DNA from: Micromonospora sp. NBC_01740
Lineage (GTDB): Bacteria > Actinomycetota > Actinomycetes > Mycobacteriales > Micromonosporaceae
Assembly (NCBI RefSeq): GCF_035920365.1
Contig: NZ_CP109150.1
Coordinates: 2,852,001-2,916,000, forward strand
DNA length: 64,000 bases
Reading direction: 5' to 3'
Under the pieces are notes generated by a model. That model had not been told where the DNA came from. It was given only the letters and a program-made list of their open reading frames with translations, and made no database searches. Position 1 is the first letter of the stretch. Every line of letters starts with the position of its first letter. This document shows positions 1-64,000 of this stretch, piece by piece. Made by a program: the position numbers and the translations under genes.

Positions 1-119
1 TCGCCGCCGCCGAGCCGGACGCCGCACCCAGCGGATCCATCGACGACATGGACGCCGACGCACTGATCAGCATGGCGCTCGCCGACCTCGGTGAAGCGAC
101 GACGGAAGCGGGGAGCTGA
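1..119 (+). CDS. C-terminal end of an upstream modular type I PKS (partial)
   Basis: Only the last 38 residues are in the window, read from base 3 to the TGA at 117-119. The tail contains [14 protein letters not shown], a typical acidic C-terminal docking helix of actinobacterial modular PKSs (family knowledge), followed by a short unstructured end. Its expected partner is the coiled-coil N terminus of the next protein, which starts 4 bases after this stop. The polyketide cluster therefore extends to the left of the window, and the loading module and early extension modules are not visible here. Confidence 0.85.
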
Positions 120-123
120 CCAC

Positions 124-10488
<10,365 letters not shown>

Positions 10489-10510
10489 CAGTGCGAGGAG
10501 GGCGACCGTA

Positions 10511-13500
10511 GTGGCCAACGAGGACAAGCTCCGGGACTACCTGAAGCGGGTCACGGTCGACCTGCAGAAGACCCGGCAGCGCCTGCACGAGGTGGAGGCG
10601 TCCGCGCACGAGCCGGTCGCGATCGTCGGCATGGCCTGCCGCTACCCCGGCGGCGTGACGAGCCCCGAGGACCTGTGGCGGCTGGTGGAGTCCGGAACCG
10701 ACGCCACCGGCGCGTTCCCGACCGACCGCGGCTGGGACCTGGAGTCGCTGTACGACCCCCAGTCGCAGCGGGAGGGCACCTCCTACACCTCGCGCGGCGG
10801 TTTCCTGTACGACGCGGCGGACTTCGACCCCACGTTCTTCGGCATCAGCCCCCGCGAGGCGGTCGGCCTGGACCCCCAGCAGCGGCTGCTGCTGGAGGTC
10901 GCGTGGGAGACCCTGGAACGCGCCGGCATCGACCCCACCTCGCTCGCCGGCAGCCCGACCGGCGTGTTCACCGGCCTGATGTACCACGACTACGCGGGCA
11001 GCAACAGCTCCGGCAGCGTGGTCTCCGGCCGGGTCGCCTACACGCTGGGGCTGGAGGGGCCGGCGGTCACCGTCGACACTGCCTGTTCGTCGTCGCTCGT
11101 CGCGCTGCACCTGGCGATCCAGGCGCTGCGCCGGGGCGACTGCACGCTCGCGCTCGTCGGCGGCGTCTCGGTCATGGCGACGCCGCTGACGTTCGTCGAG
11201 TTCTCCCGCCAGCGTGGCCTGTCGCCGGACGGGCGGTGCCGCTCGTACTCGGCGGACGCCGACGGCACCGGGTTCGCCGAGGGCGCCGGCGTGCTGCTGG
11301 TCGAGCGGCTGTCGGACGCGATCGAGCACGGCCACCGCGTCCTGGCGGTCGTACGGGGCTCTGCGGTCAACCAGGACGGCGCGTCGAACGGGCTGACCGC
11401 GCCCAACGGGCCGTCGCAGCAGCGGGTCATCGAGGCCGCGCTGGTCGACGCGGGCCTGTCGACGCGCCAGGTCGACGTGGTCGAGGGGCACGGCACCGGC
11501 ACGACCCTGGGCGACCCGATCGAGGCGCAGGCGCTGCTCGCCACGTACGGCCAGGACCGGGAGGACCCGCTCTGGCTCGGCTCGGTGAAGTCGAACATCG
11601 GCCACACCCAGGCCGCGGCCGGGGTCGCCGGGGTCATCAAGATGGTGGAGGCGATCAGGCGCGGCGTCCTGCCCGCGACGCTGCACGCCGAGCAGCCGTC
11701 GGACCAGGTCGACTGGACGGCCGGCAACGTACGGCTGCTGACCGCCGCCACCGAGTGGCCGCAGACCGGGCAGCCGCGCCGGGCCGCGGTCTCGTCGTTC
11801 GGGTTCAGCGGCACCAACGCCCACGTGATCGTGGAGCAGGCGCCGGACGCCGCCGCCGTGCCCGAGCCGGCCGCCGCGCCGGTGACGTCGCTGCTGCTCA
11901 CCGCCCGCGACACCAACGCGCTGCGGGACCAGGCGCGGCGGCTCGCCGCCGTGGTGTCGCAGGTGGAACCGGCCGAGCTGGGTTACGCCCTGGCCACCAC
12001 CCGGTCCCGCTTCGCGCACCGGGCCGCGGTGCTCGGCGGCACCGCCGAGGAACTGGCCGCCGGCCTGGGCGCCCTGGCCCGCGACGAGCAGGCCACCAAC
12101 CTGGTCCGCGGCCGGGTGGCCGACGGCGGGGTCGCGATGCTCTTCTCCGGGCAGGGCGCGCAGCGGCTGGGCATGGGCCGCGGGCTGTACGCGGTGTACC
12201 CGGAGTTCGCGGCGGCGTTCGACGAGGTGTGCGCCGCCCTGGACCCGCACCTGGACCGGCCGCTGCGCGACGTCCTCGACACCGAGGACCTGCACCTGAC
12301 CGGCTGGACCCAGCCCGCCCTGTTCGCCGTCGAGGTGGCTCTCTACCGGCTCGTCCGGTCGTGGGGCGTCACCCCCTCGGTCCTGGCCGGGCACTCGATC
12401 GGCGAGCTGGCCGCCGCGCACGTCGCGGGGGTGTTCACGCTCGCCGACGCGGCCCGCCTGGTCGCCGCCCGGGGCCGGCTGATGCAGGCGCTGCCGGCGG
12501 GCGGGGCGATGCTCGCCGTACAGGCCACCGAGGACGAGGTCGCGCCGCTGCTCGGCGCGGACGCCGACATCGCCGCCGTCAACGGCCCGGACTCGGTGGT
12601 CGTCTCCGGCACCGAGGAGGCGGTGGCGGCGGTGGCCGCGCGGTTCGCCGACCGCCGCACCCGGCGGCTGACCGTGTCGCACGCCTTCCACTCGCCGCTG
12701 ATGGACCCGATGCTCGCGCAGTTCCGGGCGGTGGCCGAGACGATCTCGTACGCGCCGCCGACGATCCCGCTGGTCTCGACGGTCACCGGCGCGCCCGCGG
12801 GCGACGAGCTGGCGACGCCCGACTACTGGGTCGGGCAGGTCCGCACGACCGTACGCTTCGCGGACGCGGTACGCGCCGCCGCCGCGACCGGCGCCACGAC
12901 GTTCCTCGAACTGGGCCCGGACTCGGTGCTCGCCACCATGGCGGCGGACTGCCTGGACGGCGACGTGCTGGCCGCGCCGGTGCTGCGCCGGGACCGCGAC
13001 GAGCCGAGTGCCCTGGTGGAGGCGCTGGCGCGGCTGGAGACCCGGGGCGTCGCGCTGGACCCGGAGGCGTTCTACCGCCGGTCCGGACGGTCCTGGGTGG
13101 ACCTGCCGACGTACCCCTTCCAGCACGAGCGTTTCTGGCAGGACAGCGTGGACCCGGCCGGCTCCGGCCAGGCCGGCGACGACGACGGCCTGTGGGCGGC
13201 GGTGGACAGCGGTGACCTCGACACGGTGGTCACCACTCTCGACGTGGACCCGCAGGCGCCCCTGGCGTCGGTCCTGCCCGCGCTCTCCGCGTGGCGCAGG
13301 GGACGGCAGGAGCGCTCCGCGCTGGACCGCTGGCGCTACGAGGCCTGCTGGGAGCGCCGCCCCGGCGGCACCCCGGCGGCGCTGACCGGCACCTGGCTGC
13401 TGGTGGTCGCCGACCCGGCGGCGCCGGGCGACGCGGGCGCAGCGGTGGCCGACGCGCTCACCGCGCACGGCGCCACGGTCGTCACCACCGGCCCGGCGGA

Positions 13501-16500
13501 CCTGGCCGGCCACCTCGACGCGGAACCGGCCGGCGTGGTCTCCCTCCTCGCGCTCGACGAGGCGTTCCTGCCCGGCCACCCCGGCGTCCCGGCGGGCGCC
13601 GCCGCCACCCTCGACCTGATCCGCGCGCTCGCCGGGCGGGGCACCAGGCTGTGGTGCCTCACCCGGGGGGCCGTCGCCACCTCCCCGGCCGACCCGGTGA
13701 CCGGCGTGGCCCAGTCGCAGGTGTGGGGCCTCGGCCGGGTCGCCGCGCTGGAGCTGCCCGACACCTGGGGCGGCCTGGTCGACCTGCCCGCCGAGCTGGA
13801 CGGGCGCGCCGCCGCCGCGCTGGCCAACGTGCTCGCCGGCATCGGGGAGGACCAGGTCGCGGTGCGCCCGGACGGGGTGTTCGTCCGCCGGCTGCACCGC
13901 GCGCCGGCGACCGGCGCCCCGCGCTGGCGCGGCACGTCCGGCACCGTGCTGATCACCGGCGGCACCGGCACCCTCGGCATCGAGGCCGCCCGCCTGTACG
14001 CGCGCCACGGCGCCGAGCGGCTCGTGCTGCTGAGCCGGCGCGGCACCGCCCCCGCCGAGGCGCTCGACGAGCTGCGCGGACTGGGCGCGCAGGTCGACGT
14101 CGTCGCCTGCGACGTGGCCGACCGGGCTGCCCTGGCGGCGGTCGTCGACGGCTACCCCGACGTGCGTGCCGTCGTGCACGTGGCGGGGCTGGCCCAGCTC
14201 ACCGGCATCGTCGACATGAACCTCGCCGAGTACGCCGACGTCGTCTCCGCCAAGGTCGCCGGCGCCACCCACCTCGACGCGATCTTCGCGGATCGCGACC
14301 TAGACGAGTTCGTGCTCTTCTCCTCCGTGGCCGGGGTCTGGGGCAGCGGCGGCCAGGCCGCCTACGCCGCCGGCAACGCGCACCTGTGCGCCCTCGCCGA
14401 GGCACGGCGCGCCCGGGGGCAGGTCGCCACCGCCCTCGCCTGGGGACCGTGGGCCGAGAGCACGCTGGTGGACGACGAGATCTCGGCCTCGCTGCGCAAG
14501 CGGGGCCTGGCGCCGATGGCGCCGGAGCGGGCCGTCGCGGCCATGCGTACGGCCCTGGCGGCCGGGGACACGGACGTCGTGCTCGCCGACGTGGACTGGG
14601 CCACCTTCGTGCCGTCGTTCACCGCGCTGCGGCCGAGCCGGCTCTTCGACACCATCCCCGAGGCCGTCGCCGACGAGGAGCCGGCCGAGACCTCCACCTC
14701 GTCGGACTTCGCCCGCCGGCTCGCCGACCTGCCCGAGGCGGACCGCCTCGACCACGTCGTCGGGCTGGTCCGCACCCAGGTCGCGCTCACGCTCGGCTAC
14801 GCGGGCCCGGAGGCGGTCGAGCCGGCCTCCGCGTTCAAGGAACTGGGCTTCGACTCGGTCACCGCCGTGGAGTTCCGCAACCGGATGGTCGAGGCCACCG
14901 GCGTACGGCTCTCCGCGGCCGTCGCCTTCGACTACCCGACCCCGGTCGCGCTGGCCGAGCACCTGCTGGAGACCGGTCGCACCGAGGTGGTCGTCGGCAC
15001 CGTCGCCGCCGACGAGCCGATCGCCATCGTCGGCATGAGCTGCCGCTTCCCCGGGGGCGTCAGCTCGCCCGAGGAGCTGTGGGCGATGCTGCGCGAGGGG
15101 CGCGACGGCATCGGCCCGTTCCCCACCGACCGCGGCTGGGACCTCGACGGCCTGTTCCACCCCGACCCGGAGCACTCCGGGACCAGCTACGTCCGCGAGG
15201 GCGGCTTCCTCGCCGACCTGCCGGGCTTCGACGCGGCCTTCTTCGGCATCAGCCCCCGCGAGGCGGAGGCCATGGACCCGCAGCAGCGGCTGGTGCTGGA
15301 GGCGTCCTGGGCGGCCTTCGAGGACGCAGGCATCGACCCGACCGGGCTGCGGGGCACGGCGACCGGCGTGTACGTCGGCGCCAACAACGTCGACTACGCC
15401 CGGATCACCGGGGCGGCCGGGGCGAGCGCGGAAGGCTTCATGGCCACCGGCAACGCCGCGAGCATCCTCTCCGGTCGGCTCTCGTACGTGCTGGGGCTGG
15501 AGGGCCCGGCCGTGACCGTGGACACCGCCTGCTCGTCGTCGCTGGTGGCGATGCACCTGGCGGTGCGGGCGCTGCGCTCGGGCGAGTGCGCGATGGCGGT
15601 CGCGGGCGGCGTCACCGCCATGTCGACGCCGGGCGCGTTCCTGGAGTTCAGCCGGATGCGCGGGCTCGCCCCGGACGGGCGCTGCAAGGCGTTCGCGGCC
15701 GGCGCGGACGGCACCAACTGGGGCGAGGGCATCGGCGTGGTCGTCCTGGAGCGGCTCTCCGACGCGCTCGCCGCCGGCCACGAGGTCCTCGCCGTGGTAC
15801 GCGGGACCGCGGTCAACCAGGACGGCGCGTCCAACGGGCTGACCGCCCCCAACGGCCCCTCGCAGCAGCGGGTCATCCGGCAGGCGCTGGCCGACGCGGG
15901 GCTCTCCACCGCCGACGTGGACGTCGTCGAGGCGCACGGCACCGGCACCACGCTGGGCGACCCCATCGAGGTCGACGCGCTCTTCGCCACGTACGGCCGG
16001 GACCGCGCCGCCGAGCGCCCGCTCTGGCTGGGCTCGGTGAAGTCGAACATCGGGCACACCCAGGCCGCCGCCGGCGTCGCCGGGGTGATCAAGATGGTGC
16101 TCGCGCTGCGGCACGGCGAACTGCCCCGGACCCTGCACGTCGCCGAGCCGACGGCGCACGTCGACTGGTCGGGCGGGGTGCGGCTGCTCGCCGAACCGCA
16201 GCCGTGGGGCCGCAACGGCCAACCGCGTCGCGGCGGCGTCTCGTCGTTCGGGTTCAGCGGCACCAACGCCCACCTCGTCATCGAGGAGGCACCGGAGGCG
16301 CCCGAGGCCGAGCGGACGCCCGACGACGGGCCGGTCGCGCTCGTGCTCTCCGCCCGCTCCGACGGGGCGCTGCGCCGGCAGGCCGCCGACCTCGAGCCGC
16401 TCCTGGCCGAGGTGGCGCCCCGCGACCTGGCGTACTCGCTGTCGCTGCGGGCCACCCACCCGCGCCGCGCGGTCGTGGTGGGCGGCGCCGACGAGTTGCG

Positions 16501-19500
16501 CGCCGGCCTCGCCGCGCTCGCCGCGGGGGAGCCCGCGCCGAACCTGGCCACCGGGGTCGCCGCCGGCACGCCGGGGAAGGTGGCGTTCTCCTTCCCCGGG
16601 CAGGGCTCGCAGTGGATCGGCATGGCCGTGGAGCTGCTCGACACCGCCCCGGTCTTCGCCGCCCGGATGGCCGAGTGCGAGGCCGCGCTGGCGCCGCACG
16701 TCGACTGGTCCCTGGAGGCCGTCCTGCGGCAGGGGGAGGAGTTGGACCGGGTGGACGTCGTCCAGCCCGTCCTGTTCGCCGTCATGGTGTCGCTGGCCGA
16801 GCTGTGGCGCTCCCACGGGGTCGAGCCCGCCGCCGTGGTGGGGCACTCCCAGGGCGAGATCGCCGCCGCCTGCGTGGCGGGCGCGCTCTCCGTGGCGGAC
16901 GCGGCCAGGGTCGTCGCCCTGCGCAGCCGGGCGCTGCTGCGCCTGTCCGGCAAGGGCGGCATGGTCTCCGTGCCGCTGCCGGTGGCCGAGGTGCGCGACC
17001 GGCTGGAGCGCTTCGACGGCCGGGTGACCGTGGCGACCGTCAACGGGCCGCGCTCGACGGTGGCGGCCGGCGAGCTGGACGCCCTCGACGAGCTGCTGGC
17101 CGAGTGCCAGCGCGACGGCGTGCGCGCCAAGCGCATCGACGTGGACTACGCGTCGCACTCGGCGTACGTGGAGGAGCTGCACGAGGAGCTGCGCGACGTC
17201 CTGGCCGGGCTGGAGCCCCGCCGGCCCGAGGTGCCGCTCTACTCGACAGTGGACGACCGGTGGCTGGACGACGTCGCGATGGACGCCGGGTACTGGTACC
17301 GCAACCTGCGCCAGACCGTCTGGTACGAGCCCGCCGTCCGGGCCCTGCTCGACGCGGGCGTCACCACGATCGTCGAGGTCAGCCCGCACCCCGTGCTCAC
17401 CATCGGCGTGCAGGACGTCATCGACGACGCGGGGGCCACCGCCACCGTGGTCGGCTCGCTGCGCCGGGACGAGGGGGGACTGGCGCGCTTCCTGCTCTCC
17501 CTCGGCGAGGCGCACGTGCACGGCGTGCACCCCACGTGGGGGGTCGACGGCGCGCGCCGGGTCCGGCTGCCCGGCTACCCGTTCGAGCACGAGCGGTACT
17601 GGCCGGCCGTCGGCACGGCCATCGCCGACGCGGCCGGGCTGGGGCTCGCCGCCACCGAGCACCCGCTGCTCGGCGCGGCGGTCGCGTTGGCCGACACCGA
17701 CGGCCTGCTCTTCACCGGCCGCATCTCGGTGGCCGCGCACCCGTGGCTGGCCGACCACCGGGTCGGCGGGCAGGTGTTCGTGCCCGGGACCGCGCTCGTG
17801 GATCTCGCGGTCCGCGCTGGCGACGAGGTCGACTGCGGCCGGGTCGAGGAGCTGACCCTGACCGCGCCCCTGGTGCTGCCCGAGAAGGGCGGGGTCCAGG
17901 TGCAGCTGCGCGTCGGCGCGCCCGACGAGAACGGGCAGCGGCAGCTGACCGTCCACTCCCGGCCGGACGGGGTCGCCACCGACGCGGCGCCGTGGGTGCG
18001 CAACGGCGTCGGCCTGCTCGCCCCCGGGGAGCCGGCGGGCGGCTTCGACACCGCGTGGCCGCCGGCGGCCGAGCCGGTCCCGTCCGACGAGCTGTACGAC
18101 ACCCTGGCCGCGGCCGGTCTCACGTACGGCCCGACGTTCCAGGGCGTACGCCGGGTGTGGCGGCAGGGCGAGGAGATCTTCGCCGAGGTGGCCCTGCCGG
18201 CGGAGGCCGCCCGGACGGCGGCCGGTTACGGCCTGCACCCGGCGCTGCTCGACGCCGCGCTGCACCCGCTCGCGCTCGTCACCAGCGGCACCGAGGCGCT
18301 GCTGCCGTTCGAGTGGACCGGCGTCTCCGTGCACGCCGTCGGCGCGACGGAGCTGCGCGTCCGGCTGCGTCCGCGCGGCCGGAACACGGTCGCGGTGACC
18401 GTCGCCGACCAGAGCAACACCGTGGTCGCCGAGGTCGAGTCGCTGGTGCTGCGGGAGGCCAGCGCCCCCGCGCAGCCGAGCACGCACCACGACGCCCTGT
18501 TCCGCCTGGAGTGGACCCCGGTCGCCGCGCCGGCGACCGCGCCGGACGCCCGCTGGGCGGCCCTCGGCGGGTGCACCCTGCCGCAGGACGCCGGCCTCGT
18601 CACCGACGCCTACCCGGACCTGGCGACCCTGCGGGCCCGGATGGCCGACGGCGCGCCGACGCCCGCCCTGGTCGTGCTGCCCTGCGCGGCCGGCGCGGCC
18701 GACGACCCCGCCGGGGCGGCCCACCGGGTCGTCCACGACACCCTCGCGGTGCTGCGCGAGTGGCTCGCGGACGAGCGGTTCGCCGACGCCCGGCTGGTCG
18801 TCGTCACCCGGGACGCGGTGAGCGTGCAGGAGGCGGCCCCCGACCTGCCCAGCTCGCCGGTGTGGGGCCTGCTCCGGTCGGCCCAGAGCGAGCACCCGGA
18901 CCGCTTCGTCCTGCTCGACGTCGACGACCGCGAGCCGCACCGGGCGCTCGCGGCGGCGGTCGCGGCCGACGAGCCGCAGCTCGCCCTCCGCGACGGCGTC
19001 CTGCTGGCCCCGCGGCTCGCCCGCGCGGCGAGCAGCCCCGCGCTGGCGGCGCCGCCGGTCGAGCGCTGGCGGCTGGACGTCACCGAACGCGGCACGCTGG
19101 ACAACCTGGCGCTGCTGCCCGAGGCGGAGGAACCGCGCCCGCTGGGGCCGGGTCAGGTGCGCATCGCGATGCGGGCCGCCGGCCTGAACTTCCGGGACGT
19201 GCTGATCGCCCTTGACATGTACCCCGGCGGCGGCGTGATGGGCGGCGAGGGTGCCGGCGTGGTCGTCGAGACCGCGCCGGACGTGACCGCCGTCGCGGTC
19301 GGCGACCGCGTCATGGGCCTGTTCTACGGCGCCTTCGGCACCGAGGTGGTCACCGACGCGCGGATGGTCGTGCCGGTGCCGTCGGGCTGGTCGTTCGCCA
19401 CGGCGGCGTCGACGCCGATCGCGTTCTGCACCGCCTACTACGCGCTTGTCGACCTCGCCCAGCTCAAGCCGGGGGAGCGGGTGCTGGTGCACGCCGCGGC

Positions 19501-21361
19501 AGGTGGCGTCGGCATGGCGGCGGTCCGCCTCGCCCGGCACCTCGGCGCGGAGGTGTACGGCACCGCCAGCACCGGCAAGTGGGACGCGCTGCGCGCGATG
19601 GGGCTGCCGGACACGCACATCGGCAACTCCCGCACCCTGGAGTTCGAGGAGCGCTTCGGCGCGGCCGGCATCGACGTGGTGATCGACTCGCTGGCGAAGG
19701 AGTTCGTCGACGCCTCGCTGCGCCTGCTCGGCGCGGGCGGCCGGTTCGTCGAGATGGGCAAGACCGACGTGCGGGACCCGGACCGGGTCGCCGCCGACCA
19801 CCCGGGCGTCGCCTACCAGGCGTTCGACCTGCTCGCCATCGACCCGGACCGGGTCGGCGCGATCCTGCGCGACGTGGTCGCCCTGTTCGGGACGGGCGAC
19901 CTCACGCCGCTGCCGGTGCGGCCGTACGACATCCGTCGCGCCCCGGAGGCGTTCCGGTTCATGTCCAAGGCCCGGCACGTCGGCAAGCTCGTGCTCACCG
20001 CGCCGCCCCGGCGGGACCCCGACGGCACGGTGCTCGTCACGGGCGGCACCGGCACCCTCGGCGGTCTGCTGGCACGGCACCTGGTGACCCGGCGCGGGGT
20101 GCGGCACCTCCTGCTGACCAGCCGTCGTGGCCCGGACGCCCCCGGGGCCGCCGAGCTGGTGGCCGAGCTGACCTCGTACGGCGCGGAGGTCACCGTCGCG
20201 GCGTGCGACGCGGCGGACCGCGCGGCGCTGGCCGAGACCCTGGCCCGGGTGCCCGCCGCGCACCCGCTGACCGCCGTGGTGCACACGGCGGGCGTCCTCG
20301 ACGACGGCCTGGTCGCCGCGCTGACCCCGGAGCAGGTCGACGCGGTGCTGCGGCCCAAGGTCGACGCGGCGGTCAACCTGCACGAGCTGACCCTGGACGC
20401 CGAGCTGGCCGAGTTCGTCGTGTTCTCCGCGGCGGCCGGCACGATGGGCGGCCCCGGGCAGGGCAACTACGCGGCGGCGAACACCTTCCTGGACGCGCTC
20501 GTGGCGGGGCGCCGGGCGGCCGGGCTGCCCGCCCGTTCGCTGGCCTGGGGCCTGTGGAGCGAGGCGAGCGGGATGACCGCGCACCTCGACGCCAACGACC
20601 GCGCCCGGATGGCCCGCGTCGGCCTGCTGGAGCTGTCGGTGGAGCAGGGCATGGCGCTGTACGACGCGGCGGAGCTGGTCGACGAGCCGCTGCTGGTGCC
20701 GATGCCGATGGATCCGGCGGCGCTGCGCGAGCTGGGCCGGGCGGGCCTGCTGCCCGCGCTGCTGCGTGGCCTGGTGCGGGGCCCGTCCCGACGGTCGGTG
20801 GAACAGGCGACGCAGTCGCCCGGCGCCCTGCGCGACCACCTGGCGAGCCAGAGCGGCCCGCAGCGACGGCACACCGCGCTGGAGTTCGTCAAGGCACAGG
20901 CCGCCGCCGTGCTCGGGCACGCCGGCGCGAGCGCGGTGGACCCCGACCGGCCGTTCACCGAGCTGGGCTTCGACTCGCTCACCGCGGTCGAGTTCCGCAA
21001 CCGGCTGAAGGCGGCCACCGGCCTGAAGCTCTCCGCCACCATGGTGTTCGACCACCCGACCGCCGCGGCGCTCACCGACCACCTGCTGGCCGGGCTGGCC
21101 CCGGCCGAGGTGGACCCGGCCGCGGGGCTGTTGGCCGAGCTGGACCGGCTGGAACGCTCGTTCGCCCAGGCCGGTGCGGCGGGTCTGGAGGACGCGGTCA
21201 AGGCACGGATTACCGATCGGTTGCACGCCGTGATGTCGAATTGGCGTGGCAGGTCCGACGTGGACGCCGAACCCGACGGACCGGACGTGGGCCTGGTGCT
21301 GAAGACCGCCTCCGCCGACGAGCTGTTGCGGTTCATCGACGACGAACTCGGCGCCGCCTGA
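10511..21361 (+). CDS. Type I modular polyketide synthase, two modules (KS-AT-KR-ACP and KS-AT-DH-ER-KR-ACP)
   Basis: A 3616-residue megasynthase starting at GTG 10511, after an AGGAGGG ribosome site. It opens with a docking coiled coil ([14 protein letters not shown]). Module 1: KS (Cys192); AT with GHSIG (Ser629) and HAFH (from 724), malonyl type; no DH; KR (near 1150) lacking LDD but with the VWGSGGQ tryptophan of A-type KRs and Gln at the A1/A2 position, which predicts an A1-type L-hydroxyl; ACP (Ser1449). Module 2: KS (Cys1674); AT with GHSQG (Ser2113) and YASH (2213), methylmalonyl type; intact DH motif (His2416, HRVGG); ER with Tyr2904 and the HAAAGGVG cofactor loop (2994); KR (near 3178) with LDD and Tyr3320 but Ala3307 where the catalytic Ser is expected; ACP (Ser3489). 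The C-terminal docking tail ends [12 protein letters not shown]. Predicted output is a hydroxyl, then a reduced alpha-methyl unit if the KR works. Confidence 0.96.
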
Positions 21362-21388
21362 ACCGGACGCGCTGAGGAGGGCTTACTG

Positions 21389-30640
<9,252 letters not shown>

Positions 30641-30697
30641 CAGACCCCCACGACGAGGAGCGGACCTTCGTCACCCCCCTCACGGAAGGAAGCCCTC

Positions 30698-31894
30698 ATG
30701 AGCAAGTCCGCTCGGATGAGCACGCTGATCAAGCCCCCCAAGGTGGCGTGGAACCCGACGGAACGCCGGCTGCTGCGCGCGGCGGGCATCGCCGACCTGC
30801 GCGACGTGGCCCGCCGGGCGGTGCCCCGCATGGTGTTCGACTACTGCGACGGGGCGGCGGACAGCGAGCGTAGCCTCAGCCGCGCCCGGGAAACGTTCGC
30901 CAACATCGAGTTCCAGCCGTCGGTGCTGCGCGACGTGTCCAACCTGGACACCAGCCGGACGGTGCTCGGCAAGCGGCAGAAGCTGCCGTTCGCCCTGGCG
31001 CCGGTCGGCTTCAACCGGGTGATGCACGCCGAGGGCGAGCCGGCGGTCGCGTCGGTGGCGCAGCAGTTCGGCATCCCGTACTCGGTCTCCACCCTCGCGA
31101 CCACGTCGCTGGCGGACGTCGCCGCCGCCGCGCCCGAGGGCCGGCACTGGTTCCAGCTGTACTTCGCCGAGGACCGGGCGATGGTCAAGGAACTGATCGC
31201 GCTCGCCGAGGAGGCGAAGTTCGACACCATCCTGCTGACGCTGGACACGCCGATCTCCGTGCCGCGCCGCCGCGACATCCGCAACGGCCTGACCATCCCG
31301 CCGTCGATGAGCGTCGGCACCATCGCCGAGGCGTTCCTGCACCCGGGCTGGTGGATGCGGCAGTGGCGGGCCGGCACCCCGTCCCCGCAGGTGCTCAAGG
31401 CCACCGGCGGCTCCGCGTCCGACATGATCAAGCGGGTGTTCAACCCGCGGCTGTCCATCGACGACGTCGAGTGGCTGCGCGGCGCCTGGTCGGGCAAGCT
31501 CGTCGCCAAGGGCGTGCAGAGCGTCGCCGACGCCAGGCGGGTCGCCGACGTCGGGGTCGACGGGGTGTGGCTGTCCACGCACGGCGGACGCAAGCTCGAC
31601 CGGGCCCCGGTGCCCGTCGAGCTGCTGCCCGACGTGGTGGACGAGGTGGGCGACCGGGTCGAGGTGCTCGTCGACACCGGCATCACCTCGGGCGCCGACA
31701 TCGTGGCGGCGATCGCCCTGGGCGCCACCGCCGCCGTGGTCGGCCGGGCCTACCAGTACGGCCTGATGGCCGGCGGCCGGCGCGGCGTCGTACGGGCCAT
31801 GGAGATCCTGAGCCGGGAGATCGAGGTCACCATGAAGCTGCTCGGGGTCTCCTCGGTGGGCGAGCTGAACCGTTCGCACGTCAGGTTCCGCTGA
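30698..31894 (+). CDS. FMN-dependent alpha-hydroxy-acid oxidase/dehydrogenase, LldD1/MftD-like
   Basis: 398 residues. ATG 30698 follows a GGAAGGA site. It belongs to the FMN alpha-hydroxy-acid dehydrogenase family (TIM barrel), which oxidises 2-hydroxy acids to 2-oxo acids. Visible family residues are Tyr49 (FDYCDG), Tyr155 (QLY), Lys271 (VAKG), His295 and Arg298 (THGGR). The 24-residue Lys-to-His spacing matches glycolate oxidase. The usual SNHGGRQ reads STHGGRK. The long N terminus and overall sequence resemble, from memory, mycobacterial LldD1, whose relatives include the mycofactocin enzyme MftD. It starts 57 bases after the last PKS gene on the same strand, so it is probably co-transcribed. 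The role is not shown by sequence: it could oxidise a hydroxy acid building block or tailor the product. No mycofactocin genes are present here. Confidence 0.88.
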   Translation: MSKSARMSTLIKPPKVAWNPTERRLLRAAGIADLRDVARRAVPRMVFDYCDGAADSERSLSRARETFANIEFQPSVLRDVSNLDTSRTVLGKRQKLPFALAPVGFNRVMHAEGEPAVASVAQQFGIPYSVSTLATTSLADVAAAAPEGRHWFQLYFAEDRAMVKELIALAEEAKFDTILLTLDTPISVPRRRDIRNGLTIPPSMSVGTIAEAFLHPGWWMRQWRAGTPSPQVLKATGGSASDMIKRVFNPRLSIDDVEWLRGAWSGKLVAKGVQSVADARRVADVGVDGVWLSTHGGRKLDRAPVPVELLPDVVDEVGDRVEVLVDTGITSGADIVAAIALGATAAVVGRAYQYGLMAGGRRGVVRAMEILSREIEVTMKLLGVSSVGELNRSHVRFR

Positions 31895-31965
31895 TTCCCG
31901 CCGTTTCTCGATTCCCGTCGGAACGGTCGGACTGTCGTATTTCGGGGCGTACGTGGAGGTTATTT

Positions 31966-32850
31966 GTGGCACGCATGAGCGGGAACGGTCACTGCCGTTC
32001 GTTCAACGGGGACGGGAGGATGGACATCATGGTCCGTGACGACGTCACGGGCGAACTGCTGGTCTTCCCGCACAGCGGCAGCTTCCGGGGTGCCGAGACC
32101 TTCGGCGAGCCGGAGCTGATCAGCACCGGCTTCCACCCGAACCGGAACCACGGGCTGGTCCGCCCCATCGACGTCAACGGCAACGGCCGCGCCGACGTCA
32201 TCGGCATCAGCATGACGCACATGAACGAGACCCACGGGATCTTCCTCTATCCCAACAGGGGCGGGCTGAACGGTCTCGACACCCTCGGCGATCCGATCCG
32301 CATCTCCGGCGCCCGGGACGACAAGAAGTGGGAGACCCTCGGCATCGCGGACCTGGACCTGGACGGCTGTGACGACATGTTCGGCCGCGAGCAGAACGCG
32401 GGCCACGTCGACGCGTTCTTCAACAAGCGCCAGGTCACGCAGAACGAGACGTACGACCGCACCGCGCACCGCCTGGTGACCGTCGACGTCGAGGACTTTC
32501 CGCTCGCGATGGCCGACTTCACCGGCACCGGCCGGGCCGACCTGCTGGTCCGGCGGGCGAACGGCGACCTCGACCTGTACGAGTTCGCGCACGACACCTC
32601 CGGGGAGGGCCCGTGGTGGCGGGGCGAGGGCCGGTGGTTCACGCTCGCCCACGGCTGGCAGGAGTACGAGATCATCACCGTGACCGACATCGACCTCGAC
32701 GGCCGCCCGGACGTGCTGGGTCTGCGCCCCGACGGCACCCTCGTCGTCCACCTGCACAACGGCACGTTCGACCCGGACCGGCCGTTCGCGACGCTGTCCG
32801 CACCGGAGGTCGTCGCGACCGGCTGGCAGAAGTACTCGGTGGTGAGCTGA
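31966..32850 (+). CDS. FG-GAP/VCBS repeat protein, probable five-bladed beta-propeller
   Basis: 294 residues. GTG 31966 is chosen because GGAGG ends 6 bases upstream; the next in-frame ATG (31975) lies too far from it. Five Ca-binding-like FG-GAP motifs recur about every 57 residues: NGDGRMD near 14, NGNGRAD near 71, DLDGCDD near 131, TGTGRAD near 187 and DLDGRPD near 243. Such repeats form beta-propeller blades (family knowledge). There is no signal peptide and no membrane segment, so the protein looks cytoplasmic, which is unusual for FG-GAP proteins. It lies 71 bases after the hydroxy-acid oxidase gene and 87 bases before the ferredoxin gene. No catalytic residues are recognised. It could be a binding or scaffold protein, or a lyase-like propeller enzyme. 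A shortened copy occurs at 45104-45334. Confidence 0.85.
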   Translation: MARMSGNGHCRSFNGDGRMDIMVRDDVTGELLVFPHSGSFRGAETFGEPELISTGFHPNRNHGLVRPIDVNGNGRADVIGISMTHMNETHGIFLYPNRGGLNGLDTLGDPIRISGARDDKKWETLGIADLDLDGCDDMFGREQNAGHVDAFFNKRQVTQNETYDRTAHRLVTVDVEDFPLAMADFTGTGRADLLVRRANGDLDLYEFAHDTSGEGPWWRGEGRWFTLAHGWQEYEIITVTDIDLDGRPDVLGLRPDGTLVVHLHNGTFDPDRPFATLSAPEVVATGWQKYSVVS

Positions 32851-32937
32851 CGTGGGCCGGCTCGCGCCGCGACCGGGCGGGCCGCCACGCGCGGCCCGGG
32901 GATCCGACACAGTGCACGCACGACGAGAGGAGCAGTG

Positions 32938-33183
32938 GTGAGCGCGAACGAAGCCGGCGACCAGGCCGGGTGGCGGTTGGTGGTGGAGTCGAAACGCTGC
33001 ATCAGCTCGGGCTTCTGCGTGGGCAGCGCGCCGGACCACTTCGCGATGGACCCCGTCTCCCGGCCGCTGGCCGACGTGGTGGCGCCTTCCGACCAGGTGA
33101 TCGAGGCCGCCGAATTCTGCCCCGTGGAGGCCATCTCGGTGATCGACGCGCAGGACGGGACGCCGATCGCCCCGAAGCGATGA
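32938..33183 (+). CDS. [3Fe-4S] ferredoxin, probable P450 redox partner
   Basis: 81 residues. GTG 32938 is preferred over GTG 32935 because GAGAGGAG then lies 5 bases upstream. Cysteines 21, 27 and 61 appear as RCISSGFC and FCPVEAI. This three-cysteine pattern marks the small [3Fe-4S] ferredoxins that pass electrons to bacterial cytochromes P450. It is the last gene of the plus-strand tailoring group and converges on a P450 gene whose end is 182 bases away. No ferredoxin reductase gene is seen in the window, so electrons probably come from a general cellular reductase. Confidence 0.93.
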   Translation: MSANEAGDQAGWRLVVESKRCISSGFCVGSAPDHFAMDPVSRPLADVVAPSDQVIEAAEFCPVEAISVIDAQDGTPIAPKR

Positions 33184-33189
33184 CGGCGG

Positions 33190-33221
33190 GGCCCGCCGGG
33201 TGCGACCACGCCCGGCGGGCC
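33190..33221 (+). terminator. Hairpin after the ferredoxin gene
   Basis: A perfect 11-bp inverted repeat (33190-33200 with 33211-33221, arm GGCCCGCCGGG) with a 10-base loop, starting 7 bases after the ferredoxin stop. There is no T-run directly after it. Confidence 0.6.
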
Positions 33222-33232
33222 GACACCCGCAC

Positions 33233-33263
33233 AGGCCGCCGTAGGCGGCCTTTCTTCGTTTCC
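33233..33263 (+). terminator. Hairpin with T-rich tail after the ferredoxin gene
   Basis: Arms AGGCCGCC (33233-33240) and GGCGGCCT (33244-33251) with a 3-base loop, followed by a pyrimidine-rich tail (ttcttcgttt). This is the most intrinsic-terminator-like site here, for plus-strand transcription. Confidence 0.7.
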
Positions 33264-33309
33264 GCTGCGGCCGGGCCCACGCAGTTCACCGGGCGGCCCG
33301 GGCCGACAC

Positions 33310-33354
33310 GACGCGGTCCGCCGGCCACCTCGCGGGTGGCCGGCGGACCGCGTC
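33310..33354 (-). terminator. Long hairpin after the P450 gene
   Basis: A perfect 20-bp inverted repeat (33310-33329 with 33335-33354) with a 5-base loop, 11 bases beyond the minus-strand P450 stop. With the two hairpins to its left it insulates the two converging transcripts. Confidence 0.7.
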
Positions 33355-33365
33355 CTCCGTAGCGC

Positions 33366-34577
33366 TCAGACCGTGACCGGGAGGGAGATCAGTGCCGGCA
33401 CCAGCGGCGTACGCCGGACCTTCAGCGACTCCCGGGGCGCGGCGAGCTTGATGTTCGGGAAACGGGTGAACAGCTCCCGGAGGGCGATGGTCGTCTCCAT
33501 CCGGGCCAGCTCCGAACCCGAGCAGAAGTGCGGGCCGCCGCCGAACGCCACGTGCCCCTTGTCCTCGCGGTCGATGTCGAGCACCTGCGGATCGGGGAAC
33601 CGCTTCGGGTCGTTGCCCGCCGCGGTCAGGTGCAGCAGCACCGTCTCGCCCTTGGCGATCTTCGTGCCGTCGATCTCCAGGTCCTCCGTGGCGAAGCGGC
33701 GGAAGCCGTGGTGCACGGAGCCGTTGCGGCGCAGCAGCTCCTCGACGGCCACGTCGAACAGGTCCGGGTCCTTGCGGAGCCGCTCCAGCGTCTCCGGGCT
33801 GTCGAGCAGCGCCAGCGCGCCCCGGCCGATCATGCCCGCGGTGGTGTCGTACCCGCCCAGCATCGTCAGCAGGGCCAGGGCCATCACCTGGTAGACGTTG
33901 AGTTCGGGCTCGCCGTCGGCGTTCTTGGCGTGGATCCAGTACGAGAAGAGGTCCTCGCCGGGCTCCTTCGTCTTCTCCTCGCGGACCATGTTCATGAAGT
34001 GCGACATCTTCGTGCGGACCATCGCGTTGGTCTCGTTGTCGCCGCTGAACACCAGGTCCGCCCAGTGCTTCAGGTCCTTGCGGTACTCCTCGCGGATGCC
34101 GAGCACGTCGCAGACGATCGTGATCGGCAGGATGGCCGCGTAGTCCTCGACCAGGTCGCCGCCGCCGGCCGCCTCGATCGCGTCCAGCCGGGCCTTGACC
34201 AGCTGGTGCACCCGGGGGCGGAAGGTCTCCAGGTTGCGGGGTAGGAAGGTGAAGTTGATCATCTTCTTGAGCCGGGTGTGCTCCGGCGGGTCGAGGGTGA
34301 CGATCGTCCCGGTCGCCTCGCCCTCCGGGAAGCGCTTGCTGGTGAAGTCCCCGTTGCTGTACTCGCGGGGCCGCGCGAGGCGCCGGTCGCGGAGCGCGGA
34401 GTAGACCTCGGCGTGGCCGGTCACCAGCCACACGGGGCCGTGGTCGGGCAGGCAGGTGCGGTGCACGGCACCCTTTTCGTGCAGTGACGCGTAGACCTCG
34501 TACGCCGCGTACGGGCTAGCGAAGTAGTCGTCGTCCATCACCATCTGATGCCCGTGCGCCGGGCACTTGTTCGCCAT
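33366..34577 (-). CDS. Cytochrome P450 monooxygenase
   Basis: 403 residues, normal bacterial class I length. ATG 34577 (MANKCPAHGH) follows GAGGAC; the longer open frame to its right lies in another frame of the SARP gene and has no coding character. Motifs in order: I-helix GGYDTT (oxygen activation, acid-alcohol pair); ExxR as ELLR; heme loop FGGGPHFCSG with the cysteine ligand. There is no membrane anchor. The converging [3Fe-4S] ferredoxin gene is the natural redox partner. It lies 149 bases downstream of the SARP gene on the same strand. A hydroxylation or epoxidation of the polyketide is likely (inference); the site cannot be told from sequence. Confidence 0.95.
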   Translation of the reverse strand: MANKCPAHGHQMVMDDDYFASPYAAYEVYASLHEKGAVHRTCLPDHGPVWLVTGHAEVYSALRDRRLARPREYSNGDFTSKRFPEGEATGTIVTLDPPEHTRLKKMINFTFLPRNLETFRPRVHQLVKARLDAIEAAGGGDLVEDYAAILPITIVCDVLGIREEYRKDLKHWADLVFSGDNETNAMVRTKMSHFMNMVREEKTKEPGEDLFSYWIHAKNADGEPELNVYQVMALALLTMLGGYDTTAGMIGRGALALLDSPETLERLRKDPDLFDVAVEELLRRNGSVHHGFRRFATEDLEIDGTKIAKGETVLLHLTAAGNDPKRFPDPQVLDIDREDKGHVAFGGGPHFCSGSELARMETTIALRELFTRFPNIKLAAPRESLKVRRTPLVPALISLPVTV

Positions 34578-34726
34578 GTCGTCCTCGCTGTGGTCTGAGC
34601 AGGAATCGCCGTCGGCCTCCGGTGCGCCAGGCGTCACGGACCGCGCGCTCCTGATGTTGCCCGCAGACGGTCCACCCTCGGGTAATCGTGGAGGCGATCG
34701 TGGCTGGCGCGGAGTGGATCGGTGGG

Positions 34727-35506
34727 TTAGTGGGTGAGTGCGGGGATTTGGATTTTGGCGTCGTGTTCGAGGATGCGTTGTTGGAGTTCTTGGAGGCTGC
34801 GGCCGGGTTCGAGGCCGAGGCCGTCGACGAGGGCTTCGCGGGTGCGTCGGTAGACGCGGAGGGCGTCGACTTGGCGGCCGCTGCGGTAGAGGGCGAGCAT
34901 GAATTGGTGGCAGAGGCGTTCGCGCATGGGTTCGGTGGCGGTGAGGATTTCGAGTTCGGGGGTGATTTCGCGGTGTCGGCCGCAGGCGAGTTCGGCGTCG
35001 AGGCGGTCTTCGAGTGCGGAGAGTCGTTCGTCTTCGATGGCGGCGAGTTCTGACCAGCAGGTGCCGGTTTCGACGAGGTCGGCGAGGGCGCGTCCGCGCC
35101 AGAGGGTGAGTGCTTCGGTGAGGAGTTGGGCGGCGCGGGTGGGGTTGTTGGTGGTGGTGGCGTGGCGGCCTTCGCGGACGAGTCTGCGGAAGCGGTAGAG
35201 GTCGATGGTTTCGGTGTCGATGCGGAGTTGGTAGCCGGGTGGGTGGGTGCGGAGGGTGGGGTTGGTGGTGGGGTCGGTGTTGTGGGTGAGCATGCGGCGG
35301 ATGCCGGAGACGGCGTTCTGGACCATTTTGCGGGCGGTGGGGGGTGGGTTGCCGTCCCACATGGCGTGGAGGATTTGGCTGGTGGCGACGACTTTGTTGG
35401 CGTTGAGGAGGAGGTAGCCGAGGATTGCGCGTTGGCGGATTCCGCCGAGTTCGAGGTGGTGGCCGTTGTTGGTGACTTCGGTGCTGCCGAGTACGGAGAA
35501 GCGCAT
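34727..35506 (-). CDS. SARP-family pathway-specific transcriptional activator
   Basis: 259 residues: N-terminal winged-helix DNA-binding domain (MRFSVLGSTEV to about residue 95) followed by a bacterial transcriptional activation (BTAD) domain. This is the short two-domain SARP form that switches on antibiotic clusters. ATG 35506 is chosen because CGGAG lies 6 bases upstream and the SARP fold starts here; an in-frame ATG at 35560 adds only a Pro/Thr-rich stretch. Codon use is odd: codons end mostly in C, with many CAA, AAA and GAA, so the plus strand reads as T/G-rich, unlike neighbouring genes. Direct repeats GGGGTGCC spaced 11 bases lie upstream (35577-35595). It is the only cluster-type activator in the window. 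Confidence 0.93.
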   Translation of the reverse strand: MRFSVLGSTEVTNNGHHLELGGIRQRAILGYLLLNANKVVATSQILHAMWDGNPPPTARKMVQNAVSGIRRMLTHNTDPTTNPTLRTHPPGYQLRIDTETIDLYRFRRLVREGRHATTTNNPTRAAQLLTEALTLWRGRALADLVETGTCWSELAAIEDERLSALEDRLDAELACGRHREITPELEILTATEPMRERLCHQFMLALYRSGRQVDALRVYRRTREALVDGLGLEPGRSLQELQQRILEHDAKIQIPALTH

Positions 35507-35576
35507 GGTGTGCTCCGGTGGTCTGGTGGGGGTGGTGGGGGTGGGTTTTGAGTTTCCCATCGGTGGTCATTGGGGA

Positions 35577-35595
35577 GGCACCCCTAGGGCACCCC
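35577..35595 (-). promoter_or_regulatory. Candidate SARP box: two GGGGTGCC direct repeats, 11-bp period
   Basis: On the SARP coding strand GGGGTGCC occurs twice (plus-strand GGCACCCC at 35577-35584 and 35588-35595), with starts exactly 11 bases apart and 71-89 bases before the SARP start. Tandem heptamer-like repeats with 11-bp period are the known SARP binding pattern. Assignment to this SARP is inference. Confidence 0.45.
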
Positions 35596-36160
35596 GCAGG
35601 AGGTGTGGGTGCATGGTGGGTGTCATTGGGTTGGCAGTGTGGAGTTGCTGGTCAGGCATTGTCGGGTGGTGGTGGGGCATGAGACCGTCATCCGGGTCCG
35701 ATGAACGGCGCACACACGGTGCGGGAACGGCGCCCGCGCACCGGTGCGGATCGGTAACGACGTGGACCGGGACGCGTTCTCTCCCGTCGCCTCCCCGCCT
35801 GCCCGGCGCCACCGTTCCCCACATCCGGGCGTGGAAAGAACCGCGGGCCACGGCAGGGCCGAGCGCCGGCGCGCGCGACGATTCCGCGCGACGCATTGAC
35901 GGGAGTCGCCAGCCGGTGAATGGGCCGGGGGCGGGCGACCCGGGGGCGCGGAATGGTCGACCCTCGCGCCGGGAGGCGAATGGCGGCCTCGTGGGGGCAC
36001 GCACCGATCGGTCAGGTGCGAATGGTGCCACGCCCGACCGCGGGGCTTGACACCGCGGTCGGTGATGCGGGCCGGTCGGGATGCACGGCGCCGGACGGGG
36101 CCTGCGCAGGCGGGTGTCACCGCCGGCGGACGGGCGTCCGCCGGGCGCGCCCCGGACACG

Positions 36161-36336
36161 CTGGTGCCGCCACCGCACGGACGCGGCGGTGTGGGGCCAC
36201 CGGCATGGACGCGCTGATGGGGCTACCGCGCGGACGCGGCGGTGCGGCTATCGCACGGACACGCTGGTGGAGCTACCGCACGGAAGTGGTGGTGGGGCCA
36301 CCGCACGGACGCGGTGGTGCGGCTGCCGCGTTCCGG
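36161..36336. repeat. Imperfect tandem repeat, about 7 copies of a 24-27 bp unit
   Basis: Units begin near 36161, 36187, 36214, 36240, 36264, 36290 and 36315. The consensus is approximately ctggtgggggctaccgcacg followed by gacgcgg. Unit length drifts between 24 and 27 bases and copies differ at several positions. There are no spacers, so this is a degenerate minisatellite and not a CRISPR array. Confidence 0.8.
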
Positions 36337-36367
36337 CGCCGGTCACCACCGCGTCCCACGGTCCGTC

Positions 36368-36407
36368 GTCGACGAGCTGGCCCGTGCGTACGGGCCAGCT
36401 CGTCGAC
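36368..36407 (-). terminator. Perfect 18-bp hairpin after the AsnO-like oxygenase gene
   Basis: Left arm 36368-36385 (GTCGACGAGCTGGCCCGT), 4-base loop, exact reverse complement at 36390-36407. It lies 14 bases past the oxygenase stop on the minus strand and probably ends the ABC-cyclase-NRPS-oxygenase transcript. Confidence 0.75.
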
Positions 36408-36421
36408 CTTCGGTCGGGCCG

Positions 36422-37417
36422 TCAGTTGCCGCTGTCGAGCACGTTCCCGTCGTGCGGGCGCAGGGCCCGGGAACGCCGGAAGTCGCGGTGCACGAAGATC
36501 CGCTGGAGCCACCGGTCGTAGCCGTCGTAGCGGGGCGTGAACTCGGTCCGCCCGTGCAGGGCCAGCCGGTTGTCGACGAACGCGAGGTCGCCGGGCTCCA
36601 GGATGAACGTCCGGCGGACGGTGCGCAGCGCGTCGCCGAGTACCGACAGCGCCTGCGTGGCCTCCGGGTCGAGGGGGAACGAACTCTGGAAGTCGACCTG
36701 GACGTCCGGGTCCTCGGGGCTGCCGCTGAGGATGCCGTGCGGTTCCGGCGCGCTGCGCAGGTCGCCGAACGACGCCGGCGGTTCGGTGACGAACCGTGGC
36801 TCGTGCAGCACCTTGCGGACCTGCTCGGACAGCAGGGGCAGCGCGTTGCGGATCGACGTCACCTGCAACCCGGCCACGTTGTCGTGGTCGTTGCGCAGGC
36901 AGTGCAGCCCGACGTAGTCCGGACGGTAGACGTGGAAGGCGTTCTCCACGTGCATGGACAGCGTCACCGAGCCCGCGTTGCCCTGGAACTTCTCCATGCC
37001 CGGCACCGGCACGACGTCCTGCACCAGCGCGCCGCTCTTCTCCTCCTTGAAGGCGATGAGCTCCCCGAGTTGCAGCCCGAGCAGCACCTGCGCGGCGGCG
37101 GGCACGGTGGACTCGCGCTGCGCCGAGCCGGCCACCGTGGGCGTGCACGGCAGCTCGTCGGCGTCCACGGGCAGGTTCCGCACCAGCAGCACGGCGTCGG
37201 GCCCGGGATCCCAGGCGAAGCGCCGCACCATCTGGCGCAGGCGTACGGGCAGGTTGCTGGAGAGTTCGCGGGCCGTTTCGAGCCAGGCGGCCGAGTCCAC
37301 CAGGCGCGGCGGTCGGCCCGCCAGGTAGCGGGCGATCGTGTCGACCTCGATGTTCTCCTCGCGGGTCAGGACGATCGATCGGTCTGTACTGCGTGTGGGC
37401 TGGACGTCGACGGTCAC
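36422..37417 (-). CDS. AsnO-like Fe(II)/2-oxoglutarate oxygenase, predicted asparagine beta-hydroxylase
   Basis: 331 residues. GTG 37417 is supported by GAGGAGG 5 bases upstream. It is a clavaminate synthase-like non-heme oxygenase. The iron ligands appear as His156 and Glu158 in HVENAFH and His288 in LALHGRTEF, with an Arg-containing 2-oxoglutarate segment (DRWLQR, 301-306). These positions agree within one or two residues with AsnO of the CDA pathway as I recall it (His155, Glu157, His287, Arg305; 333 residues). AsnO hydroxylates free L-Asn at C3. Last gene of the minus-strand operon, 51 bases after the C-A-PCP gene. The upstream A domain has an Asn-like code, so a 3-hydroxyasparagine supply is predicted. 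Arg or Asp hydroxylases of the same family are the main alternative. Confidence 0.9.
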   Translation of the reverse strand: MTVDVQPTRSTDRSIVLTREENIEVDTIARYLAGRPPRLVDSAAWLETARELSSNLPVRLRQMVRRFAWDPGPDAVLLVRNLPVDADELPCTPTVAGSAQRESTVPAAAQVLLGLQLGELIAFKEEKSGALVQDVVPVPGMEKFQGNAGSVTLSMHVENAFHVYRPDYVGLHCLRNDHDNVAGLQVTSIRNALPLLSEQVRKVLHEPRFVTEPPASFGDLRSAPEPHGILSGSPEDPDVQVDFQSSFPLDPEATQALSVLGDALRTVRRTFILEPGDLAFVDNRLALHGRTEFTPRYDGYDRWLQRIFVHRDFRRSRALRPHDGNVLDSGN

Positions 37418-37468
37418 GCCGAGCCTCCTCTGCTGAGGTCCGAGACGGTGTGGGGGTTGAGCGATCGG

Positions 37469-40400
37469 TCAGTCGTCGTCCTCGTCGTCGTCCCAGAACG
37501 CGTCCTGCAGGTGCTCCGCGAGCTGCCGTGGCGTCGGGTTGGCGAACAGGTCGGCGAGCTGTACCGGCATCGACAGTTCGGTCCGCACCCGCTGCACGAG
37601 CTGGGCGCCCAGCAGCGAGTGGCCACCGCTGGCGAAGAAGTTCGAGTCCGCGTGCAGGCCCGGCCGGTCGAGCATCTCGGTCCAGATCCCGACCAGGGCG
37701 GCGGTCGTCTCGTCCGGCGGGTCGACCTCGGCCGCCGCCCGCGCCGCCGCGAGCGCGACGAGGGCCGCGCGGTCCACGGTGCCCGCCACGGTGACCGGCA
37801 ACTGGCTCAGCACGACCAGGTCGGGCGTGAGCGGCAGGGCGGCACGGGCGTGCTCGCGCAGCCGCTCCGCCACGTCGGGCTTGCGGGACTCGACGAACGC
37901 GACGACCGTGCCGTCCTGCGCGTCGCCGGTGGACCCGACGGCGGCGACCGCCTCCACGTCCGGGTGGGCGGCGAGGACGGACTCGATGTCGCGGAGGTGG
38001 ATCCGCTGGCCGGCGACGCGTACGTGGGCCGACAGGGGGCCGACGACGTCGATCCGGCCGTCCGGCAGCAGTCGCGCGAGATCCCCGGTGCGGTGGAACC
38101 GCCCGTGCGTGGGGTGCTCGCCGAACCGGGCGGCGGTCAGCTCCGGCCGGCCGTGGTAGCCGGCGGCCAGCGTGTCGCCCGCGACGCACAGCTCCCCGCG
38201 TACGCCGATGCCCAGCTCGTGATCGGTGCCGGGCTCGGTGACGAACACGCGGGTCGCCGGGAGGACACCGGTGCCGTCCCGTCCGCCGTCGAGCGCGGCG
38301 TACCCGGCGACGCCGGGCGTGGTGTAGCCGTGGTGCGGCGTGCAGCCGGTGGCGCGCAGCTGCGCGGCGAGCGGGCGGGGGAGCGGTTCGTGGGCCACCA
38401 GGACGGCCCGGCCCGCGAGCCGGGCGCCCGCGTGCTCGACCACCTGGCGCCACACCGCCGGCGACGCCTGCACCACGGTCACGTCGTGCCGCTGGACCAG
38501 CTCGCCGAGCGCGTGGCCGTCGGCGCGGGCCTGGTCGGGGGCGACGACGACCCGGCCGCCGGTGGTCAGCGCGACCAGCAGCTCCGTCAGCGCCGCGTCG
38601 GTGGCGGCGCTGCCCAGCCAGGCGGTGACGGCCGGCCCATTGGCGGCGACCCGCTCGGCGAGCCGCGCGACGGCGCAGGCCAGCGCCCGGTGGGTGACGG
38701 TCACCGCGAGCGGGGCGGGCGCGTCGAGGTCGTACTCCAGGTAGGCCACCGCGTCGAGGTCGACAGCGGACGGCGCGTCGGTGCGGACCGCGTCGGTGGC
38801 GGCGGGGATGGCGGGGATGGCGGGGATGCGTACCGCGCCGGGCACGGGGAGGCCCTCGGCCGCCAGCACCGGGGCGGCACCCGAGTCGGCCAGCCGCGCG
38901 GCGAGGTCGGGGATCGGCTGGGTCGGATCGAGCAGGACGCAGCGCCTGCCCGCCAGCCACACGCCGAGCCACGCGGCGGCCAGCTCCGCGCCGCGCGGCG
39001 CCAGCACCGCGACCGTGCTCCCGTCCGAGGCGGCGACCAGGTCCCGGGTGGCGAGCGCCGCCGACCACAGCCGGCCGTACGACACGTCGTCCGCCCCGTC
39101 CCGCACCGCGACGAGGTCCGGGCTCGCGGCGGCCGTCGCGTGCACGGCGTCCAGCACGGACGCCGTGGTGGCCGTCTCCGGCGCCGACGCCGGCAGGGCG
39201 AGGTCGTCCGCGCCCCGGCGGGACAGCTGCGCCACCGGCCGCTCCAGGTCGTCGCCCAGCCGCACGAGCAGCGCGTCGTACCGTTGCAGCAGCAGCCCGA
39301 CGTCGGCGGCGTCGAAGGCGTCGACGCAGAACGCCGCGCGGACGGTGGTCGCGTCCTCGCCCGGCATGATGAAGAACTCCAGGTCGAAGCGGCTGTAGCC
39401 GTTCTCCACCATGACGTGGCGCAAGGGCATCCCGGTCAGGGTGGCGGAGGCGTCGACGGTGCCGGGCACGTAGTTGAACAGGTGCCGGAAGAACGAGCTG
39501 CGCCACGACGACGGCGCGTCGCCGAGCACGGCGGGGGAGACGTGCTCCAGCGGCACGTCGGCGTGGCTGATCGCCTCCAGGAAGGTGCTGCGCGTCTGCT
39601 TGACGACGGCGCGGAAGTCGGCGTCCGGGTCGACCCGCACCCGCAGCGGCACCAGGTTCGCGTGATAGCCGATGGCGTTCATGCTGCGCTGGTCGCGCAC
39701 GTTCACCGGGGTGCCGATGACCACGTCGGAGCCCGCGCCGTGCTGGGCGAGCAGCACCGAGTACGCCGCGAGCAGCACGACAGCCTCGGAGGCGCGCAGT
39801 TCGCGCTGGAAGCGGCGCACCACGGCGCGGGCCGGCGCGGAGAGCTCGTGGTGGACGGTGCGGGCGCGCAGGGACGGCGCCCCGACGGGCGGCAGGGCGC
39901 ACCACAGGCCCGCCTCGGCGGCCCGCAGCCCGTCGAGGTTCTTGCGCCAGTACGCGACGCTGCGCTCGTTCGGCGTGCGCTCCGCTAGCGCGGCCATCGG
40001 GGCGTCGTCGGGCCGGCCGCCCGCCGCGAGCGCCTCGTAGCCGGCGAGCAGTTCGCGGAGCAGGATCGTGGTCGACATGGCGTCGAAGTTCAGGTGGTGC
40101 ACGACGACGCAGCACACGTCGGCGTCCGCTCCCGCGCGGATCCCCGCCCGCAGCAGGGGGCGGCCGTCGATCTCGAAGGGCTCGGCGGCGAACGCGGTCA
40201 GGTCGGCGTCCATCCCGTCGTCACCGGCCGGGATGTCCACCACGGGCACGTCGAGCTGGTCGGCGGCGAGCACCTCCCGGGTCAGCGTCGCGTCGTCGGA
40301 GCGGAACACGGTGCGCAGCACCTCGTGCCGGGCCAGCACCGCCCGCAGCGCCGCCGTGAACAGCCCGCGGTCGATCCGGCCGGCCACCTCGAAGGCGACC

Positions 40401-40485
40401 GCCACGTTGTTGACCCCGGTGTCCGGCACCAGCCGCTCGAGCAGCCACATGGCTGCTTCCTTCCTGCTGGCCGCGATGCTCATGC

Positions 40486-40489
<4 letters not shown>
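37469..40489 (-). CDS. NRPS C-A-PCP protein with an inactive A domain
   Basis: 1006 residues from GTG 40489, whose GTGA overlaps the stop of the upstream gene; ATG 40483 is possible. Domain order: condensation domain (about 10-430) with HHLNFDA, which keeps the catalytic second His and the Asp but has Ala for the usual Gly; adenylation-like domain (about 450-910); PCP (about 920-1000) with FFASGGHSL and its phosphopantetheine Ser. The A domain has lost its core motifs: the SGSTGxPKG loop is replaced by YLEYDLDAPAPLA, the YGPTE motif by HGYTTPG, and the A10 Lys (NGKxDR) by Thr (AGTVDR). It keeps RTGD. It should not adenylate, so the C domain or PCP must use the aminoacyl group loaded by the neighbouring A-PCP protein (inference). 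Likely role: amide bond between the beta-ketoacyl chain and (hydroxy)asparagine. Confidence 0.92.
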
Positions 40490-42276
<1,787 letters not shown>

Positions 42277-42280
42277 CGCG

Positions 42281-43102
42281 CTACCCCGCGATCCGCTGAC
42301 CGGCGTCCGCACCGGTCATCAGGCCGGAGACCGTCGCGGCGACGTCGGGGTGACGCAGCATCTGGTCGTGGTCGACGGCGAGCGGGATGGTGCGCCCGAA
42401 GCCCTGCCCGCGCTGGGTCGAGTGCGCGGAGGTGATCGCCGTCGCCGTCGCCCACTGCGGGGCGGGGTCGATCTCCGTCGCCGCCCGCAGGTAGCCGACG
42501 AACGAGGCGAAGCTGCCGCCCAGTTCGGCCCGAACGTCGTCGTCCAGGCCGAGCCGGCGGCCCGCCACGTCGATCGCGTCGGAGAAGATCCCGGCGAGCG
42601 CGGGACCGATGAGGGTGAGGTCCTCGAGCCCGTGCTTCTCCTGCACCGCCTGGCCGTCGGCGTGGAACGCCGCGATCTCCTCGGGGGTGAGGATGGTCCG
42701 CAGCGCGTCCGCGGCGGCGTGGAAGTCCCGGTACAGCCCGACGATGTTCGGCAGCTCCGGGTCCAGCAGGACCAGCCTCGGCGCCTCGTCCTGCGACTCG
42801 GCCAGCCGGGACGCGAGGGGGGCGGCGAACACCGCGCCCACGCAGTAGCCGATCACGGTGTCGACGGTGCGTTCCCGCCGGCGTACGCCCTTCGCCCACC
42901 GCTCGACGTAGTCGGCGCCGGACATGGTGTCCTCGGCGCCGGAGGCGGGTGCCACGGTCTCCCAGATCTCGCCGGGCGCGCTCAACAGGGGCACCAGGTC
43001 GCGGAAGCACGCCTGGGTGCGGCCGGTGCTGGTGAAGTCGACGGTGAGCGTGAGGCCGCCCGGCCCGCCCTTGCGCAGTATCTGCCAGGAGTTCTTCTTC
43101 AC
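42281..43102 (-). CDS. Standalone alpha/beta hydrolase with Cys nucleophile, candidate Dieckmann cyclase (NcmC/TrdC/SlgL type)
   Basis: 273 residues. GTG 43102 has GAGGGA 7 bases upstream. It has a thioesterase-like fold, but the nucleophile elbow is GYCVG with Cys87 instead of Ser. Asp114 (LLDPE) and a His in VDHDQMLRHP (His245, or His251) complete a Cys-Asp-His triad. The 27-residue Cys-to-Asp spacing equals that of NcmC (Cys89, Asp116), the Dieckmann cyclase of nocamycin, as I recall it. This family releases beta-keto amides from the NRPS carrier as tetramic acids. It sits directly before the A-PCP and C-A-PCP genes, and the last PKS module keeps its beta-keto group, which is exactly the required substrate. 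Alternatives are an editing type II thioesterase or a beta-lactone-forming Cys thioesterase. Confidence 0.8.
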   Translation of the reverse strand: MKKNSWQILRKGGPGGLTLTVDFTSTGRTQACFRDLVPLLSAPGEIWETVAPASGAEDTMSGADYVERWAKGVRRRERTVDTVIGYCVGAVFAAPLASRLAESQDEAPRLVLLDPELPNIVGLYRDFHAAADALRTILTPEEIAAFHADGQAVQEKHGLEDLTLIGPALAGIFSDAIDVAGRRLGLDDDVRAELGGSFASFVGYLRAATEIDPAPQWATATAITSAHSTQRGQGFGRTIPLAVDHDQMLRHPDVAATVSGLMTGADAGQRIAG

Positions 43103-43179
43103 GATGGGATCCCTCGTCGTAGCGGTGCGTACGTTCGTCGTTCAGGGGGTGCGGCCCGTGCGCTCCCGGTCGCGGGCGC

Positions 43180-43929
43180 TCAGACGCGGGCGCTGTCCTT
43201 CAGGTACCGCAGGATCACGGCGCCGCCGAGCACGACGGTCCAGCCCGCGAGCACCACGGCGGCGAGCCCGAGCCGGGCGGTGTCCTCGAACGGGCTGTGT
43301 CCGATTTCGGCCAGCCAGTGGCTCGGCATGATCGCGGACGCCGTCTGCATCCAGTCGGGGAACGCGACCGACGGGACCAGCGCGCCGCCGAGCACGCCGA
43401 GCAGCATGTGCGAGACGGAGGTGAGCACCTGCACGCTCTCGGCCGTGGCGACCTGGCCGATGAAGACGCCCAGCAGCGCGAACGGCAGCGTGCCGACCCA
43501 CACCCCGAGCACCAGTTGGAGCCAGCCGCCCACCGGCAGCCGGACGCCCTCCAGCAGCGCGCCGGTGAGCGCCACCGCCGTGATCGCCGGTAGCGCCACC
43601 ACCATCGCCGCGGTCAGCTTCGCCGCCAGGTAGGAGGTCGGGGACAGGGGGGTGATGCGCAGTTGGCGCTGCCATCCGGTGGACCGCTCGATCGCCACCC
43701 TGGTGCCGACGTTCAGCGCGACGAAGAGCGCCCCGAAGGCGGCGAGACTGCCGAGCAGGTGCTCACTGAAGTTGATGCCGGCGCCTCCGCCGGCCAGGTT
43801 GGCCTGCATCATGTCGAACAGGTTGGCCTGCATCAGGTAGAGCAGCGTCGGGAACAGGAACGCGACGATCCAGAACTTGCGGGCCCGGAGCACCCGCTTC
43901 ACTTCGAGCTTGAGGAAGCCGGCGCTCAT
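43180..43929 (-). CDS. ABC-2 type transporter permease
   Basis: 249 residues. ATG 43929 overlaps the ATPase stop (TGATG). It has about six hydrophobic segments (near 18-35, 60-75, 105-125, 140-155, 170-185 and 220-240), typical of DrrB-like ABC-2 permeases that export hydrophobic drugs or lipids. It should pair with the ATPase encoded just upstream and act in the cell membrane. It lies 77 bases before the cyclase gene in the same operon, which suggests export of, or self-resistance to, the cluster product. Confidence 0.92.
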   Translation of the reverse strand: MSAGFLKLEVKRVLRARKFWIVAFLFPTLLYLMQANLFDMMQANLAGGGAGINFSEHLLGSLAAFGALFVALNVGTRVAIERSTGWQRQLRITPLSPTSYLAAKLTAAMVVALPAITAVALTGALLEGVRLPVGGWLQLVLGVWVGTLPFALLGVFIGQVATAESVQVLTSVSHMLLGVLGGALVPSVAFPDWMQTASAIMPSHWLAEIGHSPFEDTARLGLAAVVLAGWTVVLGGAVILRYLKDSARV

Positions 43930-44873
43930 CAGGCGGCCCCGCCCTTCGTCGCGGTGAGGGCCAGGAACGCCTGTTCCAGGCCGAGGGCGCCGATCTCGAC
44001 GTCGTACGCCTGGGGGAAGCGCGCGAACAACTCGCGGGCGGTGGCGTCGGAGTCGGAACTGACGATCTCGACGCGCTGGCCACGGGCCTCGGCGGTCATC
44101 ACGCCGGGCAGCAGGCGCAGCTGCTCGACCGTCGCGTCCGGGACGGTGGCCGACAGCGAGCGGCCCGCCACCACGGAGCGGATCTCCGTGACCGTGCCGT
44201 CGGCGATGATCTTCCCGGCCTGTACGAGCACCACCCGGTCGGCGAACTCCTCGGCCTCCTCCATGTAGTGGGAGGCGAACACCACGGTGCGTCCGGAGTC
44301 GGTGAACTCCCGCATGGCGGCCCAGAACACGTGGCGGGACTCGACGTCCATCGCCACCGTCGGCTCGTCCAGCACCAGCAGCTTCGGGTCGGACACGAGG
44401 GTCATGGCCAGCCGCAGCCGCTGGCGCTGACCGCCGGAGAGCCGGCTGCGGCGGTCGGCGACGTCGGTGAGGTCGGTGCGGCGCAGCACCTCGGCGATCG
44501 GCAGCGGGGCGGTGTGCAGCGACGCCACCATCGTGAGCAGCTCGCGGATCGACACGTCGTCGAGCAGGGCGCCGTCCTGGAGCGTCGCCCCGATGACGCC
44601 CCGGGTGATGGCCTCCCGGGGGGTGTGCCCGAAGACGCGGATCTCGCCACGGTCGGGGCGGGTGAGCCCCAGGATCATGTCGACGAGCGTGGACTTCCCC
44701 GCACCGTTGGGCCCGAGCAACGCGACCACCTCGCCGGGAGCGATCCGCAGGTCGATGCCGTTGACGGCGCGCACGTCGCCGTAGCTCTTGTGCACGTCCG
44801 CCACGTCGATCGCCTGTGGGTCCACCGCACCGGGCGTGGGTGTGGCCACGAGGTTCGCGATTGCGTTGCTCAT
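43929..44873 (-). CDS. ABC transporter ATP-binding protein, DrrA-like
   Basis: 314 residues. ATG 44873 (MSNAIANL) is chosen because GGGGA lies 6 bases upstream; an in-frame ATG at 44885 has no ribosome site. Walker A GPNGAGKST, signature LSGGQ, Walker B LLVLDEP, and the H-loop His in ASHYMEE are all present. The C-terminal 90 residues are of the DrrA type. It powers the adjacent permease. It is the first gene of the minus-strand operon that also holds the cyclase, NRPS and AsnO-like genes. The upstream region carries candidate SARP repeats. Confidence 0.94.
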   Translation of the reverse strand: MSNAIANLVATPTPGAVDPQAIDVADVHKSYGDVRAVNGIDLRIAPGEVVALLGPNGAGKSTLVDMILGLTRPDRGEIRVFGHTPREAITRGVIGATLQDGALLDDVSIRELLTMVASLHTAPLPIAEVLRRTDLTDVADRRSRLSGGQRQRLRLAMTLVSDPKLLVLDEPTVAMDVESRHVFWAAMREFTDSGRTVVFASHYMEEAEEFADRVVLVQAGKIIADGTVTEIRSVVAGRSLSATVPDATVEQLRLLPGVMTAEARGQRVEIVSSDSDATARELFARFPQAYDVEIGALGLEQAFLALTATKGGAA

Positions 44874-44992
44874 TGATTTCCCCATTTAGATCGGTGCGGG
44901 TATGCGAATAGTATTTAGCAGCGCTAGGGAGCGGGGAGCCAGGAATTCCGGGGCCGCCGCCGCGAGAATTGGCGTCCGAGGCGCCTTATTCC

Positions 44993-45022
44993 GGGGTGGT
45001 GAGGGGTGACCGTAGGGGTTAC
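44993..45022. promoter_or_regulatory. Candidate SARP boxes: three GGGGT-type direct repeats, about 11-bp period
   Basis: GGGGTGGT starts at 44993, GGGGTGAC at 45003 and GGGGTTAC at 45015, that is 10 and 12 bases apart. They lie between the divergent ABC-NRPS operon and the FG-GAP-remnant/amidase genes, and share GGGGTG with the pair upstream of the SARP gene. Confidence 0.4.
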
Positions 45023-45103
45023 CCCGCGATGGCCGTACCCGCCATCGTCGGACCTGTCGTGGTCCTGGGCTGCGCATTCCGTGGCCCGTGCGGGGAGGTG
45101 TTC

Positions 45104-45334
45104 GTGACACGTCAGAGGCGGAACGGTGACGGTCATTCGTCGACCGTCGACGCGGGAACGGATGTCATGGGTCGTGACGACGCCACGGCCGAGTTGTTCG
45201 CCTTTCCACACACCGACTTCTTTCGGGAAACTGTGACGGGCACCGAACGGGAATTGGCCGGTAATCGGCCCGTCAATTCCGCCGCCCCGCGAACCGTCGC
45301 GACCGGCCGGCCCGATCACCAGGTGGTGAGCTGA
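45104..45334 (+). pseudogene. Internally deleted copy of the FG-GAP protein gene
   Basis: An open frame of 76 residues from GTG 45104, with GGGGAGG 5 bases upstream. Residues 1-41 align without gaps to residues 1-41 of the FG-GAP protein at 31966-32850 (19 identities by eye, including GRDDATAEL against VRDDVTGEL and FPH). The last residues VATGRPDHQVVS match VATGWQKYSVVS at the end of that protein. About 230 central residues, including all later propeller blades, are missing. Similarity at DNA level extends over the ribosome site and past the stop into the amidase start. It is most simply a decayed duplicate, though the frame is still open and may yield a short peptide. The amidase start follows the stop by 1 base. 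Confidence 0.7.
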
Positions 45335-45335
45335 C

Positions 45336-46808
45336 ATGGACCGCCTCGCCGCCGCAGCCGAGCGGGCCGACCGGCTCGGGCCGATGCTCGGCACCTTCCT
45401 GCACCGCTTCCCTGTCGACGACCCCGGCACGGACGGGCCGCTGCGCGGCACGCTGATCGGCGTCAAGGACGTCGTCGCCGTCGCCGGCGCGCCGAGCACC
45501 TGCCAGAGCGTCGTGCACGACGCGGGCTGGTGGGCCGACCGCGACGCGACCGTGGTGGCACGGCTGCGCGCGGCGGGCGCGGTGATCGTGGGCAAGACCA
45601 CGATGGCGGAGCACGCGCTGTCCCGGCCGGACCCGGACGCGTCCTTCCCGGTGCCGCGCAACCCGTGGGACCCCCACCGGTGGACCGGCGGGTCGAGCTG
45701 CGGCAGCGCCAACGGCATCCCCGCCGGGTTCTTCGACGCGGGTGTCGGCACCGACAGCAACGGCAGCATCCGGATCCCGGCCGCGCTGTGCGGCGTGACC
45801 GGGCTGAAGCCGACGCAGGGCCTCCTGCCGGCGGCGGGTGTCCGCCCGCTGGCGCGGTCGGTCGAGACGGCGGGTCCGCTGGCCCGTACGGCCCGGGAGT
45901 GCGCGCGGCTGCTCGCCGTGATGGCGGACCGGCCCGCGGAGCTGTCCCGGCCGGCGCTCGCCGACCTCGCGGGCGTCCGTGTCGGCGTCCCGGGGGACCT
46001 CGTGCGGTACGCCGCCGCGCTGACCGACGACACCGCCGCCGCCTTCGACGCCGCGCTCGACGAGCTGCGGGCCGCCGGGGCGGAGGTCGTCGACGTGCCC
46101 CTCGACGAGGCGTTCCCGCTCTTCGCCGCGCAGCTCGTGACGATGCTGGTGGAGGCGTTCGAGGTGCACGGGGCGCAGTTCCGGGCGCGCTGGAACGACT
46201 ACGGCCGGCCGTTCCGGTGGAACGTCGCGCTCGGCGGCGTGCTCCCGGCGGAGACGTACCTGCGGGCCCAGCGGGTGCGTGGGTGGGGCGCCGAGGCCCT
46301 GCGGGCGCGGTTGCGGGACGTCGACGTCATCGCCACGCCCGCCTGGCCGTCCGCCGCCCCCCGCTACGACGACCAGGCCAGCCTCCAGACGATCTCCTTC
46401 CTGCCCAGCATCTGGAGCGCGGTCGGCTTCCCCGCGCTGGCGCTGCCGATGGGGGCCGACGGCGACGGGTTGCCGCTGTCGCTGCAACTGGCCGCCGCCC
46501 CCGGCCGCGACTTCGAGCTGGCCGCCGTCGCCGACGTCTACCAGCGGCGTACGGGCTGGCACGAGCGCGAGCCGAAGCTGGAGGTCGTGACGGACCTCGC
46601 GGCGGTCTGCGCCCCGGAGGCGCCCGCCGACGGGGTCGACCCCGTCCGGCGGGAGCGGCTGGCCCAGGCGTTCGGCGAGCTGGGCGTCCCGCTGGGGGAG
46701 GGGGACCTCGACCAGGTGACCATGACGTGGTCGAAGGTCCAGGCTCTCGCGGGGGTACTGCCGGAACTCCCGGTGGACGTGCCGCCGTTCGTCGCCACCA
46801 CCGGGTGA
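45336..46808 (+). CDS. Amidase signature family hydrolase
   Basis: 490 residues from ATG 45336. Amidase-signature enzymes hydrolyse amides with a Ser-cisSer-Lys triad. Here the Lys is in GVKDVV, the cis-Ser in TGGSSCGSA, and the nucleophile in GTDSNGSIRIPA (canonical form GSDTGGSIRIPA). The body has normal length, plus a C-terminal 60-residue segment that I do not recognise. It lies directly behind the FG-GAP remnant and its GTG/stop region, with no independent ribosome site, so it probably depends on translation of that short frame. It could act on the carboxamide of the asparagine-derived unit or on a protecting acyl group (inference). It could also be a general amidase at the cluster edge. 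Confidence 0.9.
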   Translation: MDRLAAAAERADRLGPMLGTFLHRFPVDDPGTDGPLRGTLIGVKDVVAVAGAPSTCQSVVHDAGWWADRDATVVARLRAAGAVIVGKTTMAEHALSRPDPDASFPVPRNPWDPHRWTGGSSCGSANGIPAGFFDAGVGTDSNGSIRIPAALCGVTGLKPTQGLLPAAGVRPLARSVETAGPLARTARECARLLAVMADRPAELSRPALADLAGVRVGVPGDLVRYAAALTDDTAAAFDAALDELRAAGAEVVDVPLDEAFPLFAAQLVTMLVEAFEVHGAQFRARWNDYGRPFRWNVALGGVLPAETYLRAQRVRGWGAEALRARLRDVDVIATPAWPSAAPRYDDQASLQTISFLPSIWSAVGFPALALPMGADGDGLPLSLQLAAAPGRDFELAAVADVYQRRTGWHEREPKLEVVTDLAAVCAPEAPADGVDPVRRERLAQAFGELGVPLGEGDLDQVTMTWSKVQALAGVLPELPVDVPPFVATTG

Positions 46809-46928
46809 GCCGCCGGGGGCGGGCGTCGCGCACGTGGCGGACGCACGGGTGAGGCATGCGTACGACACGGTCGGAACGTGACGCGGCGGGGGTTGGTTCT
46901 GTCGCCGGTCGACGGCAGCCTGTGAAGC

Positions 46929-47861
46929 ATGGATGACGTCGTGATCGAAGTGGACGGGCTGCGGCGCAGCTACGGGGAGTTCGAGGCGGTGCGGGGGATC
47001 TCGCTGCGGATCCAACGAGGCGAGCTGTTCGCCCTGCTGGGCACCAACGGTGCCGGCAAGACCACCACCATCGAGGTCCTGGAGGGACTGCAACCGGCCA
47101 CCTCCGGCCGGGTCCGGGTGCTCGGGCTGGATCCGGTGCGGGAGCGGGCCGCGCTGCGTCCCCGGACGGGGGTGATGCTCCAGCACGGCGGGTTCACCGG
47201 TGCGCTGACCGTCCGGGAGACGGTGGAGATCTGGCGCTCCCTCACCGTCCGGCCGCAGACCACCGCGGAGGTGCTGGACCTGGTCGACCTCGGCGACCGG
47301 ATGAACGTGGCGGTCGAGCAGCTCTCCGGCGGCGAGGGCCGGCGGCTGGAGCTGGCGCTGGCCGTGCTCGGCCGCCCGGAGGTGCTCTTCCTCGACGAGC
47401 CGACCACGGGCATGGACCCGGCCTCCCGGCGCCGCACCTGGGACGTCGTCCGCGAGCTCCAGAAGGGTGGGACCACCGTCCTGCTCACCACGCACTACCT
47501 GGAGGAGGCGGAGGTCCTCGCCGACCGGGTGGCCATCATGCGGGGCGGGAGCATCGTCGCCACGGGCGCCCCGGAGGACGTCGTACGCACCCTGCCCGCC
47601 CGGATCAGCTTCCGGCTGCCGGCGACGGACGCCCTTCCCGACCTGCCGCACGCCGCCCGCATGGTCGAGGGCGACCGGGTCACGTACGAGTCCCGCCAAC
47701 TCCAGAGCGACCTCACCCGGCTGCTCGAATGGGCCAACGCGGGCGACATCCGACTGGCTTCCCTGTCGGCCCGACCGGCCACCCTGGAGGATGTCTTCCT
47801 GGACATCGCCGCCGACCACGACCAGACCGACCAGCACGCGGAACCGGAGGCCGCCCGATGA
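46929..47861 (+). CDS. ABC transporter ATP-binding protein
   Basis: 310 residues from ATG 46929; the ribosome site is weak. Walker A GTNGAGKTT, Walker B VLFLDEP and the H-loop TTHYLEE are intact; the signature reads LSGGE instead of LSGGQ. It overlaps the following permease gene by 4 bases (ATGA). It is followed by a sensor kinase and response regulator, an arrangement common for drug- or lipid-export ABC systems controlled by their own two-component pair. It is 120 bases from the amidase gene and may lie just outside the biosynthetic cluster. Confidence 0.93.
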   Translation: MDDVVIEVDGLRRSYGEFEAVRGISLRIQRGELFALLGTNGAGKTTTIEVLEGLQPATSGRVRVLGLDPVRERAALRPRTGVMLQHGGFTGALTVRETVEIWRSLTVRPQTTAEVLDLVDLGDRMNVAVEQLSGGEGRRLELALAVLGRPEVLFLDEPTTGMDPASRRRTWDVVRELQKGGTTVLLTTHYLEEAEVLADRVAIMRGGSIVATGAPEDVVRTLPARISFRLPATDALPDLPHAARMVEGDRVTYESRQLQSDLTRLLEWANAGDIRLASLSARPATLEDVFLDIAADHDQTDQHAEPEAAR

Positions 47862-48694
47862 GCGGGACGATGACGACGCAGAGCCCCACCACCACCGCCA
47901 CCCCGCGCGACCGGGCGACCAGGCCGCTCTGGCAGATGGCCGCGATGCTCAAGATGGAGCTGCTGGCGCTGCGTCGCAACTGGACGGCCACCGCCATGTC
48001 CGTGGTGACCCCGCTGATGATCGCCATCCTGCTCATCAGCGAGTACGGGGGCGAGGCGGTGGCCGGCGTCCGCCGGGTCGTCAGCATCACCACCCTGATC
48101 ATGGTCTTCCTGGTGCACCACCACCTGACCACCGTGTACGCGTCGCGCCGCCAGGAGTTGGTGCTCAAGCGGCTGCGGGCGGGGCTCGCCTCGGACCGCA
48201 CCATCCTGCTCGGCACGGCCAGCAGCACCGTGGCGATCTTCCTCGCCCAGTTCGTCGTGCTGGTCGGTTACGCCCTCCTGGTGCTGGGCCTGCCGATGCC
48301 GAAGAACCCGCTGGTCATGGCGCTGGCGCTGCTGATCGGGTCCGCGATCATGGCGGCCTTCTCGGCGGCGCTCTCCGCGATCACCCGCAGCTCCGAGGCG
48401 GCCATGCTGACCACCCTGCCGACCCTGGTGATCTTCCTGGCCACGCCGGGTGCGCTGCTGCCGCTCGGCGCGCTGCCGGAGTCGCTGGAACGGATCCTCT
48501 GGTTCCTGCCCATGGGGCCGTTCACCGAGATCATGCGCGTCGGCTGGCTCGCCCGCACCGACGAGGGCCAGGCCCTGAGCTTCGCCGGGACGCTGGTCGA
48601 GACGCTGCCCTCCTTCGGGGTGCTGCTGGTCTGGCTGGCGGTGTCGCTGTTCACGGCCGCCCGGTACTTCCGATGGGAGCCCCGGCACGGATGA
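47858..48694 (+). CDS. ABC-2 type transporter permease
   Basis: 278 residues from ATG 47858, overlapping the ATPase stop by 4 bases. After a Thr-rich 25-residue cytoplasmic N terminus there are about six hydrophobic segments (near 48-62, 75-90, 120-140, 145-165, 180-200 and 248-265) of the ABC-2 membrane family. It pairs with the upstream ATPase. The substrate cannot be told from the sequence. Confidence 0.92.
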   Translation: MSGTMTTQSPTTTATPRDRATRPLWQMAAMLKMELLALRRNWTATAMSVVTPLMIAILLISEYGGEAVAGVRRVVSITTLIMVFLVHHHLTTVYASRRQELVLKRLRAGLASDRTILLGTASSTVAIFLAQFVVLVGYALLVLGLPMPKNPLVMALALLIGSAIMAAFSAALSAITRSSEAAMLTTLPTLVIFLATPGALLPLGALPESLERILWFLPMGPFTEIMRVGWLARTDEGQALSFAGTLVETLPSFGVLLVWLAVSLFTAARYFRWEPRHG

Positions 48695-48732
48695 TCGAGG
48701 TCATCGCGCCACCTGGCATCGGGAGCGTGAGC

Positions 48733-49881
48733 ATGGAGCGGGCGCAGGTCGAGCGTGACGTCGGCCTGCGCCGCGCCCGTGCCGTCACGTTGAGCACCGT
48801 CGGCAGCGGCGTCCTGGGCACGTTGCTGCTGGCCGCCGTCGGACTGTCGCGGGAGGAGGATCCCCGCTGGGCGGCGGCCGGGGCGGTGGGCGTCGTCCTG
48901 TTCGTCGCCGCGCAGAGCGGAGCGCTGTACGGGGCGATCACCCCGTGGCTGGCCGAGCCGACGCGGCGCCGCCTGCTCGCCGGGTTCGTCTGCGCCGCCG
49001 TGCTCTCCGTACCGCTGGTCGGGCCCGTGGGCGGGCCGGAGTGGGCGACCTGGGGATTTCTGGGGGCGTCGGTGATCGGCTCGGTGTCCCTGCTGCGGCA
49101 GTGGTGGGCCGCCGGCCCGGCGGTGCTGCTGTCCGTGGCGACGGCCGCCGGGGTGGCGGCCTGGAACGGGGCCCCGGTCCGCGGCCAGGTCACCATCGTG
49201 CTGGTAGCCGGCCTCTCCATGGCCGCGTGGAACGCCCTCCAGCTCTGGCTGTGGGGGCTGCTCGTCCAGGCGCAGCGGGGACGGGCCGCCCAGGGGCGGC
49301 TCGCGGCCACCGAGGAGCGGCTGCGCTTCGCCCGCGACGTGCACGACCTGCTCGGGCACAGCCTCTCGGTCATCGCGCTCAAGGCCGAGCTGGCGTCCCG
49401 GCTGGCGGCGACGGACGCCGGGCGCGCCAGCCGGGAGGCCGCCGAGGTGCAGCGGCTGGCCGCGTCGGCGCTGGTCGAGCTGCGCGAGGTGGTGCACGGG
49501 TACCGTGCGGTGGACCTCGGGGACCAGATCGCCGCGGTCGAGCAGGTGCTGCGTTCCTCCGGCATCCGCTGCGCGGTCGCGCTGCCGCCGGACGACGTAC
49601 CGTCGGAGATCGCCCGGCAGCTCGTCGCGGTGCTGCGGGAGGCCAGCACCAACGTGTTGCGGCACAGCCGGGCCACCTGGTGCACCATCGAGATCAGCCA
49701 GGACGAGGACGAGGTACGGATGACAATGACGAACGACGGCGCCGAGGGGGCGTCGCCGGACCGGCACAGCTTCGGGCTGCGCGGGCTGGCCGAGCGGCTG
49801 GCCGAGGCCGGGGGGACCCTGCGCCACCGGATCGACGACGGGGTGTTCCGCCTCGACGTGACGGTACGGACCCGCCCGTGA
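48733..49881 (+). CDS. Two-component sensor histidine kinase (NarL/DesK-like, HisKA_3)
   Basis: 382 residues from ATG 48733, which has GGGAG 7 bases upstream; ATG 48691, overlapping the permease stop, is the alternative and would add 14 residues. About five to six transmembrane helices occupy the first 170 residues. The dimerisation/phosphoacceptor segment follows with His in RDVHDLLGHSL, then a HATPase with an N box in REASTNVLRHS and a G box in SFGLRGLAERL. No large extracellular sensor domain is seen, so it may sense the membrane or the neighbouring ABC transporter. It overlaps the response-regulator gene by 4 bases. Confidence 0.93.
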   Translation: MERAQVERDVGLRRARAVTLSTVGSGVLGTLLLAAVGLSREEDPRWAAAGAVGVVLFVAAQSGALYGAITPWLAEPTRRRLLAGFVCAAVLSVPLVGPVGGPEWATWGFLGASVIGSVSLLRQWWAAGPAVLLSVATAAGVAAWNGAPVRGQVTIVLVAGLSMAAWNALQLWLWGLLVQAQRGRAAQGRLAATEERLRFARDVHDLLGHSLSVIALKAELASRLAATDAGRASREAAEVQRLAASALVELREVVHGYRAVDLGDQIAAVEQVLRSSGIRCAVALPPDDVPSEIARQLVAVLREASTNVLRHSRATWCTIEISQDEDEVRMTMTNDGAEGASPDRHSFGLRGLAERLAEAGGTLRHRIDDGVFRLDVTVRTRP

Positions 49882-50483
49882 TCAGGGTGCTGCTCGCCGA
49901 CGACGAGGACCTGATCCGCGCGGCGCTGGCCGCCCTGCTCGGTCTGGAGTCCGACCTGGAGGTGGTGACCGAGGCGCCGGACGGGCGGGCCGCCGTGACC
50001 GCCGCGCTCGCCCACCGGCCGGACGTCGCCGTGGTGGACCTCCAGATGCCGGCCCTGGACGGGCTGGAGGTGACGGCGGAGCTGGCGCGCGTCCTGCCCG
50101 CCTGCAAGGTGGTGATCCTGACCGGGCACGGCCGGCCGCCGCACCTGCAACGCGCGCTGGCGGCCGGGGCCAAGGGGTTCCTGCCCAAGGGCGCGCCGGG
50201 CGGGACGCTCGCCGACGTCATCCGCCGCGTGCACGCCGGCGGCCGGTACGTCGATCCGGCGCTGGCCGCCGACGCGCTCACCGCGCCCGAGTGCCCGCTC
50301 ACGCCGCGCGAGCTGGACGTGCTGCGGCTGGCCGAGTACGACACGCCGGTGGCGGAGGTGGCCCGGCGTACCCACCTGTCGGCGGGCACGGTCCGCAACC
50401 ACCTCTCCGCGGCGGTCAGCAAGCTCGGGGTGGCCAACCGGGCGGAGGCGTTCCGCACCGCCCGGGACAACGGCTGGCTCTGA
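49878..50483 (+). CDS. Two-component response regulator, NarL/LuxR family
   Basis: 201 residues from GTG 49878, GTGA overlap with the kinase stop. Receiver domain with acidic Asp8/Asp9, phosphoacceptor Asp54 (VVDLQMP) and Lys104 (LPKGAPG). The C-terminal LuxR-type helix-turn-helix runs from about 138 (LTPRELDVLRL) to the end. It forms the cognate pair with the kinase and probably controls the ABC genes upstream in the same operon. Confidence 0.95.
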   Translation: MIRVLLADDEDLIRAALAALLGLESDLEVVTEAPDGRAAVTAALAHRPDVAVVDLQMPALDGLEVTAELARVLPACKVVILTGHGRPPHLQRALAAGAKGFLPKGAPGGTLADVIRRVHAGGRYVDPALAADALTAPECPLTPRELDVLRLAEYDTPVAEVARRTHLSAGTVRNHLSAAVSKLGVANRAEAFRTARDNGWL

Positions 50484-50492
50484 CGGGCCCGC

Positions 50493-51461
50493 TCAGATGA
50501 GCACGCTCCAGGTCACCGGGCCGACGAGACCGTCGACGACGAGGCCGTTGCGGCTCTGGAAGCTGCGTACCGCGTTGGTGGTGACCGCACCGAAGCCGCC
50601 GTCGACGAGGAGGCTCGCCCCCCGGGCGTTGAGCGCGGTCTGGAGGCCGCGCACCAGGTCACCGGAGTTGCCCTCCCGCAGGGGCAGCACGAGCGCGGTC
50701 CAGGTGATCGGGCCGACCATGCCGTCGGCGTAGAGGCCCCGGCCGCTCTGGAACGACCTGACCGAAGCGGCGCAGCCCGGCCCGTAGACCCCGTCCACCA
50801 CGACGGAGACGCCGCGCGCCCGCACCAGGTACTGGATCACCCGGGGCACCCAGCCCGAGGCGCCCTGGCCGACGCTCGGGTAGCCGGTGCTGCCCACCGG
50901 GGCCGTGGAGCCGAGGGTGATGCCCCGGTTGGCCAGGAAGACCCGGGGGTCCATCGAGGTCAGCCGGGGGTTGTGGATCTCGAAGTGCAGGTGCGGGCCG
51001 GTCGAGTTGCCGGTGGTGCCCATCAGGCCGACCAACTGGCCGCAGCTGACCTGCTGGCCGGCGCTGACCAGCACCCGGTGCAGGTGGCCGTAGTAGGAGA
51101 AGTAGCCGTCGGCGTGGTTGATGTGGACGCTGTTGCCGGTGCGGCCGCCCAGCGGACCGCTCGCGGTGTCACCCGGGTACGAGTTGGTCTTGATGTCCCG
51201 GACGGTCCCGGCGGCCGTGGCGTAGACCGGGGTGCCCTGGCTGTTGGCCACGTCCCAGCCCAGGTGACCGGGCCGGCTGGGGCTCTTGTAGCCGGAGGTC
51301 AGCGTGCCGCGCGTCGGGTTGCTCCAGCCGGCGACGGCGGCCATCGCGGGGCTGGGCAGGCCGACGACCCCGATCCCCACGCCGACGCCGAGCGCCGTGA
51401 GGAGGGTGCGGCGTCGGGCCGGTAGGTGGCTCAGGCCGGCTGTCTCCGGTGCGTCACACAT
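50493..51461 (-). CDS. Secreted M23 family metallopeptidase with two peptidoglycan-binding repeats
   Basis: 322 residues. ATG 51461 follows GGAGG. A twin-arginine-like signal (RRRTLLTALGVGVGIGVVG, ending AMA) leads to a M23/LytM domain (about 50-180) with the zinc motifs HLGWD and HLHFE. Two PG_binding_1 repeats follow (about 205-265 and 268-322, each with V.G.VGP.TW). It should cut peptide cross-links in the cell wall outside the membrane. It ends 9 bases from the converging response-regulator gene and is unrelated to the biosynthetic cluster. Confidence 0.93.
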   Translation of the reverse strand: MCDAPETAGLSHLPARRRTLLTALGVGVGIGVVGLPSPAMAAVAGWSNPTRGTLTSGYKSPSRPGHLGWDVANSQGTPVYATAAGTVRDIKTNSYPGDTASGPLGGRTGNSVHINHADGYFSYYGHLHRVLVSAGQQVSCGQLVGLMGTTGNSTGPHLHFEIHNPRLTSMDPRVFLANRGITLGSTAPVGSTGYPSVGQGASGWVPRVIQYLVRARGVSVVVDGVYGPGCAASVRSFQSGRGLYADGMVGPITWTALVLPLREGNSGDLVRGLQTALNARGASLLVDGGFGAVTTNAVRSFQSRNGLVVDGLVGPVTWSVLI

Positions 51462-51521
51462 GTTGCCTCCGATGTTCGTCCCGAGGGGGCGGTTGGACGA
51501 TGGAGACCGGATCGTAAATCT

Positions 51522-51527
51522 TCTATA
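51522..51527 (-). promoter_or_regulatory. Possible -10 element of the M23 peptidase gene
   Basis: TATAGA on the minus strand, in an AT-rich patch of an otherwise GC-rich region, about 60 bases before the ATG. A TTTCAC 15 bases upstream could be the -35. This would leave a short leader with no room for a riboswitch. Confidence 0.35.
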
Positions 51528-51619
51528 TCGTCGGGGGCAATGGTGAAACTTTCCTACGGCCCGTCACGCACCGTGATTCGACGGGGTCGCGGGCCCGGGG
51601 TGCGCCACGGACGATTGCC

Positions 51620-51664
51620 GTCAACTTCAGGTTGACGGTCGACCGTCGTCAACCTATGGTTGAC
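51620..51664 (+). promoter_or_regulatory. Leaderless promoter with two GTCAAC-N5-GTTGAC operators
   Basis: Palindromes GTCAAC-N5-GTTGAC occur at 51620-51636 and 51648-51664, 28 bases centre to centre. The right half of the first supplies TTGACG (51632-51637) and the middle of the second supplies TATGGT (51655-51660), with 17 bases between them. Transcription would start about 51667, the A of the ATG, giving a leaderless mRNA. A protein bound at either site would cover the promoter. Confidence 0.7.
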
Positions 51665-51666
51665 GC

Positions 51667-52392
51667 ATGACGGAACCAGTGCAGATGAACAACCCGGTAC
51701 GCCTGGACGACCTGATCCAGGCGATCAAGAAGGCGCACACCGATGCGCTCGACCAGCTCACCGACGCGGTCATCGCGGCCGACCACCTCGGCGACGTCGC
51801 CGACCACCTGATCGGCCACTTCGTCGACCAGGCCCGCCGCTCGGGCGCGTCCTGGACCGACATCGGCCGCAGCATGGGCGTCAGCAAGCAGGCGGCACAG
51901 AAGCGCTTCGTGCCGAAGGCGGACGAGACGCCGCTGGACCCGCAGCAGGGCTTCGCCCGGTTCACCCCCCGGGCCCGCAACGTGGTGATGGCCGCGCAGA
52001 ACGAGGCCCGCGCCACCGGCCACGCCGAGACCCGCCCCGAGCACCTGGTGCTGGGGCTGCTCAGCGAGCCGGAGGCGCTGGCCGCGAAGGCGATCGTCGC
52101 CCAGGGAGTGTCGCTGGAGCGGGTGCGCGAGGCCGCGACGGCCGCGCTGCCGCCCTCGTCCGGCGAGGTGCCCGACCTGATCCCGTACGACGCCCAGGGC
52201 AAGAAGGCGCTGGAGCTGACCTTCCGGGAGGCCCTGCGGCTGGGGCACAACTACATCGGCACCGAGCACATCCTGCTCGCGCTCCTGGAGCACGAGAACG
52301 GTGCCGGCGCCCTCAGCGGGCTCGGCGTGACCAAGGCCGCGGTCGAGGCCTCGGTGGCGGCGGCGTTGCGGGCCGTCCAGGAGCAGGGCTGA
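51667..52392 (+). CDS. Clp N-terminal repeat protein with a helix-turn-helix segment
   Basis: 241 residues from ATG 51667. The N-terminal part has an HTH-like stretch (SWTDIGRSMGVSKQAAQKRF, about 60-80). The rest is a double Clp-N domain (about 95-240), with the two repeats seen as FTPRARNV...RPEHLVLGLL and YDAQGKKA...GTEHILLALL. There is no AAA+ ATPase part, so it is not ClpC itself. Clp-N domains bind adaptors or unfolded or arginine-phosphorylated proteins, so this looks like a stress regulator that couples client sensing to DNA binding (inference). No ribosome site is needed if the mRNA is leaderless. Autoregulation through the two palindromes is likely. Confidence 0.88.
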   Translation: MTEPVQMNNPVRLDDLIQAIKKAHTDALDQLTDAVIAADHLGDVADHLIGHFVDQARRSGASWTDIGRSMGVSKQAAQKRFVPKADETPLDPQQGFARFTPRARNVVMAAQNEARATGHAETRPEHLVLGLLSEPEALAAKAIVAQGVSLERVREAATAALPPSSGEVPDLIPYDAQGKKALELTFREALRLGHNYIGTEHILLALLEHENGAGALSGLGVTKAAVEASVAAALRAVQEQG

Positions 52393-52398
52393 CCCGGC

Positions 52399-52917
52399 TC
52401 AGGGCGCGGCGGGGAAGCCGTAGCGGGCGGCGTGCTCGGGATCTGTCGGGTCGACCTGACGGATCCCGGCGTCGGCGAGCCGCTTGTTGACCTCGTCGAG
52501 CCGCTCGCGCACCAACCGGGCCTCCTCCTCGGTGACCCGGCCCCGGTGCGGCCGGCCGGCGTGCTCGATCGTGCCGTAGTCGACCCGTTCCGCGCCCTTG
52601 CGGGCCTTCGGCGGGCGGACCCGCTCGGCCGTCTTCAACAGCTGCGCCATCGGCACGTCGGTCGCCATCGCGTCGAACTCGCTCGCGGTGAGCACCACCC
52701 GGCGCGGCTCGCCGTCGCCGTGCCGGTCGTGGATCTCGACCACCGCGACGTCCAGCGCGGCGTCGTCGATGCCCTCCACCTCGACCGGGGTGGCGTCCAG
52801 CCGCACGGGCCCCGCGACCAGGTCAGGGTGCTCCAGGACGACGACGCGGACCACCTCGTCGTCGGGCTGGATGACCGTGCCGCTGAAGTCGGAGACGTGG
52901 ATCGTCTTCTTGCCCAT
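52399..52917 (-). CDS. Conserved actinobacterial hypothetical protein
   Basis: 172 residues. ATG 52917 has AGGAGA about 11 bases upstream. The sequence starts MGKKTIHVSDFSG, is acidic and beta-rich in the first half, and ends in a helical, charged tail (EEEARLVRERLDEVNKRLADAGIR region). No signal peptide, membrane segment or catalytic motif is seen. It converges on the Clp-N gene with a 6-base gap. I do not recognise a function. Confidence 0.75.
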   Translation of the reverse strand: MGKKTIHVSDFSGTVIQPDDEVVRVVVLEHPDLVAGPVRLDATPVEVEGIDDAALDVAVVEIHDRHGDGEPRRVVLTASEFDAMATDVPMAQLLKTAERVRPPKARKGAERVDYGTIEHAGRPHRGRVTEEEARLVRERLDEVNKRLADAGIRQVDPTDPEHAARYGFPAAP

Positions 52918-53041
52918 GCGCGGAGCTTCTCCTGTCGTAGGCCGGGATGCCGGACCAGAAGAAATTACCCGACAGGTGTGCGAAAGCCGCCGGTGGACCG
53001 TCCGGGTGTGTCGCGCAGCCGCCCCCCGCCACGCGGGACGG

Positions 53042-53233
53042 TCAGCGGGTGTTCAGGCCGCCGCGCGAGGCGGCGCCGGCCGGCTGCTTGTCCACCTCGC
53101 TCCACGGCAGCGCCTCGGCCCCGGCGCGGTGACCCCGGTACGCCGACTGGGCCGGGAACCGCCCGGTGGCCTCGGTGGCCCGCCAGAGTCGCTCGGGGGC
53201 CTGGTGGTACCGGTCGTTCGGCTGATTCGGCAT
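53042..53233 (-). CDS. Small hypothetical protein, 63 residues
   Basis: ATG 53233 (MPNQPNDRYHQAPERLW). Almost every third codon position is G or C, as in real genes of this DNA, whereas the in-frame extension upstream (to 53263) has TTT and GTT codons. ATG 53239 is also possible. It is polar, rich in Arg, Ala and Gly, with no membrane segment or known domain. GGGA lies 10 bases before the chosen start. Confidence 0.5.
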   Translation of the reverse strand: MPNQPNDRYHQAPERLWRATEATGRFPAQSAYRGHRAGAEALPWSEVDKQPAGAASRGGLNTR

Positions 53234-53570
53234 GACCATACCGTCCCAAACAAAGTTGTCCATGTATGAAAATGAATATGACGGACGGTCGATGCGTCTG
53301 GTTCCCGTGATCGGCCGCCGTCCCACGAACCCGCGGTCATCGACGTACCTGTACGTCTACCCGCCCGCCGCGCTGCCCAACCCTCGACGCCGGCCCGCGT
53401 GCCACGGCGCCGGGCCCGCCGGGTCACGGGACGCCGGGCGGGCCCGCCCCGTGACGGATTCCGTGACGTGGTGCCGCCGTGCCCGCGTACGGTGATCGTC
53501 GGCGAGGCGGGCCGGGTGTCGGCGGCCCGGACGCCGAATGACCACGACGGCCGCGGGGAGGTGGGCGGCG
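53234..53570. other. Intergenic region between the small ORF and the GNAT gene
   Basis: It holds an AT-rich patch (about 53240-53285) unusual for this DNA, probably the promoter of the leftward small gene, and a 10-bp inverted repeat (53411-53420 with 53437-53446). No gene is supported. Confidence 0.5.
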
Positions 53571-54254
53571 ATGCTCGACCGGCGGCTGCACCTGCACCTG
53601 GCGAGCTGGCTCGGCCAGTGGCCGGCGGGGCCCGGGCTGCACGTGGTCGGCTCGCACCGGCGGGCCCGACCGGCCTGGGACGGCCGGCTCCGGCCCGCCG
53701 TCGCGGTGACCGCCGGCGCGAGCACCGTGCTCTCCGTGGCTCCCGACCGGGTCGCGGCGGTCCGCGAGCTGGCCCGGCTGCCGGGCGGGCCGCCGCTTCC
53801 GGCGCTGCCCGCCGCGGCCGGACGACCCGGCTGGGCGGTGCACGACGACGTGTTCCGGTGGAGCGTGGCGCCGGCCCCGCTGCCGGACGTGGGGGAGTGG
53901 ACACCTCCGGGCGCCGCCGGGCTGCCGTCCTGGCTGCGCCTGTTCGACCGGCCGGTGCTGGTGGTGCGCGACGCCCGGGGGCGCTATCTGGCCGGGGTCG
54001 GGATCAAGCGGCACGACGCGTACGGCCACGAACTCGCCGTCGGCACCGTGCCGGCGGCCCGGGGGCGGGGGCTGGCCCGGCGGCTGGTCGCCCAGGCGGC
54101 GCGCCGGGTGCTCGACGAGGGGGCCGTCCCGACGTACCTGCACGACCCCGCCAACACCGCCTCTGCCCGGGTGGCGACCGCCGCCGGCTTCCCCGACCGG
54201 GGCTGGCGCTCGTTCGTCGTCTACCCGCCCCGAGCGCGCCCGGACCCACTCTGA
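53571..54254 (+). CDS. GNAT family N-acetyltransferase
   Basis: 227 residues. ATG 53571 is chosen because GGGGAGG lies 9 bases upstream; ATG 53538 is in frame but has no site. The acetyl-CoA loop is visible near the C terminus as VPAARGRGLARRLV, followed by the typical ANTASARVATAAGF segment. The first 120 residues are unlike the core fold and probably form a second, degenerate GNAT-like or substrate-binding half. The acceptor substrate is unknown. Confidence 0.85.
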   Translation: MLDRRLHLHLASWLGQWPAGPGLHVVGSHRRARPAWDGRLRPAVAVTAGASTVLSVAPDRVAAVRELARLPGGPPLPALPAAAGRPGWAVHDDVFRWSVAPAPLPDVGEWTPPGAAGLPSWLRLFDRPVLVVRDARGRYLAGVGIKRHDAYGHELAVGTVPAARGRGLARRLVAQAARRVLDEGAVPTYLHDPANTASARVATAAGFPDRGWRSFVVYPPRARPDPL

Positions 54255-54278
54255 CCGCGTGCCCCCTCACGGCGGGGC

Positions 54279-54314
54279 GCGGACCGTGGATCCCGGGCCG
54301 GATCCACGGTCCGC
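54279..54314 (+). terminator. Hairpin after the GNAT gene
   Basis: A perfect 15-bp inverted repeat (54279-54293 with 54300-54314, arm GCGGACCGTGGATCC) with a 6-base loop, 24 bases after the GNAT stop. Confidence 0.7.
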
Positions 54315-54457
54315 AGTCTCCCCCAGGGTCCCGCAGGTGACGTGCGCACCGATCACGCTACGTAACTGTGGGGGTGAAGGCAAGATGCCGTAGGTGCGAT
54401 CCGGGTGTCGAATAACGGACTTGACCTGCGGCTACTCGGGGGATGGCGTCGTAAGGG

Positions 54458-55156
54458 TCAGTGACGCAGCGTACGAATGAGGTCGAGCACCTGCCGGGTC
54501 ACCGGGCGCAGCACGCGCAACCGGGACAGCCCCACCAGCCGGTCGACCAACGGCACCGCACCGTCGATGAGCTGCCGGGTGCGGGTCTGGCCGGGCGAGC
54601 GGTCGTAGACCCAGTAGAGCACCACCCCCATGTACCCCAACCAGAGCAGCTCCGGCAGGTGCGGGCGCAACTCCGGGTCGACCCGGGCGGTGGAGCCCTC
54701 CAGCGCCTCGGCGAAGAGACCGATCGCCGCCTCGCGCGGGCCGGACGACTCCGCCGAGAAGGGGCTCAGCGGGGAGGTCGGCTCCGCCGCCGTCTTGAAG
54801 AAGCTGGCGGCGAAGGAGTGCGACGGGGTGAGCACGTCGATCCCGGCGTGCATCACCCCCGCCAGCCGGGCGGCGAGGTCGGGTTCCCGGGCGAGCACCG
54901 GCCCGGCCGCCGCCCGGTGCTCCACCTGGGAACGGGCGTAGAACTCCTGGATCAGGTGTTCCTTGGAGCCGAAGTAGTAGTAGGCGTTGCCCACCGCCAC
55001 CCCGGCCTCCTGGGCGATGGCGCGCATGGTGGTCCGGGCGTACCCGCGCTCGCGGAACAGCCGCATCGCGGTGTCCAGGATGAGCTGCCGGGTCTGCTCG
55101 CCGCGCGCGGTCGCCGGCTCACCCGCAGCGGTCGTCGGCGCAGTCTGCTCGGTCAT
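54458..55156 (-). CDS. TetR family transcriptional regulator
   Basis: 232 residues from ATG 55156; GTG 55165 is also possible. The N-terminal TetR helix-turn-helix is clear (EQTRQLILDTAMRLF, then TTMRAIAQEAGVAVGNAYYYF). The C-terminal ligand domain is helical, without a recognisable specific ligand motif. It is the third gene of a minus-strand operon behind a membrane-protein gene and a DCC thiol-oxidoreductase gene, overlapping the latter by about 38 bases. Paired TTGAAC-N2-GTTCAA palindromes in front of the operon are its likely operators. Confidence 0.92.
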   Translation of the reverse strand: MTEQTAPTTAAGEPATARGEQTRQLILDTAMRLFRERGYARTTMRAIAQEAGVAVGNAYYYFGSKEHLIQEFYARSQVEHRAAAGPVLAREPDLAARLAGVMHAGIDVLTPSHSFAASFFKTAAEPTSPLSPFSAESSGPREAAIGLFAEALEGSTARVDPELRPHLPELLWLGYMGVVLYWVYDRSPGQTRTRQLIDGAVPLVDRLVGLSRLRVLRPVTRQVLDLIRTLRH

Positions 55157-55610
55157 CGGGGTCACCGTATCCCGCCAGGTCGTCGCCCGGCTCCGCCCAC
55201 GGGTCGCGAACGCGTTCGCGGACCGAGGCGGCGGCGGCGACCACCCGCCGGGCCAGAGGGAGCAGGTGCGGTCGGGCCAGCCGCTCGGCGGCGCCCCGGT
55301 GGTCGGCCAGGGCCCAGAGGCAGGCGAACCAGGCGCCGTCCCCGGCGTACACCTCGCCGGTGTCCGCGACCACGGTCAGGTCGCGCAGCGTGGCGTCGTG
55401 GTCCAGGCCGGGGAAGCGCCGCCGGGCCTCGGCCGAGCCGGCGGGCACGAACTCCAGGGGTACGAGCTGGGCGCGGGACGCCAGCCAGCGCCGGGCGGAC
55501 CGGCAGAGTGGGCAGTGCGCGTCGTAGAGGACGGTGAACCCCCGGACGCCACCGCCCCCGTGCGCGGTGGCGTCCGGGAGTCCGCCCGACCCGAGGGGCC
55601 TGACGGTCAT
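55119..55610 (-). CDS. DCC family (DUF393) thiol-disulfide oxidoreductase-like protein
   Basis: 163 residues from ATG 55610, ATGA overlap with the upstream gene. The family signature is visible: VLYDAHCPLCRSARRWL near residues 28-44, with the DxxCPxC motif that names the DCC family, plus a later WFACLWAL segment. These small proteins resemble thioredoxin-fold oxidoreductases, but their reactions are mostly unknown. Cotranscription with a membrane protein and a TetR gene suggests a small stress- or envelope-related unit. Confidence 0.85.
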   Translation of the reverse strand: MTVRPLGSGGLPDATAHGGGGVRGFTVLYDAHCPLCRSARRWLASRAQLVPLEFVPAGSAEARRRFPGLDHDATLRDLTVVADTGEVYAGDGAWFACLWALADHRGAAERLARPHLLPLARRVVAAAASVRERVRDPWAEPGDDLAGYGDPDDRADCADDRCG

Positions 55611-56239
55611 CGGACGGGCGGGCTGCCGGCCGGCCCGGTCTCCGCCCCCGGGCCGGCGGGGTGCGGGCCGGTAGGGCGCGGGCCGGCGGGCTGAGCGCCG
55701 GCGGGCTGGGCGCCAGCGGGGTGCGGGCCGGCAGGGTGAGCACCGGCGGGGTGCGGGCCGGCGGGATGCGGGCCGGCGGGGTGCGGGCCGGCGGGATGCG
55801 GGGCGGCCGGGTGCGGGCCAGCCGTGTGCGGGCCGCGGGGCGCGGGCGGCATCGGCAGTCGGCCGACCGGGGCGAGCGGCGGATGGGTGGCGAACTGGCG
55901 CAGCCGACCACGGCGGTACCGGCCGAGCGCGAAGACGTTGAAGAAGTGCAGCGCGCCGAGCACCAGCAGCACCAGGCCGATCTTGAGGGACAGCTCCTCC
56001 ATGGCCTGGGCGGTGGACCCGACCGGGTCGGGGTGCTTCATGGCCACCGTGACGTAGCCGAGGTTGAGCAGGTAGAAGCCGACGACGAGCAGGCTGTTGA
56101 CGGCCTTGGCCAGCCGTTCGTCGGCGAAGACCTCCTCCAGGAAGACCAGCCCGTTGCGCGACAGCGCCCGGGCCACCCAGACGGTCAGCCCGATGCTGAT
56201 CGCCAGGTAGACCAGGTACATCCAGACCTTTGTATCCAT
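55607..56239 (-). CDS. Membrane protein with three predicted helices and a GPHPA-repeat tail
   Basis: 210 residues from ATG 56239. Three hydrophobic segments occur near 6-24, 48-67 and 84-104. The C-terminal half (about 125-205) is a low-complexity chain of GPHPA-type pentapeptides (variants AGAHP, AGAQP, TGPHP), rich in Pro and His and possibly metal-binding. First gene of the operon with the DCC protein and TetR genes. The function of the membrane part is not recognised; it is the part likely to be conserved. Confidence 0.8.
   Translation of the reverse strand: MDTKVWMYLVYLAISIGLTVWVARALSRNGLVFLEEVFADERLAKAVNSLLVVGFYLLNLGYVTVAMKHPDPVGSTAQAMEELSLKIGLVLLVLGALHFFNVFALGRYRRGRLRQFATHPPLAPVGRLPMPPAPRGPHTAGPHPAAPHPAGPHPAGPHPAGPHPAGAHPAGPHPAGAQPAGAQPAGPRPTGPHPAGPGAETGPAGSPPVR
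55660..55850. repeat. 15-bp tandem repeats encoding GPHPA pentapeptides
   Basis: The plus strand shows repeated gcgggatgcgggccg and gcggggtgcgggccg units inside the membrane-protein gene, about ten or more copies with single-base differences. Because units are multiples of three, length changes would keep the frame. Confidence 0.8.
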
Positions 56240-56253
56240 CGCCGACGCCCCTT

Positions 56254-56309
56254 TTGAACGTGTTCAAATGTTGTCGCCTCAGCGTAGGCGACTTCTTGAA
56301 CACGTTCAA
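56254..56309. promoter_or_regulatory. Paired TTGAAC-N2-GTTCAA operators, probable TetR sites
   Basis: TTGAACGTGTTCAA at 56254-56267 and TTGAACACGTTCAA at 56296-56309 (extended to CTTGAACACGTTCAAG). Centres are 42 bases apart, four helical turns. They lie just upstream of the membrane protein-DCC-TetR operon. The expected ligand is the TetR protein encoded at 54458-55156 (inference). Confidence 0.75.
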
Positions 56310-56405
56310 GAGGGGCGTCGTGACCGTCGGCGTGGTCCGGTCGGGCGGGGGTCGGTAAGGTCGAGTCGCGCCGGTGCCGGCGCGACCTTCGACGGTGAGG
56401 CGGCC

Positions 56406-56762
56406 ATGGACCGGGGTGAGCGGAACGCGGAGCCGGGCCAGGTGGTCCTACGCCCGGCCGGTGAGATCGACATGGCCACCGCCGGCGAGTTCGAGGCGAC
56501 GCTCACCGAGGCGCTGCGCCGACCCGGCGTCCGGGAGGTCGTAGTCGACCTGGCCGACCTGCGGTTCCTGGACTCCAGCGGCGTACGCGTCCTGGTGCAC
56601 GGCGTCTCCGTGGGCCGCGAGCGCGACGTGACGATGCGGGTGACCGGCCCGCAGCCGGGCGTGGCGCGGGTCCTTCGGATCACCGGGGTCGGCACCCTGC
56701 TCGGGCTCGTCGACTCCGACGCCGACGAATCCGTCGCGCGGGGATGGCGCGGGCTGGACTGA
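56406..56762 (+). CDS. STAS-domain anti-sigma factor antagonist
   Basis: 118 residues. ATG 56406 has GTGAGG 6 bases upstream. It is a single STAS domain with the phospho-acceptor region FLDSSGV (Ser57/Ser58), as in SpoIIAA-like antagonists that release sigma factors when dephosphorylated. It converges on a gene for a PP2C phosphatase, the enzyme class that dephosphorylates such proteins, so the two probably act in the same partner-switching pathway. Confidence 0.9.
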   Translation: MDRGERNAEPGQVVLRPAGEIDMATAGEFEATLTEALRRPGVREVVVDLADLRFLDSSGVRVLVHGVSVGRERDVTMRVTGPQPGVARVLRITGVGTLLGLVDSDADESVARGWRGLD

Positions 56763-56763
56763 C

Positions 56764-57966
56764 TCAGGGCTCCGAGTTCGCCGCCGCGGCGGCGGACCAC
56801 TCGACCAGTAGCAGGGTCGCGTCGTCCTGGTGCGTCCCGCCCTGGTGTTCCGTCACCGCGTGACTGAGGCGGCGCAGCGTCTCCGCCGCCGGGCGACCGG
56901 AACCGATGTGCCGCTCGGCGAGATCCGCCAGGCGGGAGAGCCCGAACATCTCGCCCGCCGCGTCGCGCGCCTCGGTGACTCCGTCCGTGTACAGCAGCAG
57001 CCGGTCACCGGGCTCCAACCGGGTCCGCGCCACCTCGACGCGGCCGTCGGGCAGGCCGAGCGGGAGCCGGCGGCCCCCGGTCAGCCCCTGCACGGCCCGT
57101 CCCCGGCGCAGCAGCACCGGCGGCGGGTGTCCCGCGTTGACGTACCGCAGCGTTCCGGAGCCGGTGTCGAACTCGGCGAGCACGGCGGTGACGAACCGCG
57201 CGTCGTCCCACTGGCCGGCGATCGCGGCGTCCACCGCCCGGACCAGGCCGGGCAGGTCGGAGCCGGTACGCCGGGCCGCCCGCAGCGCCGCCAGCGCCAC
57301 CGAGGTGGTGAGCACCGCCGGCAGGCCGTGCCCGACCCCGTCGAGGATCGCCAGCGTCAGGGTTCCGCCGTGCACCGCGTAGTCGAAGGCGTCCCCACCG
57401 ACCTCGTAGCAGGGCTCGAGCAGGGCGCTGACCACCGCCTCCGAGGTGGCGAAGGTCAGCGGCGGGAGCAGGTTCCAGAGCAGCTCGGCGGAGACCCCCA
57501 TCGGCCGGCTGCGCCGCACCCGGTGCAGGGCGTCCCCGTAGTCCCTCTTGCTGGTGACCAGGTGGCCGACGAGCCCGGAGACGAGCCGGCAGCCGTCCCG
57601 TAGCGCCCCGTCGGCGAGGTCGGCGTCGGCCGGCGGAAACACCTCCAGCAGTCCCAGCCGGTCGGTGCCGTTGACGATCGGGACCCACAGCCGGGGCGGT
57701 GGCCCCTGCCCCGCGTGCACCTCGACCTGGGTGAAGGCCCGCCCCGCGAGGCTGGTGTCGATCGGCAGCACCTCCGGCGCCGCCCGCCTCGTCCCGGGCA
57801 GCGGGCGCAGGCCGTGCTGCTCGGCGTCGACCAGGTACACGGTCGCCGTCACGCCCAACGGCCCGAGCGCGGCGTCGACCGTGGCGGCGAGCTCGTCCGG
57901 GGGCAGCCGGTGGGACCGGGACACGAGGTCGGCCAGGGCCCGGTGCCATGGGTCGGTGGCGGTCAT
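56764..57966 (-). CDS. PP2C-type (SpoIIE-like) serine phosphatase with N-terminal GAF-like domain
   Basis: 400 residues from ATG 57966 (MTATDPWHRAL); an in-frame GTG/ATG further out (to 58029) adds a Pro/Arg-rich stretch. The GAF-like sensor spans about 15-155. The PP2C/SpoIIE phosphatase domain follows (about 185-390), with metal-binding motifs GGDAFDY, ILDGVGHG, LLYTDGVTEA and HQDDATLLLVE. It is cytoplasmic and likely dephosphorylates anti-sigma antagonists such as the STAS protein encoded 1 base away on the other strand. Confidence 0.92.
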   Translation of the reverse strand: MTATDPWHRALADLVSRSHRLPPDELAATVDAALGPLGVTATVYLVDAEQHGLRPLPGTRRAAPEVLPIDTSLAGRAFTQVEVHAGQGPPPRLWVPIVNGTDRLGLLEVFPPADADLADGALRDGCRLVSGLVGHLVTSKRDYGDALHRVRRSRPMGVSAELLWNLLPPLTFATSEAVVSALLEPCYEVGGDAFDYAVHGGTLTLAILDGVGHGLPAVLTTSVALAALRAARRTGSDLPGLVRAVDAAIAGQWDDARFVTAVLAEFDTGSGTLRYVNAGHPPPVLLRRGRAVQGLTGGRRLPLGLPDGRVEVARTRLEPGDRLLLYTDGVTEARDAAGEMFGLSRLADLAERHIGSGRPAAETLRRLSHAVTEHQGGTHQDDATLLLVEWSAAAAANSEP

Positions 57967-58057
57967 GCTGTCGCATACCCCGGCCGGGCCCGGTCGAAGC
58001 GGCCGGGCCCGCCCGTGAGTGACCGCCACCTGCCGGCGCGTACCCCCGGTGCCCGCG

Positions 58058-59509
58058 TCAGCCGGTCAGGCCGAGCACCTCGGCGGCCGCGCGGCCGCAG
58101 GCGTGGCTCGCGCCGTACGTGGTGACGAACGCCCGTACGCCGGCCGGACGCCACCGGGAGGGCCAGCCCATCTCGACCACGGTCACCGGGTGCTCGGCGG
58201 CCAGCGCGGTCACCAGGTCCGCGCCGCCCGGCAGCCGGTGCAGATGGCGGCCGACCAGCACGATCGGCCGGTCCCCGGCGAGCTGGCGCAGGGCGGCCGG
58301 CCCGGTCTCGGTGGCGACCACCCGCAGCTCCTCCGTGCCGTCCAGGTGCGGGCCGAGGCCCCACGGCACCCGCCCCTCGGCGATGGTCGACGCGGCGTGC
58401 AACTGGACGATCAGCGGGCGGTCCAGGCCGGTCAGCTCCCCCTCCACCCGCACGGCGCGCCGCGCCGCGGCGTACCCGAGTCCGTCGGGGGCGGCCGGCG
58501 TCGTGCCGGCGGTCCGGGTCCAGGCGGCGAGCGCGGCGGCGCGGCCGGCCGCCTCCTCCACCCGCGAGCGGTCCAGGCGGCCGTCGCCGAGCGCGCCGAC
58601 GATCTCCGCGACCACCCGCTCGACCAGCTCGGCGTCGACCTGGGCGCCGATGCACAGCAGGTCGGCACCGGCGGCCAGGGCCCGGACGGCGGCCGGGCCG
58701 ACCCCGCCGGCGGCCACCGCGGCGCCCTTCATCTCCAGCGCGTCGGTGATGACGGTGCCGGTGAAGCCGTACTCGCCGCGGAGCAGGTCGACCAGGACCG
58801 CCCGGCTGAACGTGGCGGGGCCGTCGCCGGTCAGCGCCGGCACCCGGATGTGCGCGGTCATGACGGCCCGCGCGCCGGCCTCGACGACAGCGGCGAACGG
58901 CGGCAGGTCGCGCCGGCGCAGCACGTCGAGCGGCACGTCCACGGTGGGCAGTTCGTGGTGGGAGTCGGCGACCGTCGCGCCGTGGCCCGGGAAGTGCTTG
59001 GCGCAGGCGGCGACCCCGGCGGCCTGGAGGCCGGTGACGGCGGCGGCGGAGTGCGCGGCGACCCGGGCCGGGTCGGCGCCGAACGAGCGGGTGCCGATCA
59101 CCGGGTTCTCGTCGGCGGTGTTCACGTCCACGGTCGGCGCGAGGTTGACGGTGACGCCGAGGGCGGCCAGCTCCGCGCCGATGGCCTCGTAGACGCGGCG
59201 GGTCAGCGCCACCTCGTCGATCGCGCCGAGCGCCGCGTTGCCCGGGTACGGGCTGCCGGTGGCGTGCGCCAGCCGGGTGACGTCGCCGCCCTCCTCGTCG
59301 ATCGCGATCAGCACGTCCGGGCGGCCGGCCCGCAGGGCGGCGGTGCTCGCCGCCACCTGCCCCGGGTCGTGGACGTTGGTGCCGAACAGGGTGTGCCCCG
59401 CGAGCCCCTCGGCGACCAGGTCGACCGCCCAGCCGGGAGGAACCGGCCCCGGGTACGCGGCGAGCAGCGTGCCGAGCGCGAGCCGGCGCAGTCCTGGATC
59501 CAGCCCCAC
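58058..59509 (-). CDS. Glycoside hydrolase family 3, NagZ-like beta-N-acetylhexosaminidase
   Basis: 483 residues. GTG 59509 has GGGGA 7 bases upstream. The N-terminal GH3 barrel shows KHFPGHG, the His-containing loop DSHHELP, and the Asp nucleophile in VITDALEMKG, all typical of NagZ. There is no signal peptide, so it is a cytoplasmic enzyme removing N-acetylglucosamine from recycled wall fragments or chitin sugars. The C-terminal 130 residues form the second GH3-type domain. The divergent ROK regulator gene starts 167 bases away and probably controls it. Confidence 0.92.
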   Translation of the reverse strand: MGLDPGLRRLALGTLLAAYPGPVPPGWAVDLVAEGLAGHTLFGTNVHDPGQVAASTAALRAGRPDVLIAIDEEGGDVTRLAHATGSPYPGNAALGAIDEVALTRRVYEAIGAELAALGVTVNLAPTVDVNTADENPVIGTRSFGADPARVAAHSAAAVTGLQAAGVAACAKHFPGHGATVADSHHELPTVDVPLDVLRRRDLPPFAAVVEAGARAVMTAHIRVPALTGDGPATFSRAVLVDLLRGEYGFTGTVITDALEMKGAAVAAGGVGPAAVRALAAGADLLCIGAQVDAELVERVVAEIVGALGDGRLDRSRVEEAAGRAAALAAWTRTAGTTPAAPDGLGYAAARRAVRVEGELTGLDRPLIVQLHAASTIAEGRVPWGLGPHLDGTEELRVVATETGPAALRQLAGDRPIVLVGRHLHRLPGGADLVTALAAEHPVTVVEMGWPSRWRPAGVRAFVTTYGASHACGRAAAEVLGLTG

Positions 59510-59633
59510 GTGATCTTCCCCTTTCGTCCCCGCGGCACGGAAGTCGTACCGGCGGGGGTCGGTGACGTACCGGGTCGGCCGACCACCCCGCTCCCGGGCG
59601 GCCGATACGCTGTCGGCTACCCGCTCGCAGGTC

Positions 59634-59657
59634 GGTTTACAGTTAGCAAGGTTTACC
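59634..59657 (+). promoter_or_regulatory. GGTTTAC direct repeats in front of the ROK gene
   Basis: GGTTTAC at 59634-59640 and again at 59650-59656, 16 bases apart, in an AT-rich patch between the divergent GH3 and ROK genes. It could be an operator or part of the promoter. Confidence 0.35.
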
Positions 59658-59675
59658 AAAACTAGAGGACGTGGC

Positions 59676-60851
59676 ATGAGTGCGACCCGGCTGCCCGGCA
59701 CCCCCCGCCTGTTGCGGGCGCTGAACGACCGCGCGGCGTTGGAGCTGCTGCTGGAGCGGGGGCCACTGACCCGGGCCCGGCTCGGCGAGCTGACCGGGTT
59801 GTCCAAGGTCACCGCGTCCCAGCTCGTCGAGCGGCTGGAGGAGCGGGGCCTCGTCACGCGGGTCGGCGAGCAGGCCGGCGGGCGGGGGCCCAACGCCCAG
59901 CTCTACGCCGTGCGGCCCGGCAGCGCGCACGTGGTCGGGGTGGACGTGGGCGCCGACCGGGTGGTGGCCGCCTGCGCGGACATCACCGGGGCGGTGATCG
60001 GCCGCGTCGAGCAGTCGGTCCGCGACACCGACGACCCCGTCGGGGTGGTGCACAACGCGGTCGTCCAGGCCGCGAGCAGCGCCGGGGCGCAGCTGTCGAG
60101 CGTACGGCGGATCGTGCTGGGCACCCCGGGCCTCGTCGACCCGGGGACGGGCGACATCACGTTCGCCTTCAACCTGCCCCGTTGGCACACCGGTCTGCTG
60201 GCCGCGCTCCGGGACGACCTGCACACCCCGGTGGTCTTCGAGAACGACGTGAACCTGGCCGCCGTCGCCGAGGCGCAGTCGGGCGCGGCCCAGGGACTGA
60301 CGGACTTCGTGCTGGTCTGGGTCGGCGCCGGCGTCGGCCTGGCGATCGTGCTGGGCGGCCGGCTGCACCACGGCAGCAGCGGCGCCGCCGGCGAGATCGG
60401 CTACCTGCCGGTGCCCGGGGCGCCCATCCCGCGTGACGTGTCCCGCCGGGCGAAGCCGGCGTTCCAGCAGCTGATCGGCGCGGACGCGGTCCGCGACCTG
60501 GCCCGCGCGCACGGCTACCCGGACGACAGCGGCGCGGTGGCGGTACGGGCGGCGGTGGCCGACGGCACGGCGGGCGGTCCCATGCTCGACGAGGTGGCCC
60601 GCCGGCTGGCGCTGGGCGTGGCGAGCACCTGCGTGGTGCTGGACCCGCCGCTGGTGGTGCTCGCCGGCGAGGTCGGCCAGGCCGGCGGGGCGGCGCTGGC
60701 CGAGCGCGTGCAGCACGAGGTCGCGGCGATCACGCTGGTCCGTCCCCGGGTCGTGCCGACCGGACTGACCGAGGAGCCGATCCTGCGGGGTGCGCTGCGT
60801 ACCGCGCTGGACGCCGTCCGCGACGAGGTCTTCGGCTCGACCGTCGGCTGA
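59676..60851 (+). CDS. ROK family transcriptional regulator
   Basis: 391 residues. ATG 59676 follows AGAGGAC. The N-terminal winged helix (LLERGPLTRARLGELTGLSKVTASQLVERL) is followed by a ROK sugar-kinase-like domain with a VGVDVGADR phosphate loop and GAAGEIGYL. The usual ROK zinc-binding CxCGxxGC motif is absent, so it is probably a regulator without kinase function. It likely senses an amino sugar and controls the divergent GH3 gene. Confidence 0.9.
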   Translation: MSATRLPGTPRLLRALNDRAALELLLERGPLTRARLGELTGLSKVTASQLVERLEERGLVTRVGEQAGGRGPNAQLYAVRPGSAHVVGVDVGADRVVAACADITGAVIGRVEQSVRDTDDPVGVVHNAVVQAASSAGAQLSSVRRIVLGTPGLVDPGTGDITFAFNLPRWHTGLLAALRDDLHTPVVFENDVNLAAVAEAQSGAAQGLTDFVLVWVGAGVGLAIVLGGRLHHGSSGAAGEIGYLPVPGAPIPRDVSRRAKPAFQQLIGADAVRDLARAHGYPDDSGAVAVRAAVADGTAGGPMLDEVARRLALGVASTCVVLDPPLVVLAGEVGQAGGAALAERVQHEVAAITLVRPRVVPTGLTEEPILRGALRTALDAVRDEVFGSTVG

Positions 60852-61016
60852 CCGGGGCCGGCCGCCCGCCGGCGCGGACCGCGCGCCGGACCCCGCCGAC
60901 CAGGGTCGGCGAGGTCGGCGGCGGTCCGGCGTCATGTGAAGGAATATTTCATCGCGGTCCGGGATGCTGCAAGGTCCTGCCGCGCTCGCGCCCGCATCGT
61001 CGACGGCGGCCGGGCG

Positions 61017-62030
61017 TCACATCAGGTCGCGGCGGCGGAACGCCACGAAGGCGGCGGCGACCAACGCGCCGGTCAGCCCGAGCAGCAACACCAGCGCCGG
61101 CTGCCAGGTCACCACGTAGAGGCCGTTGCAGGAGTTGGAGACCCCGTTGTCGCACGCCCGGTAGTCCCAGAACTCGACCCGGCCGTTGAGCAGGGCGGCG
61201 GCGTAGCTGGAGAGCATGTACCGGTCCACCTTGACGACCTCCAGGATCTCCATCACCAGCCGGGCGCCCAGCTCCCACACCACCAGGTAGCCGGCGATCG
61301 CGCCGAGCGCCGCCGAGGTGTGCCGGCCCAGGGTGGCGACGGCGAACCCGACCACGGTGAGCAGCAGCACCAGCAGCATGCCGCGCCCCCAGTTCGCGCC
61401 CAGCGAGCCCCAGAACTCCCCGTCGAGCCGCCCCGGCCGCCCGGCGACCTGCGCGATCAGCCAGAACGTCCCGAGGTACGCCGCCGAGGCCAGCACGGAC
61501 AGCAGCGCCGTCCCGCCGAGCAGCGTGCCCAGCTTGGTGCCGAGCACGGTCATCCGCCGGGGACGCCAGAGCAGCAGGTTGACCACGCCACCGGAGTTCA
61601 GGTCGGCGCCGATGTAGGAGGCGCCGACCAGGAAGCCGAAGAGCGCGAGGAAGGCGATGAGGAAGTAGAGCAGCGGCTTGGCCTCCTCGGCGAAGGTGAA
61701 CACCCCGGCGAGGTAGTCGGACGCCACGGGCGCCCGCTCCGCCAGAGCCGGGTCGACCTCGCTGCAGTCGTCGGGGACGTACTCCTGCACGTCGTCCGCC
61801 TGCACGACGCCGCGCTGCCGGTCCAGGCAGAGCTGGTGGGTGCGCTCCAGTTCGCTGCGCGCCGCGGCGGCGGACTGCTGGGCGTCGAAGACCTCCTGGG
61901 CGGTGGGCCGGTGGGAGCTCGCCAGGGTGGTCGCCGCCGTGACGCCGAACGCGAGCACCAGCAGGACGAGCATGAGCTGCACGAAGCGCCGGGCGCCGAG
62001 ACGCTCCAGCTCGGCACGGACCAGGTTCAC
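61017..62030 (-). CDS. ABC transporter permease (ABC-2 type)
   Basis: 337 residues from GTG 62030, GTGA overlap with the ATPase stop. The first helix (about 17-37) is followed by a roughly 80-residue extracytoplasmic loop with Cys68 and Cys88, then five more helices (near 118-142, 165-190, 215-240, 245-265 and 310-330). A second external loop has the pair DNGVSNSCNG. It forms an exporter with the ATPase encoded upstream. The substrate is unknown. Confidence 0.88.
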   Translation of the reverse strand: MNLVRAELERLGARRFVQLMLVLLVLAFGVTAATTLASSHRPTAQEVFDAQQSAAAARSELERTHQLCLDRQRGVVQADDVQEYVPDDCSEVDPALAERAPVASDYLAGVFTFAEEAKPLLYFLIAFLALFGFLVGASYIGADLNSGGVVNLLLWRPRRMTVLGTKLGTLLGGTALLSVLASAAYLGTFWLIAQVAGRPGRLDGEFWGSLGANWGRGMLLVLLLTVVGFAVATLGRHTSAALGAIAGYLVVWELGARLVMEILEVVKVDRYMLSSYAAALLNGRVEFWDYRACDNGVSNSCNGLYVVTWQPALVLLLGLTGALVAAAFVAFRRRDLM

Positions 62031-63037
62031 GCGTCCACTCCCCGCTCGTCGAGGTCGATCACCGGTTCGGAGGGCCCGCCGTCGGGCAGCACCGAGTCGT
62101 CCACCTGCCGGGGCAGCGTCGGGTGCGCCGCCGGGCCGGTCAGTTCGAGGAAGGCGCTCTCCAGGTCGGGCCGCAGCGGGGTCAGCTCGCGCACCCAGAG
62201 GCCCGCCTCACCGAGGGTGCGGCTGACCTCGGTGGCGTCGTCCACGTCGGCCACCACCAGGTGGTCGTCGTGCCCGGTCGCCGCCAGCCCGGCCGCCGTC
62301 AGCAGCTCCACCGCCCGCTGCGGATCGTCCACCCGCACCAGCAGCTCGTGCCGGTCGAAGCCGGCCAGCACCTCGTCGACGCGCCCGGCGGCCACCCGCC
62401 GGCCCCGCGAGATGATCGTCACGTGGTCGCAGATCAGCTGGATCTCGGCCAGGATGTGGCTGGAGACCAGTACGGTCACGCCGGCCTCCGCCAGCGAGCG
62501 CATCAGGTCCCGCATCTCCCGGATGCCGGCCGGGTCCAGGCCGTTCGCCGGCTCGTCCAGGATCAGCAGCTCCGGGTCCTTGAGCAGGGCGGACGCCACC
62601 GCCAGCCGCTGCTTCATGCCCAGCGAGTAGCCCTTGACCCGTTCGTCGCCCCGGTCCCGCAGGCCCACCTGCTCCAGCACCTCGTCGACCCGGGCGACCG
62701 GCACGCCGCCGGCCCGGGCGAGCAGGCGCAGGGTGCGGTGGCCGGTGAAGTTGCCGAAGAACTGCGGGCTCTCCACGATCGCGCCGACCCGCCCGGCCAC
62801 CAGGGGCAGCCCGTCCGGCGAGGGGACGCCCAGCACCGTCATCCGACCCGCGTCGGCCCGTACCAGCCCGAGCAGGGCGCGCAGCGTGGTGGTCTTGCCC
62901 GACCCGTTGGGGCCGAGGAAACCGTGGATCTGGCCGGCCTCCACCAGCAGGTCGAAGCCGTCGACCGCCACCCGGCGGCCCTGCCGCACGCTGTGGAAGG
63001 TCTTGCGCAGCCCCTCGATCTCGATGACCGCGCTCAT
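62027..63037 (-). CDS. ABC transporter ATP-binding protein (BcrA/CcmA-like)
   Basis: 336 residues from ATG 63037, with GGGAG about 9 bases upstream. Walker A GPNGSGKTT, signature YSLGMKQRL (typical of bacitracin/lantibiotic-type exporters), Walker B LLILDEP, and the H-loop SSHILAE. A 110-residue C-terminal domain follows. It pairs with the overlapping permease gene. Confidence 0.93.
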   Translation of the reverse strand: MSAVIEIEGLRKTFHSVRQGRRVAVDGFDLLVEAGQIHGFLGPNGSGKTTTLRALLGLVRADAGRMTVLGVPSPDGLPLVAGRVGAIVESPQFFGNFTGHRTLRLLARAGGVPVARVDEVLEQVGLRDRGDERVKGYSLGMKQRLAVASALLKDPELLILDEPANGLDPAGIREMRDLMRSLAEAGVTVLVSSHILAEIQLICDHVTIISRGRRVAAGRVDEVLAGFDRHELLVRVDDPQRAVELLTAAGLAATGHDDHLVVADVDDATEVSRTLGEAGLWVRELTPLRPDLESAFLELTGPAAHPTLPRQVDDSVLPDGGPSEPVIDLDERGVDA

Positions 63038-63167
63038 CCGCGCGGCTCCCTGCTCCGACCGGGCATGGACCGTCCTCCGCTTGTGGTGACCAACGACACG
63101 GCGCCCCACCCTATGGCCGGGGCGCCGCCCGTGGGGGGCGCCCCGCGTTGCGTGGTTGGATGGTCGG

Positions 63168-63962
63168 GTGACTGGGGACGAGGATCTGGTGGTCAGCCTC
63201 GACGGCGTCGGCGTACGCCGGGCTGGCACGGCACTGCTGCACGACGTCGACTGGCGGGTCGAGTTGGACGAGCGCTGGGTTGTGCTCGGGCCGAACGGCG
63301 CGGGAAAGACGACCCTGCTCAACCTCGCCGCCGGGCGGCTGCACCCGACCACCGGCACCGCCCACGTGCTCGGCGAGCGGATCGGCCGCACCGACGTCAA
63401 CGAGCTGCGGACCCGCATCGGGCTCTCCACCGCCGCCCTCGCCGAGCGGGTGCCCGCCGAGGAGCGGGTCAGCGACGTCGTCGTCACGGCCGCCTGGTCG
63501 GTGCTCGGTCGCTGGCGGGAGAGCTACGACAGCAGCGACGAGGCCCGGGCCCGCGCCCTGCTGGGTCAGCTCGGCATCGGCGGCCTCGCCGAACGCGCCT
63601 ACGGCACCCTCTCCGAGGGGGAACGCAAGCGGGTGCAGATCGCCCGCGCGCTGATGACGGACCCGGAGCTGCTGCTGCTCGACGAGCCCGCCGCCGGGCT
63701 CGACCTGGGCGGGCGCGAGGACCTGGTCGCCCGGCTGGCCGAGCTGGCGTACGACCCGGACGCCCCGGCGCTGGTGCTGGTGACCCACCACGTGGAGGAG
63801 ATCCCGCCCGGCTTCACCCACGCGCTGCTGCTGCGCGAGGGCGGCGTGGTGGCGCAGGGGCTCCTCGACGACACGCTGACCGGGGACAACCTCTCCAAGA
63901 CCTTCGGGCTGCCGCTGGTGGTCGAGCGCTCCGGCGACCGGTTCACCGCCCGCGCCGCCTGA
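63168..63962 (+). CDS. ABC transporter ATP-binding protein, standalone
   Basis: 264 residues from GTG 63168; an in-frame TTG at 63156 is less likely. Walker A GPNGAGKTT, a signature-like LSEGERKR, Walker B LLLLDEP and the H-loop THHVEE. No permease gene follows within the window. It is divergent from the ABC pair at 62027-63037 with 130 bases between. It resembles YlmA/ModF-like single ATPases of actinobacteria. Confidence 0.85.
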   Translation: MTGDEDLVVSLDGVGVRRAGTALLHDVDWRVELDERWVVLGPNGAGKTTLLNLAAGRLHPTTGTAHVLGERIGRTDVNELRTRIGLSTAALAERVPAEERVSDVVVTAAWSVLGRWRESYDSSDEARARALLGQLGIGGLAERAYGTLSEGERKRVQIARALMTDPELLLLDEPAAGLDLGGREDLVARLAELAYDPDAPALVLVTHHVEEIPPGFTHALLLREGGVVAQGLLDDTLTGDNLSKTFGLPLVVERSGDRFTARAA

Positions 63963-64000
63963 CCGACGCCCCGGCCCGGACGACAGCCACCGGCCGGGGT

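Follow-up and report, generated by a model that had tools for sequence, protein, structure and literature searches.

A split asparagine-type NRPS module and a Dieckmann cyclase candidate predicted to release a polyketide as a 3-acyl tetramate in Micromonospora sp. NBC_01740

The window, meaning the whole 64,000-nucleotide stretch of Micromonospora sp. NBC_01740 DNA that was analysed, carries type I polyketide synthase (PKS) genes on the plus strand and a group of release genes on the minus strand. The release genes encode, in order, a putative Dieckmann cyclase (DC) of the NcmC/TrdC/BpdE type (273 residues, 42281-43102), an A-T didomain protein (40486-42276), a C-A*-T protein in which the A domain appears dead by motif (37469-40450), and an AsnO-like Fe(II)/2-oxoglutarate oxygenase (36422-37417). 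All four lie on the same strand with intergenic gaps of about 4, 35 and 51 bases, in agreement with a sequence-only reading of this DNA that had placed the cyclase in one operon with A-PCP, C-A-PCP and oxygenase genes. For the C-A*-T gene the start at 40450 has the better ribosome site, and 40483 is possible. Two neighbours on the same strand, an ABC transporter permease-like protein (43180-43929, from the translation by eye) and a DrrA-like ABC transporter ATPase (43929-44885; 196 bits against an NCBIfam drrA cut-off of 312), are kept in all seven clusters in which the release line was found. The surrounding genes encode an amidase-signature family hydrolase (45336-46808, plus strand), an FMN-dependent 2-hydroxyacid oxidase/dehydrogenase homologue (30698-31894, plus strand), a cytochrome P450 (33366-34577, minus strand), which matches P450 models with scores below the equivalog cut-offs and is a possible tailoring enzyme, and a SARP-type regulator (34727-35560, minus strand). 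The cluster has no MbtH gene; four were found elsewhere in the genome, where 150 of 206 candidates were scored. Translation by eye also revealed a VCBS/FG-GAP-like repeat stretch at 31950-32850 (plus strand), 3' of the FMN oxidase gene and in another frame, and a secreted-looking protein at 50493-51461 (minus strand) that combines an M23-like peptidase part with repeats of a peptidoglycan-binding-like kind.

Seven extension modules are distributed over four PKS proteins encoded upstream of and within the window, all on the plus strand. The first subunit, whose gene starts about 5.1 kb upstream, reaches into the window with its 3' end (1-119) and holds module 1, KS-AT(mal)-DH-KR-ACP. Modules 2 and 3 (91-10488) are KS-AT(mm)-DH-KR-ACP and KS-AT(mal)-DH-KR-ACP, modules 4 and 5 (10511-21361) are KS-AT(mal)-KR-ACP and KS-AT(mm)-DH-ER-KR-ACP, and modules 6 and 7 (21389-30640) are KS-AT(mm)-DH-KR-ACP and KS-AT(mal)-(KR remnant)-ACP. 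These AT assignments follow the YASH/HAFH motif rule. The DH motif of modules 2 and 3 is H-x3-D, and so the activity of these two domains is less sure. In the last module (26486-30640) Pfam finds a KS, an AT, a dimerisation element and an ACP, and no KR, DH or TE. A stretch of about 375 residues preceding its ACP aligns as a KR remnant; it has neither the NADPH loop nor the Ser/Tyr/Asn residues, and searching with a KR query gives no match to it at E 1e-3. The last module had been read earlier as one that keeps its beta-keto group and has no thioesterase, and both points hold. From the modules we infer the formal chain R-CH=CH-CH=C(Me)-CH=CH-CH(OH)-CH2-CH2-CH(Me)-CH=C(Me)-C(=O)-tetramate.

Two genes upstream of module 1, one for an FcoT-like thioesterase and the other for an AMP-dependent ligase, are perhaps the starter genes. 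An isonitrile-type starter from this pair was set aside because the DNA from the ligase gene to the first PKS gene holds no carrier-protein ORF in its three forward frames and the oxygenase is nearest to AsnO. Adjoining the supposed starter genes, about 9-11 kb upstream of the window, a YcaO protein of 768 residues is encoded (L004:8690-10996, minus strand), with a BTAD regulator at its side. The starter end may vary among the related clusters. In genomes G174, G246 and G263 (L038/L078, L039/L080 and L040/L082) two extra KS-AT(mal)-DH-KR modules lie between the P450 and FMN oxidase genes, together with an AMP-ligase homologue that is 25-27% identical to the window ligase. The window and G220 lack these modules and a ligase at that place, with the FcoT-like and ligase genes sitting upstream of module 1 instead. 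The starter end of the three genomes may be swapped or extended relative to that of the window.

The stand-alone hydrolase carries GYCVG at residues 85-89, Asp114 and VDHDQML at 243-249, as the sequence-only reading had noted in describing a GxSxG motif replaced by GYCVG and a His within VDHDQML. It has no Pfam or NCBIfam family at E 0.001. Its top PDB match by phmmer is NcmC (E 4.1e-41 over 257 residues; 1.3e-39 for the C89S variant), while the first PDB sequence other than NcmC has an E value of 0.056. Identity to NcmC is 36-39%. A large protein set yielded 18 DC-family proteins including the window's own, the others falling from 86% to 29% identity with the frame-broken P0016 excepted. An alignment with NcmC had been proposed at the outset; it was run on 15 of the 18, including the window protein (P0004, P0012 and P0016 were left out, the last two read as frame-broken), and the triad columns are kept: C87 and D114 are invariant and H245 is nearly so, with Arg in P0017. 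Tyr204, a counterpart of a Tyr essential in BpdE, is also present in the window protein. In BpdE each of C89, D116, Y204 and H245 is reported as essential and the C89S variant fails (PMC10956176, as excerpted); C87, D114, Y204 and H245 of the window cyclase occupy the same places. The spacing of 27 between Cys87 and Asp114 is that of Cys89 and Asp116 in BpdE, and the columns align with NcmC, which bears out the exact spacing claimed earlier. Structure comparison finds the alpha/beta-hydrolase core together with the four-helix subdomain. The protein is predicted, from these residues and its fold, to form a tetramate from a beta-ketoacyl aminoacyl thioester.

The same fold is common to many thioesterases, and one relative (P0013) is labelled PF00975 and named a thioesterase domain-containing protein. 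The hydrolase might on these grounds be an editing type II thioesterase, with the chain leaving by another route as an acid or a lactone. We consider this extremely unlikely. NcmC ranks well above all thioesterases in the fold comparison, and none of the 27 PF00975 matches in the genome falls at the cyclase ORF. In a tree that omitted L024 and L009 (a copy of the query) and took its thioesterases from the same genome only, a 100/100 branch splits 35 DC-family rows from eight stand-alone PF00975 proteins. These eight have GHSxG (seven) or GDCLG (one), and none has Asp at column 114. Grouping with type II thioesterases, which the sequence-only reading had named as the outcome that would speak against it, was thus not what the tree gave, and the type II identity was rejected on the GYCVG motif and the position across this branch. 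Release by a terminal TE was also rejected, as there is no PF00975 match inside the cluster and no TE in the last PKS module.

Within the DC family the triad His is not universal. P0017, which is 41% identical and near the window clade, has Arg at this column, as do ten DC-family loci (L025-L030, L032-L034 and L036), where the stretch reads PVSRAALLAD or similar. Several of these ten (contexts L055-L060, L062-L064 and L071) adjoin NRPS C-A ORFs whose code is of the DILQLGMVW type, and have no KS match within the 20 kb read. Family membership alone is therefore no guarantee of the reaction, and Dieckmann cyclisation cannot be assumed for the loci with Arg in place of His. At L055 (G349, about 9409-11885) a DC homologue outside the main clade has Asn in the Asp column and Arg in the His column, and is directly followed by an A-T didomain with the code DMTKVGEVGK.

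The two NRPS proteins differ in their A domains. In the A-T didomain, as delimited by Pfam, the core motifs are intact and the ten-residue code reads DLTKMGEVGK. This differs at one position, Met for Leu, from DLTKLGEVGK, which we take to be the Asn specificity code, and the same Asn-type code is found in the A-T protein of all seven clusters. As an internal control for the reading of codes, intact C-A-T proteins at other DC loci (L043, L054, L069, L073, L142 and L144) give DILQLGVIWK, in agreement with the DILQLGVI printed as the Gly code of the nocamycin NRPS (PMC5466765, as excerpted); codes other than DILQLGVIWK also occur among the other DC loci. In the C-A*-T protein, A3 has changed from YTSGSTGSPKG to YDLDAPA-PLA, A5 from NEYGPTE to HGYTTPG, and the A10 Lys to Thr, and by these motifs the A domain is dead. 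It is dead in all seven clusters, of which G354 is covered from A7 to A10 only. Pairwise dN/dS in the four closest pairs (with G246, G220, G174 and G263, at a dS of only 0.06-0.18) is 0.41-0.51 for the dead A domain, 0.22-0.32 for the active A domain and 0.24-0.39 for the C domain. Dead and active A domains give 0.39 and 0.26 in G354, and 0.73 and 0.55 in G277. Constraint is thus somewhat relaxed and not lost, and the dead A domain is probably kept as a scaffold.

Both NRPS proteins retain an A region and a T domain serine (GGTSL in A-T, GGHSL in C-A*-T), and it could be supposed that two amino acids are added, one loaded by the A-PCP protein and a second activated by the C-A-PCP protein. This is very unlikely, and was rejected on the dead A domain, in which A3, A5 and the A10 lysine are missing wherever it is covered and which has a higher dN/dS than the active one in the closest pairs. 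The release line also has only a single C domain, and the A domain of BpdC, the counterpart of the C-A-PCP protein, was shown to be silent by mutation (PMC10956176, as excerpted). The loss in all seven clusters argues that one Asn is added through a split A-T / C-A*-T module. The earlier description of an A-PCP and a C-A-PCP protein stands as to the parts present, and the second of them is not a second amino-acid module. The aminoacyl group is predicted to move between the two T domains. No enzyme for such a transfer is visible in the cluster, and the same is stated for bpd in the excerpted report (PMC10956176).

The 331-residue oxygenase (36422-37417) matches AsnO (PDB 2og5) with 283 bits, ahead of clavaminate synthase 3 (166) and VioC (137), and scores below the cut-off of the NCBIfam equivalogs for related hydroxylases. 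Its HVE, LHGR, EEK and GNAG motifs and the Asp of VDF/IDF, which cover iron ligands and pocket, are kept in the seven clusters, as is the counterpart of AsnO Asn146. The pocket Glu and Asp of AsnO are E125 and D241. AsnO-type enzymes are known to act on free amino acids, and AsnO itself serves the NRPS of the CDA lipopeptide, whereas the oxygenase here accompanies a tetramate line. AsnO (PDB 2og5-2og7) is its closest solved relative, with the same iron and pocket positions; Asn146, a Glu and an Asp are described as the pocket residues in an excerpted report (PMC6224419). On this evidence the enzyme is a probable AsnO-type asparagine 3-hydroxylase.

Starting from the domains, the active and dead sites, the gene order and its conservation, which are read from the DNA, we propose substrates, an order of steps and a product. 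The genes at 36422-43102 would terminate the seven-module PKS and release its chain. A single residue, L-Asn or 3-hydroxy-Asn, would be activated by the A-T protein and then move to the T domain of C-A*-T, a protein in which the A domain would serve as a scaffold. The C domain would couple the aminoacyl group to the beta-keto chain from module 7 of the PKS, and the Cys-Asp-His cyclase would take the chain onto Cys87 and close the ring by a Dieckmann condensation that gives a 3-acyl tetramate. Hydroxylation of the Asn beta-carbon (C3) by the AsnO-like enzyme would take place either on the free acid or on the carrier, and 3-hydroxy-Asn would leave CH(OH)-CONH2, an alpha-hydroxy amide, at ring carbon 5. 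Overall, loading by a split module followed by Dieckmann release of an Asn-derived 3-acyl tetramate is very probably the correct reading; the beta-keto amide and its Dieckmann closure had already been predicted, and are supported as the best interpretation.

A different ring could in principle result, either a pyridone made by the same kind of enzyme, since a literature passage associates KirHI, also of this family, with the formation of a pyridone, or a lactone-type ring closed through the oxygen of 3-hydroxy-Asn, since the beta-hydroxyl offers an extra nucleophile. The code in the present cluster is that of an alpha-amino acid, of Asn type. Pyridone formation in kirromycin, by comparison, uses beta-alanine. 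The BpdE route leads from Asn to a tetramate (PMC10956176, as excerpted), and we regard another ring as unlikely.

The fate of the tetramate side chain may involve two further conserved genes. The FMN enzyme, with PF01070 and with lactate oxidase, mandelate dehydrogenase and hydroxyacid oxidase 1 as its PDB relatives, has a homologue in all seven clusters (84-97% identity, 59% in G277). Its His-Gly-Gly-Arg catalytic stretch is unchanged throughout, and the four closest pairs give a low dN/dS of 0.06-0.13. In G277 the gene has moved inside the operon, with the ABC genes on one side and the cyclase gene on the other, a position that links it to the release line. The amidase (PF01425) is likewise present in all seven clusters, and the Lys, cis-Ser and Ser motifs are readable in the window protein. 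Its PDB and NCBIfam relatives (GatA, amidase, malonamidase and indoleacetamide hydrolase, the listed NCBIfam scores all below cut-off) give no particular pointer to a hydroxy-amide substrate. Tentatively, hydroxylase, amidase and FMN oxidase could form one side-chain pathway from alpha-hydroxy amide to alpha-hydroxy acid to alpha-keto acid, a suggestion that draws on gene co-conservation and family chemistry and could be wrong. Mandelamide hydrolase plus mandelate dehydrogenase follow an analogous logic. The amidase may instead serve self-protection or have the starter as its substrate, and the FMN enzyme may oxidise a different alcohol. If the side-chain pathway is true, the released tetramate would bear a 3-polyenoyl group and a side chain of glycolic or oxalyl type, a metal-binding head group that we know of in no tetramate. 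The (hydroxy)carboxamide tetramate of the sequence-only reading is supported in its Asn-derived ring, while the carboxamide may not remain, given the conserved amidase and FMN oxidase.

The release line occurs in seven clusters, six of Micromonospora (the genus being our assignment for those other than the window) and one in a Saccharothrix MAG. The gene order recurs in the six other genomes with a DC identity of 59-99%, so the arrangement is not chance. A DC-family match (E 0.001, some weak) was found in 47 of 354 genomes of the family, and up to 20 kb was read around the 39 best of 61 matches outside the genome of the window; many of the weakest matches fall in ORFs that run to thousands of residues, where they probably reflect domains of a PKS or NRPS. 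Five of the 39 loci share the full block amidase / ABC / ABC / DC / A-T / C-A*-T / oxygenase, and the remaining 34 have, at E 1e-6, no oxygenase match and one weak amidase match (30%). The sixth relative, the Saccharothrix MAG, came from a contig search, which with a single query sequence returned only two loci; since L005 and L040 represent one contig, they were counted once. Over the stretches fetched, the six Micromonospora clusters agree in PKS module order, covering modules 1-7 for the window, G220, G277 and G246 (the last cut in module 1) and 3-7 for G174 and G263, with no KR match in their last module, and the Saccharothrix MAG agrees from module 5 on. A P450 homologue is on the same side in six of the seven clusters (42% in G354). 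In a sample of the class, 13 of 394 genomes including the source genome had a DC match, and the split Asn module was absent from the five loci read among the others.

The closest precedent is the bripiodionen (bpd) cluster of Streptomyces reniochalinae LHW50302 with BpdC, BpdD and BpdE (PMC10956176, here and below as excerpted), a likeness of domains and published description rather than of residues compared with Bpd sequences. Zang et al. found by mutation that the A domain of BpdC is silent, its T domain essential, and the T domain of BpdD essential. Like the present line, bpd combines a C-A-T protein with a silent A domain, a separate Asn A-T didomain, a stand-alone Dieckmann cyclase with Cys-Asp-His and Tyr, and a final PKS module for which neither KR nor TE is listed, and no transfer enzyme was found in it. 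It differs in its short PKS, compared with seven modules here, in its starter genes, and in its listed MbtH, where none is clustered here. Table 1 of the report gives no AsnO-like hydroxylase, FMN oxidase or amidase, all of which are present in the seven clusters (PMC10956176). In nocamycin biosynthesis NcmC is homologous to the window cyclase, with the same fold and catalytic residues (PMC5466765; PDB 6e6t, 6e6u and 6e6y), but the excerpted report describes a single C-A-PCP NRPS predicted to use Gly and mentions no split module or Asn hydroxylase.

SlgL of streptolydigin is named in the same cyclase family in the excerpted literature, a likeness by description and not by sequence. Epifadin, as described in an excerpt, is an Asp tetramate made via a terminal condensation-like domain, which is another mechanism. 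The sequence-only reading had proposed kinship with streptolydigin-type compounds; the nearest precedent is bripiodionen instead. Streptolydigin is a tetramate with an aspartate-derived amide side chain and differs in its 3-methylaspartate chemistry. The present analysis adds three things to that reading: a dead A domain, bripiodionen as the precedent, and two extra side-chain genes. A search of open-licence literature returned no match for the cluster or for a hydroxyasparagine tetramate among the matches listed, which is weak evidence of absence, and we know of no member of the predicted product family.

Compared with the split A-T / C-A*-T tetramate module of bripiodionen, the locus is a larger relative, and it is well conserved. 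Its variants in seven genomes allow one to ask how an aminoacyl group crosses two carriers and why a dead A domain stays. If the hydroxylase acts on carrier-bound Asn, the split module would have a clear purpose, keeping the residue in place for modification until it is used.
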